From NCBI GenBank assembly GCA_951812975.1, contig CATOTC010000001.1, forward strand, positions 1,644,001 to 1,708,000: 64,000 bases of DNA, given 5' to 3'. Numbering within the stretch: position 1 is the stretch's first letter; the number at the start of each line of letters is the position of its first letter. This document shows positions 1-64,000 of this stretch, piece after piece. Under the pieces are notes generated by a model, which did not search any database, was not told the origin of the DNA, and saw nothing but the letters and a program-made list of their open reading frames with translations. The translations under genes were made by a program, and so were the position numbers. The stretch comes from an uncultured Acidimicrobiales bacterium (GTDB lineage: Bacteria > Actinomycetota > Acidimicrobiia > Acidimicrobiales > Aldehydirespiratoraceae).

Positions 1-1221
1 CGATGCCTGCAAACCCAGATCGGAGTCGTTGGCCAGCCTGAACGCCTCGTCATCGCTGGAGAAGCGGGTTACCGGGATCACCGGGCCGAAAGTCTCGTGG
101 CGGAACACATCCATGTCGGTGGTCACCTCGTCGATCACAGTCAGTTCGTAGTAGAGATCCGTCGGATGGTCCGGAGCACGGCGTCCTCCTCGCACCAACC
201 GGGCGCCACGTGTGAGCGCGTCGGCAACATGGGCGTCCATGCGAGCCGCCACCGTCTCATTGTTGAGCGGTCCCATCAACGTTGTGTCATCAAGGGGGTC
301 GCCCAGCGTCACTGCGGCGGCTCGATCCTGGACCTGATCAACCAACCTGTCGTGCACGGAGTCATGCACAAGCAGCCGCTCGGTGGCAACGCAGCACTGT
401 CCTGAAACAAAATGCGCTCCGAACACGGCAGCCTCGGCCGCGGCGTCGAGATTCGCGTCGTCGAACACGATCTGGGGACCATTGCCGGACGCTTCAATGA
501 TCGTGCGTTTCATCCCAGCGGCGGCGACTATGGCCGCGGCTGTGCCCTGCGAACCGACGAACCCGATGCCATGCACGCCGGGGTGGGCAGCCAAGACCTG
601 ACCAATGTCGCCGCGGCCCATCAACACCGACACGGCACCAGGCGGGAAACCAGCCTCGGACACGGCCTCTGCCAGAGCCAGTGCCGACAGAGGAGCGTTC
701 TCCGACGGTTTGATTATTGCAGGATTGCCCGCCGCCAACGCCGCGGCGAGCAACTCCGCTGGAATGTTCATAGGAAAGTTCCAAGGTGTGATCAGCGCAT
801 ATACGCCGTTGGGTTTGCGATGCGTGAATACCCGTTTGTTCGGGTCGACGCTGGGTAGAACGTGTGTCTCGAGCCGTCTGATCTCCTCGGCTGCCAGGCG
901 GAAGATCTCTGCGGACTCGTCCAGTTCGTCGACGGCTTCTGCTGCCAGCGGCTTTCCGGACTCCCGGGCCAACTGTTCGGCGAGTGGACCAACTCTGGTG
1001 TTGATCGCATCCGCAGCAGCGTGGAGGAGGTCAGCCCGCTCGAAGAAACTCAGCCGTTCCAACTCGTCGGCAGCGCGGTTGGCTGCGCCGACGGCATCGT
1101 CGACATCGGCAACCGATGCCGTGTCCACCTCAGCCAGCACCGCGTTATTGGCGGGCTCAATGATGTTCAGCCGTGCCGACCCCCGTCCCGGCCGACGATG
1201 TCCCCCCACGAGCTGATGCAT
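1..1221 (-). CDS. Aldehyde dehydrogenase family protein, partial (runs off the left edge)
   Basis: Minus-strand translation from ATG at 1221 gives MHQLVGGHRR...NGVYALITPWNFPMNIPAELLAAALAAGNPAIIKPSENAPLS...IEASGNGPQIVFDDANLDAA...SGQCCVATERLLVH, with ALDH N(F)P, catalytic E and Cys motifs. Absent from the ORF track because it has no stop in the window. Confidence 0.9.
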   Translation of the reverse strand, partial: MHQLVGGHRRPGRGSARLNIIEPANNAVLAEVDTASVADVDDAVGAANRAADELERLSFFERADLLHAAADAINTRVGPLAEQLARESGKPLAAEAVDELDESAEIFRLAAEEIRRLETHVLPSVDPNKRVFTHRKPNGVYALITPWNFPMNIPAELLAAALAAGNPAIIKPSENAPLSALALAEAVSEAGFPPGAVSVLMGRGDIGQVLAAHPGVHGIGFVGSQGTAAAIVAAAGMKRTIIEASGNGPQIVFDDANLDAAAEAAVFGAHFVSGQCCVATERLLVHDSVHDRLVDQVQDRAAAVTLGDPLDDTTLMGPLNNETVAARMDAHVADALTRGARLVRGGRRAPDHPTDLYYELTVIDEVTTDMDVFRHETFGPVIPVTRFSSDDEAFRLANDSDLGLQAS

Positions 1222-1293
1222 GAAGCGAACCCTAGGCGCGGACCGATACCCGCTGTGGATATGGGGATGCCGTCAGTCGCCCCGGTCTGGCTG

Positions 1294-2241
1294 CTAGGCA
1301 AAGGTGCGGAAGTTGCTGATCTGGATGTCGTCGACGCCGTAGTCGGCGAAGTTGTCGTCGGCACGTCCCTTGATGAACTCGCGCCAACTGAAACGCCGGT
1401 AGTGAGGCTGACCGTCGAGCAGCACCTCGATCGGCGCGATCATGCAGTCACGGGGAGGGTTCGAAAAGAACGGGATGCTGTAACGGGAACTCTCAGTCAT
1501 CGGAACAACCCGATGAACCGCCGCCCTGTAACGGTCATTGGTCCACACCTGCATCGTGTCCGCGAGGTTCACCACAATGGTCCCCGGCCGGGGCTCAATG
1601 TCGATCCAGCCGTGCTCGGCCGATTCTGCTTGGAGTCCGCCAGTGTCGTCCTGCAGCAGAAGGGTGAGCACTCCAGGGTCCGTGTGATAGCCCAATGCGG
1701 TTTCCCCGAGCGGGTTCAACCCCCCACGCTCCGTCTCCGGGACAGGATCCCCGACCGGGTAGTGATTGAGACGCACCGTACTGGTGGAACGCATGCTCGT
1801 GTGGCTCTGAGCCACCTCCAGGGGCAGACCCAGAGTGTGGTGCAGCAGACCGAGCGTCCTCGACGCCAGAGCTGCGAACGCATCGAAGAACTGCTCCATC
1901 GTCTCGCGGAAACCGTCGACCCCCTGCGGCCAACGATTCGGGTTGTACTCGGGGGGAATCTCAGGATCGATGAAATCGAACACCTCCTTGTGGTCCCGTC
2001 TGCGCTTAGTGAGCTCCCGGTCGAACCAGCCGAGCATCGAGTCGGGATTTCGGCGAATCGACTCCTTCACTTCAGGCGGCGAATCAAAGAACTGACGTGT
2101 GGCAAACCAGGTATGGTCGATCAGGGCGTCGAGACCGTGGCCTTCGAGCAGAAAGAAGCCATGATCAGCGCACGCAGCATCAAGCGCGCCGAGCGACGCT
2201 GCCGACGGCTCAGCAATGTCAATCGTCGGAACCAGATCCAT
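1294..2241 (-). CDS. 2OG-Fe(II)/isopenicillin N synthase-like dioxygenase
   Basis: Start MDLVPTIDIAEP inside the longer track ORF; GYHTDPGVLTLLLQD and NLADTMQVWTNDRYRAAVHRV motifs (HxD...H, RxS). Confidence 0.88.
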   Translation of the reverse strand: MDLVPTIDIAEPSAASLGALDAACADHGFFLLEGHGLDALIDHTWFATRQFFDSPPEVKESIRRNPDSMLGWFDRELTKRRRDHKEVFDFIDPEIPPEYNPNRWPQGVDGFRETMEQFFDAFAALASRTLGLLHHTLGLPLEVAQSHTSMRSTSTVRLNHYPVGDPVPETERGGLNPLGETALGYHTDPGVLTLLLQDDTGGLQAESAEHGWIDIEPRPGTIVVNLADTMQVWTNDRYRAAVHRVVPMTESSRYSIPFFSNPPRDCMIAPIEVLLDGQPHYRRFSWREFIKGRADDNFADYGVDDIQISNFRTFA

Positions 2242-2427
2242 CCCCAACGAAGCTAGCCAGATCAGACGGGCCGGCGCCCAACAACTTGAAGGGGGTGCTC
2301 CCGACGGGTACCTTTCGATTCCAGCGAGTCTTCGGCTGCTCGTTCTGGAGACGTGAGAGAGGAGTAGCCCGGTTGCTGCAGACACCCTGGAGACTGTCCG
2401 TCGGGCCCCGAGGTGCCCGTTGCCTGA

Positions 2428-4170
2428 TTGAGTCGGTCGTTTGTCGTGAACTCGACTGAGGGGGTCACGTTCGAACCCGATGATCGGAGTCCCATAGGGC
2501 TGACGGTCGGCGTGGCGCTGCAGGGCGTCCTGTTGGGTCTGGCGCCGACCGTGCTGACGATGTCGCTGTTCGCGGGGGCTTCGGGCATGGGCGAGCATCA
2601 GATTGTCTGGTCGGTCCTGGTAGCAGTCTTGGTGAGCGGAACCGTGACCATCCTGCAGGCGACCCGCTTCGGTCTGCTCGGCGGCGGCCACGCCATGATC
2701 ACCGGCACCGCCACCAGCTATGTGGCCGTCGCACTGATCGCGGTGCATGAAGCCGGGCTGGAGACTCTGGCCACGCTGATCGTCGTGTCGGCCTGTTTTC
2801 AGTTCTCGCTGGCGAGGTTGCTCCCACGTCTGCGCCGGATCATTACACCGGTCGTTTCGGGCGTGGTGCTCATGTTGATCGCCGTGGGGGTCATGCAGGT
2901 CGCCGTGGAGAGGCTGGAGCAGCCCGTTGCGGAGGGGACTCTAGCGGCGGCTGAGCCGATCGTGGCTGCGGTGACGCTGGCTGTGGCCGCGATGTTGGGG
3001 CTTGGTGCCAGAGGTGTTCTGCGGCTGTGGTCGCCGATGGTCGGAATCCTCGCAGGGTGTGCCGCGGCAGGGTTGTTCGGGCTGTACGACACCCAGCGTG
3101 TCGAGGATGCACCCTGGCTGGCAGTGCCCGATCCCTCGATACCGGGCATCGACTTGACCCCGGGCGCCCAGTTCTGGGCACTTCTACCGATGTTCCTGAT
3201 CGTTTCGATGGCCGCAACGCTCAAGTACATCGGTGACAGCGTGGCTGTTCAGCGGGTCTCGTCGCAGGCGACGAGGGCAACCGACTATCGACTGGTGCAG
3301 GGGACTGTTGCCACCAACGGTGCGGGTTCGCTCGTTGCCGGAATCCTGGGGACGCTCCCCGTCGGGGCCTACGGCTCCACGACCGTGTCGCTCGTCAACT
3401 TCACCGGCGTCGCCTCCCGCATGGTGGGATACACGATCGGAACCATGCTCGTGGTCCTGGCTCTGTTGCCGAAGGCTATGGCGCTGCTGCTCACAATTCC
3501 CGACCCAGTCACCAGTGCGTACATGCTGATCTTCATGGGCATGATCTTCGTGGAGGGTGCCCGCTCGGTCTTCGGGGACACGCTCCAGCCCCGCAAAGCG
3601 CTGATTGTCGGCACCTCGCTGGCGGTCGGCGTGGGCCTGCAGGGAGACAACATTGTTGCCGACCTTGTCGGAGCCCCGTGGGGGACCCTTTTGGGCAACG
3701 GTCTGACGATGGGCACGATCACCGCGATCCTGCTGACTGCGTTCGTGGAGGTGAGCAGTCCTCGGCGCCGACGGCTCGAGTGCGACCTGGGCATCGACGC
3801 ATTCCCGAGGATCGACGAGTTCCTCTATGAGCTCGCGACGAGCGTCGGTTGGAACGAGGTTTCGGTGGAGCGTCTGCGTCTGGTCGGGGAGGAGGCGGTA
3901 GCGAGTCTCATGGACGCGAACGAGGACGACGCACGACCGCGCCTCATCGTCATGGCGCGACCGGGCGCTCATGTGGTCGAACTGGAGTTCCTCGTCGTGC
4001 TCGAGGAGGGCAACCTCGAGGACCAGCTCGCCTATCTCGGTGAGCACACCGATACGCCTGAGCAGAGCGAAGTTTCACTCCGGCTGCTCCGGCACTTCGC
4101 GTCGTCGGTGCGCCACCGCAAATACAGCGGGATTGACGTGGTTGTGGTCGAGGTGGAGCGCTCCGGCTGA
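2428..4170 (+). CDS. NCS2-type nucleobase permease with C-terminal HATPase/anti-sigma-like domain
   Basis: Multi-TM N-terminal ~430 aa with xanthine/uracil permease character; hydrophilic C-terminal ~130 aa (ELATSVGWNEVSVERLRLVGEEAVASLMDAN...) resembles RsbW-like HATPase. Confidence 0.7.
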   Translation: MSRSFVVNSTEGVTFEPDDRSPIGLTVGVALQGVLLGLAPTVLTMSLFAGASGMGEHQIVWSVLVAVLVSGTVTILQATRFGLLGGGHAMITGTATSYVAVALIAVHEAGLETLATLIVVSACFQFSLARLLPRLRRIITPVVSGVVLMLIAVGVMQVAVERLEQPVAEGTLAAAEPIVAAVTLAVAAMLGLGARGVLRLWSPMVGILAGCAAAGLFGLYDTQRVEDAPWLAVPDPSIPGIDLTPGAQFWALLPMFLIVSMAATLKYIGDSVAVQRVSSQATRATDYRLVQGTVATNGAGSLVAGILGTLPVGAYGSTTVSLVNFTGVASRMVGYTIGTMLVVLALLPKAMALLLTIPDPVTSAYMLIFMGMIFVEGARSVFGDTLQPRKALIVGTSLAVGVGLQGDNIVADLVGAPWGTLLGNGLTMGTITAILLTAFVEVSSPRRRRLECDLGIDAFPRIDEFLYELATSVGWNEVSVERLRLVGEEAVASLMDANEDDARPRLIVMARPGAHVVELEFLVVLEEGNLEDQLAYLGEHTDTPEQSEVSLRLLRHFASSVRHRKYSGIDVVVVEVERSG

Positions 4171-4196
4171 CGTATGCGGCACGCGGCTCCGACGGG

Positions 4197-5294
4197 CTAT
4201 TCGAGTGCGGGATCCTCGCAGAAACTGGGTGCACGCTGCGGGTCGTATATGCGGGGGCGTTGGACGAATCCCGTACCGGGGCGTTCAGTGTGCAGGTAGG
4301 CGTCGATGGCGTCGGCGGTGGCCCCGGCTGCCACCTCGATGTATTCGTCGGTGGCGAACAGGGCTGCCTCGGAGGGGTTGGAAAGGTAGCCGTACTCGAC
4401 CAGGGCGGTGGGGACCTCGGGGCGGACGATCATTCCGTAGGCGTCGGTGCCTCTCGACGAAAGGACCCGCAGCACACCTGCACTGGCCGACCGGCTCCAT
4501 GAGACATTGTCGAAAGTAGCGAGCGCAGCGGTGATCTCTTCGTACAACAACCCACCTAGGCGGGCGGAATCGGCACGGGCCAGGCTGACCGACTCAGATT
4601 GTATGAACACCTCGCTGCCGGGGAACGTGCTGGTTGCCCAGGTGGGTGCGTTGTGGTGGATCGAAACCAGCGCTTCGACTCCCAGGTCGTCGGCGAGGAG
4701 CGAGCGAACCGACAGCAACGTCGGGTAACCGCCGGTGCGGGTGCTGACCGCGGAGATTCCGCGGCTGGTCAGCTCTTCGATGACGGCCAGGCCGAGTGTG
4801 AGGTTCAGGTCGCGTTCTATGAGGCCGTTGGGTCCTACCGCGCCGGTGTCGACGGGTCCGCCGTGGCCCGGATCGATCACCACTTCGGCGCCGTTGATCC
4901 AAACGCCCTTGGACACCTCGGCGGTGTTCCCGCAAGGTGTGCGCACCAGGTAGCCCGAGTCAGTGGGCCCGAGCACAGCGACCGGGACACCCGTCGGCGT
5001 CACCAACCCGTCCGGAACCCCGTCGTCGGGGCCCTCCTGAGGTCTGGAGTCTTCGGGCACGGTCGTTGTGGTAGTGGTGTCGTCGACCGTGGTCTGGGGT
5101 GCTTCCGTTGTGGTGGAGTCGTCCACCGTGGTTTCGGGCACGGTCGTTGTGGTAGTGGTGTCGTCGACTGTGGTTTGGGGTGCTGCTGTGGTGGTGGAAT
5201 CAGGACCGAGTTCGTCGCCACCCCCGTCAGAGGTGCATGCAACAGCAGCAACGATCAGTACGACTACGAGAAGCAGGGCTCGATGGCTATTCAC
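4197..5294 (-). CDS. N-acetylmuramoyl-L-alanine amidase (Amidase_3), lipoprotein
   Basis: Lipobox VAAVACTS; Thr-rich repeated linker; VVIDPGHGGPVDTGAVGPNGLIERDLNL and SIHHNAP, VEYGYLSNPSEA motifs. Confidence 0.9.
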   Translation of the reverse strand: MNSHRALLLVVVLIVAAVACTSDGGGDELGPDSTTTAAPQTTVDDTTTTTTVPETTVDDSTTTEAPQTTVDDTTTTTTVPEDSRPQEGPDDGVPDGLVTPTGVPVAVLGPTDSGYLVRTPCGNTAEVSKGVWINGAEVVIDPGHGGPVDTGAVGPNGLIERDLNLTLGLAVIEELTSRGISAVSTRTGGYPTLLSVRSLLADDLGVEALVSIHHNAPTWATSTFPGSEVFIQSESVSLARADSARLGGLLYEEITAALATFDNVSWSRSASAGVLRVLSSRGTDAYGMIVRPEVPTALVEYGYLSNPSEAALFATDEYIEVAAGATADAIDAYLHTERPGTGFVQRPRIYDPQRAPSFCEDPALE

Positions 5295-5379
5295 CGCAGC
5301 GGAGCCTAACCCCGAGGACGTCCAAGTCGGGTGAGGAGGAGCTGCCCCGACTGCGCTGCGGGTGTCGTATTGGAACTGC

Positions 5380-6534
5380 TCAGACGAGTTGGCCTTGCCA
5401 GAGCTCTCGGATGAAATCCGTGGCGCCGATCACGTCGATGCCGTCGCTGGTGCGCCGCGGCTTGGATTCGAGGCAGACCACGACTCGGCGACTGACACCG
5501 GGATGCTCCTCGGCGAGGGTGCGAAGGCCCTTGAGATGGCTGTTGTTGATTCTGGCGGTCGCCTTCGCCTCGATCGCGAGCCGCATGTCGCCCACAATGA
5601 AGTCGACCTCGATGCCGCTCGGCACTCGCCAATAAGTCAGTTGCTCGTCACGTTCTCGGTATGCGAGGAAAGCCGACAGCTCGTGGAACAACCAGTTCTC
5701 GAACGCCTTGCCGTACGAGTCGGAGCCCCGGTGCAGTTCACCGCGCCGCGCCAGGCGGTTCACGACCCCCACATCCTCGAAATAGAGCTTCGGAGCGCCA
5801 GCCAGGCGGCGCTTGGCCCGCCGCCGCCAGCGGGGCAACCAGCGAGCCAGCAACGTGTCCTCCAAGATGCCGAAGTACGATTTGACCGTGGGAGCCGACA
5901 CGCCGCACTCGCGGGCAACGTTCGAATAGTTGACTGGGCTGGTGTCGCTCAGTGCGGCTGCGTCGAGGAAGTCTGAGAAGGCGGGCAGGTTCCGCACCAG
6001 TCCCTCGGCGGCAACCTCCTCACGCAGATAGTCGGAGATGTAAGCCTCAAGCCGGCGGCTGTGCCTGTTCGACCCGTAGATCGAGGGCAGGCAACCGTGG
6101 TTGAGAATCCGGTCGAGATCGAAGGACTTCCCGAGTTCACCAGCAGTCAGGCCTCGCAGTTCGTAGCGCAGAGCGCGCCCACCCAGTAGGTTCGCCGCGC
6201 CGCGTCGTACCTTGCGGGCGCTCGAACCGCACAACGCGAACCGCAGCCCACGGTTCTCGATCAGCCAGTGGACCTCGTCGAGCAGAGCGGGAACCTTCTG
6301 GATCTCGTCGATGACCACCTGACGCGATGGGTCGGGGTCCGCCGCCTCCAACTCCTCGCGCAGTTGCTCGGGCCGGCTGATGTAGCGACGGAACTCGTCC
6401 GCCTTGAGCAGATCAACCCAAACGGCGTCGGGGTACCGGTGTCGCAGCAGGGTGCTCTTGCCCGCCTGGCGCGGTCCCCAAAGAAAGAATGTCTCAGCCC
6501 CAGACTCAGGCAATGAGAGCAATCGTTGAAACAT
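5380..6534 (-). CDS. AAA-type ATPase with DUF4143-like C-terminus
   Basis: Walker A WGPRQAGKSTLLRH, VVIDEIQKVPALLDEVHWLI, C-terminal EVDFIVGDMRLAIEAKATARI. Confidence 0.88.
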   Translation of the reverse strand: MFQRLLSLPESGAETFFLWGPRQAGKSTLLRHRYPDAVWVDLLKADEFRRYISRPEQLREELEAADPDPSRQVVIDEIQKVPALLDEVHWLIENRGLRFALCGSSARKVRRGAANLLGGRALRYELRGLTAGELGKSFDLDRILNHGCLPSIYGSNRHSRRLEAYISDYLREEVAAEGLVRNLPAFSDFLDAAALSDTSPVNYSNVARECGVSAPTVKSYFGILEDTLLARWLPRWRRRAKRRLAGAPKLYFEDVGVVNRLARRGELHRGSDSYGKAFENWLFHELSAFLAYRERDEQLTYWRVPSGIEVDFIVGDMRLAIEAKATARINNSHLKGLRTLAEEHPGVSRRVVVCLESKPRRTSDGIDVIGATDFIRELWQGQLV

Positions 6535-6811
6535 AAACTTTAGATTATCATGACAATCTAAAGTTTTACTTCATATTTCTAGCTCAGTGCTGATCCAGCG
6601 CTAGCAAACCGAGGCCCTGATCAGAATCCGACTAGGCGTTGGGCGTAGTACTGCCGGCGACGCAGGATCTCTGAACGCTCGTCGGGGGTGACCCTGCGAG
6701 TCGACTTCGGCACGTGCTTGTTGATGTCGTCGAAGGATAATCAGCGGACACGCTAAGCCGTTCGGCAGCAGTAGGGACCAAGGCGGTCAGGAGTTTCTCC
6801 TTCGTGCTCTG

Positions 6812-7348
6812 TCAGCGGTTCAGTTCCAGGCGGCCATCGGCTAGGGCGGCTCTGCATTCCTCGATGACCTGCGCGGGCGGTCCGTCCGAGGAGACGACAT
6901 GGGGCTCGAGCTCCCCCAGGTCTGTGAACTGGGCGTACATGACCTCGGCCCCGGTGGTGTCGTCGACGTCGTCACGACCACGCACCCGTCCCATCGCCGT
7001 TGTGCGGCCGGGCCGCAGGATGAGGTATTGAACTCGGATCTTGCGGTCGCCGAGGCGACTGGCGACTTGATCGAGGAACCACGATCCGACAATTCCATCC
7101 CACACGACTGCGTAGCCTGCTTCGGCGTACGCCGCGGCAGCGTCGGTGGCAACCACCATCACCGCCTCGTTCTGGCTGTGGGCGTCCGGCAGCCATGGTG
7201 CAACGAACCCCGAACGGATGAACCTGAAGAACCAGTCGGCCTCCATATGGACACCCCGCTCACAGCCCGAAGCGAGCGCGGCACTCACGGTCGTCTTCCC
7301 CGAGCCCGGCGGCCCCGACACGATCAGCACTTCCCCGCAGTTGAGCAT
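6812..7348 (-). CDS. P-loop kinase-like ATPase
   Basis: MLNCGEVLIVSGPPGSGKTTVSAALASGCE Walker A; ~178 aa. Confidence 0.75.
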   Translation of the reverse strand: MLNCGEVLIVSGPPGSGKTTVSAALASGCERGVHMEADWFFRFIRSGFVAPWLPDAHSQNEAVMVVATDAAAAYAEAGYAVVWDGIVGSWFLDQVASRLGDRKIRVQYLILRPGRTTAMGRVRGRDDVDDTTGAEVMYAQFTDLGELEPHVVSSDGPPAQVIEECRAALADGRLELNR

Positions 7349-7433
7349 CCAGCGATAGTAGCGACGCCGCCACCCCGCAGTAGAAGAGATATCTCGAACG
7401 TATTGAGGTGCCGCATGTGGTACGGGCCGGGCG

Positions 7434-8069
7434 TCAGGCGCAGCAGGTGTCTTCGAGGGACTCGGCGCGCCACACAGACACTGTTTCGCGGGCCGCCAGT
7501 GCCGCGATGAACAGCCCGGCCAGCGGGTCGGCCCACCACCACCCCAGAACCGCGTTGGCGCCCAGGCCGATGAGCAGTCCGCCCGACATGAGCGCGCACA
7601 GCACTGTCTGGTTCGCCTCGGCCTCCACGGCCCGCGACCCCATCACCGGGGCCAGCCGGCGTTTGGACCGGGCCAGCACCGGCATGATTGCCAGCGACAG
7701 GGCAGCCATCACGATCCCCACCAGCGATTCGTCGGGGCGGTTGGCCAGCAGCAGGTCTCGCCCCGCCGCGATTCCCACGTATAGGGCCAGTGCGGCGAAG
7801 CTGAGCGCGATCAGTCGCTGGGCCCGTTTGTCGACGTCCTGCTTACAGCCGGTGCGGCGCTCCTGGGCCAGCCGCCAGGCCAGGATGAGCGCAGCCGACA
7901 CTTCGATCCCGGAGTCGAGTCCGAAGCCGATCAGGCTCACGGACCCCGCCGCGATGCCGGCCGCGATTGCGATCACGCCCTCGATACCGTTCCAGCCGAT
8001 GGTCGCGGCGGTGAGCCATTTTTCCCGGACGACGGCTCCGGCTCGGTCGGTGGGCGCAGTCAGGGCCAT
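7434..8069 (-). CDS. Cation diffusion facilitator-like transporter
   Basis: TM segments with SLIGFGLDSGIEVSAA and WWWADPLAGLFIAALAARE CDF-like motifs. Confidence 0.72.
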   Translation of the reverse strand: MALTAPTDRAGAVVREKWLTAATIGWNGIEGVIAIAAGIAAGSVSLIGFGLDSGIEVSAALILAWRLAQERRTGCKQDVDKRAQRLIALSFAALALYVGIAAGRDLLLANRPDESLVGIVMAALSLAIMPVLARSKRRLAPVMGSRAVEAEANQTVLCALMSGGLLIGLGANAVLGWWWADPLAGLFIAALAARETVSVWRAESLEDTCCA

Positions 8070-8111
8070 ACAGCCGTCACCTCTCCTTGGCGTCGTTCCT
8101 TGACCCTCAAT

Positions 8112-9005
8112 CTAGAGGCCTCGCGGACCCGCCGCTTGTCGTCCACGGCTCAGACTCTCCGCCGCTTGGCTTCTGTGAGGCTTCAGCAGGAAGCCAAGTG
8201 GCACCAGTCGAGGCACCGCGGCTTGGTAGCGGCTGTAGGTGGGGTACTTCTCGCTGGAGATGTTCTCTGTGAGGATTGTCGAGCCGTGGAACAGCAGGAT
8301 CAGGAGGGGGAAGCCGAGGCCTGTCCAATGCCAGGGTTGGTTCGACGCGGATATGGCGAAGACGTAGAAGACTGTCCACATCCCCATCTCGCAGAAGTAG
8401 CTGGGATGGCGTGAGAATCGAAACAGGCCCGTGTCCATGAACGGTCGTTCCACTTCGAATCCGTCAGCGAGTCGACGCTTCTTGGTCTGCTGGAAGCGCC
8501 ACATCTGCGCGTCCGCTGTGCTCTCGAGGGCCAGAAACACCAAGAACACGACCGCGGCCAGGTAGTCCAGCCATCGCAGCGGGCGCTCGGAGTGGACCCA
8601 CGCTTGATGGACGGGTGAGGTGAACAGCCAGATGATGGCCATCTGGCCGAAAGCGACGAAGACGAAGTTGAGCAGTTGGAACCTCAGCCGGCCGAGGCTC
8701 TCTCGGAGGTAGATCCACCGGTAGTCCTCGCCGCTGAGCCGGTACCCGCCCTTGACTGCCAGGTTGGACGTCAACCGGATCGCCCATGTCGTGACCAGAA
8801 CGGTCATGATGTTCACGCGCGCAGACTCGAAACCCAGATCGGCAGCAACCATGACGCAGAACACGGCCGGGACCACCGACCACAGACGATCCACCCAAGA
8901 ATAGTCGTCCGTCAGCAACGAGACGACCCAGCAGAGTGCGGCCAGGGCGACGCAGACATACACCGTGTCCCCGTACGGCGTACCCACAAGAACACTCGGG
9001 ATCAT
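8112..9005 (-). CDS. DUF1295/steroid 5-alpha-reductase-like membrane protein
   Basis: TM protein with DTGLFRFSRHPSYFCEMGMW motif; start MIPSVLVG at 9005. Confidence 0.82.
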   Translation of the reverse strand: MIPSVLVGTPYGDTVYVCVALAALCWVVSLLTDDYSWVDRLWSVVPAVFCVMVAADLGFESARVNIMTVLVTTWAIRLTSNLAVKGGYRLSGEDYRWIYLRESLGRLRFQLLNFVFVAFGQMAIIWLFTSPVHQAWVHSERPLRWLDYLAAVVFLVFLALESTADAQMWRFQQTKKRRLADGFEVERPFMDTGLFRFSRHPSYFCEMGMWTVFYVFAISASNQPWHWTGLGFPLLILLFHGSTILTENISSEKYPTYSRYQAAVPRLVPLGFLLKPHRSQAAESLSRGRQAAGPRGL

Positions 9006-9403
9006 TCGTTGGCTCCCCTCATCTCGCCGGGCACTGCCCCGGGGTCTGGTGTGCTTCAGGTTGGGCCTTGTTCGGTGATGGTATCGGGTCGGGGTTGCAG
9101 CTAGGCCGACTGTCCGACACTTCTGGCAGCGCTTCGGCGGCAACCATGAGCAGCAGTGTTTCGTTCACCGTCGGACGGGAAGCCCCGATGCGGGCATGTA
9201 CGTTGGCGGGCCACCGGCGGTGAGCGTTCGACCAGAACAGCGCGGCGGCGCCAAGGCAAATCCTCCCCCTCAGGCACCGCGGACGCTCAGAGCATCGAAC
9301 GTTCCCGAGTCGGACTTCGATAGAACCGATTCCGAAGAGCCCAGCGAACTCCCCCTGAGCCGGAATCGATGGCCGGCGGTGTCACTGAGTGGGGTGCGGG
9401 GGG

Positions 9404-12400
9404 TTAGTTGTCGGGTTGGGGTTGTTGGGTGAAGTATCGGTACAGGAAAGTGGCGACTTGACCGCGGGTGGCTCGTTGGTGGGGGCAGAAGGTGTTTCCG
9501 CCGTCACAGCCTCTGGTGATGCCCTCGGCCGCGGCCCAGCCGGTGGCTTGTTGGTAGTAGGCCGATTCGTCTACGTCGTCGAAGCGCTCGTCGCCGGACA
9601 CTGCTGGTTCGGGCCGACCAGCGGCTCTCCATAGAAACGTCACGACGTGTGCGCGGGTGGCAATCAGGTCTGGGCAGAACCTGTCGGGTTCACAGCCTGT
9701 TGTGATGCCCTCGGCCGCGGCCCAGCCGGTGGCTTGTTGGTAGTAGGCCGATTCGTCTACGTCGTCGAAGCGCTCGTCGCCGGACACTGCTGGTTCGGGC
9801 CGACCAGCGGCTCTCCATAGAAACGTCACGACGTGTGCGCGGGTGGCAATCAGGTGTGGGCAGAACCTGTCGGGTTCACAGCCTGTTGTGATCTCGTTTT
9901 TCAGCATCCAGCCGACCGGGTCTACGAACCAGTCGTCTTCGTCGACGTCGTTGAAGCGCTGCGCCGCCGTCAGCGCCTCGCTGGACTCCTCCGCCTCACC
10001 ATCGCCGCCACCCATGCCGGGCTCCTCGACGTCGGTGATGTTGATCGTCAACGTAACCGTGTCATCGATGGTCGTGCTCGAGTCGATGGAGTCGGTGACT
10101 TCGATGACCACGATGTAGCTTGCGCGGACCTCGAAATCGATCGAGCCGCCGGCTTTGACGCTGATCTGGCCGGTGGCTGTGTCCAGCACGAAGTCCTCGT
10201 TGAACGCCGTGAGATCATCAGCTCCGCCCAAAGTCGCCTGTGCCACCGAGTAAGTCAGCGTGTCGCCGTCGGCGTCGCTGGCGCTGACCGCCGCACCCAC
10301 ATTGCCTGAAACAGTGTTCTCTGCCACAGTCCGCGACACCGACGTCTCGGCGAACGCGGCCGGCGAGTTTGCCGCGATGGAGCCTGTGGTGGCGGTGGCG
10401 GTCTTTCCTGAGCCGCGGCGCTCGGTGTAGGTGGCGGTGGCGCTCACCCACATGTTCTCGTCGTTGGATGTGAGGGTGTAGCTGGAGGCGGTCGCTCCGC
10501 TGATCGCGCTGAACGTCCCAGACGCTGTCGCCGCCCGGCTCCACACCCAAGTTACGCCGGTTACGTCGCCGTCGGGGTCAGTCACGTCCGCGGTCAGGGT
10601 CTCGCCGACCCGTGCTGTCCCCGACACTGTGACTGCGCCGGGCTCCTCGACGTCGCTGACGTTGATCGTCAACGTCACCGTGTCATCGATGGTCGTGCTC
10701 GAGTCGATGGAGTCGGTGACTTCGATGACCACGATGTAGCTTGCGCGGTCCTCGAAATCGATCGAGCCGTTTGCTTTGACGCTGATCTGGCCGGTGGCTG
10801 TGTCCAGCACGAAGTCCTCGTTGAACGCCGTGAGATTCTCGGCTCCGCCCGAAATCGAGGCCACCGAGACCGAGTAGGTCAGCGTGTCGCCGTCGGCGTC
10901 GGTGGCGCTGACCGCCGCACCCACATTGCCTGAAACAGTGTTCTCTGCCACAGTCCGCGACACCGACGCGGCGGCGAACGCGGCCGGCGAGTTCGCTGCG
11001 ATGGAGCCTGTGGTGGCGTTGGCGGTCTTTGCTGAGCCGCGGCGGTCGGTGTAGGTGGCGGTGGCGCGCACCCACATGTTCTCGTCGTTGGATGTGAGGG
11101 TGTAGCTGGAGGCGGTCGCTCCGCTGATCGCGCTGAACGTCCCAGACGCTGTCGCCGCCCGGCTCCACACCCAAGTTACGCCGGTTACGTCGCCGTCGGG
11201 GTCAGTCACGTCCGCGGTCAGGGTCTCGCCGACCCGTGCTGTCCCCGACACTGTGACTGCGCCGGGCTCCTCGACGTCGCTGACGTTGATCGTCAACGTC
11301 ACCGTGTCATCGATGGTCGTGCTCGAGTCGATGGAGTCGGTGACTTCGATGACCACGATGTAGCTTGCGCGGTCCTCGAAATCGATCGAGCCGTTTGCTT
11401 TGACGCTGATCTGGCCGGTGGCTGTGTCCAGCACGAAGTCCTCGTTGAACGCCGTGAGATTCTCGGCTCCGCCCGAAATCGAGGCCACCGAGACCGAGTA
11501 GGTCAGCGTGTCGCCGTCGGCGTCGGTGGCGCTGACCGCCGCACCCACATTGCCTGAAACAGTGTTCTCTGCCACAGTCCGCGACACCGACGCGGCGGCG
11601 AACGCGGCCGGCGAGTTCGCTGCGATGGAGCCTGTGGTGGCGTTGGCGGTCTTTGCTGAGCCGCGGCGGTCGGTGTAGGTGGCGGTGGCGCGCACCCACA
11701 TGTTCTCGTCGTTGGATGTGAGGGTGTAGCTGGAGGCGGTCGCTCCGCTGATCGCGCTGAACGTCCCAGACGCTGTCGCCGCCCGGCTCCACACCCAACC
11801 GACGCTGGTTACGTCGCCGTCGGGGTCAGTCACGTCCGCGGTCAGGGTCTCGCCGACCCGTGCTGTCCCCGACACTGTGACTGCGCCGGGCTCCTCGACG
11901 TCGCTGACGTTGATCGTCAACGTCACCGTGTCATCGATGGTCGTGCTCGAGTCGATGGAGTCGGTGACTTCGATGACCACGATGTAGCTTGCGCGGTCCT
12001 CGAAATCGATCGAGCCGTTTGCTTTGACGCTGATCTGGCCGGTGGCTGTGTCCAGCACGAAGTCCTCGTTGAATGCCGTGAGATCATCAGCTCCGCCCGA
12101 AGTCGCCTGTGCCACCGAGTAAGTCAGTGTGTCGCCGTCGGCGTCGGTGGCGCTGACCGCCGAACCCACATTGCCTGAAACAGTGTTCTCTGCCACAGTC
12201 CGCGACACCGACGTCTCGGCGAACGCGGCCGGCGAGTTCGCTGCGATGGGGCCTGTGGTGGCGTTGGCGGTCTTTGCTGAGCCGCGGCGTTCGGTGTAGG
12301 TGGCGGTGGCGCGCACCCACATGTTCTCGTCGTTGGATGTGAGGGTGTAGCTGGAGGCGGTCGCTCCGCTGATCGCGCTGAACGTCCCAGACGCTGTCGC

Positions 12401-14266
12401 CGCCCGGCTCCACACCCAAGTTACGCCGGTTACAACGCCGTCGGGGTCAGTCACGTTCGCGGTCAGGGTCTCGCCGACCCGTGCTGTCCCCGACACTGTG
12501 ACTGCGCCGGGCTCCTCGACGTCGCTGACGTTGATCGTCAACGTCACCGTGTCATCGATGGTCGTGCTCGAGTCGATGGAGTCGGTGACTTCGATGACCA
12601 CGATGTAGCTTGCGCGGTCCTCGAAATCGATCGAGGCGCCGGCTTTGACGCTGATCTGGCCGGTGGCTGTGTCCAGCACGAAGTCCTCGTTGAACGCCGT
12701 GAGATCATCAGCTCCGCCCGAAGTCGCCTGTGCCACCGAGTAAGTCAGTGTGTCGCCGTCGGCGTCGCTGGCGCTGACCGCCGAACCCACATTGCCTGAA
12801 ACAGTGGTCTCTGCCACAGTCCGCGACACCGACGCGTCGGCGAACGCGGCCGGCGAGTTCGCTGCGATGGGGCCTGTGGTGGCGTTGGCGGTCTTTGCTG
12901 AGCCGCGGCGGTCGGTGTAGGTGGCGGTGGCGCGCACCCACATGTTCTCGTCGTTGGATGTGAGGGTGTAGCTGGAGGCGGTCGCTCCGCTGATCGCGCT
13001 GAACGTCCCAGACGCTGTCGCCGCCCGGCTCCACACCCAAGTTACGCCGGTTACGTCGCCGTCGGGGTCAGTCACGTCCGCGGTCAGGGTCTCGCCGACC
13101 CGTGCTGTCCCCGACACTGTGACTGCGCCGAACTCCTCGACGTCGATGATTTGGATCGTCAACGTCACCGTGTCATCGATGGTCGAGTCCGGGGCGCCGA
13201 CGGAGTCTTTGGAGTCGGTGACTCCGATGTCGACGATGTAGCTTGCGCGGTCCTCGAAATCGATCGAGGCGCCGGCTTTGACGCTGACCTGGCCGGTGGC
13301 TGTGTCCAGCACGAAGTCCGCGTTGAACGCCGTGAGATCATCAGCTCCGCCCAAAGTCGCCTGTGCCACCGAGTAAGTCAGTGTGTCGCCGTCGGCGTCG
13401 CTGGCGCTGACCGCCGAACCCACATTGCCTGAAACAGTGTTCTCATCCACAGTCCGCGACACCGACGCGTCGGCGAACGCGGCCGGCGAGTTCGCTGCGA
13501 TGGAGCCTGTGGTGGCGTTGGCGGTCTTTCCTGAGCCGCGGCGGTCGGTGTAGGTGGCGGTGGCGCGCACCCACATGTTCTCGTCGTTGGATGTGAGGGT
13601 GTAGCTGGAGGCGGTCGCTCCGCTGATCGCGCTGAACGTCCCAGACACTGTCGCCGCCCGGCTCCACACCCAACCAACGCCGGTTACACCGCCGTCGGGG
13701 TCAGTCACGTCCGCGGTCAGGGTCTCGCCGACCCGTGCTGTCCCCGACACTGTGACTGCGCCGAACTCCTCGACATCGATGATTTGGATCGTCAACGTCA
13801 CCGTGTCATCGATGGTCGAGTCCGGGGCGCCGACGGAGTCTTTGGAGTCGGTGACTCCGATGTCGACGATGTAGCTTGCGCGGTCCTCGAAATCGATCGA
13901 GCCGTTTGCTTTGACGCTGACCTGGCCGGTGGCTGTGTCCAGCACGAAGTCCTCGTTGAACGCCGTGAGATCATCAGCTCCGCCCAAAGTCGCCTGTGCC
14001 ACCGAGTAAGTCAGTGTGTCGCCGTCGGCGTCGCTGGCGCTGACCGCCGCACCCACATTGCCTGAAACAGTGTTCTCATGCCAAACCCGAGTCGTCGTCG
14101 AGAGGGAGAACGCGGGCGGCGAGTTCGTTTGGGCCGACGCCGTGGACGGCACTTGGAGCAGCACAGCGACCAGCGCCAGCGCAACCACTGCCCGCACCAC
14201 AGTCACCGCGCCACGAAAGTAGCCGGCGACAGTTCTGCACCACACAAAGGCCACAGCTGTGGCCAA
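9404..14266 (-). CDS. Giant cell-surface protein: 7 cadherin-like and 6 Ig-like repeats plus C-terminal SLH domains
   Basis: Signal-like N-terminus; repeats of NSPAAFA..SVSRTVAENTVSGNVG...TVTLTINVSDVEEPGAVTVSGTARVGETLTADVTDPDGDVT; C-terminal FNDVDEDDWFVDPVGWMLKNEITTGCEPDRFCP SLH repeats. Start TTG. Confidence 0.88.
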   Translation of the reverse strand: MATAVAFVWCRTVAGYFRGAVTVVRAVVALALVAVLLQVPSTASAQTNSPPAFSLSTTTRVWHENTVSGNVGAAVSASDADGDTLTYSVAQATLGGADDLTAFNEDFVLDTATGQVSVKANGSIDFEDRASYIVDIGVTDSKDSVGAPDSTIDDTVTLTIQIIDVEEFGAVTVSGTARVGETLTADVTDPDGGVTGVGWVWSRAATVSGTFSAISGATASSYTLTSNDENMWVRATATYTDRRGSGKTANATTGSIAANSPAAFADASVSRTVDENTVSGNVGSAVSASDADGDTLTYSVAQATLGGADDLTAFNADFVLDTATGQVSVKAGASIDFEDRASYIVDIGVTDSKDSVGAPDSTIDDTVTLTIQIIDVEEFGAVTVSGTARVGETLTADVTDPDGDVTGVTWVWSRAATASGTFSAISGATASSYTLTSNDENMWVRATATYTDRRGSAKTANATTGPIAANSPAAFADASVSRTVAETTVSGNVGSAVSASDADGDTLTYSVAQATSGGADDLTAFNEDFVLDTATGQISVKAGASIDFEDRASYIVVIEVTDSIDSSTTIDDTVTLTINVSDVEEPGAVTVSGTARVGETLTANVTDPDGVVTGVTWVWSRAATASGTFSAISGATASSYTLTSNDENMWVRATATYTERRGSAKTANATTGPIAANSPAAFAETSVSRTVAENTVSGNVGSAVSATDADGDTLTYSVAQATSGGADDLTAFNEDFVLDTATGQISVKANGSIDFEDRASYIVVIEVTDSIDSSTTIDDTVTLTINVSDVEEPGAVTVSGTARVGETLTADVTDPDGDVTSVGWVWSRAATASGTFSAISGATASSYTLTSNDENMWVRATATYTDRRGSAKTANATTGSIAANSPAAFAAASVSRTVAENTVSGNVGAAVSATDADGDTLTYSVSVASISGGAENLTAFNEDFVLDTATGQISVKANGSIDFEDRASYIVVIEVTDSIDSSTTIDDTVTLTINVSDVEEPGAVTVSGTARVGETLTADVTDPDGDVTGVTWVWSRAATASGTFSAISGATASSYTLTSNDENMWVRATATYTDRRGSAKTANATTGSIAANSPAAFAAASVSRTVAENTVSGNVGAAVSATDADGDTLTYSVSVASISGGAENLTAFNEDFVLDTATGQISVKANGSIDFEDRASYIVVIEVTDSIDSSTTIDDTVTLTINVSDVEEPGAVTVSGTARVGETLTADVTDPDGDVTGVTWVWSRAATASGTFSAISGATASSYTLTSNDENMWVSATATYTERRGSGKTATATTGSIAANSPAAFAETSVSRTVAENTVSGNVGAAVSASDADGDTLTYSVAQATLGGADDLTAFNEDFVLDTATGQISVKAGGSIDFEVRASYIVVIEVTDSIDSSTTIDDTVTLTINITDVEEPGMGGGDGEAEESSEALTAAQRFNDVDEDDWFVDPVGWMLKNEITTGCEPDRFCPHLIATRAHVVTFLWRAAGRPEPAVSGDERFDDVDESAYYQQATGWAAAEGITTGCEPDRFCPDLIATRAHVVTFLWRAAGRPEPAVSGDERFDDVDESAYYQQATGWAAAEGITRGCDGGNTFCPHQRATRGQVATFLYRYFTQQPQPDN
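10447..11797. repeat. Two overlapping, apparently identical 624-bp-offset repeat units within the giant protein gene
   Basis: About 10447-11173 and 11071-11797 read identically line by line with offset 624; the track's antisense ORFs 10683..11174 and 11307..11798 have identical translations. Confidence 0.88.
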
Positions 14267-14641
14267 CTCTTAGCGACGAGTCATCTGGACACCTCCGGTC
14301 CCGGTGCGAGTCAAGCGCAGCCGGGCGGCCCCGAGAAACCGCCAGACCCTCCAACTCAAGGACGATAGTCAACTAGGCTCAAGGACAATAGTCGATATAG
14401 AAGACAGGATACAACCAGAGTCGAATAGAAGACAGGATACAACCAGGTAAACCGGTTAGTCAGCAGCCGAGCCGTCCGGGAGCAGCTTGGCTAGTCCCGC
14501 TCAGCCCAAACCGCATCTGTTAAAGACGCAGTTGAGATAACAGGTCGGTGAAAGAACCCCTGAGTTCTGCTGTCCGGCAGTGCCATGCAACCGTCACCTC
14601 TTCTTTGTCGTCGTTCTTGTCGTCGCTCCTTGACCCTCAAT

Positions 14642-17600
14642 CTATAGGCCTCGGGGTTGGGGTTGTTGGGTGAAGTATCGGTGCAGGAGCTCGGCTACTT
14701 GGGCGCGTGTTTCCGAGGTGTCCGGGCAGAACCGGTCGGCGGCACAGCCGCTGGTGATGGCGTTGGCGGCCATCCACTCCACTGCTGAGAAGTAGTATGC
14801 GTCGGTTGACACGTCTTGGAAGGTTGCTTCGGTCACCGTGTGGTGGTGGCCTGAGTACCGGTACAGGAAAGCGGCTAATTGACCGCGGGTGGCGTGTTGG
14901 TCGGGGCAGAAGATGGTTCCGTCGCCACAGCCTGTGGTGATGCCCTCGGCTGCGGCCCAGCCGACGGCTTGTTGGTAGTAGGCCGATTCGTCTACGTCAT
15001 CGAAGCGCTCGGTGCCGGTCACTGCTGGTTCGGGCCGACCCGCGGCTCTCCACAGAAACGTCACGAAGTGTGCGCGGGTGGCGATCCGGTGTGGGCAGAA
15101 CCTGTCGGGTTCACAGCCTGTTGTGATCTCGTTTTTCAGCATCCAGCCGACCGCGTGTGCGAACCAGTCGTCTTCGTCGACGTCGTTGAAGCGCTGCGCC
15201 GCCGTCAGCGCCTCGCTGGACTCCTTCGCCCCACCATCGCCGCCACCCGTGCCGGGCTCTTCGGCGTCGATGACGTTGATCGTCAGTGTGAGCGTGTCGT
15301 CGATGGCCGGGTCGTCAGCGTCGGCGGGGTCTTTGGAGTCGGTGATTGCGATGACCACGATGTAGCTTTCGCGGTCCTCGAAATCGATCAAAGCGCCGGC
15401 TTTGACACTGACCTGGCCGCTGGTTGCGTTCAACTCGAAGTCCTCGTTGAACGCCGCCAGATCATCAGCTCCGCCCGAAGCCGCCTGTGCCACCGAGTAG
15501 GTCAGCGTGTCGCCGTCGGCGTCGCTGGCAGCGACGGCCGCGCCTATATCGCCTGCAGCAGTGTTTTCTGCCACAGTCCGCCACACCGCTTCGGCGGTGA
15601 ACTCGGGCGGCGAGTTCGTCGCCGAAGCGGCTTGGATGGGGCCTTTGGTGGTGTTGGCGGTCTTTGCTGGGCCGCGGCGGTCGCTGTAAGTGGCGCTGGC
15701 GCGCACGTACATGTCTTCGTCGCTGGTTGTGAGCGTGTAGCTGGAGTTGGACTGCCCACTGATCGTGTTGAACGGCCCAGACATCGACGATGCCCGGCTC
15801 CACACCCAAACGACGCTGGTTACCCCGCCGTCGGGGTCAGCCAGCTCCGCGGACAGGGTCGGGCCGACCCGTGTTGTCCCCGACACTGTGACTGTGCCGG
15901 GCTCCTCGGCGTCGCTGACGTTGATCGTCAGTGTGGCCGTGTCATCGATGGCCGGGTCAACCGCGTCGGCGGGGTCTTTGGAGTCGGTGACTGCGATGAC
16001 CACGATGTAGCGTTCGCGGTCCTCGAAATCGATCGAGCCGCCGGCTTTGATGCTGATCTGGCCGCTGGTTGGGTTCAGCTCGAAGTCCTCGTTGAACGCG
16101 ACGAGATCATCAGCTCCGCCCGAAGCCGCCTGTGCCACCGAGTAGATCAGTGTGTCGTTGTCGGCGTCGCTGGCAGTGACCGCCGCACCCACATCGCCCG
16201 CAGCAGTGTTTTCTGCCACAGTCCGCGACGCCGACGCCGAGTCGAACTCGGGCGGCGAGTTCGACGCCGAGGCGGTTTGGATGGGGCCTTTGGTGGTGTT
16301 GGCGGTCTTTGCGTCACCGCGGCGGTCGCTGTAAGTGGCGCTGGCGCGCACGTACATGTCCTCGTCGCTGGTTGTGAGCGTGTAGCTGGAGTTGGACTGC
16401 CCACTGATCGCGCTGAACGACCCAGACAACGACGATGCCCGGCTCCACACCCAAACGACGCTGGTCACCCCGCCGTCGGGGTCAGCCAGCTCCGCGGACA
16501 GGGTCCGGCCGACCCGTGTTGTCCCCGACACTTTGACTGTGCCGGGCTCCTCGGCGTCGCTGACGTTGATCGTCAACGTCACCGTGTCATCGATGGCCGG
16601 GTCGTCAGCGTCGGCGGGGTCTTTGGAGTCGGTGACTGCGATGACCACGATGTAGCGTTCGCGGTCTTCGAAATCGATGGAGGCGCCGGCTTTGATGCTG
16701 ATCTGGCCGGTGGTTGCGTTCAACTCGAAGTCCTCGTTGAACGCGGCGAGATCATCGGCTCCGCCCGAAGCTGCCTGTGTCACCGAGTAGGTCAGTGTGT
16801 CGTTGTCGGCGTCGCTGGCAGTGACCGCCGCGCCCACATCGCCTGCAGCAGTGTTTTCTGCCACCGTCCGCGACGCCGACGCCGCGGTGAACTCGGCCGG
16901 GGAGTTCGCCGTGATGGGGCCTTTGGTGGTGTTGGCGGTCTTTGCTGGGCCGCGGCGGTCGCTGTAGGTGGCGGTGGCGCGCACGTACATGTCTTCGTCG
17001 CTGGTTGTGAGCGTGTAGCTGGAGTTGGACTGCCCGCTGATCGTGTTGAACGGCCCAGACATCGACGATGCCCGGCTCCACACCCAAACGACGCTGGTTA
17101 CCCCGCCGTCGGGGTCAGCCACCTCCGCGGACAAGGTCCGGCCGACCCGTGTTGTCCCCGACACTGTGACTGTGCCGGGCTCCTCGGCGTCGCTGACGTT
17201 GATCGTCAGTGTGGCCGTGTCATCGATGGCCGGGTCAACCGCGTCGGCGGGGTCTTTGGAGTCGGTGACTGCGATGACCACGATGTAGCGTTCGCGGTCC
17301 TCGAAATCGATCGAGCCGCCGGCTTTGATGCTGATCTGGCCGCTGGTTGAGTTCAGCTCGAAGTCCTCGTTGAACGCAACCAGATCATCAGCTCCGCCCG
17401 AAGCCGCCTGTGCCACCGAGTAGATCAGCGTGTCGTTGTCGGCGTCGCTGGCAGTGACCGCCGCACCCACATCGCCTCCAGCAGTGTTTTCTGCCACCGT
17501 CCGCGACACCGACGCGGCGGAGAACTCGGCCGGCGAGTTCGACGCCGAGGCGGCTTGGATGGGGCCTTTGGTGGTGTTGGCGGTCTTTGCTGGGCCGCGG

Positions 17601-20600
17601 CGGTCGCTGTAAGTGGCGCTGGCGCGCACGTACATGTCCTCGTCGCTGGGTGTGAGCGTGTAGCTGGAGTTGGACTGCCCGCTGATCGTGTTGAACGGCC
17701 CAGACATCGACGACGCCCGGCTCCACACCCAAACGACGCTGGTCACACCACCGTCGGGGTCAGCCACCTCCGCGGACAAGGTAAAGCCGACCCGTGTTGT
17801 CCCCGACACTGTGACTGTGCCGGGCTCCTCGGCGTCGATGACGTTGATCGTCAACGTCACCGTGTCATCAATGGCCGGGTCGTCAGCGTCGCCGGGGTCT
17901 TTTTTGTCGGTGACTGCGATGACCACGATGTAGCTTTCGCGGTCCTCGAAATCGATCAAAGCGCCGGCTTTGACACTGATCTGGCCGCTGGTTGGGTTCA
18001 GCTCGAAGTCCTCGTTGAACGCCGCGAGATCATCAGCTCCGCCCGAAGCCGCCTGTGCCACCGAGTAGGTCAGCGTGTCGCCGTCGGCGTCGCTGGCGCT
18101 GACCGCCGCGCCTATATTGCCTGAAGCAGTGTTCTCTGCCACGGGCCGCGACACCGACGCGGCGTCGAACTTGGCCGGCGAGTTCGCCGTGATGGGGCCT
18201 TTGGTGGTGTTGGCGGTCTTTGCTGGGCCGCGGCGGTCGCTGTAAGTGGCGCTGGCGCGTACGTACATGTCTTCGTCGCTGGATGTGAGCGTGTAGCTGG
18301 AGTTGGACTGCCCACTGATCGCGCTGAACGACCCAGACAACGACGACGCCCGGCTCCACACCCAAACGACGCTGGTCACGCCGCCGTCGGGGTCAGCCAC
18401 CTCCGCGGACAGGGTCCGGCCGACCCGTGTTGTCCCCGACACTGTGACTGTGCCGGGCTCCTCGGCGTCGCTGACGTTGATCGTCAACGTCACCGTGTCA
18501 TCGATGGCCGGGTCAACAGCGTCGGCGGAGTTTTTGGAGTCGGTGACTGCGATGACCACGATGTAGCTTTCGCGGTCCTCGAAATCGATCGAGCCGCCGG
18601 CTTTGATGCTGATCTGGCCGCTGGTTGGGTTCAGCTCGAAGTCCTCGTTGAACGCCGCCAGATCATCAGCTCCGCCCGAAGCCGCCTGTGCCACCGAGTA
18701 AGTCAGCGTGTCGCCGTCGGCGTCGCTGGCGGTGACCGCCGCGACCGCAGCAGTGTTCTCTGCCACAGTCCACGACGTCGACGTCTCGGCGAACTCGGGC
18801 GGCGAGTTCGAGGTCTCGGTGAACTCGGGCGGGGAGTTCGCTTGGATGGGGCCTGTGGTGGTGTTGGCGGTCTTTGCGTCACCGCGGCGGTCGCTGTAGG
18901 TGGCGGTGGCGCGCACGTACATGTCCTCGTCGCTGGTTGTGAGGGTGTAGTTGGAGTTGGACTGTCCGCTGATCGTGTTGAACGGCCCAGACGTCGACGA
19001 CGCCCGGCTCCACACCCAAACGACGCTGGTTACGTCGCCGTCGGGGTCAGCCACGTCCGCGGACAGGGTCCGGCCGACCCGTGTTGTCCCCGACACTGTG
19101 ACTGTGCCGGGCTCCTCGGCGTCGATGACGTTGATCGTCAACGTCACCGTGTCGTCGATGGTCGGGTCCACAGCGTCGGCGGGGTCTTTTTTGTCGGTGA
19201 CTGCGATGACCACGATGTAGCTTTGGCGGTCCTCGAAATCGATCGAGGCGCCGCTGTTGATGCTGATCTGGCCGGTGGTTACGTTCAGCTCGAAGTCCTC
19301 GTTGAACGCAACCAGATCATCAGCCCCGCCCGAAGCCGCCTGTGCCACCGAGTAGGTCAGCGTGTCGCCGTCGGCGTCTCTGGCAGTGACCGCCGCAACG
19401 ACATCGCCTGAAGCAGTGTTTTCTGCCACAGTCCGCGACACCGACGCCTCGTCGAACTTGGCCGGCGAGTTCGCCGTGATGGGGCCTGTGGTGGTGTTGG
19501 CGGTCTTTGCGTCACCGCGGCGGTCGCTGTAAGTGGCGCTGGCGCGTACGTACATGTCTTCGTCGCTGGTTGTGAGCGTGTAGTTGGAGTTGGACTGTCC
19601 GCTGATCGTGTTGAACGGCCCAGACATCGACGACGCCCTGCTCCACACCCAAACGACGCTGGTCACACCGCCGTCGGGGTCAGCCACCTCCGCGGACAGG
19701 GTCCGGCCGACCCGTGTTGTCCCCGACACTGTGACTGTGCCGGGCTCTTCGGCGTCGCTGACGTTGATCGTCAACGTGGCCGTGTCATCAATGGCCGGGT
19801 CAACCGCGTCGCCGGGGTCTTTGGAGTCGGTGACTGCGATGACCACGATGTAGCTTTCGCGGTCCTCGAAATCGATCGAGCCGACGCTTTTGATGCTGAT
19901 CTGGCCGCTGGTTGCGTTCAGCTCGAAGTCCTCGTTGAACGCAACCAGATCATCAGCCCCGCCCGAAGCCGCCTGTGCCACCGAGTAGGTCAGCGTGTCG
20001 CCGTCGGCGTCGCTGGCAGCGACCGCCTCACCCACATCGCCTGAAGCAGTGTTCTCTGCCACAGTCCGCGACACCGACGTGTCGGCGAACTCCGCCGGCG
20101 AGTTCGCCGCGATGGGGCCTTTGGTGGTGTTGGCAGTCTTTGCGTCACCGCGGCGGTCGCTGTAAGTGGCGCTGGCGCGCACGTACATGTCTTCGTCGCT
20201 GGTTGTGAGCGTGTAGCTGGAGTTGGACTGCCCACTGATCGCGCTGAACGGCCCAGACATCGACGATGCCCGGCTCCACACCCAAACGACGCTGGTTACG
20301 TCGCCGTCGGGGTCAGCCAGCTCCGCGGACAGGGTCCGGCCGACCCGTGTTGTCCCCGACACTGTGACTGTGCCGGGCTCTTCGGCGTCGCTGACGTTGA
20401 TCGTCAACGTCACCGTGTCATCAATGGCCGGGTCAACCGCGTCGCCGGAGTCTTTGGAGTCGGTGACTGCGATGACCACGATGTAGCTTTCGCGGTCCTC
20501 GAAATCGATCGAGGCGCCGCTGTTGATGCTGATCTGGCCGCTGGTTGGGTTCAGCTCGAAGTCCTCGTTGAACGCAACCAGATCATCAGCCCCGCCCGAA

Positions 20601-23600
20601 GCCGCCTGTGCCACCGAGTAGGTCAGCGTGTCGCCGTCGGCGTCGCTGGCAGCGACCGCCTCACCCACATCGCCTGCAGCAGTGTTTTCTGCCACAGTCC
20701 GCGACACCGACGCCTCGTCGAACTCCGGCGGGGAGTTCGCCGTGATGGGGCCTGTGGTGGTGTTGGCGGTCTTTGCTGGGCCGCGGCGGTCGCTGTAGGT
20801 GGCGCTGGCGCGCACGTACATGTCTTCGTCGCTGGATATGAGCGTGTAGCTGGAGTTGGACTGCCCACTGATCGCGCTGAACGGCCCAGACATCGACAAC
20901 GCCCTGCTCCACACCCAAACGACGCTGGTTACCCCGCCGTCGGGGTCAGCCACGCCCGCGGACAGGGTCCGGCCGACCCGTGTTGTCCCCGACACTGTGA
21001 CTGTGCCGGGCTCTTCGGCGTCGCTGACGTTGATCGTCAGTGTGGCCGTGTCATCGATGGCCGGGTCAACCGCGTCGCCGGAGTTTTTGGAGTCGGTGAC
21101 TGCGATGACCACGATGTAGCTTTCGCGGTCCTCGAAATCGATCGAGGCGCCGCTTTTGATGCTGATCTGGCCGCTGGTTGCGTTCAGCTCGAAGTCCTCG
21201 TTGAACGCCGCCAGATCATCAGCCCCGCCCGAAGCCGCCTGTGCCACCGAGTAGGTCAGCGTGTCGTTGTCGGCGTCGCTGGCAGCGACCGCCTCACCCA
21301 CATCGCCTGAAGCAGTGTTCTCTGCCACAGTCCGCGACACCGACGTGTCGGCGAACTCCGCCGGCGAGTTCGCCGTGATGGGGCCTTTGGTGGTGTTGGC
21401 AGTCTTTGCGTCACCGCGGCGGTCGCTGTAGGTGGCGGTGGCGCGTACGTACATGTCTTCGTCGCTGGTTGTGAGCGTGTAGCTGGAGTTGGACTGCCCA
21501 CTGATCGCGCTGAACGGCCCAGACATCGACGATGCCCGGCTCCACACCCAAACGACGCTGGTTACGTCGCCGTCGGGGTCAGCCAGCTCCGCGGACAGGG
21601 TCCGGCCGACCCGTGTTGTCCCCGACACTGTGACTGTGCCGGGCTCTTCGGCGTCGCTGACGTTGATCGTCAACGTCACCGTGTCATCAATGGCCGGGTC
21701 AACAGAGTCGGTGACTGCGATGACCACGATGTAGCGTTCGCGGTCCTCGAAATCGATCGAGCCGCCGGCTTTGATGCTGATCTGGCCGCTGGTTGAGTTC
21801 AGCTCGAAGTCCTCGTTGAACGCCGCGAGATCATCAGCTCCGCCCGAAGCCGCCTGTGCCACCGAGTAGGTCAGTATGTCGTTGTCGGCGTCGCTGGCAG
21901 TGACCGCCGCACCCACATCGCCCGCAGCAGTGTTCTCTGCCACGGTCCGCGACGTCGACGTCTCGTCGAACTCGGGCGGGGAGTTCGCCGCGATGGGGCC
22001 TGTGGTGGTGTTGGCGGTCTTTGCTGGGCCGCGGCGGTCGCTGTAGGTGGCGGTGGCGCGCACGTACATGTCTTCGTCGCTGGTTGTGAGCGTGTAGCTG
22101 GAGTTGGACTGTCCACTGATCGTGTTGAACGGCCCAGACATCGACGATGCCCGGCTCCACACCCAAACGACGCTGGTCACGCCGCCGTCGGGGTCAGCCA
22201 GCTCCGCGGACAGGGTCCGGCCGACCCGTGTTGTCCCCGACACTGTGACTGTGCCGGGCTCTTCGGCGTCGCTGACGTTGATCGTCAGTGTGGCCGTGTC
22301 ATCAATGGCCGGGTCAACCGCGTCGCCGGGGTCTTTGGAGTCGGTGACTGCGATGACCACGATGTAGCGTTGACGGTCCTCGAAATCGATCGAGCCGCCG
22401 GGTTTGATGCTGATCTGGCCGCTGGTTGAGTTCAGCTCGAAGTCCTCGTTGAACGCCGCGAGATCATCAGCTCCGCCCACCTCGGTGGAAGCCGCCTGTG
22501 CCACCGAGTAGGTCAGTATGTCGTTGTCGGCGTCGCTGGCGGTGACCGCCGCACCCACATCGCCCGCAGCAGTGTTCTCTGCCACCGTCCGCGACACCGC
22601 CCCGTCGAACTCGGGCGGCGAGTTCGACGCCGAGGCGTCTTGGATGGGGCCTTTGGTGGTGTTGGCGGTCTTTGCTGGGCCGCGGCGGTCGCTGTAAGTG
22701 GCGCTGGCGCGCACGTACATGTCCTCGTCGCTGGTTGTGAGCGTGTAGCTGGAGTTGGACTGCCCACTGATCGTGTTGAACGACCCAGACAACGACGACG
22801 CCCGGCTCCACACCCAAACGACGCTGGTCACACCACCGTCGGGGTCAGCCACCTCCGCGGACAGGGTCCGGCCGACCCGTGTTGTCCCCGACACTGTGAC
22901 TGTGCCGGGCTCCTCGGCGTCGATGACGTTGATCGTCAACGTGACCGTGTCATCGATGGCCGGGTCGTCAGCGTCGCCGGGGTCTTTGGAGTCGGTGACT
23001 GCGATGACCACGATGTAGCTTTCGCGGTCCTCGAAATCGATCAAAGCGCCGGCTTTGACACTGATCTGGCCGCTGGTTGGGTTCAGCTCGAAGTCCTCGT
23101 TGAACGCCGCGAGATCATCAGCTCCGCCCGAAGCCGCCTGTGCCACCGAGTAGGTCAGCGTGTCGCCGTCGGCGTCGCTGGCGGTGACCGCCGCAACCAC
23201 ATCGCCTGAAGCAGTGTTCTCTGCCACAGTCCACGACGTCGCCGCGTCGAACTCGGCCGGGGAGTTCGCCGTGATGGGGCCTTTGGTGGTGTTGGCGGTC
23301 TTTGCTGGGCCGCGGCGGTCGCTGTAAGTGGCGCTGGCGCGCACGTACATGTCCTCGTCGCTGGGTGTGAGCGTGTAGCTGGAGTTGGACTGCCCACTGA
23401 TCGTGTTGAACGGCCCAGACATCGACGATGCCCGGCTCCACACCCAAACGACGCTGGTTACACCACCGTCAAGGTCAGCCACCTCCGCGAACAGGGTCCG
23501 GCCGACCCGTGTTGTCCCCGACACTGTGACTGTGCCGGGCTCCTCGGCGTCGATGACGTTGATCGTCAACGTCACCGTGTCATCGATGGCCGGGTCCACA

Positions 23601-26134
23601 GCGTCGCCGGGGTCTTTGGAGTCGGTGACTGCGATGACCACGATGTAGCTTTCGCGGTCCTCGAAATCGATCGAGCCGCCGGCTTTGATGCTGATCTGGC
23701 CGCTGGTCGCGTTCAACTCGAAGTCCTCGTTGAACGCCGCCAGATCATCAGCTCCGCCCGAAGCCGCCTGTGCCACCGAGTAGGTCAGCGTGTCGTTGTC
23801 GGCGTCGCTGGCAGCGACCGCCTCACCCACATCGCCCGCAGCAGTGTTTTCTGCCACCGTCCACGACACCGACGTCTCGGCGAACTCGGGCGGCGAGTTT
23901 AACGCCGAGGCGTCTTTGATGGGGCCTTTGGTGGTGTTGGCGGTCTTTGCTGGGCCGCGGCGGTCGCTGTAAGTGGCGCTGGCGCGCACGTACATGTCCT
24001 CGTCGCTGGGTGTGAGCGTGTAGCTGGAGTTGGACTGCCCACTGATCGTGTTGAACGGCCCAGACATCGACGATGCCCGGCTCCACACCCAAACGACGCT
24101 GGTTACGTCGCCGTCGGGGTCAGCCAGCTCCGCGGACAAGGTAAAGCCGACCCGTGTTGTCCCCGACACTGTGACTGTGCCGGGCTCTTCGGCGTCGCTG
24201 ACGTTGATTGTCAACGTGAGCGTGTCATCGATGGCCGGGTCAACCGCGCCGGCGGAGTCTTTGGAGTCGGTGACTGCGATGACCACGATGTAGCTTTCGC
24301 GGTCCTCGAAATCGATCGAGCCGCCGGCTTTGATGCTGATCTGGCCGCTGGTTGCGTTCAGCTCGAAGTCCTCGTTGAACGCCGCCAGATCGTCAGCCCC
24401 GCCCACCACCGAGTAGGTCAGCGCCTGTGCCGAGTAGGTCAGTGCGTCGCCGTCGGCGTCGCTGGCGGTGACGGCGACACTCGCATCGCCCGCAGCAGTG
24501 TTCTCTGCCACCGTCCACGACACCGACGCCGCGGCGAACTCCGGCGGCGAGTTCGCCGCCGAGGCGTTCGCTTGGATGGGGCCTTTGGTGGTGTTGGCGG
24601 TCTTTGCTGGGCCGCGGCGGTCGCTGTAAGTGGCGCTGGCGCGCATGTACATGTCCTCGTCGTCGGTTGTGAGCGTGTAGCTGGAGTTGGACTGCCCACT
24701 GATCGTGTTGAACGGCCCAGACATCGACGACGCCCGGCTCCACACCCAAACGACGCTGGTTACACCACCGTCAAGGTCAGCCAACTCCGCGGACAGGGTC
24801 CGGCCGACCCGTGTTGTCCCCGACACTGTGACTGTGCCGGGCTCCTCGGCGTCGATGACGTTGATCGTCAACGTGACCGTGTCATCAATGGCCGGGTCAA
24901 CAGCGTCGCCGGGGCCTTTGGAGTCGGTGACTGCGATGACCACGATGTAGCGTTCGCGGTCCTCGAAATCGATCGAGCCGACGCTGTTGATGCTGATCTG
25001 GCCGGTGGTTGCGTTCAGCTCGAAGTCCTCGTTGAACGCCGCGAGATCATCAGCTCCGCCCGAAGCCGTCTGTGTCACCGAGTAGGTCAGCGTGTCGCCG
25101 TCGGCGTCGCTGGCAGTGACCGCCGCGCCTATATTGCCTGAAGCAGTGTTCTCTGCCACGGTCCGCGACGCCGACGTCTCGTCGAACTCGGGCGGGGAGT
25201 TCGCCGCGATGGGGCCTGTGGTGGTGTTGGCGGTCTTTGCTGGGCCGCGGCGGTCGCTGTAAGTGGCGCTGGCGCGCACGTACATGTCCTCGTCGCTGGG
25301 TGTGAGCGTGTAGCTGGAGTTGGACTGCCCACTGATCGTGTTGAACGGCCCAGACATCGACGACGCCCGGCTCCACACCCAAACGACGCTGGTTACATCG
25401 CCGTCGGGGTCAGTCACATCCGCGGACAAGGTAAAGCCGATCCGCGTTGTCCCCGACACTGTGACTGTGCCGGGCTCTTCGGCGTCGCTGACGTTGATTG
25501 TCAACGTGAGCGTGTCATCGATGGCCGGGTCAACAGCGCCGGCGGAGTCTTTGGAGTCGGTGACTGCGATGACCACGATGTAGCTTTCGCGGTCCTCGAA
25601 ATCGATCGAGCCGCCGCTTTTGATGCTGATCTGGCCGCTGGTTGCGTTCAGCTCGAAGTCCTCGTTGAACGCGGCGAGATCATCAGCCCCGCCCACCACC
25701 GAGTAGGTCAGCGCCTGTGCCGAGTAGGTCAGTGCGTCGCCGTCGGGGTCGCTGGCGGTGACGGCGACACTCGCATCGCCCGCAGCAGTGTTCTCTGCCA
25801 CCGTCCACGACGCCGCCGCCGCGGCGAACTCCGGCGGCGAGTTCGGCGCGATGGGGCCTTCGGAGGGGCCTTCGATGGTGGTGAACGACCCAGCGATGAG
25901 CTTTGTCGGCAGTTCGTCAGCGATTTTCTCAGTACCGGCGGAGGTCTCAGCGGTGTTGCCCACCAGGGTAATGGACTGCGCCGACGCCGTGGACGGCACT
26001 TGGGGTAGCGCCGTGACCACCAGCGCTAGCGCAACCACTGCCCGCACCACAGTCACCGCGCCACCAAAGTAGCCGACGACAGTTTTGCGCCGCACGAAGG
26101 CCACACCTGTGGCCAACTCTTCGCGACGAGCCAT
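14642..26134 (-). CDS. Giant cell-surface protein (3830 aa): about 17 cadherin-like and 16 Ig-like repeats plus three SLH domains
   Basis: Paralog of 9404..14266. Repeats of FEDRESYIVVIAVTDSKD...EEPGTVTVSGTTRVGRTLSAEVADPDGGVTSVVWVWSRASSMSGPFNTISGQSNSSYTL; C-terminal SLH repeats ending PQPRGL. Confidence 0.9.
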   Translation of the reverse strand: MARREELATGVAFVRRKTVVGYFGGAVTVVRAVVALALVVTALPQVPSTASAQSITLVGNTAETSAGTEKIADELPTKLIAGSFTTIEGPSEGPIAPNSPPEFAAAAASWTVAENTAAGDASVAVTASDPDGDALTYSAQALTYSVVGGADDLAAFNEDFELNATSGQISIKSGGSIDFEDRESYIVVIAVTDSKDSAGAVDPAIDDTLTLTINVSDAEEPGTVTVSGTTRIGFTLSADVTDPDGDVTSVVWVWSRASSMSGPFNTISGQSNSSYTLTPSDEDMYVRASATYSDRRGPAKTANTTTGPIAANSPPEFDETSASRTVAENTASGNIGAAVTASDADGDTLTYSVTQTASGGADDLAAFNEDFELNATTGQISINSVGSIDFEDRERYIVVIAVTDSKGPGDAVDPAIDDTVTLTINVIDAEEPGTVTVSGTTRVGRTLSAELADLDGGVTSVVWVWSRASSMSGPFNTISGQSNSSYTLTTDDEDMYMRASATYSDRRGPAKTANTTKGPIQANASAANSPPEFAAASVSWTVAENTAAGDASVAVTASDADGDALTYSAQALTYSVVGGADDLAAFNEDFELNATSGQISIKAGGSIDFEDRESYIVVIAVTDSKDSAGAVDPAIDDTLTLTINVSDAEEPGTVTVSGTTRVGFTLSAELADPDGDVTSVVWVWSRASSMSGPFNTISGQSNSSYTLTPSDEDMYVRASATYSDRRGPAKTANTTKGPIKDASALNSPPEFAETSVSWTVAENTAAGDVGEAVAASDADNDTLTYSVAQAASGGADDLAAFNEDFELNATSGQISIKAGGSIDFEDRESYIVVIAVTDSKDPGDAVDPAIDDTVTLTINVIDAEEPGTVTVSGTTRVGRTLFAEVADLDGGVTSVVWVWSRASSMSGPFNTISGQSNSSYTLTPSDEDMYVRASATYSDRRGPAKTANTTKGPITANSPAEFDAATSWTVAENTASGDVVAAVTASDADGDTLTYSVAQAASGGADDLAAFNEDFELNPTSGQISVKAGALIDFEDRESYIVVIAVTDSKDPGDADDPAIDDTVTLTINVIDAEEPGTVTVSGTTRVGRTLSAEVADPDGGVTSVVWVWSRASSLSGSFNTISGQSNSSYTLTTSDEDMYVRASATYSDRRGPAKTANTTKGPIQDASASNSPPEFDGAVSRTVAENTAAGDVGAAVTASDADNDILTYSVAQAASTEVGGADDLAAFNEDFELNSTSGQISIKPGGSIDFEDRQRYIVVIAVTDSKDPGDAVDPAIDDTATLTINVSDAEEPGTVTVSGTTRVGRTLSAELADPDGGVTSVVWVWSRASSMSGPFNTISGQSNSSYTLTTSDEDMYVRATATYSDRRGPAKTANTTTGPIAANSPPEFDETSTSRTVAENTAAGDVGAAVTASDADNDILTYSVAQAASGGADDLAAFNEDFELNSTSGQISIKAGGSIDFEDRERYIVVIAVTDSVDPAIDDTVTLTINVSDAEEPGTVTVSGTTRVGRTLSAELADPDGDVTSVVWVWSRASSMSGPFSAISGQSNSSYTLTTSDEDMYVRATATYSDRRGDAKTANTTKGPITANSPAEFADTSVSRTVAENTASGDVGEAVAASDADNDTLTYSVAQAASGGADDLAAFNEDFELNATSGQISIKSGASIDFEDRESYIVVIAVTDSKNSGDAVDPAIDDTATLTINVSDAEEPGTVTVSGTTRVGRTLSAGVADPDGGVTSVVWVWSRALSMSGPFSAISGQSNSSYTLISSDEDMYVRASATYSDRRGPAKTANTTTGPITANSPPEFDEASVSRTVAENTAAGDVGEAVAASDADGDTLTYSVAQAASGGADDLVAFNEDFELNPTSGQISINSGASIDFEDRESYIVVIAVTDSKDSGDAVDPAIDDTVTLTINVSDAEEPGTVTVSGTTRVGRTLSAELADPDGDVTSVVWVWSRASSMSGPFSAISGQSNSSYTLTTSDEDMYVRASATYSDRRGDAKTANTTKGPIAANSPAEFADTSVSRTVAENTASGDVGEAVAASDADGDTLTYSVAQAASGGADDLVAFNEDFELNATSGQISIKSVGSIDFEDRESYIVVIAVTDSKDPGDAVDPAIDDTATLTINVSDAEEPGTVTVSGTTRVGRTLSAEVADPDGGVTSVVWVWSRASSMSGPFNTISGQSNSNYTLTTSDEDMYVRASATYSDRRGDAKTANTTTGPITANSPAKFDEASVSRTVAENTASGDVVAAVTARDADGDTLTYSVAQAASGGADDLVAFNEDFELNVTTGQISINSGASIDFEDRQSYIVVIAVTDKKDPADAVDPTIDDTVTLTINVIDAEEPGTVTVSGTTRVGRTLSADVADPDGDVTSVVWVWSRASSTSGPFNTISGQSNSNYTLTTSDEDMYVRATATYSDRRGDAKTANTTTGPIQANSPPEFTETSNSPPEFAETSTSWTVAENTAAVAAVTASDADGDTLTYSVAQAASGGADDLAAFNEDFELNPTSGQISIKAGGSIDFEDRESYIVVIAVTDSKNSADAVDPAIDDTVTLTINVSDAEEPGTVTVSGTTRVGRTLSAEVADPDGGVTSVVWVWSRASSLSGSFSAISGQSNSSYTLTSSDEDMYVRASATYSDRRGPAKTANTTKGPITANSPAKFDAASVSRPVAENTASGNIGAAVSASDADGDTLTYSVAQAASGGADDLAAFNEDFELNPTSGQISVKAGALIDFEDRESYIVVIAVTDKKDPGDADDPAIDDTVTLTINVIDAEEPGTVTVSGTTRVGFTLSAEVADPDGGVTSVVWVWSRASSMSGPFNTISGQSNSSYTLTPSDEDMYVRASATYSDRRGPAKTANTTKGPIQAASASNSPAEFSAASVSRTVAENTAGGDVGAAVTASDADNDTLIYSVAQAASGGADDLVAFNEDFELNSTSGQISIKAGGSIDFEDRERYIVVIAVTDSKDPADAVDPAIDDTATLTINVSDAEEPGTVTVSGTTRVGRTLSAEVADPDGGVTSVVWVWSRASSMSGPFNTISGQSNSSYTLTTSDEDMYVRATATYSDRRGPAKTANTTKGPITANSPAEFTAASASRTVAENTAAGDVGAAVTASDADNDTLTYSVTQAASGGADDLAAFNEDFELNATTGQISIKAGASIDFEDRERYIVVIAVTDSKDPADADDPAIDDTVTLTINVSDAEEPGTVKVSGTTRVGRTLSAELADPDGGVTSVVWVWSRASSLSGSFSAISGQSNSSYTLTTSDEDMYVRASATYSDRRGDAKTANTTKGPIQTASASNSPPEFDSASASRTVAENTAAGDVGAAVTASDADNDTLIYSVAQAASGGADDLVAFNEDFELNPTSGQISIKAGGSIDFEDRERYIVVIAVTDSKDPADAVDPAIDDTATLTINVSDAEEPGTVTVSGTTRVGPTLSAELADPDGGVTSVVWVWSRASSMSGPFNTISGQSNSSYTLTTSDEDMYVRASATYSDRRGPAKTANTTKGPIQAASATNSPPEFTAEAVWRTVAENTAAGDIGAAVAASDADGDTLTYSVAQAASGGADDLAAFNEDFELNATSGQVSVKAGALIDFEDRESYIVVIAITDSKDPADADDPAIDDTLTLTINVIDAEEPGTGGGDGGAKESSEALTAAQRFNDVDEDDWFAHAVGWMLKNEITTGCEPDRFCPHRIATRAHFVTFLWRAAGRPEPAVTGTERFDDVDESAYYQQAVGWAAAEGITTGCGDGTIFCPDQHATRGQLAAFLYRYSGHHHTVTEATFQDVSTDAYYFSAVEWMAANAITSGCAADRFCPDTSETRAQVAELLHRYFTQQPQPRGL
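15250..25860. repeat. About 16 tandem ~620-660 bp repeats encoding cadherin/Ig-like modules
   Basis: Periodic recurrence of ctcctcggcgtcg(c/a)tgacgttgatcgtca and gtcgctgtaagtggcgctggcgcgcacgtacatgtc across the interval. Confidence 0.9.
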
Positions 26135-26277
26135 CTGGAAACCTCTGGTTCCGGTGCGAGCCTAGCGGAGCCGAGCGGCCCCGAGAAACCGCCCAGGCAC
26201 CACAACTCAAGGACGATAATCAACTAGTTCCAAGGACAATAGCCGAATAGAAAACAGGATACAACCAGGTAAACCTG

Positions 26278-26526
26278 TTATTCAGCAGCGGTAAACCTGT
26301 TATTCAGCAGCGATAGTCCCGAGCATCCTCGACGATCCCCTTGCAGATGGCCCGGCCCGGGCCGAGGTCGCCTGCCTGGTCGGGACCTGATGATGCGCCG
26401 CGCCTCATCGTTGGCCGACCACAGTTCCCCGCTTCGGACGTCGAACACCACCACTGCCATCGGAGCGGTGTGCGACAACGCATCCAGGTCGGCGCAGGCC
26501 GCTGCTCGGCAATCCGACAGGGACAC
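26278..26526 (-). pseudogene. PAS-like/regulator gene fragment, apparently frameshifted
   Basis: MAVVVFDVRSGELWSANDEARRI in one frame; the downstream sequence reads plausibly (DQAGDLGPGRAICKGIVEDARDYRC*) in a shifted frame. Confidence 0.35.
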
Positions 26527-26634
26527 CAGCGTCGGCGGATACTGCCAACTGGGACCCCCTAGACTCCCCTGACATCCTCCGGACTCGCGGCCGTTGTTAC
26601 AGCTGCGCGTTCCCCGCGCTGCGGCCAGGTGGGG

Positions 26635-27285
26635 CTATCGCAGCGAGAACGGCGGGTAGCGGTCGGTGATGAGAAACCACATATAGGCCCCGACGCGCAG
26701 GCTCCAGCGGTGCACACCGAGCACGAAATTGAACAGCCCGCGGGGATAGCGGCCGGTGAAGATGATCGCGAACCATGCGATCACGACACAGATGAACGCG
26801 GCAACACTCAGCACAGCCAGCACGATGTAGTGGGGGATGGCCAGCAGCCACTTGACCAGCGGCAGCCAGCGGTTCAGGTCCTGGTCCGCGTCGGGATAGT
26901 CCAGTTCCAGATGCACTGCCTGCTGCTCATCGGTGGAGGGGTACTCGTCGCGCATCAGCGACATGTAGGCGATGATGCGGGTGGTGAACCGCGTCAGTTC
27001 GAGGTTGAAGTCGAACCACCAGCGCGGGTACTTCCGCCGGAACAGGATCATCAGCAATGTTGGACCGAACAGCGTGATGGCTGCGAAGAGCACCGCCAAG
27101 TTCGCCTCGTCGGTCTGCGAATTCCCGACGAAGGAGTTGGTGAGCAGGCCCGCCACGATCGCGATGGGTATGACCAGGATGATCCGGAATAACGTCGATG
27201 CCCGACCGAGCCCCTCCTCGGGATACTCGATGTCGAGCCTCGCCGGATACCCGCCGGACTCGGTGCCGTGGTGAACGTCTGACAT
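26635..27285 (-). CDS. DUF4389-type membrane protein
   Basis: MSDVHHGTESGGYPARLDIEYPEEG...RWWFDFNLELTRFTTRI...GRYPRGLFNFVLGVHRWSLRVGAYMWFLITDRYPPF. Confidence 0.85.
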   Translation of the reverse strand: MSDVHHGTESGGYPARLDIEYPEEGLGRASTLFRIILVIPIAIVAGLLTNSFVGNSQTDEANLAVLFAAITLFGPTLLMILFRRKYPRWWFDFNLELTRFTTRIIAYMSLMRDEYPSTDEQQAVHLELDYPDADQDLNRWLPLVKWLLAIPHYIVLAVLSVAAFICVVIAWFAIIFTGRYPRGLFNFVLGVHRWSLRVGAYMWFLITDRYPPFSLR

Positions 27286-27610
27286 GGAACCCTCCTTAGG
27301 TGGTTTCAAGATTGCATCAAGCCTTGATGGTAGTCGGTTCCCGTCGCGACTATCCCGGATCTTAGCCAAAGGCTGATTGGCATCGCAAGAGAATCGCCGA
27401 GCCTTCAAACGCGATGCCCCAACTGAAAGGTTGTCTTTACCCGGCTCGGTAACGGTCGGAGGTGACCCGATCGATTGAAGGGCCGGCCGAGCGCGGAACG
27501 TGTGCCCGCGCATCATCGACATGGGCTTGGTCCGAGACGACGCCAGCCAGCATGTTGTCTCGGCGGCAGTTCTTCGCCGTAGGTGACGTCGTCGTCAGTC
27601 TCCCACACGC

Positions 27611-28435
27611 TCAGACCGAATCGAGAGACTCGCGCAACTTCTCCTCCTCGCCCGGGTGCATGTGCACCGCCTGCTCGGAGTAGGGGAACCGCAGAGCCCT
27701 CGACTCGGCGTGGAAAGCCTTGAGGGCCGCTACCCGCTCCTCATGCATCTGCTCATGCAGCCGGGCGAGGTTGCCGAACGCGTGGGCGTGCCTGGGCGGG
27801 TCGGGTGTCTCCCCGCAGATGTCAGACATGAACAAGAAGATGACGTCGCCGGAGTTCCCGCAACCCAACGAGAACGTGACGATCGAGGTCTTCTCGTTGA
27901 GCAGGTTGAGCGTCTCCTCGGCCACGCACTCGATCTCGACGGCGAAGCAGCCGGCGTCCTCTAGCCGACGGAACGTTTTGAGCAGTTCGAGCGCCTCATC
28001 CGCGGTGCGGCCGTAGGCCCGCAGACCGCCGCCCCAGATGCTCACCGAAGGCACCAGACCCATATGGGCCTGAACCGGGATGTGCTCTTTAGCCAGCATC
28101 TCGATCACGTCGTAGCTGCGGTTGGTGAAGTACATGTCGGCGCCTGCCTCCATGCACTCCACCGCGGCCCGCAGGATCTCGTCGTTGGTCTTGTGCTGGC
28201 CCCAGTTCATGGCCGTCGCCATGAAATGGGTGGGAGCGATCTCGCGAGCGATCTCGAGCTGGTCGTCCCACACCGTGAGGGTGTCGATGCCCGCCTCGAC
28301 GCACGCCCGAATCTCAGCCGCGCCGGCGGGGTTGCACATCGTGAGCCGGCTGCCGGAACCCTTCAGAGCCCGCAGATCGGGGATGGTGTAGTTGCGTTGG
28401 GCCGGCTTGCGGCCGAACGTGTATATGTTCTTCAT
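27611..28435 (-). CDS. 3-methyl-2-oxobutanoate hydroxymethyltransferase (PanB)-like protein
   Basis: TIPDLRALKGSGSRLTMCNPAGA..., IPVQAHMGLVPS, DAGCFAVEIECVAEE, SLGCGNSGDVIFL. Confidence 0.75.
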   Translation of the reverse strand: MKNIYTFGRKPAQRNYTIPDLRALKGSGSRLTMCNPAGAAEIRACVEAGIDTLTVWDDQLEIAREIAPTHFMATAMNWGQHKTNDEILRAAVECMEAGADMYFTNRSYDVIEMLAKEHIPVQAHMGLVPSVSIWGGGLRAYGRTADEALELLKTFRRLEDAGCFAVEIECVAEETLNLLNEKTSIVTFSLGCGNSGDVIFLFMSDICGETPDPPRHAHAFGNLARLHEQMHEERVAALKAFHAESRALRFPYSEQAVHMHPGEEEKLRESLDSV

Positions 28436-28559
28436 TGTGTCGGAACAGTAGGGGCTGTGAGCCTCGCCTGCCAGCACGACCCAGAAGCTCGAAAATCAAT
28501 AAAACTCACTATTCGGGCCAATTGGCTTACAAGATTGACTCTAAATGGTTAAGACCCCA

Positions 28560-28574
28560 GCGCGGAGACGGTGG
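28560..28574. repeat. Left target-site duplication of the IS (GCGCGGAGACGGTGG)
   Basis: Exact 15-bp match to 29859-29873. Confidence 0.9.
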
Positions 28575-29858
28575 TGTGGTGTTTCAGGACATAGGAACCT
28601 TATGTCGCGAGACATAGGAACATTGCGGTGCTGGTGCAGGGTGGCGGATGTCGAAGGTCCGTCTGGTTGTCACTGCTGTTGTTGTGGAGGGGCGAACCCA
28701 CGCTGAAGTGGCCGCCGATTACGGTTTGTCGAGGTCGTGGGTAACCAAGTTGGTGGCCCGCTGGCGTGTGGAGGGCGAGGCGGCGTTTGAGCCCCGGTCG
28801 CGTCGTCCCCGAAGGTCGCCGGCTGCGATTGGTGACGAGGTGGTCGAGCTGATCGTGAACCTACGCGCCGAACTCGACCGCGAGGGCCTCGACGCGGGAC
28901 CGCACACGATCTGTTGGCATCTCCAGCACCGCCACGGCATCGTCGTGTCGCCCTCGACGGTCTGGCGCCGCCTCACCGAGTTGGGCCTGGTGGAACCCAA
29001 CGCGAAGAAACGACCGAAGTCGTCCTATGTCCGCTTCGCGGCTGATCTGCCCAACGAGATGTGGCAGTCGGACTTCACCCACTGGCGCCTGGTTACAGGT
29101 GCTGAGGTCGAGATCATCACCTGGCTCGACGACCATTCCCGTTTCGCTCTGTCAGTCACCGCGCATCGGCGCATAACCGGCCCGATCGTGGTCGACACGT
29201 TCAACCAAACCAGCTGTGAGCACGGGTTTCCCGCGTCGGTGCTCACCGACAACGCCATGGTCTACACCACCCGCTTCTCAGGCGGACGCGGCGGCAGAAA
29301 CGCCTTCGAAACCCGTTTAGCTGATCTGGGGGTCATCCAGAAGCACTCAGCTCCCAACCACCCAACCACCTGCGGCAAAGTCGAACGTTTCCAACAAACC
29401 CTCAAGAAATACCTGACCGCCCAACCCACAGCCAACAGCCTCAACGAACTCCAGGCGCTCATCGACGAATTCACCGGCACCTACAACAACCACCGCCCCC
29501 ACCGCAGCCTCGACCGCGCAACCCCAACTGCTGTCTACAACCGGCTGCCCAAAACCGGCCCCCAACACAACGGTGCCGACACCCACTTCAGAGTCCGCCA
29601 CGACCGCGTCGACACAACAGGCTCCGTCACCCTCCGCCACAACAGCCGCCTGCACCACATCGGCATCGGCAGAGCCCACAAACACACCCCCATAACCCTC
29701 CTCGTCGCCGACCTAGACATCAGAATCATCGCAACCCAAACCGGCGAACTCCTCCGACACCTCACCCTCGACCCAACCCGCGACTACCAACCCCAAAACC
29801 CACCCTGAAAACCCCCAACCCGTGGGTTCACAAGGTTCCGATGTCTCGCGACATCACA
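28575..29858 (+). mobile_element. IS481-type insertion sequence, 1284 bp, with ~30-bp imperfect TIRs
   Basis: Left end TGTGGTGTTTCAGGACATAGGAACCTTATG; inverted right end TGTGATGTCGCGAGACATCGGAACCTTGTG (23/30 matches); flanked by 15-bp direct repeats GCGCGGAGACGGTGG at 28560-28574 and 29859-29873. Confidence 0.9.
28648..29808 (+). CDS. IS481-family transposase (DDE integrase core)
   Basis: N-terminal HTH (HAEVAADYGLSRSWVTKLVARW); MWQSDFTHWRL...WLDDHSRFAL...VLTDNAMVYT...HPTTCGKVERFQQTLKKYL. Confidence 0.92.
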   Translation: MSKVRLVVTAVVVEGRTHAEVAADYGLSRSWVTKLVARWRVEGEAAFEPRSRRPRRSPAAIGDEVVELIVNLRAELDREGLDAGPHTICWHLQHRHGIVVSPSTVWRRLTELGLVEPNAKKRPKSSYVRFAADLPNEMWQSDFTHWRLVTGAEVEIITWLDDHSRFALSVTAHRRITGPIVVDTFNQTSCEHGFPASVLTDNAMVYTTRFSGGRGGRNAFETRLADLGVIQKHSAPNHPTTCGKVERFQQTLKKYLTAQPTANSLNELQALIDEFTGTYNNHRPHRSLDRATPTAVYNRLPKTGPQHNGADTHFRVRHDRVDTTGSVTLRHNSRLHHIGIGRAHKHTPITLLVADLDIRIIATQTGELLRHLTLDPTRDYQPQNPP

Positions 29859-29861
29859 GCG

Positions 29862-29950
29862 CGGAGACGGTGGGATTCGAACCCACGAACGCCTTGCGAC
29901 GTTACTTCCTTAGCAGGGAAGCGCCTTCAACCTGGCTCGGCCACGTCTCC
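29862..29950 (-). tRNA. tRNA-Ser (anticodon GCT)
   Basis: GGAGACGTGGCCGAGCCAGGTTGAAGGCGCTTCCCTGCTAAGGAAGTAACGTCGCAAGGCGTTCGTGGGTTCGAATCCCACCGTCTCCG: 7-bp acceptor stem, long variable arm, GTTCGAATCC T-loop, CTGCTAA anticodon loop. Confidence 0.95.
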
Positions 29951-29998
29951 AGAGTTGTGAGGCTAGCGCACAGGAGCACGAGCCCACCGTCCTGATAA

Positions 29999-30017
29999 TG
30001 TTCCTGTAAGCGGAACA
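29999..30017. promoter_or_regulatory. Palindromic operator-like site, copy 1 (TGTTCCTGTAAGCGGAACA)
   Basis: 6-N7-6 inverted repeat 36 bp upstream of CDS 30054; shared with five other intergenic sites. Confidence 0.7.
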
Positions 30018-30053
30018 TCATTCCGCAAACAAGCGAGCCGGAAGGGGGCATTC

Positions 30054-30800
30054 GTGCCTGATGTCGTGGGGTACAGGGCCAAGATCGGGGTCATCGTGCC
30101 GTCGACCAACACCGTCGTCGAACACGACTTCGCCCGGGTCCGTCCGCCCGGGGTCACCTTCCACAGCGGACGGTTCCTTGTGGAAGCACCAGACCTCAGC
30201 AGCGACGAGGCATTCCTGCACTTCCTGGACCTCATCCGTGAGACCATCCCCACCGCGATCCGTGACATCATGACCTGCAAACCCGACCACATCCTCATGG
30301 GAATGTCGGCCGAGACATTCTGGGGAGGCAAGGAGGGCAACGCCGCATTCTCCGCCCGAGTCGCCTCGATCGCCGGCGAGATCGGCATCACCTCGGGCGC
30401 GGCGGCCTGCAACGCCGCTCTCGGCAAACTCGGAGTGTCACGCATCGCCTGCCTCACGCCGTACATACCAGCCGCCGACGAGCAGGTATATGGCTACTTC
30501 AGCGAATGCGGCCTCGACGTCAAACGAGTACACGGCCTGCGCTGCGAATCGGCGACCTCGATTGCCGACGTGACCCCCGAGACCCTCGTGGAGGTGCTCA
30601 AGAGCCTCGACGGCGACGACATCGACGCAATCGTGCAGTGCGGCACCAACCTGTCGATGGTCGAAGTAGCCGATCAAGCCGAACGCTGGCTCGGAAAGCC
30701 CGTGCTGGCCATCAACGCCATCTGCCTGTGGCATGCGCTGCGGACTCTCGGCATCAACGACCAGTTCGTGGGCCACGGCATGATGCTGCGCGAATACTGA
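30054..30800 (+). CDS. Maleate isomerase/arylmalonate decarboxylase (Asp/Glu racemase superfamily)-like protein
   Basis: KIGVIVPSTNTVVEHDFARVRPPGVTFH; second-site Cys in IVQCGTNLSM; start GTG. Confidence 0.82.
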   Translation: MPDVVGYRAKIGVIVPSTNTVVEHDFARVRPPGVTFHSGRFLVEAPDLSSDEAFLHFLDLIRETIPTAIRDIMTCKPDHILMGMSAETFWGGKEGNAAFSARVASIAGEIGITSGAAACNAALGKLGVSRIACLTPYIPAADEQVYGYFSECGLDVKRVHGLRCESATSIADVTPETLVEVLKSLDGDDIDAIVQCGTNLSMVEVADQAERWLGKPVLAINAICLWHALRTLGINDQFVGHGMMLREY

Positions 30801-30815
30801 CGCGAGTACTGGGTT

Positions 30816-32030
30816 GTGCCGGATCCGCACGTAGTAGTCGCCGGGGCGGGTCCTGTCGGCTGCGTTGCGGCTGCGGTGCTGGCAAAGCGGGGGATCAGGG
30901 TGACCCTGCTCGAAGCCGCACCCGAACTGCCCCGCGAACTGCGGGCGTCCACCTTCCACCCGGCCACCCTTGACCTTCTCGACCAGTACGGCGTGGTGGA
31001 CGAGATGATCAGCCGAGGTTTAGTGGCTCCCCGCTTCGCCTACCGGAACCGCCGCAAAGGCGTGGTGGCCGAGTTCGACCTCACCACGCTGGCCGACGTG
31101 AGTGCCCATCCGTTCCGTCTTCAGTGCGAGCAGTACAAGCTGTGTGAAATCATGCTCGACCGGTTCGCCTCGATGGCCGACATCACCGTCAGGTTCGATG
31201 CCGAAGTGGTGGGAGCAGCCGATCAGGGCGACGCCGCCACCGTGCGGTTGGCCTCGGGCGAGACGATCAGCGCCGATGCCGTGATCGGTGCCGACGGCGC
31301 GGCCAGCGCTGTGCGAAAGTCGCTGGGCCTGGCGTTCGACGGCATGACCTACGAGGATCGCTACCTGGTCGTGTCGACTCCGTTCGAGATGGCCGACCGC
31401 CTCGACGACCTGGCCTACGTCAACTACATCTCCGACCCGGAGGAATGGCTGGTGCTGCTGCGCACCGTGGACCTGTGGCGGGCGCTGTTCCCGGTCGGTG
31501 AGCACGAATCCGACGACGAGGCACTCAGCGACGAGAGCGCTCAGCGGCGGCTCAACGGCGTAGTCGCCCGCAGCGACCCCTACGAAATCGCCCACCGTAC
31601 GATCTACCGGGTCCACCAGCGAGTAGCCGACCGATTCCGGATCGGTCGGGTGGTCTTGATGGGAGACGCCGCCCATATCAACAACCCGCTAGGCGGAATG
31701 GGCATGAACGGTGGGATCCATGACGCGGTGCTGCTCGGCGGCTCACTGGCCGCCGTCCTGCACGGTGACATTGCTGAGGACCGGCTCGAGCATCATGCCG
31801 AACTGCGCCGGACCCTGGCGATCGACTACGTGAAACGCCACACGCACAACAACGCCGAGAGTTTGGCAGCAAACGACCCAGCGGCCCGACAAAGCGCCCT
31901 CGACGCCCTGGCCGCCACCGCAGCCGACCCCGAACGGAGCAGGAACTACATGCTCCAGACCAGCATGATCGGTGCGGTGAACTCGATGAGGACCGAGTTG
32001 GCCGAGGTCGGAGCACTGAATCCAGACTGA
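30816..32030 (+). CDS. FAD-dependent monooxygenase (UbiH/PHBH-type)
   Basis: VVVAGAGPVGCVAAAVLAKRGIRVTLLE; GADGAASAVRKSLG; VVLMGDAAHINNPLGGMGMNGGIHDAVLLG. Confidence 0.9.
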   Translation: MPDPHVVVAGAGPVGCVAAAVLAKRGIRVTLLEAAPELPRELRASTFHPATLDLLDQYGVVDEMISRGLVAPRFAYRNRRKGVVAEFDLTTLADVSAHPFRLQCEQYKLCEIMLDRFASMADITVRFDAEVVGAADQGDAATVRLASGETISADAVIGADGAASAVRKSLGLAFDGMTYEDRYLVVSTPFEMADRLDDLAYVNYISDPEEWLVLLRTVDLWRALFPVGEHESDDEALSDESAQRRLNGVVARSDPYEIAHRTIYRVHQRVADRFRIGRVVLMGDAAHINNPLGGMGMNGGIHDAVLLGGSLAAVLHGDIAEDRLEHHAELRRTLAIDYVKRHTHNNAESLAANDPAARQSALDALAATAADPERSRNYMLQTSMIGAVNSMRTELAEVGALNPD

Positions 32031-32065
32031 AATCGGAGATTCTGATGCACCGCTGCGCAATCGGC

Positions 32066-32084
32066 TGTTTCGTTGACCGGAACG
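32066..32084. promoter_or_regulatory. Palindromic operator-like site, copy 2 (TGTTTCGTTGACCGGAACG)
   Basis: Same 6-N7-6 layout followed by nnGTTTCG, upstream of CDS 32159. Confidence 0.55.
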
Positions 32085-32158
32085 ACGTTTCGCTATAGAG
32101 TCGCAGCAGGTTTGCGGCAAAGCGATCCGCGACAAAGGCGAATTCTCGGAGGGAACCC

Positions 32159-32893
32159 ATGATCCGCACCAAGTACCGCTTGATAGCAGCGTTTTCGATA
32201 ATGGCGCTAGCGAGTCTCATAGCGCTGCCCGCCGCATTCGCCGATCATGGTGAGGGTCACAACGGAGAGACCATGGAAGTCTCAAAGAGTGAGGGCATTG
32301 AGGACGGCGATGTCATCACCGTCACGCTCACAAGCTGGCTCCCGGGCAAGACCGCGACGGTAGTCACCTGCTACAACTATCCAGCGGTCGGCCCCGCTGA
32401 TTGTGAACTGAGCAACTACGGCCAGCACACCGTGACGATCGCGGATGACGGGACCGCAACGTACGACTATCCCGTATCGGTGATCCCCCTGCGTTGCGAC
32501 GTCGACAATCCATGCTTCATCGTGGCCGGCGACGGCTTCGGAGCAACCGCGAACTATGCAGCACAGCTGGTTACCTTCGCCGCAGTGGCCGAGCCGGAAC
32601 CAGAGCCGGAGCCGGAGCCGGAGCCGGTTGAAGAGGAAGCAGTCGAGCCGGAGCCGGAGCCTGAACCGGTTGAAGAGGAAGCAGTCGAGCCCGAACCGGA
32701 GCCGGAGCCCGAGCCTGAGCCCGAAGAAGAGATGGCCGAAGAAGAGACAGCCGCAGTCGCTGACGATGATGACGACGACGGTTCAGGGTTCAACTGGATT
32801 CCAATTGCGGTGATCATCCCTGTGATCATCGTCGTTGTCTTGATCCCCGCAGTACGCAGGCAACGGCAACACGGGGGCGGCAGCGCTGCCTGA
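32159..32893 (+). CDS. Secreted/membrane-anchored protein with neocarzinostatin-like domain, Glu-Pro repeats and C-terminal TM
   Basis: Signal peptide; VITVTLTSWLPGKTATVVTCYNYP...C...VDNPCFIVAGDGFGA; (EP)n stretch; C-terminal WIPIAVIIPVIIVVVLIPA. Confidence 0.6.
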   Translation: MIRTKYRLIAAFSIMALASLIALPAAFADHGEGHNGETMEVSKSEGIEDGDVITVTLTSWLPGKTATVVTCYNYPAVGPADCELSNYGQHTVTIADDGTATYDYPVSVIPLRCDVDNPCFIVAGDGFGATANYAAQLVTFAAVAEPEPEPEPEPEPVEEEAVEPEPEPEPVEEEAVEPEPEPEPEPEPEEEMAEEETAAVADDDDDDGSGFNWIPIAVIIPVIIVVVLIPAVRRQRQHGGGSAA

Positions 32894-32894
32894 T

Positions 32895-34208
32895 GTGATC
32901 GACCGCCGAGTCCTGGCCGCGACGATCGTCGTCTCATGCGCCGTCGCGGCCGCCTGCGGCAACGACGAAGAAGCCGAGCCGCGCCCCGAGCTGGGTGACT
33001 TCTGGCGTGTTCAGATCGGTAGTTCTGGGGCTGAAACCTCCTACGGCGTAGCTGCGACACCAGACGGCGAGGTAGTGATCACCGCCTCCACCGAAGGCAA
33101 CCTCGCCGGCGAGAACCAAGGCCAAAGAGACGTGTTCCTTGCCCGCTACTCCAATGACGGCGACCGACTGTGGACACTACAGACCGGTGGTGAATCCAAC
33201 GACTCACCCCTGGGCGTTTCGGTTGCGCCCGACGGCTCGATCTATGTCGGCGGATTCACCGACGGCGACTTTGCCGGCCCCAACCAGGGATCGGCCGATG
33301 TCTGGCTCGCCCGCTTCGACGGCGATGGCAACGAACTGTGGCGCAGACAGTTCGGCAGCGACCAATGGGACCGTGGCTTCGACGTCAGCGCCTTCGACGG
33401 GGGCGCCTACATCAGCGGGTACAGCGCAGGCACGCTCGACCCGGACACGTATCAAGGGGGATTCGACGGCTTTGCGGCCCGCTTCGACGCGGAGGGCAAC
33501 CAGCAATGGGTACGCCAGTTCGGCACCGATGCCACCGATTGGGGTCAAGGATCGGCGCTGGCACCCGACGGTGGCCTGTATGTCACCGGACACACCGAAG
33601 GTGACTTCGGCGGCCCCAACGCGGGGGACAAGGATCTGTTCGTACTGCGCCTCTCACCCGACGGCGAACAACAATGGGTCACCCAGCTTGGATCCGACGG
33701 TTCGGACTGGACCCAGGGAGTCGGGCTCGGACCCGACGGGTCAGTGCTTGTGGCCGGTTCGACCGAAGGCTCGTTCGGTACCGGCCTTGGTGGTGAACGT
33801 GACATGATCGTGGTGTCGCTCAATGCGGAGGGCGGAGAACAATGGCGCTGGCAGTCGGGGCTCCCCATCAGCGACATTGCGTTCGAAGTGCGTTTCGTCG
33901 ACAACCGGGTCCTCGCCACCGGCACCGTCGACAACATTGATTTGCCTGATGAAATCGAGGAGTTGGAGAACGCTGCTGACGCAACCGCGGCGACGACTGG
34001 ACGCGACCTGGCGTTGGTGTGGCTGACACGCCAAGGTAGCCCGATCGTCATCGCGTCGCAGGGGACAGAATCAGTGGAAGAGGGGACAGGCCTGGCAGTG
34101 GCTGCCGATGGATCGATCTACTGGAGCGGCTACACGACCGGGTCTTACGCTGGTCCGAGTGCCGGGGGGCCCGACCTGCTGCTCGGCGGTTTCGTAGGCG
34201 AAGGATGA
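32895..34208 (+). CDS. SBBP-type beta-propeller lipoprotein
   Basis: Lipobox VAAACGN; repeated D.FLARY..DG...W..Q.G....D...GV...DGS.YV.G.T.G. Confidence 0.8.
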   Translation: MIDRRVLAATIVVSCAVAAACGNDEEAEPRPELGDFWRVQIGSSGAETSYGVAATPDGEVVITASTEGNLAGENQGQRDVFLARYSNDGDRLWTLQTGGESNDSPLGVSVAPDGSIYVGGFTDGDFAGPNQGSADVWLARFDGDGNELWRRQFGSDQWDRGFDVSAFDGGAYISGYSAGTLDPDTYQGGFDGFAARFDAEGNQQWVRQFGTDATDWGQGSALAPDGGLYVTGHTEGDFGGPNAGDKDLFVLRLSPDGEQQWVTQLGSDGSDWTQGVGLGPDGSVLVAGSTEGSFGTGLGGERDMIVVSLNAEGGEQWRWQSGLPISDIAFEVRFVDNRVLATGTVDNIDLPDEIEELENAADATAATTGRDLALVWLTRQGSPIVIASQGTESVEEGTGLAVAADGSIYWSGYTTGSYAGPSAGGPDLLLGGFVGEG

Positions 34209-35512
34209 CCGTAGAGATGAGCGCCGATACGCAGGGCCGAACCAGAGGAGAATTGTTGGTCGAGGACATGACCGAGGCCGAGCGTGAGCGGGCGCGGCAG
34301 GTCGACTCGGTGCTGCCCGCTCTCGCCGAACGGGCAGTCGAAGCCGACCGGTCCGGTGAGTTCCCCATCGAACACGTCCGCACGATCTCCGATGCCGGCC
34401 TACTGGGGCTGACCGTCCCAGTCAGCTACGGGGGCCTCGGCGGCGGCCTGCGCGACCTTGCCGCAGCCACATTCGCCATGGCAACGGCCTGCGCCTCGAC
34501 CTCGCTGGCGTACTTCTTCCAATGCAGCGGATCATCGCGAGGACTGTTGCCGCTCAAGGCCGTCGAAGCCGGACTGTTCGCGGCCGACGAAGTCCCGGTC
34601 GTCACCGCCTTCGGGGAGAAGGTGCTGCGCCGCATGGGTGCAGAGGGCCGCTGGGTCGCCAACTTCGCCAGCGAGTCGGTGCGCACCAAAGACGCTGCCG
34701 TCACCATCGCCACCGAAGCCACACGCACGACAGGCGGCTGGTTGATCAACGGAGTCAAATCCTTCGGCTGCGCCACCGGGGTGGCCGACGACTACCTGGT
34801 GACAGCCAGACTCGACAGCGGCGACACCGCCGAGTTCCTGGCCGTGTTCCTGATCCCCCGAGACACCCCGGGAGTGAGTGAACGGGCCAAGTGGGACGCT
34901 GTGGGCATGCGCGCCACCGCCACCCACGGCATCGTTCTAGACAACGCCTTCGTACCCGACGAGAATGCGCTGACCGTGCCCGCGACGTTCGTCAAGATGA
35001 CCCAGGTGAGCCGAGGCAGTTTCGTCGGCAACCAGGTGGCCCTGTCGTCGGTCTACATAGGCGCAGCCCAGGCGGTGTACGACTATGCGATGCAATTCCT
35101 CAGGACCACCACCTACCACGGCACCGACGAACCGATCGGCGGGAGCGACATGCACCGCCAGCTGATCGGCAGAATGCGGGCCCACCTCGACACCGCCTAC
35201 CTGTGGGCCCGCCGCCAGATCCGCCTGGAGACCGCCGACCCCGAGATCATTCCCAAAGACGATGTGGTCGCCAACTGGAGGATCGCCAAAGGAGAGATCG
35301 CCGACAACTGCTTCGGTGTGGCCGTCTGCGCGCTCAAAGCCTGCGGTACCGGCAACACCGGGATGGACGGTCCGGTATCGAGGGGTCTGCGCGACCTGTC
35401 GATGGGGCTCGTGCAGGGGTTCCCGGCTGAGAGGGGCCGCCTCGAAGCGGCTTCGTACTACGTCCACGGCCAAGAAGGCGCCCAGTTCGGCACGACCGCT
35501 GGCAAGACATGA
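34205..35512 (+). CDS. Acyl-CoA dehydrogenase family protein
   Basis: GLLGLTVPVSYGGLGGGLRDLAAATFAMA; GWLINGVKSFGCATGVADDYLVTARL; C-terminal ACAD helices. Confidence 0.88.
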   Translation: MTVEMSADTQGRTRGELLVEDMTEAERERARQVDSVLPALAERAVEADRSGEFPIEHVRTISDAGLLGLTVPVSYGGLGGGLRDLAAATFAMATACASTSLAYFFQCSGSSRGLLPLKAVEAGLFAADEVPVVTAFGEKVLRRMGAEGRWVANFASESVRTKDAAVTIATEATRTTGGWLINGVKSFGCATGVADDYLVTARLDSGDTAEFLAVFLIPRDTPGVSERAKWDAVGMRATATHGIVLDNAFVPDENALTVPATFVKMTQVSRGSFVGNQVALSSVYIGAAQAVYDYAMQFLRTTTYHGTDEPIGGSDMHRQLIGRMRAHLDTAYLWARRQIRLETADPEIIPKDDVVANWRIAKGEIADNCFGVAVCALKACGTGNTGMDGPVSRGLRDLSMGLVQGFPAERGRLEAASYYVHGQEGAQFGTTAGKT

Positions 35513-35796
35513 ACCAGCTCCACAAACGCCCCTGGTTCTTCCCGTCGATGGGAGCGTTCCTGTACCTGACCGGGATGAACGACGAACTGCTGCATGTGCT
35601 CGGCGGCTGGTGGCTCGACTTCGGGCGCTGGGGGCAGACCGTGGTCGTGCTGGTGCTGCTCGCGCTCGCCGCGTACTTCACGTCCGAAGCGCTCAACCGC
35701 CGCCGCTCCGCCTACCGTGCCGCCGTCAGCGCCGCCGATGCCACACGCCCCGCATCGAACGATCACCTGATCACAGGTCTGAAGACCGAACAATGA
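35509..35796 (+). CDS. Small membrane protein, hypothetical
   Basis: 95 aa, one TM segment, ATGA overlap with the upstream gene. Confidence 0.55.
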   Translation: MNQLHKRPWFFPSMGAFLYLTGMNDELLHVLGGWWLDFGRWGQTVVVLVLLALAAYFTSEALNRRRSAYRAAVSAADATRPASNDHLITGLKTEQ

Positions 35797-35806
35797 AAGG
35801 TGCCCT

Positions 35807-37234
35807 ATGAGTTCCGCCGCCGCCCGTGCCGGCAGTCGCCTCAAGAACCCCGGAGTACTCGGGCTGCTACTGGTCGTAGCGATGCTCGCAGCCGCCTGTT
35901 CCGAGTCGGCCGACGAGGACCCGACCGATGCCGACACCGACGCCGCGCCCACCACCACAGCCGATGCACCCGGCGATGAACCCGACTCCGCTCCCACCAC
36001 CTCAGCAGAACCCACCGGCCCGGTGCCAGCAGGAGCAGACACCCCCGGAGTCAGCGACGACACCGTCACCATCTCGTTCATCATCACCGACACCTCTGCG
36101 GTAGCAGCAGCGTTCGGTTGGGAAACCCCCGATGAAGGCGACCGCGAAGCCCAACTGGCGGCGATGATCGACCACTTCAACGCCAACGGCGGCTTCGCCG
36201 GCCGACAGATCGAAGCCAAGGTCACCGTGTTCAACGCCATCACCGACGGCCCGGTCGCCGAAGAAGCACTCTGCAACGCCGTCACCCAGGACGACAAGGC
36301 CTTCGCCGTGGTGATGACCGGCCAGTTCCAGGAGAATGCCCGGCCCTGCTACCACAATGCTAAAACGCTGATGCTCGACGCCACCCTCTACCCGGTCGAC
36401 AACGCAGGGTTCGAAGAGCTGGCGCCGTACTACTGGTCGCCGATACTTCCCTCCTACGACGACCTGGTCGGCGGACTCGCCGCGGGACTCATCGAAGACG
36501 GCTGGTTCGAAGGCGCCACGCTCGGTGTCATCGCCATCGAGTCCGAACTGTCCGAACGTGTTTATGAACAGCAGTTCGTCCCGAGGCTCGAAGCAGCCGG
36601 AGTGGAAGTTGCCTCGTACAACACTATCGACCCGACCGACGGAACGTCGTTCAACAACGACCAACTCCAAGCCATCATCAACTTCAAGGAAGCAGGAGTG
36701 GACAAGGTCGTGGCCATAGGCGGCTCCAGGCTGGTCTCCTGGTTCATCGACACCAGCGTCACCCAGAACTTCTCGCCTGCATATGCCGTGACCAGTTACG
36801 ACAATCCCGAGTTCAACATCTTCAACTATCCCGAGATGATGGCCGGAGCAAGCGGAATCAGCGTGATGCCCGGTTATGACGTCGGCGACCAACAGCACCC
36901 GTTCCCGGCCTCGGGCGCCGAGCAGGAATGCCTCGACATCTTCATCGAAGCCGGGCTGACATTCGAGGAACGCAACAATGTCCGAACCGGGCTCATGTTC
37001 TGCGACATGCTGCGTCTGCTCCAGGCAGCCTCACCGCACCTGACCGAGGTCAGCGCGCAGGGAGTGACCGAAGCGATCTGGCAACTCGGCGACAGCTTCG
37101 AACCGGCATCGGTCTATGGGGTGGAGTACAGCCGAGGAAGCTACGCCGGAGGCGACGCCTACCGGAGTTTCCGATTCGACCCCGAATGCGAGTGCATGGC
37201 CCTAGTCGGCGACCCGGCGGACTTCGACGGCTGA
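35807..37234 (+). CDS. Branched-chain amino-acid-type ABC transporter substrate-binding lipoprotein
   Basis: Lipobox LAAACSES; VTISFIITDTSAVAAAFG..., NANGGFAGRQIEAKV, periplasmic-binding layout; adjacent to Liv-type permease/ATPase genes. Confidence 0.82.
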   Translation: MSSAAARAGSRLKNPGVLGLLLVVAMLAAACSESADEDPTDADTDAAPTTTADAPGDEPDSAPTTSAEPTGPVPAGADTPGVSDDTVTISFIITDTSAVAAAFGWETPDEGDREAQLAAMIDHFNANGGFAGRQIEAKVTVFNAITDGPVAEEALCNAVTQDDKAFAVVMTGQFQENARPCYHNAKTLMLDATLYPVDNAGFEELAPYYWSPILPSYDDLVGGLAAGLIEDGWFEGATLGVIAIESELSERVYEQQFVPRLEAAGVEVASYNTIDPTDGTSFNNDQLQAIINFKEAGVDKVVAIGGSRLVSWFIDTSVTQNFSPAYAVTSYDNPEFNIFNYPEMMAGASGISVMPGYDVGDQQHPFPASGAEQECLDIFIEAGLTFEERNNVRTGLMFCDMLRLLQAASPHLTEVSAQGVTEAIWQLGDSFEPASVYGVEYSRGSYAGGDAYRSFRFDPECECMALVGDPADFDG

Positions 37235-37253
37235 ACGGCCGGCGGGTAGACCG

Positions 37254-39263
37254 ATGGACCCCCAGCGTGAGGAGGGACTGCCCGGCAACCCTCGCCTCCT
37301 GACAGCGGTATCGGTGCAGGCGGCGGGTCTGGCGTCACCGTTGCCGGTCCTGTTGTTCCGCCGCACCGAGATAGCCGACCACTTCAGTCTGCTGGGGGCG
37401 ATCGTCGGCGAGGGCGCTCTGCTGGGCGCGGTCACTGTGCTGGCAGCTCTGGTTGTACCCCGGCTGCGTGACAAGCTCCCGGCCGGGGCGCTGCTGGTGC
37501 TCGGAGGGTTGATCGCTGCGCTGGGTCTGGCTCTGATGGCCTCCACAACACAGTTTGGAACCTTCGTGGCCGGTGGTGTGCTGTTGGCTGTGGGATCGGC
37601 GCCGGGGCTGGTCGTCCACCGGATCCTGGTGGCGACCGACGAACGCTTCGCAGACCGGTTCCGCACGCTCTCGTGGTATTGGGCTGCGGTCGCCTCGGGC
37701 GTTTCGCTGCCGCTGGTGCTGCGGGTGTTCGGTCCCGTCGATTTCGACACGCTGCTGTGGGTGAGCGCAGCGCTGGTGCTGGTCGGCACGTTGCTGGTCA
37801 GCCGACACGGGCTGGTCCACGACGAAGACCTTGAAGTGGAAGACACCGTGGCCCGTACCGATGTGCCGTGGGCCCGCCGCGCCCACGGAGCGGCCTTCGC
37901 GGGTGGTGCAGTGGTTGTGGGCGGAGCCGACGCGGCACAGTCGCTGCTGTTGGGTCAGTGGCAGCGCAGCGGCACCCAGACTGCGGCGGTGTTAGCAGCC
38001 GGGGCCTTGGCAGCGGCGCTCATCGGCGGGTTCGGACCCTGGTACCACCGTCTGCACCGACTGCTCGGCGGTCGCCGGGCCGACGCTGTGGGAACCAACC
38101 TGCTGGTCGGGGGGCTGCTGGTCACGCTGGGCGGCCTGTCGTTCACCTACATCGGGCTGGTGGTGTGCTGGCTCGTGGCCGGTGGAGCACTCGGCTTGGC
38201 GGCCGCGGGACTGGACGCCTCGGCGTTCACTCCGCTCGCCCCCGCACTGCGCCGCAGAGTGGCTGCGCGGCAGGTTCTCTGGGCCGGTGTCGGCGCACTG
38301 TTCGTGTCGCTGGTCAACGCAGTGATCATCGGCGGCTGGTCCGACCAGTGGAAGATCGCCTGGGTCGGGCTGCTGTTCGTGGCGGTGGGCTGGGGTGTGC
38401 GCCGTTTCGCGCCCTCCGCTCGTGACGCGGCGACCGCCGTGGCCCAGGCCCAGGCCACAACCGTGCCCCGCCGGGTCTACGCGCGGCAGAGTGCCGAAGG
38501 CGGGCCTGAGGCACCTCCGCTGCTCTCGGTCGAACAGGTGTCGGTGGCCTATGAAACCGTGCAGGTCCTGTTCGACGTGGACCTTCGGGTCGACGAGGGA
38601 GCGGTCGTTGCGCTGCTCGGCACCAACGGCGCGGGCAAGACCACGCTGCTGCGAGCGGTCTCCGGGCTTGAACCGACCATCGGCGGGCGGATCGTCTACG
38701 CCGGGCTCGACATCACCAAGACCCGCCCCACCTGGCGCGTTGGAATGGGGCTGCACCAGATCGTCGGGGGAGAGACGGCGGTAGGCCCGCTGACAGTGTC
38801 CGAGAATCTGCGTCTGTTCGGCCATGCGGCCCCCGAACCGACCCGCAGCGAAGCCTTTGCCGAGGCCATTGCCGAGGTCTACGAGCTGTTCCCCCGTCTG
38901 GCCGAACGGTCCGGCCAGCGCGCAGACACTCTGTCGGGCGGTGAGAAACAGATGCTCTCACTGGCGAAGTCCATCATCGTGCCTCCCCGGCTGCTGATGA
39001 TCGACGAGTTCTCTCTGGGCCTGGCGCCCACGGTGATCGCCGATCTGCTGCCGGTTGTCCGCCGAATCGCCGACCGGGGCTCGGCTGTGCTGCTGGTCGA
39101 GCAGTCGGTCAACATCGCGCTCGCCGTCGCCGACCACGCCTATGTGATGGAGAAGGGGGAGATCGGCCACTCGGGCACGACCGAGGAGTTCCGGGCCAAG
39201 CCCAACCTCCTGCAGGCCGCCTACCTCGAGGGGCTCGCCGGCGCCCTGGACGCGGACCGGTAG
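37254..39263 (+). CDS. MFS-like transporter domain fused to LivF-type ABC ATPase
   Basis: N-terminal ~400 aa multi-TM; C-terminal LLGTNGAGKTTLLRAVSGLEPTIGG, LSGGEKQMLSLAKSII, LLMIDEFSLGLAP. Confidence 0.85.
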   Translation: MDPQREEGLPGNPRLLTAVSVQAAGLASPLPVLLFRRTEIADHFSLLGAIVGEGALLGAVTVLAALVVPRLRDKLPAGALLVLGGLIAALGLALMASTTQFGTFVAGGVLLAVGSAPGLVVHRILVATDERFADRFRTLSWYWAAVASGVSLPLVLRVFGPVDFDTLLWVSAALVLVGTLLVSRHGLVHDEDLEVEDTVARTDVPWARRAHGAAFAGGAVVVGGADAAQSLLLGQWQRSGTQTAAVLAAGALAAALIGGFGPWYHRLHRLLGGRRADAVGTNLLVGGLLVTLGGLSFTYIGLVVCWLVAGGALGLAAAGLDASAFTPLAPALRRRVAARQVLWAGVGALFVSLVNAVIIGGWSDQWKIAWVGLLFVAVGWGVRRFAPSARDAATAVAQAQATTVPRRVYARQSAEGGPEAPPLLSVEQVSVAYETVQVLFDVDLRVDEGAVVALLGTNGAGKTTLLRAVSGLEPTIGGRIVYAGLDITKTRPTWRVGMGLHQIVGGETAVGPLTVSENLRLFGHAAPEPTRSEAFAEAIAEVYELFPRLAERSGQRADTLSGGEKQMLSLAKSIIVPPRLLMIDEFSLGLAPTVIADLLPVVRRIADRGSAVLLVEQSVNIALAVADHAYVMEKGEIGHSGTTEEFRAKPNLLQAAYLEGLAGALDADR

Positions 39264-39267
39264 AACC

Positions 39268-42054
39268 GTGCCTTTGTTCGACATCTCCGGGTTCGACATA
39301 TCCGGCCCGCTGCTGCTGCTGGGCTCGATCTTCGGCATCGGTTACGCCCTGCTGGGCATCGGCTTGGTGCTGGCCTACCGATCCAGCGGCTTCATCAACT
39401 TCGCGCACGGCTCGATCGGCCTGGTTGCCGCCTCGATGATGTCGGTCGTGGTCAACGACTACGGCGTGCCCTACTGGCTCGGTTTCGTCGGAGCGCTGAT
39501 CGTGGCGGCTCTGCTGGCTGCGGGCGTGGAATCATTCGTGGTTCGCAAGCTGTCGGCGGCCCCCAAGGTCCTGTCGATGGTCGCCACCCTGGGTGCTGCC
39601 CAAGCGCTGCTGCTGCTGGCTCTTTCGTTCTCCAAGGGCGGCCTGGGGGGCGGCAGCTTCCCGCAGCCTCCGTTCTTCCCGGAGTTCGACCTCACCGTCT
39701 ACGTCTCGCCCTCCTCGACAGCACTGCTCTGCCTGTCGCCGCTGGTGGTGGCCGGGCTCTATGTGTTCTTGCAGCGCAGCCGGTACGGCCTGGCGATCCG
39801 GGGCGCCGCGGCCAATCCCGACTCGGCGACGCTGGCAGGGGCCGACCCGCGGCACATGGCGATGCTGTCGTGGGCCCTCGCGGGAGCCATCGCCGCGTTC
39901 GCGGCGATGCTGATCATCGGCAACCAGTCGACTGTGACCGCCGATGCGTTGGGTCCCGACTTCATCGTGCGCGGCCTGGCGGTGGCCGCGTTGGCGCGCT
40001 TCGCCAACCTGCCAGCGGCATTGGCCTCCGGGCTGGGAATCGGGATCGTCGAGCAGATCCTGGCCTCCAACCCCGAAGCCACCGGCTGGTTCGAAGTGGC
40101 ATTGTTCGTACTGATCCTGCTCGGAGTGGCGCTTCAGGTGCGTTCGGGTCGTGAACAGCCCGAACGCTGGTCGAGCCTGGCGCCGAACCGCCGGCTGCCC
40201 GATTCGTACCGCGACGTTTGGCTGATCCGGAACCTGGCCTGGGTGACCGGGGCTGTCGGCGTGGTCGTTGCGCTCGTGGTTCCGCTGCTGATGAGCAATC
40301 GTTCGGCGTTCGTGTTGTCGACCATTGTCGCCTTCGCCACCATCGGCATCTCGGTCAGCTTCCTGACTGGTCTGGCCGGTCAGCTCTCGCTGGGGCAGGT
40401 CGCCTTCGCAGCGATCGGTGCTGTCGTTGGAGTTCGGGTTGCCACCGAGACCGGCAGCCTGATCCTGGGGCTGCTGTGCGGCGGGATCACCGCGGCGTTG
40501 GTGTCTGCGGCGGTGGGGTTGCCCGCTCTGAGGGTGCAGGGTCTGCTTCTGGCGATCGCCACGCTGGCCTTCGCCCTGGCGACGTTCAGTTGGCTGCTGC
40601 GGCAGGACTGGGCCTTCGGCGCGGGGCTGTCGTCGCGGCCGGTCAGCGTGGTGGGCATCGATCTCGGCACCTCGCGCAGGTTCTATTTCGCGGCTCTGCT
40701 GACGTTCGTGATGGTGCTTGCCATTGCCCATGTGCTGCGTCGTTCGTCTTTCGGCCGGTCGCTCATCGCGGTCCGCGACAACGCCCCTGCGGCTCGGGTG
40801 CTCCAGATCGCTCCGCGTCGCCTGCTGTTGGCCGCCTACGGATTCTCGGGATTCGTCGCCGGGGTCGGCGGGGTGGTCCTGGCGATGAGCAACACGTTCG
40901 TCTCGCGCAGCATCTTCACCCCGAGCGACAGCATCAACGTTGTGTCGTTGGCTGTCATCGGCGGCCTCTCGGAGCTGACCGGGCCTCTCCTCGGGGCTGC
41001 CTACCTGATTGGTATCCGGGAGTTCTTCGACCTTGAGCTGTCGGCGCTGGCCGGGCTCAACGCGGCGTGGTTGATCCTGATCCTCGAACAGCCGCGCGGC
41101 CTGCACGGTCTGCTGAGCACGACCCGCGGCAACCTCATCGACCAGATCGCCCGGTTGCACGGTATCGACCCCGTTGCCGCCCGGTCAGAACAAAGCGACG
41201 TTGAAGCCGGCTCGACGGTGGTGACAGTCGCCCCCACTGAGCACCCCAGACCCGCCGACGATGTGATGCTGGAAGTGCGCGGCATCAGCAAGCGGTTCGG
41301 TGACCTGGTTGCTGTAGACGATGTGTCGTTGCAGGTCCGCGCCGGCGAGACGCTGGGGTTGATAGGACCCAACGGCGCGGGCAAGACAACCCTGTTCGAG
41401 CTGGTCAGCGGGTATCTGCGTGCCGATGCCGGCACAGTGGTCTTCGACGGTGCAGACATCACCCGCCTGCTACCGGAGGCTCGCAGCCGAGCGGGTCTGG
41501 TGCGCTCGTTCCAGAACGCCTCTTTGTTTCCCACGATGACCGCTCGAGACATCATCTTCCTGGCCAACAAACGAGCCGCGGGACACAGTCTTGTGGTCGG
41601 CGGATCGGCAGCCGAACGCCGAATCGAGGATGAAACCTCCGAGACGCTGGCGATGTTCGGTCTCAGTGGGTTGGCTGACCAGCCCGTGAGCCTGTTGTCG
41701 ACGGGCACCCGCCGCCTGGTCGAGTTGGCGGCCAACGTCGCCCTTCGGCCCAGGCTGCTGCTGATGGACGAACCCTCGGCCGGCATCGCCCAAGCCGAGA
41801 CGGAAGCACTGGGGGCAGTGATCACACAGATCCGCGACGCCTACCAGATGACCCTGGTGGTGATCGAGCACGACATGCCGCTGCTGAGCTCTGTCTGTGA
41901 CCGGTTGGTCGCCATGGAGACTGGTTCCGTCATCGCCGAGGGCACCCCGAGCGAGGTCCAAGCCGACGCCGCCGTGGTGCGCAGCTACCTCGGAGGCGAC
42001 CTGACGGCCATAGCCCGCAGCGGCTCCGCGGCCGGCAGCGAAGGTGAGCGCTAG
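39268..42054 (+). CDS. LivH-LivM-LivG fusion (two permease domains plus ABC ATPase)
   Basis: N-terminal LivH-like GLVLAYRSSGFINFAHGSIG; mid LivM-like SFLTGLAGQLSLGQVAFAAIGA; C-terminal LIGPNGAGKTTLFELVSGYLRADAG, LLSTGTRRLVELAANVALRPRLLLMDEPSAGIA. Confidence 0.92.
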   Translation: MPLFDISGFDISGPLLLLGSIFGIGYALLGIGLVLAYRSSGFINFAHGSIGLVAASMMSVVVNDYGVPYWLGFVGALIVAALLAAGVESFVVRKLSAAPKVLSMVATLGAAQALLLLALSFSKGGLGGGSFPQPPFFPEFDLTVYVSPSSTALLCLSPLVVAGLYVFLQRSRYGLAIRGAAANPDSATLAGADPRHMAMLSWALAGAIAAFAAMLIIGNQSTVTADALGPDFIVRGLAVAALARFANLPAALASGLGIGIVEQILASNPEATGWFEVALFVLILLGVALQVRSGREQPERWSSLAPNRRLPDSYRDVWLIRNLAWVTGAVGVVVALVVPLLMSNRSAFVLSTIVAFATIGISVSFLTGLAGQLSLGQVAFAAIGAVVGVRVATETGSLILGLLCGGITAALVSAAVGLPALRVQGLLLAIATLAFALATFSWLLRQDWAFGAGLSSRPVSVVGIDLGTSRRFYFAALLTFVMVLAIAHVLRRSSFGRSLIAVRDNAPAARVLQIAPRRLLLAAYGFSGFVAGVGGVVLAMSNTFVSRSIFTPSDSINVVSLAVIGGLSELTGPLLGAAYLIGIREFFDLELSALAGLNAAWLILILEQPRGLHGLLSTTRGNLIDQIARLHGIDPVAARSEQSDVEAGSTVVTVAPTEHPRPADDVMLEVRGISKRFGDLVAVDDVSLQVRAGETLGLIGPNGAGKTTLFELVSGYLRADAGTVVFDGADITRLLPEARSRAGLVRSFQNASLFPTMTARDIIFLANKRAAGHSLVVGGSAAERRIEDETSETLAMFGLSGLADQPVSLLSTGTRRLVELAANVALRPRLLLMDEPSAGIAQAETEALGAVITQIRDAYQMTLVVIEHDMPLLSSVCDRLVAMETGSVIAEGTPSEVQADAAVVRSYLGGDLTAIARSGSAAGSEGER

Positions 42055-42055
42055 G

Positions 42056-42188
42056 AGGCCGAGCGGATTGCTCTCGCACACGGGAGCGACCGAACGAGGC
42101 CGTGGCCCGCGCGGCCCGCCTGGGGCCCTAGTGGCCCCGTGAGCTCGGCGAACAAGAACGGCACGCGGAGCGCAGCGAACAAGAGCGG
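42056..42188 (+). repeat. ~130-bp intergenic repeat, copy A
   Basis: AGGCCGAGCGG...GCACACGG..GCGACCGAACGAGGCCGTGGCCCG.GCGGCCCGCC...GTGAGC..GCGAACAAGA.CGG.. aligns to the reverse complement of 44553-44681. Confidence 0.82.
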
Positions 42189-42189
42189 T

Positions 42190-42609
42190 CTAAGAAGCTG
42201 GATTCATCCCGAGAATGACCAATAGGGCCTCCACACGGCCCTTGATGTCGTCCCGAATGGGCCGCACTGCCTCAATGGAGCGCCCAGCGGGGTCGTCCAG
42301 TTCCCAATCCTCGTAACGCTTGGTGGGGTAGACGGGGCAAGCATCTCCGCAGCCCATACTCACGATCACGTCGGCGGTTCGGGCCATTTCATCGGTCCAC
42401 AGTCTGGGGTGCTCTGCGGAGATGTCGATTCCCTCCTCGGCCATGGCCGCGACTGCCACCGGGTTGGTCTCGGTACCCGGGTTTGAACCGGCGCTGAACA
42501 CCTCAACCCGGTCCCCGGCGAGATGGCGGAGGAAACCGGCCGCCATCTGGGAGCGCCCGGCGTTGTGAACACACAGGAACAGAACCCCGGGCCGGTCCGA
42601 GGGGCTCAC
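42190..42609 (-). CDS. arsC: ArsC-type low-molecular-weight phosphatase/arsenate reductase
   Basis: VLFLCVHNAGRSQMAAGFLRHLAGDRVEVFSAGSNPG; start GTG 42609, alternative in-frame ATG at 42681. Confidence 0.85.
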   Translation of the reverse strand: MSPSDRPGVLFLCVHNAGRSQMAAGFLRHLAGDRVEVFSAGSNPGTETNPVAVAAMAEEGIDISAEHPRLWTDEMARTADVIVSMGCGDACPVYPTKRYEDWELDDPAGRSIEAVRPIRDDIKGRVEALLVILGMNPAS

Positions 42610-42683
42610 CGTCAGGCGTCCTTGACCCCGACGAACAGCTCCGAAGAGATCGACGAGAACCCCCACGAAGTCGAGGTTCATCG

Positions 42684-43490
42684 TCAGGCGTCCTTGACGT
42701 CGACGAACAGGTCGCGTTTGCGGAACGCCGCGGTCATGAACCGGGCGAAAGCCTTGCGACGGGTGAGCCACACCACGCGGGCGCCGGACTTGTCGGCGGC
42801 GAGGATGTGGTCGGCCAGCCAGGGGGTGACGGTGTGGACCTTGTCGCCGAGAATGTTGAAGATCTTCTTGGACTTCTCCCACTGTTCTGAGGTGAGGTCG
42901 TAGTCGCCGGTGAGCAGGTCGGTCACGACGATCCCCGGCGAGACAGTGCAGATCTGCACAGCAGTGTCGGCGGTGTCTTTGCGCAGGGCCTTCTGCAGGT
43001 AGCGCACCGCACGCTTGGTCGCGCCGTAGGCCGCCATGCCGGGTTGTGTGGCGCCGTCGGACCCGAACCCCTCGGTGTTCCAGACCTGCCCGTGGTCCTG
43101 GCGCACCATGTTGGAGACCGCGGTCTTGCTGGCCAGCAGCGTGCCCGTGAGGTTGGTGTCGACCAGCGCGGCAAGTTCATCGTCGCTCTGTTCCCACAGA
43201 GGTTCACGCCCGATGCTGACCCCGGCGTTGTTGATCCATATGTCGACCCCGCCGAAAGCCTCTGCGGCGTGGTCCCACAGTTCTTGGAGCTGTCCGGGGT
43301 CGGTGATGTCGCAGGCCCTGCCACAGACCTTGGACTCCCCGTAGTACTCGCCGAGTTCAGCCACCACCGCCGCCACGCTTCCGGCTGAGCGTCCACTGAC
43401 GGCCACCTGGCATTGGCGCTTCAGGAACTCGCGGGCCAATCCGTTGCCGATCCCCCTGGTGCTCCCCGTGATCACGATGCGCTTGCCCAT
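42684..43490 (-). CDS. SDR-family reductase resembling chlorophyll b reductase (NYC1/NOL)
   Basis: ITGSTRGIGNGLAREFLKRQ...VDIWINNAGVS...FGSDGATQPGMAAYGATKRAVRYLQKAL...TVSPGIVVTDLLTGDYD...KKIFNILGDKVHTVTPWLADHI. The GSTRGIG, DIWINNAG, GSDG, AAYGATKR and SPGxVxTDLL strings resemble plant NYC1/NOL as recalled. Confidence 0.8.
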   Translation of the reverse strand: MGKRIVITGSTRGIGNGLAREFLKRQCQVAVSGRSAGSVAAVVAELGEYYGESKVCGRACDITDPGQLQELWDHAAEAFGGVDIWINNAGVSIGREPLWEQSDDELAALVDTNLTGTLLASKTAVSNMVRQDHGQVWNTEGFGSDGATQPGMAAYGATKRAVRYLQKALRKDTADTAVQICTVSPGIVVTDLLTGDYDLTSEQWEKSKKIFNILGDKVHTVTPWLADHILAADKSGARVVWLTRRKAFARFMTAAFRKRDLFVDVKDA

Positions 43491-43529
43491 TGAATCCCTT
43501 TCGGTTCAGACTTTAGGGGAGAGGCGGGT

Positions 43530-44492
43530 TCAGCGCCGTCTCCAGTGGTTCACCAGACGGTGCTCGACGAGGTGCTCCAGAGTGGTGGTCGCCGTCCGCC
43601 CCAGGCTTGTGGCGACGAAAGCGGCGATGAGGTCGCCGAGCAGTGCCCGGACTGCGGGATCGGCATTGACAGGATCAACCTCGAGGAAGGTACGGCCGCT
43701 GGTGGTGTCAAGCGGCCAACAGATTGCGAAATGGCCCGCGTCGGTCAACTCGACCAGCCATGAGTCTCCGTGGTCGCGTGCGATGCCCTCGTCGAAGGTT
43801 CGCCTGATGGGGTCGTGGACCGCGTCGTGCGTGGTTGAGCGGTAGCGGTCGCTGCTTGCTGCGATGACCCCGTCGGCAGTCCCTGCCAGCAGCATCACCG
43901 GCACTTCGGCGGGTGCTGCCACCACAGCACTCTCGCCGTGTCCCAGGGTGGCAGCGGTCATGGTGTGCGCGCCGTAGGTGAACACCGCTTTCAGGCCCGG
44001 TACCCAGGCCGGGTCGCTGTTGTGCAGCGCCACGGTGCCACCGGCTGAGTGGCCTCCGAGGACCACACTGCCGAGGTCCAACAGCCCGGTTACGGGGCTG
44101 TCGTCGTGCCCGGCGCCGTTGAGACGGTTCAGCAGCGGTTCGAGAACCGTGGACGAAGGCCGGGTGCCGATCGTGTCGGGGAGCAGCGCGGTCATGTCGA
44201 TGCCGGGGGTGATGCCCCGGCCCGCAGGCCCGAGCGATCCGACAGCGGTGTAGGTCACCACGCAGATTCCGTCGGCCACGAGTCGGTAGGCGAGCCAGCG
44301 GTATCCGTCCGGGGTCACGTTGATCCCCGGCATCATCACCACAACCGGCCAGGGATCGGGCGTTTGGATCGGCGGGACGCGCCCCGTCAACCGAGCTTCT
44401 GTGAACCGTTGATCGTCGCCGGGGTAGTACAACGTGCCCACCGCTGCGTCTTCGTCGGCCTCAAACGCGAAGTGCCACCCGCGAACGATCAT
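43530..44492 (-). CDS. Alpha/beta hydrolase (chlorophyllase/dienelactone-hydrolase-like)
   Basis: VVVMMPGINVTPDGYRWLAYRLVADGICVVTY; nucleophile elbow LGGHSAGGTVAL; AGHF. Confidence 0.75.
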   Translation of the reverse strand: MIVRGWHFAFEADEDAAVGTLYYPGDDQRFTEARLTGRVPPIQTPDPWPVVVMMPGINVTPDGYRWLAYRLVADGICVVTYTAVGSLGPAGRGITPGIDMTALLPDTIGTRPSSTVLEPLLNRLNGAGHDDSPVTGLLDLGSVVLGGHSAGGTVALHNSDPAWVPGLKAVFTYGAHTMTAATLGHGESAVVAAPAEVPVMLLAGTADGVIAASSDRYRSTTHDAVHDPIRRTFDEGIARDHGDSWLVELTDAGHFAICWPLDTTSGRTFLEVDPVNADPAVRALLGDLIAAFVATSLGRTATTTLEHLVEHRLVNHWRRR

Positions 44493-44552
44493 GATTCAGC
44501 CTAGAACGTGCGCGGATTGAAAAATTGTCGGTGCGTCGAGACCTGTTGTCTT

Positions 44553-44681
44553 CCGCTCTTGTTCACTACGCGTGCCTCCCGCTCTTGTTCGCTGCGCTCA
44601 CGGGCCGCGAGGCCGCGGGCGGGCCGCTCGGGCCACGGCCTCGTTCGGTCGCGGCCGTGTGCGGATCATTCCGCTCGGCCT
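44553..44681 (-). repeat. ~130-bp intergenic repeat, copy B (inverted relative to copy A)
   Basis: Reverse complement aligns over its whole length with 42056-42188, with small gaps. Confidence 0.82.
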
Positions 44682-44686
44682 CTGTT

Positions 44687-44705
44687 GGTTCCGCTCAGAG
44701 GAACG
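44687..44705. promoter_or_regulatory. Palindromic operator-like site, copy 3 (GGTTCCGCTCAGAGGAACG)
   Basis: Followed by cgGTTTCAT; upstream of CDS 44745. Confidence 0.65.
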
Positions 44706-44744
44706 CGGTTTCATTAAGTGCTCCGGGGACTCTACGATTGTGCC

Positions 44745-45200
44745 ATGAGCGAACAGAAAAGCTACGGCCCCGCTTCAGACAAGCCCTACCAGTGTTTCAT
44801 GGGGCGCTGGGAGGGGCTGTGCAAGAGCTTCACCCCCGAAGGCGAGTTCCTCGAATCCAGCGCGGTGCACATGGACGTCTACTGGCTCGACGACCACACC
44901 TGGCACCTGCACGAACACTTCGAGAACCTCTACGGAGTAGGGGAGACCATCTTCGACACGCCCATCGGAGTCGAAGGCAGACGGTGCTTCGCCGACAGCG
45001 AACAGATCAGCCTCGAAGGCGCCGAACTCACGCCCTACAACTACGTTTTCACCATCGACAGCAGAGTCAGCAACACGATCGTCTACAACAACCACTACTT
45101 CCTGGATCCCGACACCCGCCGCATCATCACCCACAAAGTGCGTGACGGGAAGACCATCCTGTTCCAGATCCAGGACTTCGCCCGGATCCAACGGCCATGA
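44745..45200 (+). CDS. Lipocalin-like/DUF3598-type protein
   Basis: MGRWEGLCKSFTPEGEFLESSAVHMDVYWLDDHTW...HEHFENLYGVGETIFDTPI; shares layout with CDS 46012 and 47659. Confidence 0.55.
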   Translation: MSEQKSYGPASDKPYQCFMGRWEGLCKSFTPEGEFLESSAVHMDVYWLDDHTWHLHEHFENLYGVGETIFDTPIGVEGRRCFADSEQISLEGAELTPYNYVFTIDSRVSNTIVYNNHYFLDPDTRRIITHKVRDGKTILFQIQDFARIQRP

Positions 45201-46015
45201 TCGTTCAACGAGCCCCCGGCGGGGTTGCTGACGCACCGCACTTCGTGATCGCAATGCATCAGCACACCTCCTTCGCAGGATCGCTCGCCGCGAACTTCGG
45301 CAACGACGACTTCGCCGGGCTGGAACCTGCTGAGCCGATGCAGTTCATCGTCGACCACCACGACCAGGGATGGGCCGACCTGGATGCGGCCGCCCCTCAG
45401 GACCCGGCGACGGGACTGCCATACAACCTCACAGCCACTCCGTTGCCGCAGATCGTCGCCACCTCGGCGGGTTCGCCGGCATTCAACGATGCCCACCATC
45501 CGTTCAGCGGCATCATCTCGTCGATGCACACCTACGGCCTGTATCGGGGACGCTACGGGCTGAGCGACAAGATCTTCCTCGACAGCATCGGCGAAGAGCT
45601 GCGCCCTGAAGTCGATGCCATGCTGGCTGCAGAAGAGGACCGTCAGAGCCGTCTCAAGGAACAGCTGGCGGTGAGCGACCCCGACCATGCAAGCGACGAG
45701 TACCTGTTCCACGCCTACAAGCAGCTCCAGTTCTTCGACACGCTCTCGCTCTACATGCACATGTCCCCCGAGGGCGAGAGAGGCGAATCTGAGTTCCACA
45801 ACGTGCCCCGGGCCGTCGGCGACGATGTGACCGTCTCAGTCGTGGAGCTGCCCGGCGCGGTCTATGCACTGGACCCGTATCCCTTCGCTCCCGATCAACT
45901 CGAATTGGCTACAGAGGGCCGATACCTCGCCCCGCAGCCGGCAGGCACCGACCTCGCCGCGATGCTGGCAACGACGCCGATCGAGGCGCAGACGGTGCAT
46001 CTGGTCCGGGCGTGA
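45197..46015 (+). CDS. DUF3891-like protein
   Basis: HQHTSFAGSLAANFG...MQFIVDHHDQGWADLDAAAPQDPATGLPYNL; ATGA overlap with the upstream gene. Confidence 0.7.
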   Translation: MIVQRAPGGVADAPHFVIAMHQHTSFAGSLAANFGNDDFAGLEPAEPMQFIVDHHDQGWADLDAAAPQDPATGLPYNLTATPLPQIVATSAGSPAFNDAHHPFSGIISSMHTYGLYRGRYGLSDKIFLDSIGEELRPEVDAMLAAEEDRQSRLKEQLAVSDPDHASDEYLFHAYKQLQFFDTLSLYMHMSPEGERGESEFHNVPRAVGDDVTVSVVELPGAVYALDPYPFAPDQLELATEGRYLAPQPAGTDLAAMLATTPIEAQTVHLVRA

Positions 46016-46914
46016 GCAGTGGGTCGTTCTCCCGGGGTGTCGGTGAATGGATCGGCGCTGCTGAGGTTTACGACGCAGAGGGCCGCTTCGCTGGATTGGG
46101 CCGCGACACCCGGTCAGTGCAGGCAGACGACCAGGCCGGGACGGTAACCGTAGAGGTCACCTTCGACGGGCCGTTCTCGCTGTCAGGCGAGTACACGATT
46201 GTTGACCACGGTTCGTATCGGACCTATGAGGGCCCTCTCAACATCGGCTACGCCGAGGCTCTGGGCGACGGCCTGGTAGCGGCTCACAACTACTGGCCGG
46301 ACCTCGGTCTGTCACAGCGGTTCTTTCTGATGGTGATGCCCGACGGGTCACGCCAGTTGTCTCTGGCGTTGCTGAGCCGGGGCGAACAGCTTCGCTGGAC
46401 AGTCGTCGGGGAATATCAGCGCCGACTCGACGAGTCACGCCCGGAACCGCCCCCGCCCGAACCGATGGATCCATCGCAACTGCGAGACGACCCCACAGCG
46501 GGTCGGGGAGAGCTCCTGTTGCTGCGCTCGGGGTGCTGGTCGGGTCGTCTGCAGCGCCTCGATGACGACTGCAAGCCTTCGAATGCGGCCGACTACACCG
46601 AATCGGTTGTCGGCCAGGACGGTTCTTGGGAAGTTGAACTGTCGGGTGCCGACTACTCGTCGGGTCTGTCATTCACCCTGTTGAGCGACGGTTGGACGGC
46701 TTGGACTCCGACCGGCAGCCTGACGGGAAGCGGAATCCTCAGCGGCGGCCGGGGCTTCAGCGGCCAGTTCCACCATCAGGGATCTGGGTTGCGCATGTGG
46801 CGCCGCGAAGCGGCATCGCGAGACGGCACCACCAAAGCGGTACTGCACATCTGGTACCGCGGTGAGGAGCGGCTCGGAGCGGCATACGGCGTCCTGGCCT
46901 TCGATCCGGCATGA
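46012..46914 (+). CDS. DUF3598/lipocalin-like protein
   Basis: GEWIGAAEVYDAEGRFAGLGRDTRSV...NYWPDLGLSQRFFLMVMPDGSRQLSLALLSRGEQLRW; GTGA overlap. Confidence 0.65.
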   Translation: MSSGSFSRGVGEWIGAAEVYDAEGRFAGLGRDTRSVQADDQAGTVTVEVTFDGPFSLSGEYTIVDHGSYRTYEGPLNIGYAEALGDGLVAAHNYWPDLGLSQRFFLMVMPDGSRQLSLALLSRGEQLRWTVVGEYQRRLDESRPEPPPPEPMDPSQLRDDPTAGRGELLLLRSGCWSGRLQRLDDDCKPSNAADYTESVVGQDGSWEVELSGADYSSGLSFTLLSDGWTAWTPTGSLTGSGILSGGRGFSGQFHHQGSGLRMWRREAASRDGTTKAVLHIWYRGEERLGAAYGVLAFDPA

Positions 46915-47645
46915 ACAGTGATCCCGTTAGGACTGGTTCAATGAGTACTGACCCCGTTGGTACTGGCCCAATGGGCACTGGTTACACCAGCGGCGGCGAC
47001 ACGTTCAGTGGGGCCTGGTTGGTGACCGAATACGTCCACGACCCCGACGGCACGTTCCGGGGAACCGTCGCCCAGCGCCGCCGTGTCGAACAGGTCGACG
47101 AGGCGCGCCTGCGGGTGACCCAGCAGTGCGAACCGTCGGCCGCTCTCCACGGCCACGCCATGGCCGCGTTCGCCGGTGAATGGGTGTTCGATCTCGAAGT
47201 GGTCGGCGACCAGCGCCATTATTTGGGCCCCGATGTGGTGGGCTCAGCCACGCAATGGCAACCCGGTGCGATGACCGGGCAGGGCATGTGGCCCCGATTC
47301 GGATACGAGTTCGAGTCCTACAGCGTGCTGGTAGCCCCCGACCGTCAACTCACCGGCGGGTTCTTCTCGCTCGCCGGACGGTCCGTGGCAGACATCGTGG
47401 GAGTGGCCGTCCCCGAAACCGCCGGTATCGAGCCTCGCTTGGACCTGACGGCCCCGCCGCCCGTCGCCGGCGACGAATGGCAACTGCACCGAGCGGTCGG
47501 CCCGCTGCTGGTAGCGACCGCCCGTCCCACGCCGTCACAGCGCCGCCGCCTCTGGACGATGCACGATCCGGCCGGAGCCGCCACAGTCGCCCTTACTGAG
47601 ACTGTCGACGGGGGAGCACGCGCGGTCGCGGTGGCAGTCAGCTGA
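46911..47645 (+). CDS. Lipocalin-like protein of the same cluster
   Basis: FSGAWLVTEYVHDPDGTFRGTVAQRRRVEQVDEARLRV; ATGA overlap with the upstream gene; duplicated N-terminal start repeat. Confidence 0.5.
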   Translation: MNSDPVRTGSMSTDPVGTGPMGTGYTSGGDTFSGAWLVTEYVHDPDGTFRGTVAQRRRVEQVDEARLRVTQQCEPSAALHGHAMAAFAGEWVFDLEVVGDQRHYLGPDVVGSATQWQPGAMTGQGMWPRFGYEFESYSVLVAPDRQLTGGFFSLAGRSVADIVGVAVPETAGIEPRLDLTAPPPVAGDEWQLHRAVGPLLVATARPTPSQRRRLWTMHDPAGAATVALTETVDGGARAVAVAVS

Positions 47646-47658
47646 GCGGCGACATCCC

Positions 47659-48597
47659 CTAGTCCGATGACCAGATGAGAGGGCCGAACACGATGTCGGT
47701 CATGCGGTCACCGGAGTAGAGCTTCCAGGCCACAGCCATCGTGTAGCTGCGGTCGAGGATGAACTCCCGCCCCTTGACCTTGAACGCCTCGCTGGAGTGG
47801 TGCTGCGATGTGTACAGCGCCCGACCGTAGGCGATGGCGTTGCCCCAGAGATCGGGGCCGTCATAGGTGTAGCGGTTGCCGCCCGAGCGGGTCCGGGTGT
47901 AGCTCAACGACCGGTCGAAGGCCCCCGACATGTCCAACGTGCAGTTGGCGCGCACCAAGTCGATGGGGTCGTTGCGCAAGCGCACGTCGACTGAACCCCG
48001 GCGCTGTTGGTCGGCCCCGAACACCTCGCATTGGCCGGTCCATTCGCCACCGACCCGGTCCGGCACGGTGTGCGGCCATGAGGCCAGCTCGCGTTCGGCC
48101 TCGATGTGGCCGTCGATCCACTCCTTGGTATCGGCGTTGGTGTCGTAGTCGTGGGCGTTGAGGTACACCCCGTTGAACACCGAGAAGAGGGTCGGCCCCT
48201 CATACAGCAGCGACGAATAAACCTGGGTCACGCCGTCCGGCAGGATCTGGTTCATGGTGTTGAGATCGGCCCGCCATCCCGGAGAGTAGTAGTGCGAGTC
48301 CACCAGCGACCCGTAGGGATGGCCTGCCCCGTAGAAGTCGGGGCCCCGATAGATGCGGTCGTTGCCCTGGTCGTCTACTCCGAACTCGAAGTCGCGGATC
48401 TCGAAGCGGTTGCGCAGCGGCCCGGTGTTCATGAAGTTGCACTGCATCCAGTAGGTGACCTCGCCGTCGGCGAACACGCTGGCCCGGCTGACCTTGTTGA
48501 ACCCGGTGTGGCTTCCGTCGGCATCGAAGACCGACGGCAGGCCGTACCACTCACCGGTGATGCGCTGTTGCCATTCAGAGGCTTCGGTTTCGCTCAT
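47659..48597 (-). CDS. DUF3598/lipocalin-like protein
   Basis: ITGEWYGLPSVFDADGSHTGFNKVSRASVFADGEVTYWMQCNF...GGEWTGQCEVFGADQQRRGSVDVRL: two lipocalin-like halves. Confidence 0.55.
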   Translation of the reverse strand: MSETEASEWQQRITGEWYGLPSVFDADGSHTGFNKVSRASVFADGEVTYWMQCNFMNTGPLRNRFEIRDFEFGVDDQGNDRIYRGPDFYGAGHPYGSLVDSHYYSPGWRADLNTMNQILPDGVTQVYSSLLYEGPTLFSVFNGVYLNAHDYDTNADTKEWIDGHIEAERELASWPHTVPDRVGGEWTGQCEVFGADQQRRGSVDVRLRNDPIDLVRANCTLDMSGAFDRSLSYTRTRSGGNRYTYDGPDLWGNAIAYGRALYTSQHHSSEAFKVKGREFILDRSYTMAVAWKLYSGDRMTDIVFGPLIWSSD

Positions 48598-48706
48598 TGG
48601 TGATCTCCGTTCTCGGTCGGGTCGGGTTTGGTCGAGCTGGGTGTGGTTGGGCGGGTTGGGTGCGGGCTGTTTCGGTGCGTATGGGTTGGGTTGGGCGGGT
48701 TGGCAC

Positions 48707-49426
48707 TCAGGTGCGGGCGGCGGTTTTGAGGCTGGTCTGGATCTCGGTGCTCATCTCTGCACCGAGAAGTTGGTCCACGCGGGCCCACACGGGATCGACC
48801 TCCGGACTGAAGACGGCTTCACGGTTGCGATGGTCACGGCGGTCCAGGTCCTTGGGGGTCGCGCCGCCGAGGGCATCGTCGGGCACACCCTCGCCCACCA
48901 AATCGAGCCAGTGGTCGCGGTAGTGGGCCACGGCACCGAACACGCCCGCGAAGCCCTCCTCATCAGCCCGATGGGCCAGCATCCAAGCCGACATCAGCTG
49001 CCATTGTCGGGGTGACAGGTGCGCCGCGGTGAGCCCGTCCAGTTGCAGGACCGCGTCGTGGGTCTCGGTGAGCGGGCCGTAGCAATGGTCGATGTAGGCC
49101 AGGTTCGCGCCCGGGTCGAGGCGGGGGATCAAATCCAGGTGGAACGCATAGTGGGGACCGGCCAACACTGAGTCCACCGTGAAATGGGGGACCGGGCTGT
49201 GGGGCGGCGTGAAAGCGAAACACATGTGGCTGTCGAGACCGAACGCCTCCACCGTCATGCCGACATAGACCAACTCGGCCACCCCGTCGCGCGACAGCAC
49301 GCGATGGGAACCGACCGACGAACCGTCCAGTGCCGAAACCAGAGGTGTGCTCACAGTTTCGGCCAGGTCGAGGCGATTCTCGATCGCCTCGACGGTCCCG
49401 AGGCACAGATCAGCCGACAGGCTCAT
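48707..49426 (-). CDS. Bilin reductase/red chlorophyll catabolite reductase-like protein (tentative)
   Basis: Internal start MSLSADLCLGTVEAIENRL; PHFTVDSVLAGPHYAFHLDLIPRLDPGANLAYIDHCYGPLTE resembles the 'PxF..D.......LDL.PR.D' core of the ferredoxin-dependent bilin reductase/RCCR group. Confidence 0.5.
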   Translation of the reverse strand: MSLSADLCLGTVEAIENRLDLAETVSTPLVSALDGSSVGSHRVLSRDGVAELVYVGMTVEAFGLDSHMCFAFTPPHSPVPHFTVDSVLAGPHYAFHLDLIPRLDPGANLAYIDHCYGPLTETHDAVLQLDGLTAAHLSPRQWQLMSAWMLAHRADEEGFAGVFGAVAHYRDHWLDLVGEGVPDDALGGATPKDLDRRDHRNREAVFSPEVDPVWARVDQLLGAEMSTEIQTSLKTAART

Positions 49427-49451
49427 CGCTCGCCCCCCACCTGATCGGCCC

Positions 49452-50618
49452 TCATTGGGGGGACCCGGTGCCGGTGTGCGGCGCCGCGGCCTCAGCGACG
49501 GTGGGGAAGACCCAGGCATTGGCCAACTCGGGGTCACCGGCTCGTGCCGGCGAAGGAATGACTGCAGCGGCCCGCATAGCCGTTTCGTCCGAGAGCACTT
49601 CAAGTCCCCAGCCTCTGTTGATCTGCTCGGAGCGCCAGCGACGGTAGGCCAACTGGATCGAATCGGACTTGACATGAAGCTCGGCCGACAGGTCGAAGGG
49701 CAACAGCTCGGGACGCTGCCCCTCCACGGTCGGCTGGTCCTCCAAGAAGATCTTGATCGTGCGCTGCATGGAGTTCTTGTCGGCCCAACCGCCTGTGAAG
49801 AACGTGCGCAGCATGGCGAACTTCGAGACTGTGACGTGCTCGTCGCGGGGGACCGCCGCGGTGAAGATGCGGATCTCGCCCATCGGCAGGCGCACGATCA
49901 GCAGCGACACGTTGGGGGGATAGAAGCCGGTGGTGGTGCTGACCGGGGGGCGGTCCTTCTTGGAGATGAACTTCCACAGACCGGATGGACGGGGAGGCTC
50001 AAGGTCGACTGTGGCAGTCACCGAGGTCAGAAATCCGTCGTTGCGCTCCTCTTGGAGTTCGAACTCCTCGATCTCAGGCTGGTCGGCGTTGCCGAACGAA
50101 CCGGAGTGCACGAACGGTGTGTGGGCGATGTCCACGGCGTTCTCCAATACCCGGTCGTAGTTGGCGTTCCAGGTGAACTCCCCGAATATGGCCCGGTAAC
50201 CCGCCGCTTTGGCCTCGGTGTGCTCTTCGAGCCCGTCGAGCACAGGCACCGGCGGACGCTGCTCGGCAGGAAGGTCACCCAGGAATACCCACACGAAGCC
50301 GTAGCGCTCCACACAGGGGTAGGTGTCGATCCGGGCCTTGCGGGGGATGGGAAGGTCCTGACGGTTCGCCGGGATCTCCACGCACGCACCGTCGGAGCCG
50401 TAGCGCCATCCGTGGTAGGGGCATTGCACACAGTTGCCGACCACTCTGCCCCCAGCCAGTGAACCGCCGCGGTGCACGCAGAGGTCGGACTGGGCATTGA
50501 CGGTTCCATCGGGACTGCGCCACAGCACCAGGTCGTGGCCGTGCACCCGGGCGAGAACGGGTTCAGCAGCGACCTCCGCACCGAATTCGACTGCGTACCA
50601 GTGGTTCTTTATGAACAT
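49452..50618 (-). CDS. Rieske [2Fe-2S] oxygenase, pheophorbide a oxygenase (PaO)-like
   Basis: Rieske CVHRGGSLAGGRVVGNCVQCPYHGWRY; mononuclear Fe site ENAVDIAHTPFVHSGSFG. Confidence 0.82.
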   Translation of the reverse strand: MFIKNHWYAVEFGAEVAAEPVLARVHGHDLVLWRSPDGTVNAQSDLCVHRGGSLAGGRVVGNCVQCPYHGWRYGSDGACVEIPANRQDLPIPRKARIDTYPCVERYGFVWVFLGDLPAEQRPPVPVLDGLEEHTEAKAAGYRAIFGEFTWNANYDRVLENAVDIAHTPFVHSGSFGNADQPEIEEFELQEERNDGFLTSVTATVDLEPPRPSGLWKFISKKDRPPVSTTTGFYPPNVSLLIVRLPMGEIRIFTAAVPRDEHVTVSKFAMLRTFFTGGWADKNSMQRTIKIFLEDQPTVEGQRPELLPFDLSAELHVKSDSIQLAYRRWRSEQINRGWGLEVLSDETAMRAAAVIPSPARAGDPELANAWVFPTVAEAAAPHTGTGSPQ

Positions 50619-50630
50619 GTGATTCTTCCT

Positions 50631-51443
50631 TCAGGCAGGTCTCGGCAGGTGTCGGTCGCCGCCCCACAGGGCCCGCACCAGACGGTCGGTCATCTCCTGG
50701 CCGAAGAACCGTACCGCCATCACGTTGGCCGGGTCTCTTTCGGCGATGGTGCGCCGTCGGGCCAGGTCGTCCGCGGCAAGTTGTGCTCGCCGCCGCTGCG
50801 GCACGGGTTCGGCCTCGTCGACCCATTGCAGCCACTGGTCGACACGGCGGTGGGCGAGTTCGCCCACCTGGTCCAGCCGTGCTTCGTCGTGGGTGCGGTT
50901 CGGGGTGGTGAAGCAGATGGCCACGTCGCTGAGCGCCGCTCGGATGTACAGGGCCCTGGAGGTGAACGGTGCCAGCCCCTCGTCTGCTCGCAGCGCCAGG
51001 AACTCCTCGTTGAGCGGTTCGTAGTACTTGTCCAGCGCTTCGGTGTCGAGCATGAGGTCGGAGCGGGGGTTGTAGTCGATGTAGAACCACAGGTCGGGCA
51101 GGGTTCCCCAGGCGATACCGAGATGTGGCACATCGATATGGGGGCCGAGCCATGCGGTTACGTGCATGTTGGTGAAACCGAGGGGCGGGTTGCCGATCCA
51201 GGAGTGGATCAGCCAGTCTATTTCGGGCCCGCTGTAGGCGGCGAGCCGGCCCGAAGGGTGCTCCATCTCGCCCCGATACGACTCCAGGTCGGCGGTGCTG
51301 GGGTCTCGGGTCAGTTCGAACCGGGCTTCGATCTTGGCCATGACCTCGCAGGTGATCGACCACAGCCGGTCGAAGGTTGCCGTCGCGTCTGTCGGGACTC
51401 GCTCGTCGAAGATGTCTTGGACACCCTTCAACGTCTCGCGCAT
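50631..51443 (-). CDS. Red chlorophyll catabolite reductase (RCCR)-like protein
   Basis: PHIDVPHLGIAWGTLPDLWFYIDYNPRSDLMLDTEALDKYYEPLNEEFLALR...SRALYIRAALSDVAICF resembles the RCCR core (LDL.PRKDL...YYE...LYxRxxxS). Start MRETLKGV at 51443, because the longer track start would cover the palindrome. Confidence 0.6.
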   Translation of the reverse strand: MRETLKGVQDIFDERVPTDATATFDRLWSITCEVMAKIEARFELTRDPSTADLESYRGEMEHPSGRLAAYSGPEIDWLIHSWIGNPPLGFTNMHVTAWLGPHIDVPHLGIAWGTLPDLWFYIDYNPRSDLMLDTEALDKYYEPLNEEFLALRADEGLAPFTSRALYIRAALSDVAICFTTPNRTHDEARLDQVGELAHRRVDQWLQWVDEAEPVPQRRRAQLAADDLARRRTIAERDPANVMAVRFFGQEMTDRLVRALWGGDRHLPRPA

Positions 51444-51471
51444 TGGTTCTCCGATATCGTCAGAGGAAGGT

Positions 51472-51490
51472 TGTTCCGTCAAGCGGAACA
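51472..51490. promoter_or_regulatory. Palindromic operator-like site, copy 4 (TGTTCCGTCAAGCGGAACA)
   Basis: Exact 6-bp arms; lies between divergent CDS 50631(-) and 51578(+); followed by tcGTTTCG. Confidence 0.75.
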
Positions 51491-51577
51491 TCGTTTCGTT
51501 CGGCTCGACAGTAGGGCTGAGCGGAGACGAGTGTCAACAATCCACACTGCCGACAACATCAGGGAACTGCCACGACA

Positions 51578-52393
51578 ATGAGCCGCACCACTCTTTACGT
51601 CCCGGGCGACCGGGCTGACCGCTTCGCCAAGGCGCTTGCCTCGGGAGCTGACGCCATCATCTGTGACCTCGAAGACGCGGTTGCCGAAACAGCCAAGGCA
51701 ACGGCCCGTGAAGCAGTCTCGAAGTGGCTGGGGGCCAACTCCGGCGCAGCGGCATGGGTGCGGGTCAACAACCGTCCCGACCTGCTCGAGGACGACGCGG
51801 CCATGGTTCGTTCGCTGGTGGCCGACGGGGTGGATTTCGCGGGGGTGGTGGTTCCCAAGGCCGACAGGACTGTCTGCGCGGTCGACTTCGCGGGCAGCCC
51901 CGTAATGGCCCTCATCGAGTCGGCGGTCGGTGTGAGAGACATCTATGAGATAGCGGCAAATCCCGCGGTAGTGCGTCTGGCTCTGGGAGAGGCCGACCTG
52001 GCCGCCGACATGAGCATGGAACCGTCCGCGGACGCCCTTGAGATGTGGCCGATCCGCACCCGAGTGGTGGTCGCATCGGTCGGCTCCGGACTCAATGCCC
52101 CCTGCGGACCCGTACCCACCGACCTCAACGACGACGAAGCGCTGGTCGCCTCCAGCGAATCGCTGCGCCGCCACGGATTCGGTGGTCGTTCGGTGATCCA
52201 CCCCAAGCAGGTGGAGGCGGTCAACGCAGCATTCACTCCATCAGCCGATTCCATCGCCCACGCGGAGAAGGTCGTGGCAGCTTATGAAGCAGCGGTCGAA
52301 GAAGGTCGCGCAGCACTGGTTCTCGACGGCGAGTTCATCGACACCGCAGTCGTGCGGCAAGCCCGAGCAGTTCTGGCTAGGACGCCGCGCTGA
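51578..52393 (+). CDS. HpcH/HpaI aldolase/citrate lyase beta-type (CitE-like) lyase
   Basis: TLYVPGDRADRFAKALASGADAIICDLEDAV; WVRVNNR; ALIESAVGVRDIYEIAANPAVVRLALGEADLAADM; GRSVIHPKQVE. Confidence 0.9.
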   Translation: MSRTTLYVPGDRADRFAKALASGADAIICDLEDAVAETAKATAREAVSKWLGANSGAAAWVRVNNRPDLLEDDAAMVRSLVADGVDFAGVVVPKADRTVCAVDFAGSPVMALIESAVGVRDIYEIAANPAVVRLALGEADLAADMSMEPSADALEMWPIRTRVVVASVGSGLNAPCGPVPTDLNDDEALVASSESLRRHGFGGRSVIHPKQVEAVNAAFTPSADSIAHAEKVVAAYEAAVEEGRAALVLDGEFIDTAVVRQARAVLARTPR

Positions 52394-54125
52394 ACCTCTC
52401 GCTGAGCACGGCGGAAGCTTGCCAGGGGCGACCTCCTACCAGGTCCGTGTCCTTGGAGACCTCTCGATTCAGTGCTCGACCGGGGTGCAGGGTAGCGATC
52501 AACAACCCGTCCGTTGGTTCGGCCCGAATGGTTGTCGGAGTGTTGATCGTGCCGTCGTAGGCGCTCGATCGCTGAGGGTTCCACAGCGAATCAGCGGGTG
52601 GGTCGAGCAGCACCGCAGCACCCAGCGAACCTGCCGGACCGCATGCCGCGAGGCTCACTCGGTTCTCGGCTGCCCGCTCTACCAGAGCCAGATCGCACTC
52701 CCAGGCGCGTTCAGGCTGCCAACACACCGCAACGATGTGGGCGCCGGCAACAGCTGCCAAACGCACCGCTTCGGGATAGCGGTGATCGTCGGCGACCAGC
52801 ACCGCCAGATCACCGAACGGCGTCCGGTACAGGTCTACGGAATCGCCGAGCCTGGTGACCTGCGGGTAGCGATCACTGCGGTGGATCTGCCGTTGCTCGT
52901 GCACTAGGCCCTGCGCGGACCAGACCCGGCCCCTGTGCTGGGTGTGGCCGTGTTGGTCCTGGTCGCTGTGCTGGGTGTGGCCGTGTTGGTCCTGGTCGCT
53001 GTGCTGGGTGTGGCCGTGTTGGTCCTGGTCGCTGTGCTGGGTGTGGCCTCTGTGTTGGCCCTCACCGTGTTGATCTTCTCCCAGGGCCGTGGTCACCACC
53101 AGGACCCCCTCGGGGATAACGGGCGGTACCGGTGTCAGCTCCGGCAAGATCACCAGCGATGCCCCCGAATCGAAGGCCTCGTCGATGAGTTCTGGATTGG
53201 TTCGGGCCCCAGGCACGCAGGCAACCCGCACCTCGTTGGCCAACCCGGAGACCGGCTGAACCGTATCGGCTTGCGCCAGCGGGGCGTACACCTTCGGGCG
53301 GCGCCCTGAGAGTCGCCCAGGATCAACATCGGAAAGGTCGACGTCGGCGATGACCACGGCCTCACCGGTCAGGGGCGCGATGGCCAACACCGTGCCGTCA
53401 GGACCGACGATCTGGCTCTCCCCGGCGCCGTTGAGAGTCTCGGGCGGCACGCCGAGCGCCTCGCTGAAGGCGCCCACTCGGTCGGGGGGCAACAGCGGGC
53501 CGACCTTGTTGGCAGCCACCACAAACACTCCGTTCTCGGCGGCTCGCACCGGAATGTGCAGTGCGGCCTCGTCCCGGGCGAACGAGTTGAGGTTGTTCAT
53601 CAACAGTCGGGCGCCCCGCACCGCCAGTGTGCGCGGTATCTCGAAGGTCACGCCGTCCATGCAGGAATACAGGCCGACGGGGCCGAAGCGGGTGTCGGTC
53701 ACGGGGTTCGCCCCTACACCGGCGCTCAGGAAGGCCCGTTCGTTGCCCATGAGCATCTGCTTGTCGGCAGTGGCTGCCAGGTTGCCGTCGGGGTCGAACA
53801 ACACTCCGGTCACAGTCACCCGATCATCGGGCTGGGGCATCGTCACGGCCAATGCGGCGTAGACGCCGTGCTCAGCGACCCGCCGAGCAAAAGCCTGCAT
53901 CCAGGGACCGTCTGCTGTTACAGCAACCGAGCGGCAGTGGGCGACGTCGTCGTAGACCGAGATGTGGTTGCAGAACTCGGGCAGCACCACGACCTCAGCG
54001 CCCTCAGAAGCGGCCGCATCGAGCATCCGCAGGCAGGTGCCCAGGTTCTCGTCGAGGTCACAGCCCGTGGCGAACTGTACTGCCGCCACGCTCAAGCGGT
54101 CCGTCACCACAGGCGGTTCAGGCAT
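52377..54125 (-). CDS. Double nitrilase-superfamily (carbon-nitrogen hydrolase) protein; C-terminal half lacks a recognisable triad
   Basis: First half has E (VVLPEFCNH), K (ADKQMLMGNE), C (LYSCMDGVTFE); second half has LPELTPV but VADDHRYPE at the expected Cys region. Confidence 0.78.
   Translation of the reverse strand: MPEPPVVTDRLSVAAVQFATGCDLDENLGTCLRMLDAAASEGAEVVVLPEFCNHISVYDDVAHCRSVAVTADGPWMQAFARRVAEHGVYAALAVTMPQPDDRVTVTGVLFDPDGNLAATADKQMLMGNERAFLSAGVGANPVTDTRFGPVGLYSCMDGVTFEIPRTLAVRGARLLMNNLNSFARDEAALHIPVRAAENGVFVVAANKVGPLLPPDRVGAFSEALGVPPETLNGAGESQIVGPDGTVLAIAPLTGEAVVIADVDLSDVDPGRLSGRRPKVYAPLAQADTVQPVSGLANEVRVACVPGARTNPELIDEAFDSGASLVILPELTPVPPVIPEGVLVVTTALGEDQHGEGQHRGHTQHSDQDQHGHTQHSDQDQHGHTQHSDQDQHGHTQHRGRVWSAQGLVHEQRQIHRSDRYPQVTRLGDSVDLYRTPFGDLAVLVADDHRYPEAVRLAAVAGAHIVAVCWQPERAWECDLALVERAAENRVSLAACGPAGSLGAAVLLDPPADSLWNPQRSSAYDGTINTPTTIRAEPTDGLLIATLHPGRALNREVSKDTDLVGGRPWQASAVLSERFSAAS
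52935..53047. repeat. In-frame 33-bp tandem repeat (three full copies plus a partial), encoding HTQHSDQDQHG
   Basis: gtgctgggtgtggccgtgttggtcctggtcgct at 52935, 52968 and 53001, plus a partial copy. Confidence 0.95.
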
Positions 54126-54218
54126 CGGCGCGGGTCTCGGGGTTTCGTTGTCAGGGCACGGGTGGCCTCGACCAGATTCACCACCGTCACCTGAAGGGGT
54201 TCAGGCACCGGAGGTGGT

Positions 54219-55001
54219 TCAGTTGACAGGGCGGGCTCCGAGCTTTGTGGACAGCGCGCGGGTTACCTCCACCACCGCAGCGGCGGAGCTCGCGATCTCG
54301 TCGCGGAAACGCTCGATCGGCCCGCTGACGCTGATCACCGCGACAGGCGCCTGGTTGTGGTCGAGTATCGGTGCGGCAACCGAGCCCGCGTCGTGCTGAC
54401 GCTCACCGAGCGAGACTGCAAAGCCCTGCTGGCGCACACGTCCCAGTTCGGCGCGCAGCTCGTCGACAGTGACGATGGTGGCCTCAGTCATGGCGTCGAG
54501 TGAGTTCTCGGCCAGATAGAGGTCAATCTCGCCTTCGCTGAGCCAAGCCAGGAACGCTTTGGACGAAGCACCGGCATGCAGCGGGAACGACCCGCCGATC
54601 GGCACGGTCATCTTCACCTCACGCGGAGGAGTGATCTGGGCAACGTAGACGCGCCGGTTGCCGTGGCGCACCGACAGAGTCGCCGTCTCCTCGGTGGCGG
54701 CGCTGAGTCTGCGCATCTCGTCGAGGGCCAGGGTCCGAATGTCGAGCTGATCCCGGTAGGCGGTGGCCAACTCGAGCACCGCGGGCCCGAGTGCGTAGCG
54801 CCGGGTCTCCGGGTCGGTGGTCAGAAGGTCGCGTTCACGCAGCGAGGTGAGAATCCGATGCACCACCGCCTTGGACACGCCGAGCTCCTTGGAGATCTCG
54901 GTGACACCGAGGCTTCTCTGTGATCTGGCGAACAGGAACAGCACGTCAGCGGCCCGCTCGATAGCGGCAACGCTGCGGCTGGTGCCCGTGACTGAGTCCA
55001 T
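54219..55001 (-). CDS. IclR-family transcriptional regulator
   Basis: AAIERAADVLFLFARSQRSLGVTEISKELGVSKAVVHRILTSLRERDLL wHTH; C-terminal SVAAPILDHNQAPVAVISVSGPIERF. Confidence 0.95.
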   Translation of the reverse strand: MDSVTGTSRSVAAIERAADVLFLFARSQRSLGVTEISKELGVSKAVVHRILTSLRERDLLTTDPETRRYALGPAVLELATAYRDQLDIRTLALDEMRRLSAATEETATLSVRHGNRRVYVAQITPPREVKMTVPIGGSFPLHAGASSKAFLAWLSEGEIDLYLAENSLDAMTEATIVTVDELRAELGRVRQQGFAVSLGERQHDAGSVAAPILDHNQAPVAVISVSGPIERFRDEIASSAAAVVEVTRALSTKLGARPVN

Positions 55002-55010
55002 TGATTCTGC

Positions 55011-55029
55011 TGTTCCGCTCAGAGGAATG
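55011..55029. promoter_or_regulatory. Palindromic operator-like site, copy 5 (TGTTCCGCTCAGAGGAATG)
   Basis: 10 bp upstream of the iclR start; spacer GCTCAGA identical to the site at 44687. Confidence 0.7.
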
Positions 55030-55113
55030 AGGTTAGCGGATGTTCGCTGGTGAGGCCCATGCGCGCTGGGAACGGTTGCCAACATACATATCTTTGCGGA
55101 ACACTAGGGCCGA

Positions 55114-55132
55114 TGTTCCCCTGGGAGAAACA
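55114..55132. promoter_or_regulatory. Palindromic operator-like site, copy 6 (TGTTCCCCTGGGAGAAACA)
   Basis: 6-N7-6 palindrome just upstream of CDS 55142, with extra half-sites GCGGAACA (55096) and GTTCCGC (55135). Confidence 0.6.
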
Positions 55133-55141
55133 ACGTTCCGC

Positions 55142-56332
55142 ATGAGTGGGCCTCTATCCGACCTGCGTGTCCTCGATGCCTCCACCGTGATCGCAGGGCC
55201 GATGATAGGCCAGATCATGGCCGACTTCGGCGCGGACGTTATCAAGATCGAGCATCCGCAGACAGGCGACAGCATGCGAGGACACGGCACGCAGAAGGAC
55301 GGTCACGGCCTCTGGTGGAAGCTCGTGGCGCGCAACAAGCGCTGCGTGGGGCTGAACCTGAACCACCCCGACGGCGCCGAAGTGTTCCTGAACCTCGTAG
55401 CCGACTCTGATGTGGTCATCGAGAACTTCCGGCCCGGCACCCTGGAGCGCTGGGGCCTGGGCCCCGAAGTACTGTCGGAGCGCAACCCCGGGCTGATTCT
55501 CTGCCGAGTCACCGGGTTCGGACAGACCGGCCCCTATGCCGCCCGCCCGGCGTTCGGGACCTTGATCGAAGCCATGAGCGGATTCGCTCACATGACCGGC
55601 GAATCCGACCGGCCCCCCACGCTGCCCCCCTTCGGACTCGCCGACAGCTTCGCGGGCGTCAGCGGAGTCGCCGCGGTGATGATGGCGCTGCACCATCGCC
55701 ACGCCACCGGGGAAGGACAGACGGTCGACCTGTCAATCCTCGAACCGCTCGTCGCCGCGCTCGGACCCCACATCATCACCTGGGACCAGACCGGCCGGGT
55801 CTCCCAGCGCAGCGGCAACCGCTCGCTGAACAACGCGCCCCGCAACACCTACCTCACCGCCGACGGCCGCTGGGTGGCAGTGTCGAGCAGTACCGACGCA
55901 GTCGCACGGCGAACAATCGAACTGGTGGGCCGGGGCGATCTGGCATGTGAAGGCTGGTTCGCCACCGGTGCCGGCCGGGCAGCCCACACCGACGAGATCG
56001 ACGATGCCATGGCCGCATGGATCGGTCAACGCAAGCTCGACGAAGTCGTTGAAGCGTTCGCGGGGGCCGATGTGGCACTCGCTCCGGTGTACGACGTGGA
56101 GCAGTACGTCGCTGATCCGCAGGTGCAGGCGCGCCGGGCGGTGGTCTCGGTGGAAGACCCCGACCTGGGTCCGCTGCAGATGCAGAACGTCCTTTTCAGC
56201 CTGTCCGCCACACCCGGCGAGATCCGGCATCCAGGACGGACCCTGGGCGCGGACACCGATGAGGTGCTCGCCGATGCGGGGGTCAGCGCCGAGCAGATCG
56301 CGGATCTGCGGGAGCGGGGAGTGATCGCATGA
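55142..56332 (+). CDS. CaiB/BaiF CoA-transferase family protein
   Basis: LSDLRVLDASTVIAGPMIGQIMADFGADVIKIEHPQTGDSMRG; ENFRPGTLERWGLG; start MSGPLSD at 55142. Confidence 0.93.
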   Translation: MSGPLSDLRVLDASTVIAGPMIGQIMADFGADVIKIEHPQTGDSMRGHGTQKDGHGLWWKLVARNKRCVGLNLNHPDGAEVFLNLVADSDVVIENFRPGTLERWGLGPEVLSERNPGLILCRVTGFGQTGPYAARPAFGTLIEAMSGFAHMTGESDRPPTLPPFGLADSFAGVSGVAAVMMALHHRHATGEGQTVDLSILEPLVAALGPHIITWDQTGRVSQRSGNRSLNNAPRNTYLTADGRWVAVSSSTDAVARRTIELVGRGDLACEGWFATGAGRAAHTDEIDDAMAAWIGQRKLDEVVEAFAGADVALAPVYDVEQYVADPQVQARRAVVSVEDPDLGPLQMQNVLFSLSATPGEIRHPGRTLGADTDEVLADAGVSAEQIADLRERGVIA

Positions 56333-57153
56333 GCAACAGTCATCTGGATCTGGTTCCCGGCCTGTTGGACCTTCTCACCGAAGCGACCGTGTACGATCTG
56401 GGTCGCCCGATGCACAACGGCATGGCACAGTCACCGAACCACCCGGAGTTCCGCCACTGCCTGGACCGGCGCCACGGCGAACGAGTGCGAGCCGACGGGG
56501 GTTCGGCTGCCGCCGACCTGCTGACGACCGGATGCCACGTCGGGACGCATGTGGACGCGTTGGCCCATGTCAGCCACCAGGGCCTGCTGCACGGCGGCGT
56601 AGACGCGCAAGCAGCCCAGGCGGATGGGAACTTCGAGGTGCTGGGGATCCAGGACCTGCCACCCTTCGTGGGTCGTGGCGTGATGCTGGACATCGCCGGG
56701 CTGCTCGAGGAGGAGGTCTGCGACGGAGGCCAGGAGATCAGCGTGGCCGAACTCAAAGCCGCTGCGACGCGTCAAGGCACCCCTCTGCGCCCGGGCGACG
56801 CCGTGCTGATACGCAGCGGTTGGGGCGCGTACTTCGACGACCCCGACCGCTACAGCGGCGCCGACACCGGAGTGCCAGGAGTCGGCGAGAGCGGCGCGCA
56901 ATGGTTGGCTGAGCAGCGAGCAGCCCTCGTCGGGGCCGACACGCTGGCCTTCGAGTGCATCCCCACGGGCCGCGGCCACGCCCTGCTCCCGGCCCACCGG
57001 GTCCTGCTGGTGGAAAAGGGCATCAACATAATCGAGGCCCTCGACCTGGACGGCCTGGCCGCTGCAGGCGTCTACGAGTTCGTGTTCGTGCTGTCCCATC
57101 TGAACATCCACGGCGCCACCGGAGCCCCGGTCCGCCCTCTGGCCGTCGCATGA
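56329..57153 (+). CDS. Cyclase/kynurenine formamidase-like family hydrolase
   Basis: TGCHVGTHVDALAHV; PLRPGDAVLIRSGW; ATGA overlap with the CoA-transferase. Confidence 0.85.
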   Translation: MSNSHLDLVPGLLDLLTEATVYDLGRPMHNGMAQSPNHPEFRHCLDRRHGERVRADGGSAAADLLTTGCHVGTHVDALAHVSHQGLLHGGVDAQAAQADGNFEVLGIQDLPPFVGRGVMLDIAGLLEEEVCDGGQEISVAELKAAATRQGTPLRPGDAVLIRSGWGAYFDDPDRYSGADTGVPGVGESGAQWLAEQRAALVGADTLAFECIPTGRGHALLPAHRVLLVEKGINIIEALDLDGLAAAGVYEFVFVLSHLNIHGATGAPVRPLAVA

Positions 57154-57177
57154 GGTCCGTCGCATGAGGTCCGTCGC

Positions 57178-58599
57178 ATGAGCCCGGTCGTTACGCAACT
57201 GGCGGAACTGGCTTGCGCCCCGGTGCCCGAAACCGTCCGAGCCGGCATCTGTTCGCGCATCATCGACATCGTGGGTATCGCCGTGCGGGCCTCGACGCTG
57301 GAGACCTCCCAAGCTGTCATCGGGTTCGCCGTCGATCAGGACTCCGCTGCCCAGGCCACCGCGATCGGTGCTCCACGGCCCGTCTCAGCAGCCGAAGCCG
57401 CCTTCGTCAACGGGGTACTGGCCCACTCACTGGACTACGACGACACGCATCTGCCGTCGATCCTGCACCCCAGCGCACCGGTGGTGCCCGCAGCGCTGGC
57501 GGTGGCTGAGTGGCAGTCGGCATCAGGCGCATCCCTGCTCGATGCCGTAGCGGTTGGCCTGGAGACAACCGTGCGCCTCGGCATGGGCGGATACGACCCC
57601 CAGGCCCGCCAGTCGGTGTACTTCGAAAGAGGTCAACACGCCACCTCCATTTGCGGCGCGGTGGGCTCGGCCGCCGCCGCCGGCCGTCTGCTGGATCTGG
57701 GCCGCGACGGGATCGCCCACGCCATGGGGATCGCCTGCAGCATGGCCAGCGGGATCATCGAAGCGAACCGGGCCGGCGGGACGGTGAAACGGCTCCACTG
57801 CGGCTGGGCCGCCCGGGCCGGGGTCACCGCGGCTCAGCTCGCGGCGCGCGGCATTACCGGACCTCCGACCGCTATCGAAGGCCGGTTCGGGCTGTTCCAG
57901 GCGTTCTTGGGCGACCAGTCCAACCTCGACTCGGTCACCGCCCATCTGTCAGACCGCTGGCATTGCGATGACATCTTCTACAAGCCGTATCCGGCGAACC
58001 ACTTCACCCACACCGGAATCGATGCCGCCATGGCCCTGCGCCGCCGAGGAGTGTGTGCTTCAGACCTCGCAAGCGCCACGCTGGAAGTGGCACCGCCGAC
58101 CGTGCGCACGATCGGCGAGCCGATTGAGGCCAAACGGATGCCCGAATCCGGATATCACGCCCAGTTCAGCGGCCCGTACACGGTGGTCGCCGGTCTGCTC
58201 GGTGGTGGAGGCCTCGGGGTCGGTTTGGCTGATTTCTCCGACGCACAAGCCTGCGACTCCCGTCGGCGGGAGTTGATGGCCCGGGTCGAGGTGGTGGGCG
58301 ATCCTCAGCTGATGCAGATATATCCGTGTCAGCTTCCGGCTCGTTTGCGGGTTACGACCACGGACGGTCAGACGCTGGTGGAGGAAGTCCTCACCAACCG
58401 CGGTGGACCGGACCGGCCACTGTCAGCGTCGGAGCTGGCAGCCAAGTACACCGACAACACCGCCGGTCTGTTGCCGAACGAAGTCGCCGCCAGACTACAC
58501 GAGACCCTGTCTGGGTTGGCCAGATGCGCCTCCACGGCCGGACTGCTGGTGCCGTTGCAAGCAATCACCACCCAAACACCAGCCGAGGGCTGCCCATGA
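57178..58599 (+). CDS. MmgE/PrpD family protein
   Basis: FVNGVLAHSLDYDDTHLPSILHPSAPVVPAALAVAE; KPYPANHFTHTGIDAAMALR. Confidence 0.92.
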   Translation: MSPVVTQLAELACAPVPETVRAGICSRIIDIVGIAVRASTLETSQAVIGFAVDQDSAAQATAIGAPRPVSAAEAAFVNGVLAHSLDYDDTHLPSILHPSAPVVPAALAVAEWQSASGASLLDAVAVGLETTVRLGMGGYDPQARQSVYFERGQHATSICGAVGSAAAAGRLLDLGRDGIAHAMGIACSMASGIIEANRAGGTVKRLHCGWAARAGVTAAQLAARGITGPPTAIEGRFGLFQAFLGDQSNLDSVTAHLSDRWHCDDIFYKPYPANHFTHTGIDAAMALRRRGVCASDLASATLEVAPPTVRTIGEPIEAKRMPESGYHAQFSGPYTVVAGLLGGGGLGVGLADFSDAQACDSRRRELMARVEVVGDPQLMQIYPCQLPARLRVTTTDGQTLVEEVLTNRGGPDRPLSASELAAKYTDNTAGLLPNEVAARLHETLSGLARCASTAGLLVPLQAITTQTPAEGCP

Positions 58600-58739
58600 C
58601 CGAACTGGCAATCACCGGTCCCACCGTGCTCCGTCAGGACACAGGCGAGGCCGGCCTCGTCGATACTGGCTCGACCGCCGAACTTTCGGCACGGTTCGCC
58701 CGTCTGAAAAGAACTCACCTGCCAGAGGTACGCTCATGA
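58596..58739 (+). pseudogene. Truncated duplicate of the start of the downstream imidase gene (47-aa ORF)
   Basis: MTELAITGPTVLRQDTGEA... vs MTELIITGATVVRPDAGVA... at 58736; TGA overlaps the downstream ATG (ATGA). Confidence 0.6.
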
Positions 58740-60199
58740 CCGAACTGATAATCACCGGTGCCACCGTGGTCCGCCCAGACGCAGGCGTAGCCGACCAGAC
58801 AGACATCGCGATCAGCGACGGGAAGGTCAGCGATCTGGGCATGGGGCTCGCAGTTGCCGCGCCCCGGACGACAAGTGTTTTCGACGCTACGGGACTCATC
58901 GCCTTTCCCGGGTCGGTTGACGCCCACACGCACATGGGCATCTACAACCCGTTGCCCGTCGATTCCGAGAGCGAGAGCCGGGCCGCTGCCCAGGGCGGCA
59001 CAACAACCGTGCTCAACTACATGAGGACCGGTCAGTACTACTTGAACCGGGGCGGCCCCTACGCCGAGTTCTTCCCAGAGGTGCTGCAACAGATCCAAGG
59101 CAACAGCCATGTGGACTACGCCTTCCACCTCGCTCCGATGCAGGCGAGCCACATCGACGAGATCCCAATGCTGGCGACCGATTTCGGGGTGACCTCATTC
59201 AAGATCTTCATGTTCTACGGCGGTCACGGCCTGCATGGTGCCAGCGACGACCAGTCCGAGTTCTTGATGACGCCGCCCGGCGAACGCTACGACTACGCCC
59301 ATTTCGAGTTCATCATGCGTGGCATCGCCGAGGCCCGCCGGAACCACCCGGAACTCGCCGATTCGCTGTCGCTGTCGCTGCACTGCGAAACGGCGGAGAT
59401 CATGACTGCCTACACCAGGATGGTCGAGGAGGCGGGGGAACTCACCGGGCTGGCCGCGTACTCGGCTTCGCGCCCTCCGCATTCTGAGGGTCTGGCCGTG
59501 ACCATCGCCTCGTACCTGGCACATGAGACCGAGGTGGTCAACATCAACCTGCTGCACCTTTCTTCGGCCAAGGCCGTGGACGCGGCCCTGCGCATGCAGC
59601 GGTGCTTCGAGAATGTGGACTTCCGCCGCGAGGTCACGATCGGGCATCTGCTGGTGGACATCGAGACCTCCGGCGACCCGTGGGGGAAGGTCAACCCGCC
59701 GATCCGTCCCCGTGCTGATGTGGAGGTGCTGTGGGACCATGTGCTCGCCGGCGAGTTGGACTGGGTTGTGAGCGACCATGCCTGCTGTCGCACCGAGGCC
59801 AAGGTGTCCGCCGAGCGTCCCGACGACATCTGGCTCGCCAAGAGTGGTTTCGGGGGCACCGAGTATCTGCTGAACGGGCTCTATTCCGAGGGGACCAAAC
59901 GGGGTTTGGATCTGGTCGACATGGCCCGAATGCTGGCATGGAACCCGGCCCAGCGGTTCGCGCTCGGCACCAAGGGAACCATCGGGATCGGTTTCGATGC
60001 TGACATTGCCCTGTTGGACCCGACAGTCAGCCATGTGGTGTCGGCCGACGAGTCGGAATCCAGCCAGGGTTACACACCTTTCGAGGGCCAGGAGCTCAAC
60101 GGCAGGGTGCGCCATGTCTGGTTGCGGGGCCGCCGCATCCTCGCGGACGGGGTGGTGGTTGGTGATCCGACGGGCGAATACCAGAAGAGGCCGACGTGA
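58736..60199 (+). CDS. Dihydropyrimidinase/hydantoinase/cyclic imidase-type amidohydrolase
   Basis: FPGSVDAHTHMG metal motif; SFKIFMFYGGHG; LLHLSSAKAVDAAL; VVSDHACC; NPAQRFALGTKGTIGIGFDADIALLDP. Confidence 0.88.
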   Translation: MTELIITGATVVRPDAGVADQTDIAISDGKVSDLGMGLAVAAPRTTSVFDATGLIAFPGSVDAHTHMGIYNPLPVDSESESRAAAQGGTTTVLNYMRTGQYYLNRGGPYAEFFPEVLQQIQGNSHVDYAFHLAPMQASHIDEIPMLATDFGVTSFKIFMFYGGHGLHGASDDQSEFLMTPPGERYDYAHFEFIMRGIAEARRNHPELADSLSLSLHCETAEIMTAYTRMVEEAGELTGLAAYSASRPPHSEGLAVTIASYLAHETEVVNINLLHLSSAKAVDAALRMQRCFENVDFRREVTIGHLLVDIETSGDPWGKVNPPIRPRADVEVLWDHVLAGELDWVVSDHACCRTEAKVSAERPDDIWLAKSGFGGTEYLLNGLYSEGTKRGLDLVDMARMLAWNPAQRFALGTKGTIGIGFDADIALLDPTVSHVVSADESESSQGYTPFEGQELNGRVRHVWLRGRRILADGVVVGDPTGEYQKRPT

Positions 60200-60357
60200 T
60201 CTGCATCAACGGTGTGGACAGAACCGACCGGGTGGTTGGTTCGGACGGTGTGGTTGGTTCCGACGTCGCGGACGGCGCCGACGCCGCGGACGGCGCCGAC
60301 TGGGCAGGCCGTGCGGTCCGGCGCGCACAGTCGGTGGACTCAGCGCCGTTTATGGAC

Positions 60358-61266
60358 TCAGTGGGGGAAACCGCCGGCTTTGGCGACCAGGCTGGGCACG
60401 CCGTGGCCGAGTTGGGTTTCCAGCCAGGTGCTAGCATCGATCAGGGCGTCGAGGTCCAGGCCCGTGTCATAGCCCATCCCATGCACCAGATAAACGACAT
60501 CTTCGGTGGCCACGTTGCCGGTGGCTCTCGGGGCGAACGGACAGCCGCCTACTCCGCCGAGGCTGGAGTCGAAAATTCGCACACCCTCGTCGATGGCGGC
60601 GGCGATGTTGGCCAAAGCAGTGTTGCGGGTGTTGTGGAAGTGTCCACGCAGGGCGATCCCGGGAGCCCGCTGCGCCACCCCGGCGAACAGGGCGCCGACC
60701 TGTGTGGGCACGCCCGCACCGATCGTGTCGGCGAGTGCCAACTCGTCGGGCTGCGTGTCGGCCAGATCAGACACGATGTCGAGCACCCTGCCAGAATCGA
60801 CCCTCCCCTCATAGGGACATCCGCAGACAGCCGAGACTGTCACCGCGGTCTTGATACCAGCCGCACGGGCGGCGTCGCTGATGGCACGCCAGCGCTGCAC
60901 CGATTCAGCGATCGTGGCCCGCTGGTTGGCTTGGGAGAAGGTCTCGCTGGCGACGACCACGCCGCAGACCTCGTCGACACCAGCGGCGATTGCTCGCTGC
61001 ACACCCCGCGCATTGAGCGCCAGGGCGCTGTAACTCACACCGCTGGATCGGGGTACGCCAGCCATGACCGCGTCTCCGTCGGCCATTTTCGGCACCGCTG
61101 CGGGGTTAACGAAGCTGGCGGCCTCGATGCGGCAGTGACCTGCAGCGATCAGCCGCTCGATGAGATCGACCTTCTGTGCCGTGCTGAGATCGGCTGGGTC
61201 GGCCTGCAAACCATCGCGGGGGGCAACCTCGACGATCTGGATGGACTCGGTCACACAGCCGAGCAT
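60358..61266 (-). CDS. Hydroxymethylglutaryl-CoA lyase-like (HMGL/DRE-TIM) protein
   Basis: IQIVEVAPRDGLQADP; EAASFVNPAAVPKMAD; GHFHNTRNTALANI; FDSSLGGVGGCPFAPRATGNVATEDVVYL. Confidence 0.92.
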   Translation of the reverse strand: MLGCVTESIQIVEVAPRDGLQADPADLSTAQKVDLIERLIAAGHCRIEAASFVNPAAVPKMADGDAVMAGVPRSSGVSYSALALNARGVQRAIAAGVDEVCGVVVASETFSQANQRATIAESVQRWRAISDAARAAGIKTAVTVSAVCGCPYEGRVDSGRVLDIVSDLADTQPDELALADTIGAGVPTQVGALFAGVAQRAPGIALRGHFHNTRNTALANIAAAIDEGVRIFDSSLGGVGGCPFAPRATGNVATEDVVYLVHGMGYDTGLDLDALIDASTWLETQLGHGVPSLVAKAGGFPH

Positions 61267-61277
61267 ACTGGTAGCCC

Positions 61278-62474
61278 ATGACCGGGGCGCTTTCGGATAT
61301 TCGTGTGATCGAGATGGGCACGCTGCTGGCCGGGCCGTTCTGCGGCCAACAACTGGCCGACCACGGTGCCGAGGTCATCAAGATCGAGCCGCCTGTGACC
61401 GGTGACCCGATGCGAGCCTGGGGCCAGGAGAAAGCCGACGGCAAATCGTTGTGGTGGCCGGTAGTCGGCCGGGGCAAGAAGTCCGTCACCATCAACCTCC
61501 GCGAAGCCGCCGGGCAGGACCTGGTGCGTCAGTTGGTGGCCGACGCCGATGTACTGGTCGAGAACTTCCGCCCGGGCACGTTGGAGAAATGGGGACTTGC
61601 TCCCGAAGATCTGCAAGCTCTCAATCCGCGACTGATCGTCACTCGTGTTTCGGGTTACGGCCAGACCGGGCCGTACTCGACTCAACCGGGTTTCGGGGCC
61701 ATCGGCGAGGCGCTGGGCGGCATCCGTTACACGACGGGTGATCCCGATTCGATGCCCAGCCGCACCGGCATCAGCATTGGCGACACGCTCACCGCGATGT
61801 TCGCCACGATCGGCACCCTCAACGCGATCCACGCCCGTGAGCGCACCGGCAAGGGCCAGCTCGTCGACGCCGCGCTCTATGAATCGGTACTGGCTGTGAT
61901 GGAGTCTCTGCTGACCGAATACCACGTTGCCGGGTTCATCCGTGAGCGCACCGGTTCGATGATCCCCAACATCGCTCCGGCCAACGCATATCCGACCCGT
62001 GACAACAAGATCCACCTGATCTCAGGCAACCAGGACACTGTGTGGCGGCGGCTGGCTGAGGCGATGGGCCGTCCCGAACTCGGCGACGATCCCCGTTTCG
62101 CCACCCACATCGCCCGAGGAGACAACCAACTCGAACTCGACGAGCTGATCGCCGAGTGGACGGCCACTGTCGACGCCGAGGAACTGCACCGACTGCTCAA
62201 CGAACACAGCGTCCCCAACGGTCAGATCTACCGCGCCCCGGAAATGCTGGCCGACGATCATTTCGCCGCCCGTGAGGCGATCGTCTGGGTCGACACCCCC
62301 GATTTCGGCACGGTTCCGATGCAGAACGTCGTGCCGAAGATGTCGGACACGCCAGGTTCGATCGACTGGTCGGGCCCGGCTCTGGGTGAGCACAACGACG
62401 AGGTCTTCGACGAGATCCTGGGGCTCAGCACCGAGGCCCTGGCCCAGTTGCGAACCGACGGGATCATCGGCTGA
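61278..62474 (+). CDS. CaiB/BaiF CoA-transferase family protein
   Basis: LSDIRVIEMGTLLAGPFCGQQLADHGAEVIKIEPP; ENFRPGTLEKWGL. Confidence 0.93.
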   Translation: MTGALSDIRVIEMGTLLAGPFCGQQLADHGAEVIKIEPPVTGDPMRAWGQEKADGKSLWWPVVGRGKKSVTINLREAAGQDLVRQLVADADVLVENFRPGTLEKWGLAPEDLQALNPRLIVTRVSGYGQTGPYSTQPGFGAIGEALGGIRYTTGDPDSMPSRTGISIGDTLTAMFATIGTLNAIHARERTGKGQLVDAALYESVLAVMESLLTEYHVAGFIRERTGSMIPNIAPANAYPTRDNKIHLISGNQDTVWRRLAEAMGRPELGDDPRFATHIARGDNQLELDELIAEWTATVDAEELHRLLNEHSVPNGQIYRAPEMLADDHFAAREAIVWVDTPDFGTVPMQNVVPKMSDTPGSIDWSGPALGEHNDEVFDEILGLSTEALAQLRTDGIIG

Positions 62475-62490
62475 TGCGGAACGCGGCGTC

Positions 62491-63138
62491 ATGACCGGCG
62501 AAGTGCCCGACGACGGGTTGCTCGACGACTATCGCCGTGCCGGGTTCAACAACCGGCTGGGATTCGGCGAACGGCCAGCGCTCGTGGTGATCGACTTCTG
62601 CCGGGCGTACCTCGATGAGGCGTCGCCCCTCTACGCCGGGGTCGAGGATGCCCGTGGTTCGTGTGTGCGAGTGTTGAACGCTGCCCGAACCGCCCAGATC
62701 CCGGTGTTGCACACAAGGGTTGAGTTCCAGCCCGGTGGCGCCGACGGCGGGATCTTCTTCCGCAAGGTCGGTGCCCTCGAATGCTTCGTGAAAGGCAACC
62801 CCCTCGGCGAGTACGGCGCGGGACTCAAGCCCGCCGAAGGTGAGGTGGTGGTCGTGAAGCAGTACGCCTCCGGGTTTTTCGGCACTTCGCTGGCTTCGAC
62901 TCTCACCTCCATGGGTATCGACACTCTGATCCACACGGGGGTCTCCACCAGCGGTTGCGTACGAGCCACGGCGCTCGACGCCTGCCAGCACGGGTTCGTG
63001 CCGATCGTGGTGCGTGACGCCTGTGGCGACCGCGACGCCGCGGTGCATGAGTCCAACCTGTTCGACCTCGACGCAAAATACGCCGATGTCGTGTCAGAAC
63101 AGGAAGTCCTCGCCTACCTGACGACCTTGAGGGCCTGA
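62491..63138 (+). CDS. Isochorismatase-family amidohydrolase (N-carbamoylsarcosine amidase/maleamate amidase-like)
   Basis: ALVVIDFCRAYLDEASPLYAG; IHTGVSTSGCVRATALDACQHGFVPIVVRDACGDR (D, K, C triad pattern). Confidence 0.88.
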   Translation: MTGEVPDDGLLDDYRRAGFNNRLGFGERPALVVIDFCRAYLDEASPLYAGVEDARGSCVRVLNAARTAQIPVLHTRVEFQPGGADGGIFFRKVGALECFVKGNPLGEYGAGLKPAEGEVVVVKQYASGFFGTSLASTLTSMGIDTLIHTGVSTSGCVRATALDACQHGFVPIVVRDACGDRDAAVHESNLFDLDAKYADVVSEQEVLAYLTTLRA

Positions 63139-63150
63139 GCCCCGGCAGGA

Positions 63151-64000
63151 CTACTGGTACGAGACGAACAGGGGGGTGGGGGTGAGCGCCAGGACTTCGG
63201 CCGCAGTGGCGGTCGGAGAGTCCTCGTCGTAGAAGTTCTTCCAGCCCCAATAGAACTGGCCGGCATCGGGCAGACCGGTCAGGGCGTTCCAGGAGCTGTA
63301 CTTGGTCGGGAGGGGCCCCTGACCGTCCATGTGGATCAGAACCGCCAGTTCGGGGGGCGTCTGCACGAGGTGGCGGTTTGTGATCATGGAGAACTTGAAC
63401 TGGTGGAGTACCAGCAGTTTCTGTGGAAGGGACTCTTCACGGACGATCCCGGCCAGCCACCAGACGACTTCGTTGATCTCAGCCGCGTCCACCGTGCCGA
63501 TCTGCCGCAGATGACGCTGACCGGGTTTGAGCCTCCACTCGGGGTCGAGCGCAAGACCCACGTGAGGGAGGCGCAGGAACTCCTCGTAGATCTTCGCCTG
63601 CGAGAGGTAGTCGGACAGTCCCGGCTGAAGATCCAGGACCACGTAGATGCCGTTGGCCGCAGCGACCTCGATCCAGGGCCTGATCACGTCCAGAGCGGTC
63701 TCATTGGAAAAGTTGCCGTCGTAGCCGGCACTGCCCGCAGCAACGGTGGCGATGATTTCGAACGTGGGCAACACGGCGATACCGTCCGCGTCGTAGCCCT
63801 GAGCAATGGAAAGGACGCGTTCGACGGCCTCGTCCGGACCCTGCTCCCCGAGAACTCCAAGACCTGAGGTCTGAGGATGGCCGTAGATGGCGACCATGCG
63901 GCGGCGCGGCTCCGAATCGAACAGCAGCCCACCACCGTAGGGTGTCTCTTCACCTCGGCGGATCACCTCGAGGTGCCGGGCTGCGTCCTCGCCGAAGTCT
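63151..64000 (-). CDS. Hypothetical protein, partial (frame stays open to the right edge)
   Basis: ORF to 63966 ATG continues open upstream (DFGEDAARHLEVIRRGEETPYGGG...); no confident family. Confidence 0.6.
   Translation of the reverse strand, partial: DFGEDAARHLEVIRRGEETPYGGGLLFDSEPRRRMVAIYGHPQTSGLGVLGEQGPDEAVERVLSIAQGYDADGIAVLPTFEIIATVAAGSAGYDGNFSNETALDVIRPWIEVAAANGIYVVLDLQPGLSDYLSQAKIYEEFLRLPHVGLALDPEWRLKPGQRHLRQIGTVDAAEINEVVWWLAGIVREESLPQKLLVLHQFKFSMITNRHLVQTPPELAVLIHMDGQGPLPTKYSSWNALTGLPDAGQFYWGWKNFYDEDSPTATAAEVLALTPTPLFVSYQ

Follow-up and report, generated by a model that had tools for sequence, protein, structure and literature searches.

A gene block of ~33,000 bases in a non-photosynthetic actinobacterium (30054–63138 of the window, by which we mean the whole 64,000-nucleotide stretch analysed) encodes two reductases of the RCCR superfamily together with a Rieske oxygenase, a serine hydrolase and an SDR. 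On balance, it probably constitutes one conserved catabolic island for the uptake and mineralisation of a tetrapyrrole-derived pigment, be it a bilin, a phyllobilin or a chlorophyll derivative. The gene families, the superfamily membership of both reductases, the linkage and the enzyme replacements described below were established directly. Because the RCCR/FDBR-fold reductase pair lies with the Rieske, hydrolase and SDR genes in a conserved neighbourhood, we favour, as the most likely reading of the cluster, a pathway directed at tetrapyrroles. A preliminary description of this DNA had placed a candidate tetrapyrrole breakdown locus at 42684–51443. All ORFs it named are present and of coding-type composition, and its gene calls were mostly correct, except for the family of the Rieske protein; the conserved cluster is real, but these limits were too narrow and missed about two-thirds of the locus. 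An ABC transporter is encoded outside them, as are a hydratase and CoA-transferases, citramalyl-CoA/HMG-CoA-lyase-like enzymes, a hydantoinase-like amidohydrolase and a protein of the maleamate-amidase type.

The synteny of 30054–63138 is largely retained in other genera, and the block co-occurs across many unrelated bacteria, including Actinomycetota and Chloroflexota. We scored partners within 10 kb of the RCCR gene at 70 non-cyanobacterial RCCR loci from Acidimicrobiia, Nocardia, Nonomuraea, Actinoplanes, Streptomyces and Anaerolineae. A Rieske protein was encoded nearby in 66 of the 70 loci, reductase 2 in 65, a lipocalin in 64, a CN hydrolase in 58, and an esterase and an SDR in 54 each. 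The RCCR–Rieske co-location thus exceeds chance, and the conserved neighbourhood, which the preliminary description had proposed as a check, is present. A description of this operon was not found in open-access papers; most subscription papers lay outside this coverage.

Reductase 1 (CDS 50631; 50631–51491, minus strand, with the most conserved start at 51443) matched PF06405 with 62.2 bits (E = 6e-17; gathering cut-off 24.9), and its profile matched Arabidopsis RCCR with E = 6e-22, in agreement with its earlier designation as RCCR-like. Reductase 2 (CDS 48707; 48707–49426, minus strand) gave no match by itself in a Pfam search. Its profile aligned with that of reductase 1 (hhalign E = 5e-10), 21 of 34 orthologues matched PF06405, and an AF2 model (pLDDT 95.8) adopted the alpha/beta/alpha sandwich fold of the RCCR/FDBR family. 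When this model was compared with the PDB, the nine best matches were Arabidopsis RCCR (E = 2e-11), followed by FDBRs; structure prediction and comparison with RCCR, as previously suggested, thus bore out the RCCR-like call for this protein too. Both reductases are members of the RCCR superfamily, and to our knowledge all characterised proteins of this fold (RCCR, FDBRs and, more distantly, coproporphyrinogen oxidase) act on tetrapyrroles. In a tree that included Arabidopsis RCCR, the branch of the latter was too long for placement.

Ala111 of reductase 1 occupies the position of Glu154, the sheet-side acid of plant RCCR; this residue is Ala in 29 of 32 family members and Glu in one cyanobacterial homologue only. 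Asp237 on the helix side, part of a DPAN motif, is invariant (Asp in 32/32) and aligns with Asp290 of the plant Asp290–Asp291 pair. Since it lacks the sheet-side acid, reductase 1 may, to judge from its sequence, not be a normal FDBR-type catalyst. Both FDBR-type acid positions are retained in reductase 2, where Asp85 is found at the Glu154 position (Asp in 12/12) and Asp211 lies near plant Asp291 (Asp in the 290/291 region in 12/12).

CDS 49452 (49452–50618, minus strand) proved by domain search, structures and ligand alignment to be a Rieske non-haem iron oxygenase of the VanA_C type. It had been called PaO-like, a label that we withdraw: the protein has a VanA_C domain (4e-27), the PaO domain PF08417 was absent from it at E ≤ 1, and the closest solved structures are SxtT/SxtDIOX, NdmA and DdmC. 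PaO membership is ruled out by this domain evidence. The Rieske ligands Cys47/His49/Cys66/His69 (CxH..CxxH) and the iron-site residues Asp163/His166/His171 (Asp-x2-His-x4-His) are invariant in 12 orthologues but, being common to Rieske oxygenases generally, are not PaO-specific. Its last Cys occurs no later than residue 103, so that the C-terminal CxxC, which we take to be typical of plant PAO/TIC55, is missing. VanA, NdmA, DdmC and SxtT share the domain architecture of CDS 49452; unlike them, it represents a full-length conserved subfamily linked to RCCR genes.

The SDR (42684–43490, minus strand), a candidate NYC1/NOL-like protein with an N-x-E-G-x-G-S-D-G...YGATKR motif, was correctly called an SDR (PF00106, 1.6e-41). 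Its profile scored 72–77 bits against presumed NOL/NYC1 fragments, including a C-terminal part that lies outside the coverage of generic SDRs, and 19–27 bits against short stretches from two generic SDRs in the PDB; no close match to the SDR was present in the PDB. The adjoining alpha/beta hydrolase (43530–44492, minus strand) appears, from the Pfam matches of its orthologues, to be of a distant chlorophyllase/PETase type. While the window protein itself remained under all Pfam cut-offs, 21 of 23 orthologues matched PF12740, upholding the earlier assignment, and 14 of 23 weakly matched PF07224 Chlorophyllase (best 1e-7); Ser149, Asp207 and His254 are invariant.

Four lipocalin-like proteins had been proposed. 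The protein at 47659–48597 (minus strand) is a DUF3598-fold double-barrel lipocalin, as its AF2 model (pLDDT 93.7) matched the DUF3598 structure 2O62 (Foldseek E = 4e-8, TM 0.56–0.64) and BFA1, with which it shares the two-barrel fold at ~10% sequence identity; it was the sole lipocalin so compared. The proteins at 46012–46914 (plus strand; similar to 47659, BLAST ~1e-12) and 46911–47645 (plus strand) are its paralogues by sequence. For the small single-barrel lipocalin-like protein at 44718–45200 (plus strand, likely start 44745), which has a 72% identical orthologue in Anaerolineae, the evidence is a marginal DUF3598_N match (0.23). The DUF3891 protein at 45197–46015 (plus strand) was confirmed with 7e-34 and is conserved in relatives.

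At lower coordinates than these genes, all on the plus strand, synteny supports a LIV-type substrate-binding lipoprotein (35807–37234), a membrane domain fused to a LivF-type ATPase (37254–39263) and a LIV-type ABC transporter with a fused permease–permease–ATPase (39268–42054). The usual cargo of LIV-type transporters consists of small polar molecules, not tetrapyrroles. An FAD-dependent mono-oxygenase (30816–32030) and an acyl-CoA-dehydrogenase-family flavoprotein (34205–35512) are linked to the cluster in Nocardia/Nonomuraea. The protein at 30054–30800 belongs to the Asp/Glu-racemase superfamily (EutA/maleate-isomerase/AMDase type), and its catalytic Cys pair is unconserved, the first position being Met/Ser and the second Cys being absent from some paralogues; its identity as a maleate isomerase is thereby ruled out.

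At higher coordinates, the plus strand encodes an HpcH/CitE lyase nearest to the citramalyl-CoA lyase RipC (51578–52393), a family III CoA-transferase nearest to succinate–glutarate/mesaconate types (55040–56332), a PF04199 cyclase/amide-hydrolase family protein (56329–57153), an MmgE/PrpD-family hydratase (57178–58599), a hydantoinase/allantoinase-like amidohydrolase (58733–60199), a second family III CoA-transferase (61278–62474) and an isochorismatase-fold amidase of the N-carbamoylsarcosine/maleamate amidase type (62491–63138). On the minus strand are a conserved tandem-domain carbon–nitrogen hydrolase (amidase; 52377–54125), an IclR-family regulator (54219–55085) and an HMG-CoA-lyase family protein (60361–61266; above the NCBIfam cut-off). 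ORFs 60196 (plus strand) and 62464 (minus strand) are antisense shadows of the HMG-CoA-lyase-family gene and the isochorismatase-fold amidase gene respectively. Synteny of the back end extends to other genera, where its ends match, and non-orthologous replacements keep its chemistry: a caprolactamase-like pair in locus L073, and a LeuCD/DmdB-type hydratase in locus L087. Collectively, the hydantoinase/caprolactamase-type, amidase, hydratase, CoA-transferase and lyase genes point to full catabolism, as opposed to detoxification in plants. Back-end genes of these kinds come from promiscuous families that are present in many other pathways too.

In the order that we infer for the front end, the esterase and SDR would trim the side chains of the pigment, the Rieske oxygenase would oxidise it, and the two RCCR/FDBR-fold reductases would act on the linear tetrapyrrole, a ferredoxin whose gene lies elsewhere supplying the electrons for its reduction; the DUF3598 lipocalins would bind or shuttle the hydrophobic pigment. 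In the putative back end, the hydantoinase-like enzyme (in some relatives the caprolactamase-like pair) would open lactam/imide ring fragments and the amidases would release ammonia; methyl-branched dicarboxylates would be hydrated by PrpD-type or, in Anaerolineae, LeuCD-type enzymes, converted to CoA esters by the CoA-transferases, and would finally yield, on cleavage by the RipC-like and HMG-CoA-lyase-like enzymes, small acyl-CoAs and ketoacids, by which the ring fragments would enter central metabolism. The IclR regulator and the LIV-type importer are located inside the island. Counted against this explanation were the LIV cargo type, the fact that no ferredoxin gene was noticed within the cluster, the Ala of reductase 1, the missing Cys pair of CDS 30054 and the promiscuity of the back-end families.

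The data do not support an exact replica of the plant PAO pathway, given that a PaO-type oxygenase, SGR and an Acidimicrobiia heme oxygenase were not found and that RCCR Glu154 is replaced by Ala. As in the preliminary description, no Stay-Green Mg-dechelatase (PF12638) was recognised, here in any of 19 genomes with the cluster; as a positive control, the search found SGR in 8 of 199 Anaerolineae, where its zero overlap with RCCR (5 genomes) is uninformative at such counts. PF08417 was above cut-off in none of the 19 genomes. A bacterial counterpart of the plant route, with an NYC1-type SDR, a chlorophyllase-type hydrolase, a macrocycle-opening Rieske enzyme and RCCR acting successively on chlorophyll or pheophorbide, would account for the genuine RCCR family membership (PF06405), the weak Chlorophyllase matches and the SDR scores against the presumed NOL/NYC1 fragments; we nevertheless consider it unlikely in view of the VanA_C Rieske protein, which has neither PF08417 nor the presumed PAO/TIC55 CxxC, the missing SGR and PaO, and the Ala in reductase 1. 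Catabolism of environmental, already linear bilins (biliverdin, phycobilins or plant phyllobilins), whereby the Rieske enzyme would hydroxylate or cleave a linear substrate and never open a macrocycle, is a possible if doubtful account. It fits the lack of a dechelatase in the cluster genomes, the importer, the two acids of reductase 2 and the absence of heme oxygenase from the 12 Acidimicrobiia genomes with the cluster (the same search found one in five soil actinomycetes), but leaves the phytyl-esterase-like hydrolase and NYC1-like SDR without an obvious role on biliverdin. Biliverdin supply by heme oxygenase within the same Acidimicrobiia is rejected, as none was found in these 12 genomes.

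That 29 of 32 reductase 1 members have lost the sheet-side acid, and that a LIV transporter, hydantoinase, caprolactamase-like and carbamoylsarcosinase-type enzymes are typical for small cyclic amides, would also suit an ordinary heterocycle degradation cluster in which proteins of the RCCR fold had been co-opted for a substrate other than a tetrapyrrole, e.g. a pyrrole, lactam or hydantoin-like natural product. This is improbable, as reductase 2 retains both acids, we know of no superfamily member acting on small molecules, and lipocalins and esterase fit a large hydrophobic ligand. That the cluster is biosynthetic instead of degradative, its product being a modified tetrapyrrole or pyrrolic metabolite, is very improbable: genes of the Rieske, SDR and flavoprotein types often encode tailoring enzymes and many of the hosts are antibiotic-producing actinomycetes, but the CoA-transferases, RipC-like/HMG-CoA-lyase-like lyases, hydratases, amidases and importer are catabolic, and the island has no recognised gene for building tetrapyrroles. 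Of the originally proposed tetrapyrrole catabolic route, the linked reductases, Rieske protein, hydrolase and SDR are kept, while the PaO-family oxygenase and the identity with the plant PAO/phyllobilin route are not. We tentatively extend tetrapyrrole catabolism, short of calling it probable, to a widespread undescribed bacterial pathway that would mineralise chlorophyll- or heme-derived linear tetrapyrroles to central metabolites with an RCCR-type pair, a VanA-class Rieske enzyme and a lactam/imide-to-citramalyl-CoA-type lower pathway; here, reductases with and without the canonical sheet-side acid possibly act together.

With the plant PAO/phyllobilin pathway (NYC1/NOL, pheophytinase/chlorophyllase, PAO, RCCR), the island shares an RCCR family reductase and an adjoining Rieske protein, serine esterase and SDR. 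It differs in its VanA_C oxygenase, two reductase paralogues and lack of SGR, and in its clustering with an importer as well as with a back end for carbon/nitrogen recovery, both of which plants lack. Nicotinate/maleamate and itaconate (RipABC) pathways likewise contain a maleamate-amidase-type protein, a RipC-like lyase and family III CoA-transferases, whereas the island has no recognised pyridine-pathway enzymes, a hydantoinase-like ring opener and an isomerase-like protein without the Cys pair. Ferredoxin-dependent bilin reductases have the same fold, and reductase 2 keeps both of their carboxylate positions. Chlorophyll and phycobilin are degraded yearly in very large amounts, and we know of no microbial genes that complete this degradation. 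RCCR, FDBRs and coproporphyrinogen oxidase are all discussed in PMC10151467, with RCCR-like sequences as outgroup; the heme oxygenase, globins, V4R and Fe-S proteins of pre-PcyA clusters (PMC10151467) were not recognised in the island. On a related question, bacterial homologues of Mg-dechelatase were stated to be of unknown physiological relevance (PMC8531759). If the widespread pathway proposed above exists, the enzyme family of plant RCCR is also found in catabolic operons of heterotrophic bacteria. The conserved operon bears on the origin of plant RCCR. With its two RCCR-type reductases it also occurs in culturable actinomycetes such as Nonomuraea, Streptosporangium and Actinoplanes, which makes the question of the microbial genes for pigment degradation directly testable.

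The preliminary description had called CDS 50631 RCCR-like and CDS 48707 bilin-reductase/RCCR-like (RCCR, red-chlorophyll-catabolite reductase), and both assignments were borne out. CDS 50631 (reductase 1) matched PF06405 (RCC reductase) with 62.2 bits against a cut-off of 24.9, and the profile of its family retrieved Arabidopsis RCCR as the top solved structure (6e-22), with bilin reductases second. CDS 48707 (reductase 2) alone gave no match in a Pfam search; its profile aligned with that of CDS 50631 (E 5e-10), 21 of its 34 orthologues matched PF06405, and its AlphaFold2 model (pLDDT 95.8) had RCCR structures as PDB matches 1-9, followed by PcyA, PebA, HY2 and PebB. One operon therefore encodes two RCCR-superfamily reductases, and the gene of a Rieske protein (CDS 49452) is placed between them.

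The cluster is real and strongly conserved. The closest matches of the 3.0 Mb host genome are metagenome-assembled genomes (MAGs) of Acidimicrobiia (Actinomycetota), and PF06405 was detected in no more than 8 of 61 near relatives and 8 of 396 genomes from this class. In all 11 loci fetched from those relatives, the Rieske gene and reductase 2 came next after RCCR. Scanning 85,462 species genomes yielded 140 RCCR-encoding stretches, 80 of which were kept; these came from Acidimicrobiia, Nocardia, Nonomuraea, Actinoplanes, Streptosporangium, Streptomyces and Nocardioides among actinobacteria, and otherwise from Anaerolineae, one Oligoflexaceae MAG and Nostocales cyanobacteria. The conserved neighbourhood by which the preliminary description had proposed to check its reading was found: the 70 non-cyanobacterial loci, which are non-independent (many are from Nocardia or Acidimicrobiia) yet cover two phyla and differing gene orders, carried the Rieske gene in 66 cases, reductase 2 in 65, a lipocalin in 64, the CN hydrolase (CDS 52377) in 58, and the alpha/beta hydrolase (CDS 43530) and the SDR (CDS 42684) in 54 each. 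At the 10 cyanobacterial loci, RCCR usually occurred without these partners. Acidimicrobiia-type copies with 80-84% identity in MAGs labelled Acidobacteria and Rhodospirillaceae (loci L036 and L040) are likely to reflect mislabelled bins or transfer. The open-access literature searched held no description of this operon, and the cluster is apparently undescribed there; its component families are already known, and the novelty lies in their combination.

The limits first assigned to the locus, 42684-51443, enclose a genuine part of the unit, namely only its middle. In three other genomes representing two genera besides that of the window (G366 and G423 from one, G017 from another), gene order runs on via ABC transporter and flavoprotein genes to an Asp/Glu-racemase-type gene (window 30054), and on the other side it was traced in G366 and G423 past the second CoA-transferase to an isochorismatase-fold amidase (window 62491). 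This shared order at both ends defines a unit of ∼33 kb. Moreover, a FAD mono-oxygenase, an acyl-CoA-dehydrogenase-type protein, the CN hydrolase and the racemase-type gene directly adjoin the RCCR operon in Nocardia and Nonomuraea, and their distant window counterparts are therefore part of the unit. Within the syntenic block, 32159-34208 encodes a beta-propeller (SBBP) lipoprotein and a protein that is secreted, anchored by its C-terminus and weakly matched by the neocarzinostatin domain; the two possibly serve surface capture of the substrate. The arsenate-reductase/LMW-phosphatase-like gene between transporter and SDR (42190-42882) is probably a local insertion, because it lies elsewhere in G423 (locus L110). 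Immediately outside the block, an integrase-core (IS481-type) transposase (28648-29808) sits beside a ketopantoate-hydroxymethyltransferase-like gene (27611). At 9404-26134 the minus strand carries two ORFs of very large size (1620 and 3830 aa) whose AT skew is strong.

Every ORF named in the preliminary description was found in the window, and domain search upheld its DUF3891-type protein. The lipocalin/DUF3598-type call was right as a fold, the model of CDS 47659 (pLDDT 93.7) matching the DUF3598 structure 2O62 and BFA1. The Rieske protein, with iron-sulphur and iron sites both intact, had been described as PaO-like; instead, it carries VanA_C (4e-27) rather than the PaO domain at its C-terminus, and among solved structures it is nearest to SxtT/SxtDIOX, NdmA and DdmC. 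The alpha/beta hydrolase is weakly related to chlorophyllase/PETase. The SDR carries the unusual motif N-x-E-G-x-G-S-D-G...YGATKR, and its profile scored 72-77 bits against NOL/NYC1 fragments, including a C-terminal stretch beyond the generic SDR match, versus 19-27 bits for PDB control segments; since NOL/NYC1 was represented by fragments and the control segments were shorter still, a NYC1/NOL kinship is a lead only. The tandem-domain CN hydrolase (52377-54125) has in this genome a linker with a tandem His/Gln/Asp-rich repeat (QHGHTQHSDQD), and its domain 2 appears to lack the catalytic Cys.

We take Glu154 and Asp291 of AtRCCR to be the counterparts of the FDBR aspartate pair, and the AtRCCR chain sequence has Glu exactly at the position expected for Glu154. 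Most FDBRs retain the pair, with one Asp on the sheet side and the other on the helix side; GtPEBB depends on both, and in PebA the sheet-side residue is the only essential one (PMC6755814). Of 32 aligned members of reductase 1, 29 have Ala at the Glu154 position, and all 32 have Asp in the 290/291 region. In reductase 2, Asp occupies both positions in 12 of 12 aligned members, so that, of the two sites, this one appears closer to a conventional bilin-reductase site. By these residues reductase 1 is the divergent one, though a recognised RCCR family member; the two might conceivably act together. The cyanobacterium Scytonema hyalinum (L101 10001-16786) has an RCCR homologue with Glu kept at the 154 position, ∼4 kb from both a hydantoinase-like gene (58% identical) and a small protein with a DUF3598-like appearance. 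Two RCCR homologues lie a few kb apart in the Nostocales loci L071, L080 and L083, with an unrelated ORF between them in L071.

On balance, we lean towards reading the cluster as a tetrapyrrole-pigment catabolic island acting on either a macrocycle or a linear bilin. A plant-type PAO route and catabolism of already linear bilins are sub-cases of this reading, and their confidences overlap with the one given to it. The former, proposed in the preliminary description for chlorophyll, is unsupported in its strict form, because the oxygenase is not of PaO type, RCCR diverges at one catalytic position, and Stay-Green was absent from all 19 cluster genomes, the same search finding it in other Anaerolineae; the Mg-dechelatase of this type had likewise gone unrecognised at the locus. 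As for linear bilins, no heme oxygenase was found in the 12 cluster-bearing Acidimicrobiia genomes by a search that finds one in each of five soil actinomycetes, and biliverdin would therefore need import.

The tetrapyrrole-island reading extends to the back end of the unit. CDS 58733 is an amidohydrolase of hydantoinase/allantoinase type, and CDS 62491 is of N-carbamoylsarcosine amidase type by structure matches, among them the maleamate amidases 3UAO and 4L07/4L08. The HpcH protein (CDS 51578) is closest to RipC, an itaconate-pathway lyase, CDS 60361 scored over the cut-off for the HMG-CoA-lyase family, both CoA-transferases come nearest to glutarate/mesaconate enzymes, and CDS 57178 belongs to the PrpD hydratase family. 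At another RCCR locus, L073, the 20 kb fetched yielded a caprolactamase-like pair and no hydantoinase; the Anaerolineae locus L087 has a LeuC/LeuD-type hydratase (LeuD/DmdB subfamily) downstream. These swaps, which would keep lactam/imide opening and branched-dicarboxylate hydration, point to a lower pathway turning cyclic amides into methyl-branched dicarboxylates. Methylvinylmaleimide, ethylmethylmaleimide and hematinic acid, oxidation products of tetrapyrrole rings, have exactly the shape of such cyclic amides, and from this chemistry we infer that tetrapyrrole ring fragments may be the substrates of the lower pathway.

Follow-up and report, generated by a model that had tools for sequence, protein, structure and literature searches.

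The 64,000-nt window analyzed here, meaning the whole stretch of DNA to which all coordinates and strands refer, contains three adjacent minus-strand genes transcribed in the order RlpA, Rieske oxygenase, RlpB, the two outer names being coined in this analysis. RlpA (50631–51443, 270 aa) is an RCC reductase-like protein recognized by Pfam family, PDB match, profile and model, and RlpB (48707–49426, 239 aa) is a divergent protein with the bilin-reductase fold, recognized by profile and predicted model. As the original prediction stated, both open reading frames flank the gene for a Rieske non-heme iron oxygenase of the VanA_C type (49452–50618; Pfam Rieske 3.7e-21, VanA_C 4.1e-27) on its own strand, leaving 12 nt toward RlpA (taking 50631 as its end) and 25 nt toward RlpB. 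The RlpA boundary at 51443 is an ATG conserved in relatives, with a longer open reading frame beginning at 51491. The RlpB frame extends to 49675, into the Rieske gene, and the conserved ATG at 49426 is the reason for assigning the gene to 48707–49426.

RlpA belongs to the Pfam RCC_reductase family PF06405 (5.7e-17, 62.2 bits against a curated cut-off of 24.9) and matches AtRCCR in the PDB at 8.8e-9 by sequence search and 2.1e-21 by profile; its profile scores are 79.6 bits for plant RCCR versus 39.8 for PebB and 22.8 for HY2. RlpB has no Pfam or NCBIfam match, with zero Pfam families at E 0.1 and at E 10, and lies below the Pfam cut-offs for RCC reductase and Fe_bilin_red. Its profile nevertheless finds solved structures of AtRCCR (3.4e-4) and of HY2, the phytochromobilin synthase (0.0072). 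The predicted model of RlpA (pLDDT 91) adopts the alpha/beta/alpha bilin-reductase fold, with Z of 23–24.5 to PebB, HY2 and RCCR (3agb_B: Z 23.5, rmsd 2.7, 239 aligned), and that of RlpB (pLDDT 96.4) retrieves 2zxk in Foldseek at 1.4e-11 and aligns with RCC and bilin reductases at Z 22–23 (2zxk_A: Z 22.5, rmsd 2.9, 233 aligned). The original prediction of a divergent pair from the RCC reductase/bilin reductase superfamily flanking a Rieske oxygenase, for which fold comparison had been proposed as the check, is thus confirmed at the level of predicted structure, and neither model has an unrelated fold. The core that had been read in both proteins is also real, since 'PHLGIAW...YIDYNPRSD' of RlpA and 'PHFTVDS...HLDLIPRLD' of RlpB align with 'PNFVVEL...ILDLPHRKD' of Arabidopsis RCC reductase. 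Profile–profile comparison joins RlpA and RlpB at E 1.2e-8 over 224 columns, and the RlpB profile matches an RlpA from another genome at 4.2e-13; these values, together with the bilin-reductase fold of both models, show that the likeness is not due to chance.

How different, then, are the two proteins? In a tree of 49 sequences (27 RlpA, 19 RlpB and 3 PDB fragments), RlpB forms one clade with support of 99 and RlpA clusters with plant RCC reductase with support of 89, such that the dissimilarity noted earlier between them represents an old divergence. Inspection of the active-site acids, like the phylogeny a check proposed at the outset, used 57 of 81 RlpA and 53 of 68 RlpB sequences (the sets for the hydrolase and the short-chain dehydrogenase/reductase, or SDR, discussed below were 36 of 61 and 19 of 60). 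Glu154 and Asp291 of AtRCCR are presumably the active-site acids. RlpB retains both, with Asp at the Glu154 position in 53/53, where gtPebB also carries one, and the Asp of a DP motif in 53/53. RlpA has Asp at the Asp291 position in 57/57; at the Glu154 position it has Ala in 52, Val in 3, Thr in 1 and Glu in 1 of the 57, in a register made uncertain by a one-residue gap in that column of the tree alignment, and the corresponding stretch of the window's RlpA, PHLGIAWGT, contains no acid at all. With no acid at this position, RlpA may not reduce RCC. In the route proposed below, these anciently separated paralogues of the RCC/bilin reductase superfamily, whose active sites differ, would probably perform a pair of two-electron reductions in series, or act with two regiochemistries; the original suggestion of two reduction steps or two substrates may hold in either form.

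The original prediction described the oxygenase as PaO-like, and this part does not hold. The available text of PMC6530659 gives the hallmarks of PaO as a mononuclear ENx2Dx2Hx4H motif and a C-terminal CxxC. All 67 Rieske relatives longer than 300 aa carry CxHx(15-23)CxxH and [ED]Nx2Dx2Hx4H, and a C-terminal CxxC following the mononuclear motif is found in 0 of these 67. The Rieske CxH...CxxH and mononuclear motifs are general to Rieske oxygenases and are for this reason weak evidence of PaO. The PaO domain PF08417 is not listed for the protein at E ≤ 0.1, nor does it occur above cut-off in the window's genome. Membership in the PaO family is therefore rejected on the basis of the VanA_C domain and the missing PF08417 and CxxC, leaving the general ENx2Dx2Hx4H motif as all that is shared with PaO. 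It is closest to VanA-type enzymes, and in the profile search to SxtDIOX/SxtT and NdmA. We propose that the protein acts as a macrocycle-opening or other pigment oxygenase; since none of these relatives is a tetrapyrrole enzyme, ring opening is a guess from gene position.

Around the trio, which forms its core, extends a conserved cluster that also includes hydrolase, SDR, amidase, hydantoinase-like, CoA-transferase and lyase genes and several unknowns, and that occurs in Acidimicrobiia, Nocardia, Nonomuraea, Actinoplanes, Nocardioides, Chloroflexi and proteobacteria. Cultured strains with the cluster include Actinoplanes italicus DSM 43146 (locus L039) and Nonomuraea thailandensis DSM 46694 (locus L043). 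Loci were picked by RlpA similarity, with many rows being close relatives, so that neighbor counts describe RlpA neighborhoods; 80 of 107 loci were retained. Among 81 such regions the Rieske gene is present in 70 and RlpB in 68, and in 66 RlpB directly follows the Rieske gene in the same orientation, with a median gap of −3 nt. Of 296 genomes sampled by phylum, the same 3 contain RlpA and RlpB, and no plasmid copies of either were found. The evolutionary distances of five cluster proteins correlate at 0.89–0.95 across 56 loci, values reached in 0 of 500 permutations for each of the 10 pairs.

Next after RlpB lies LIPO312 (47659–48597, minus), a conserved neighbor in 69 of the 81 regions that belongs to no known family, with no Pfam or PDB match for the window protein or its profile. 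It is followed by four plus-strand genes: the family-less LIPO244 (46911–47645; 21/81), LIPO300 (46012–46914; 20/81), which by BLAST is distantly similar to LIPO312 (2.6e-12 to a relative in locus L011), a DUF3891 protein (45197–46015; Pfam PF13030 7e-34; 20/81) and the small conserved protein LIPO160 (44718–45200; 18/81; DUF3598_N sub-threshold at E 0.23). A lipocalin nature of the conserved unknowns, guessed on reading, was set aside given no Pfam or PDB match and no structural support. Beyond these on the minus strand are an alpha/beta hydrolase (43530–44492; 61/81) and the SDR (42684–43490; Pfam adh_short 1.6e-41; 57/81). The hydrolase, a proposed pigment esterase, carries a GHSAGG motif conserved in 59/59 relatives longer than 290 aa, its gene sits between RlpA and the Rieske gene in 41 of the 81 regions, and among proteins of known structure it is closest to polyester hydrolases and cutinases. 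Identity with chlorophyllase (PF07224) was rejected, as the window protein has no match and a Nocardia relative scores 20.2 bits versus a cut-off of 26. The SDR finds generic SDRs in the PDB; NM[DE]GxGS is present in 40 of 57 relatives longer than 230 aa, and we take this NMEGxGS stretch to resemble that of NOL, which with NYC1 represents plant chlorophyll b reductase.

Downstream genes vary between lineages, which counts against the pathway proposed below. On the other side of the trio the window contains an HpcH/CitE-type C-C lyase (51578–52393, plus; 37/81; closest model RipC of itaconate degradation, under cut-off), a double carbon-nitrogen hydrolase of the amidase/nitrilase family (52377–54125, minus; Pfam CN_hydrolase 7.7e-51 in two stretches; relatives in 61/80 loci), an IclR-family regulator (54219–55085, minus; 29/81), a family III CoA-transferase (55040–56332, plus; 21/81), a putative cyclase (PF04199; 56329–57153, plus; 17/81), an MmgE/PrpD-family dehydratase (57178–58599, plus; 19/81), a hydantoinase/allantoinase-like amidohydrolase that is a candidate cyclic-imide hydrolase (58736–60199, plus; NCBIfam allantoinase 4.6e-63, under the equivalog cut-off; 15/81), an HMG-CoA-lyase-like protein (60358–61266, minus; 19/81), a second family III CoA-transferase (61278–62474, plus) and an isochorismatase-family hydrolase (62491–63138, plus; 4/81). 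Farther away, all on the plus strand, are an arylmalonate decarboxylase/EutA-family protein (30054–30800; Pfam Amdase 1e-16; its cluster in 43/81), from a family that also includes maleate isomerases, an FAD-binding monooxygenase of the aromatic-hydroxylase type (30876–32030; FAD_binding_3 1.9e-57; 37/81), an acyl-CoA-dehydrogenase-fold protein that is a candidate flavin monooxygenase (34205–35512; 31/81), and parts of a branched-chain-amino-acid-type ABC importer (35807–42054) whose pathway membership is uncertain. The acyl-CoA-dehydrogenase-fold gene adjoins a flavin reductase in three loci (L037, L091 and L084).

What would this cluster do in a bacterium in whose genome no photosystem reaction-centre gene was detected? 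It probably breaks down tetrapyrrole (green-pigment) debris, a step in the carbon cycle. The genes surrounding the trio, which encode imide/amide hydrolases, an isomerase, CoA-transferases, a lyase and an IclR regulator, point to catabolism, and the conserved hydrolase, if an esterase, would fit an esterified pigment such as chlorophyll and not heme. We favor, with reasonable though far from full confidence, a bacterial tetrapyrrole catabolic cluster with the trio as its core and, as the most likely substrate, a chlorophyll breakdown pigment from detritus. Beyond the observed folds, homology, conserved co-localization and active-site differences, we infer the substrate, the reaction order and all steps after ring opening. 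The SDR and the alpha/beta hydrolase would remove side groups (a carbonyl; a phytyl or methyl ester), and the Rieske enzyme, though not itself a PaO, would take the part of plant PaO by oxygenating the macrocycle and opening it. RlpB and RlpA could then reduce the resulting open-chain red bilin, after which flavin monooxygenases may split the reduced product into monopyrroles. Conversion of the maleimide-like pieces into central metabolites would fall to the amidases, the enzymes of hydantoinase-like and cyclase-family type, the Amdase-type isomerase, the CoA-transferases and the C-C lyase. Ferredoxin searches in the cluster gave motif (regex) matches only, none within a plausible gene. Staygreen Mg-dechelatase (PF12638) was not found in the window's genome; the same search of 20 cluster genomes gave no match anywhere and its control was silent too, so it is no proof of absence there.

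A first alternative hypothesis has the cluster breaking down phycobilins or the bilins that derive from heme (biliverdin, bilirubin), with RlpA and RlpB as ordinary bilin reductases and the Rieske enzyme hydroxylating or cleaving a linear bilin. Matches to the fold include PebB, PebA, HY2 and PcyA in addition to RCCR, the RlpB Asp occupies the gtPebB Asp position, and 11 of 20 cluster genomes encode a heme oxygenase (PF01126) somewhere. However, PF01126 is absent from the window's genome and from the 9 others of the 20, and tblastn with three query heme oxygenases over the fetched flanks of 80 loci was positive only at L076, a cyanobacterium with a lone RlpA, such that coupling of the cluster to heme oxygenase was rejected outside that one cyanobacterium. 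RlpA is moreover closer to plant RCCR than to PebB or HY2 in both bits and tree, and biliverdin offers no evident task for the conserved esterase, which together leave this explanation unlikely. Somewhat less likely again is recruitment of the pair to another large hydrophobic or N-heterocyclic compound, such as a prodigiosin-like tripyrrole, a humic compound or an alkaloid. The nearest solved relatives of the Rieske enzyme work on saxitoxin precursors and methylxanthines, the downstream genes are generic catabolic ones and the site acid is lost in RlpA, but the matched enzymes of the same fold (RCCR, PebA, PebB, PcyA, PebS, HY2 and coproporphyrinogen oxidase) act on tetrapyrroles; the sole other close fold matches are plastid FtsHi complex subunits (8xqw, 8xks). 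Synthesis of a chromophore or other pigment, namely a bilin destined for a photoreceptor or a binding protein, beside unrelated neighbors is very improbable, for while the known non-photosynthetic bilin-reductase clusters (pre-PcyA) in the available text of PMC10151467 are biosynthetic and accompanied by bilin-binding globins, the conserved neighbors here are hydrolases, CoA-transferases, dehydratases, lyases and an IclR regulator, with no V4R or globin family among those scanned.

Chlorophyll catabolism, our preferred reading, can be set against known systems. The plant PaO/phyllobilin pathway likewise combines a Rieske oxygenase with RCC-reductase relatives, and RlpA shares the RCC_reductase family; the bacterial Rieske enzyme, however, is of another subfamily, the reductases are two and divergent, and genes for pyrrole-type catabolism lie in the same cluster. 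In plants, by contrast, phyllobilins accumulate, and what becomes of them later is raised as a question in the consulted portion of PMC4950323; chlorophyll turnover is put at about a billion tonnes per year in that of PMC12930011. Our search of the literature, covering sources in part, found no description of bacterial genes for chlorophyll ring opening and digestion of the products. If the preferred reading is true, the cluster offers a set of marker genes for chlorophyll mineralization, the question becomes testable in cultured actinomycetes, and there are consequences for how plant RCC reductase arose. More tentatively, and with the balance tilting slightly against it, bacterial chlorophyll mineralization may be widespread and complete, via non-PaO Rieske opening, serial paralogous reductases and a route from the pyrroles over maleimide-type intermediates to central metabolites, with plant RCC reductase having a common origin with these bacterial proteins.

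Pre-PcyA bilin reductases of heterotrophic bacteria resemble the present proteins in superfamily, in non-phototrophic hosts and in conserved clustering, and some active members likewise lack Asp105; those clusters, however, hold heme oxygenase, V4R, Fe-S and globin genes, whereas the present one holds a Rieske oxygenase and hydrolases (PMC10151467, sections available). The same sections put Candidatus Schekmanbacteria sequences in the RCCR outgroup and describe no actinobacterial cluster. Bacterial Staygreen homologues are similarly relatives of a chlorophyll-breakdown enzyme in non-photosynthetic bacteria (PMC8531759, in extract), but the window's genome has none by PF12638. RCCR homologues are recorded in the cyanobacteria Nostoc and Anabaena (PMC2716323, in extract). 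These are of RlpA's own family, and 8 of the 80 loci are cyanobacterial; unlike the present cluster, those loci have RlpA alone, with no Rieske-RlpB pair in the flanking DNA that was fetched. In the 49-sequence tree, the cyanobacterial sequences fall inside the bacterial RlpA clade.

Transcription on the minus strand runs from RlpA (our name for the RCC reductase-like protein, 50631-51443) through a Rieske gene (49452-50618) and RlpB (our name for a divergent bilin-reductase-fold protein, 48707-49426) to a conserved gene, the 47659 protein (47659-48597). The original prediction that two RCCR/bilin-reductase-like genes flank the Rieske gene was correct as an observation, and both proteins have the bilin-reductase fold. 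RlpA exceeds the Pfam RCC_reductase cut-off (62.2 versus 24.9 bits). In PDB searches it matches Arabidopsis RCC reductase, at 8.8e-9 with the single sequence and 2.1e-21 with a profile. Its predicted model (pLDDT 91, with residues 1-16 low) aligns with PebB (Z 24.5, rmsd 2.6, 240 aligned) and RCC reductase 3agb_B (Z 23.5, rmsd 2.7, 239 aligned), where rows differing by 1 or less are treated as ties. RlpB has no match among Pfam or NCBIfam families. Against solved structures, a profile of 53 RlpB relatives finds RCC reductase (3.4e-4) and phytochromobilin synthase (0.0072), the third match being unrelated (1.5). The top Foldseek match of the predicted RlpB model (pLDDT 96.4) is RCC reductase (1.4e-11), and VIA-align places the model on PebB (Z 23.1, rmsd 2.8, 227 aligned) and RCC reductase 2zxk_A (Z 22.5, rmsd 2.9, 233 aligned).

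Sequence comparison makes RlpA and RlpB distant paralogues: aligning their profiles gives an E of 1.2e-8, and the RlpB profile detects the RlpA of another sampled genome, G310, at 4.2e-13. A 49-sequence tree, rooted on gtPebB and HY2 fragments, resolves RlpB (support 99) and RlpA (84) as clades and joins RlpA with plant RCC reductase, represented by one sequence, at support 89. The position of AtRCCR Glu154, an active-site acid according to crystal work, was located by counting in the RlpA/AtRCCR PDB alignment (offset 43). RlpB has Asp there in 53/53 sequences, while the 57 RlpA sequences have Ala (52), Val (3), Thr (1) or Glu (1); the only RlpA with Glu is the cyanobacterial L092. In the joint alignment RlpA has a one-residue gap at this position, which leaves the register uncertain. 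A C-terminal Asp, within a DP motif common to PebB and HY2 in the joint alignment, is conserved in all 57 RlpA and all 53 RlpB sequences. Loss of the acid in RlpA is no proof of inactivity, since pre-1 bilin reductases are reported to lack Asp105 and the single one assayed was weakly active (PMC10151467).

The Rieske protein had been called PaO-like, a label that is strictly wrong. It combines Rieske and VanA_C domains, and its top profile matches are SxtDIOX, SxtT, NdmA and dicamba demethylase. Both iron motifs occur in 67/67 relatives longer than 300 aa, and 0/67 have the CxxC reported at the C terminus of PaO, TIC55 and PTC52 (PMC6530659); no PaO domain exceeds the cut-off in the window's own 3.0-Mb genome. 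For these reasons we rule out PaO itself. Its place between two RCC-reductase relatives suggests that the enzyme may work in the manner of PaO. What stands of the earlier interpretation is the trio of a Rieske gene with RCCR relatives, now widened to a catabolic cluster.

A single RlpA-profile scan across a species genome collection identified 107 relatives, and 80 of these were kept. By BLAST with the window proteins, these 80 loci carry RlpB (67), the Rieske protein (69), the 47659 protein (68), an alpha/beta hydrolase (60; 43530-44492, minus) and an SDR (59; 42684-43490, minus). With the window included and genes assigned by protein cluster, RlpB immediately follows the Rieske gene, on its strand, in 66/81 regions (median gap -3 nt); RlpA immediately precedes the Rieske gene in 25/81 and is separated from it by the hydrolase gene in 41/81. 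The order RlpA-hydrolase-Rieske-RlpB-47659 protein-SDR is common to Nocardia, Nonomuraea, Actinoplanes, Nocardioides and Mumia; in the examples inspected an Amdase-type gene follows the SDR, and many have aldehyde dehydrogenase, FAD monooxygenase, acyl-CoA-dehydrogenase-fold, flavin reductase or amidase genes upstream. The two Anaerolineae loci have the other four conserved genes upstream. RlpB is absent from 13 loci: eight cyanobacteria, L044, L080, L068 (whose contig stops inside the Rieske gene), L088 and L095. Over 56 loci, the pairwise correlations between the evolutionary distances of five cluster proteins are 0.89-0.95 (0/500 permutations as high for each pair). This agrees with co-inheritance, although shared organism phylogeny alone also raises such values. 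Among 296 genomes sampled phylum-wide, RlpA and RlpB occur in the same 3, the window's included; among 61 nearer genomes, RlpA occurs in 8, again including it. Among named relatives with the cluster, the nearest (L016; RlpA 94% identical) is catalogued as a metagenome bin of Acidimicrobiia.

The cyanobacteria (L065, L073, L074, L076, L077, L081, L092 and L094) have RlpA without RlpB or a Rieske gene in the fetched flanks, and L065 has two RlpA-type genes. In Paraferrimonas (L095:9983-13642) a rubredoxin/rubredoxin reductase-type fusion between RlpA and a 47659-type gene hints at the electron donor. Two proteobacterial cluster genomes share a small protein family (L046:5938-6516, L095:7259-7804), whose L095 member, the one scanned, has no Pfam match.

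What would such a cluster degrade? Plant chlorophyll breakdown trims side groups, opens the macrocycle and reduces the bilin, steps resembled in kind here: the hydrolase and SDR would trim side groups, the Rieske enzyme would open the macrocycle, and RlpA and RlpB would reduce the bilin. Amidase, hydantoinase-like, cyclase, isochorismatase, Amdase-type, CoA-transferase, dehydratase and C-C lyase genes, all present in the window, might then open maleimides or lactams and pass small acids to metabolism. Our best guess for the substrate is chlorophyll-derived pigments, because the fold-matched enzymes act on tetrapyrroles, the conserved hydrolase, a proposed esterase, favors a pigment that carries esters, and no heme oxygenase is linked to RlpA outside one cyanobacterial locus; neither heme oxygenase (PF01126) nor reaction-centre (PF00124) domains exceed the cut-off in this genome. 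Magnesium removal could be spontaneous, as pheopigments occur in detritus. Non-photosynthetic bacteria are reported to carry Mg-dechelatase homologues whose role is unknown (PMC8531759). A 2009 paper described RCCR homologues from Nostoc and Anabaena (PMC2716323), and a 2023 paper bilin-reductase relatives from heterotrophs (PMC10151467); what becomes of colourless phyllobilins has been posed as a question (PMC4950323). A search of openly accessible journal literature, mostly by title and abstract opening, found no description of a bacterial RCCR-Rieske cluster.

The catabolic genes start at 30054, and on their left border a transposase gene (integrase-core domains, rve_3) and tRNA-Ser(gct) (29861-29950), together spanning 28648-29950, mark a possible island boundary. 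Two giant minus-strand genes (9404-26134), whose products of 1620 and 3830 aa contain numerous cadherin domains as well as S-layer homology domains, probably encode surface proteins; several antisense ORFs share a length of 189 aa, a hint of internal repeats. Finally, a His/Gln/Asp-rich tandem repeat of GHTQHSDQDQH units (about 52935-53060) separates the halves of a double carbon-nitrogen hydrolase.
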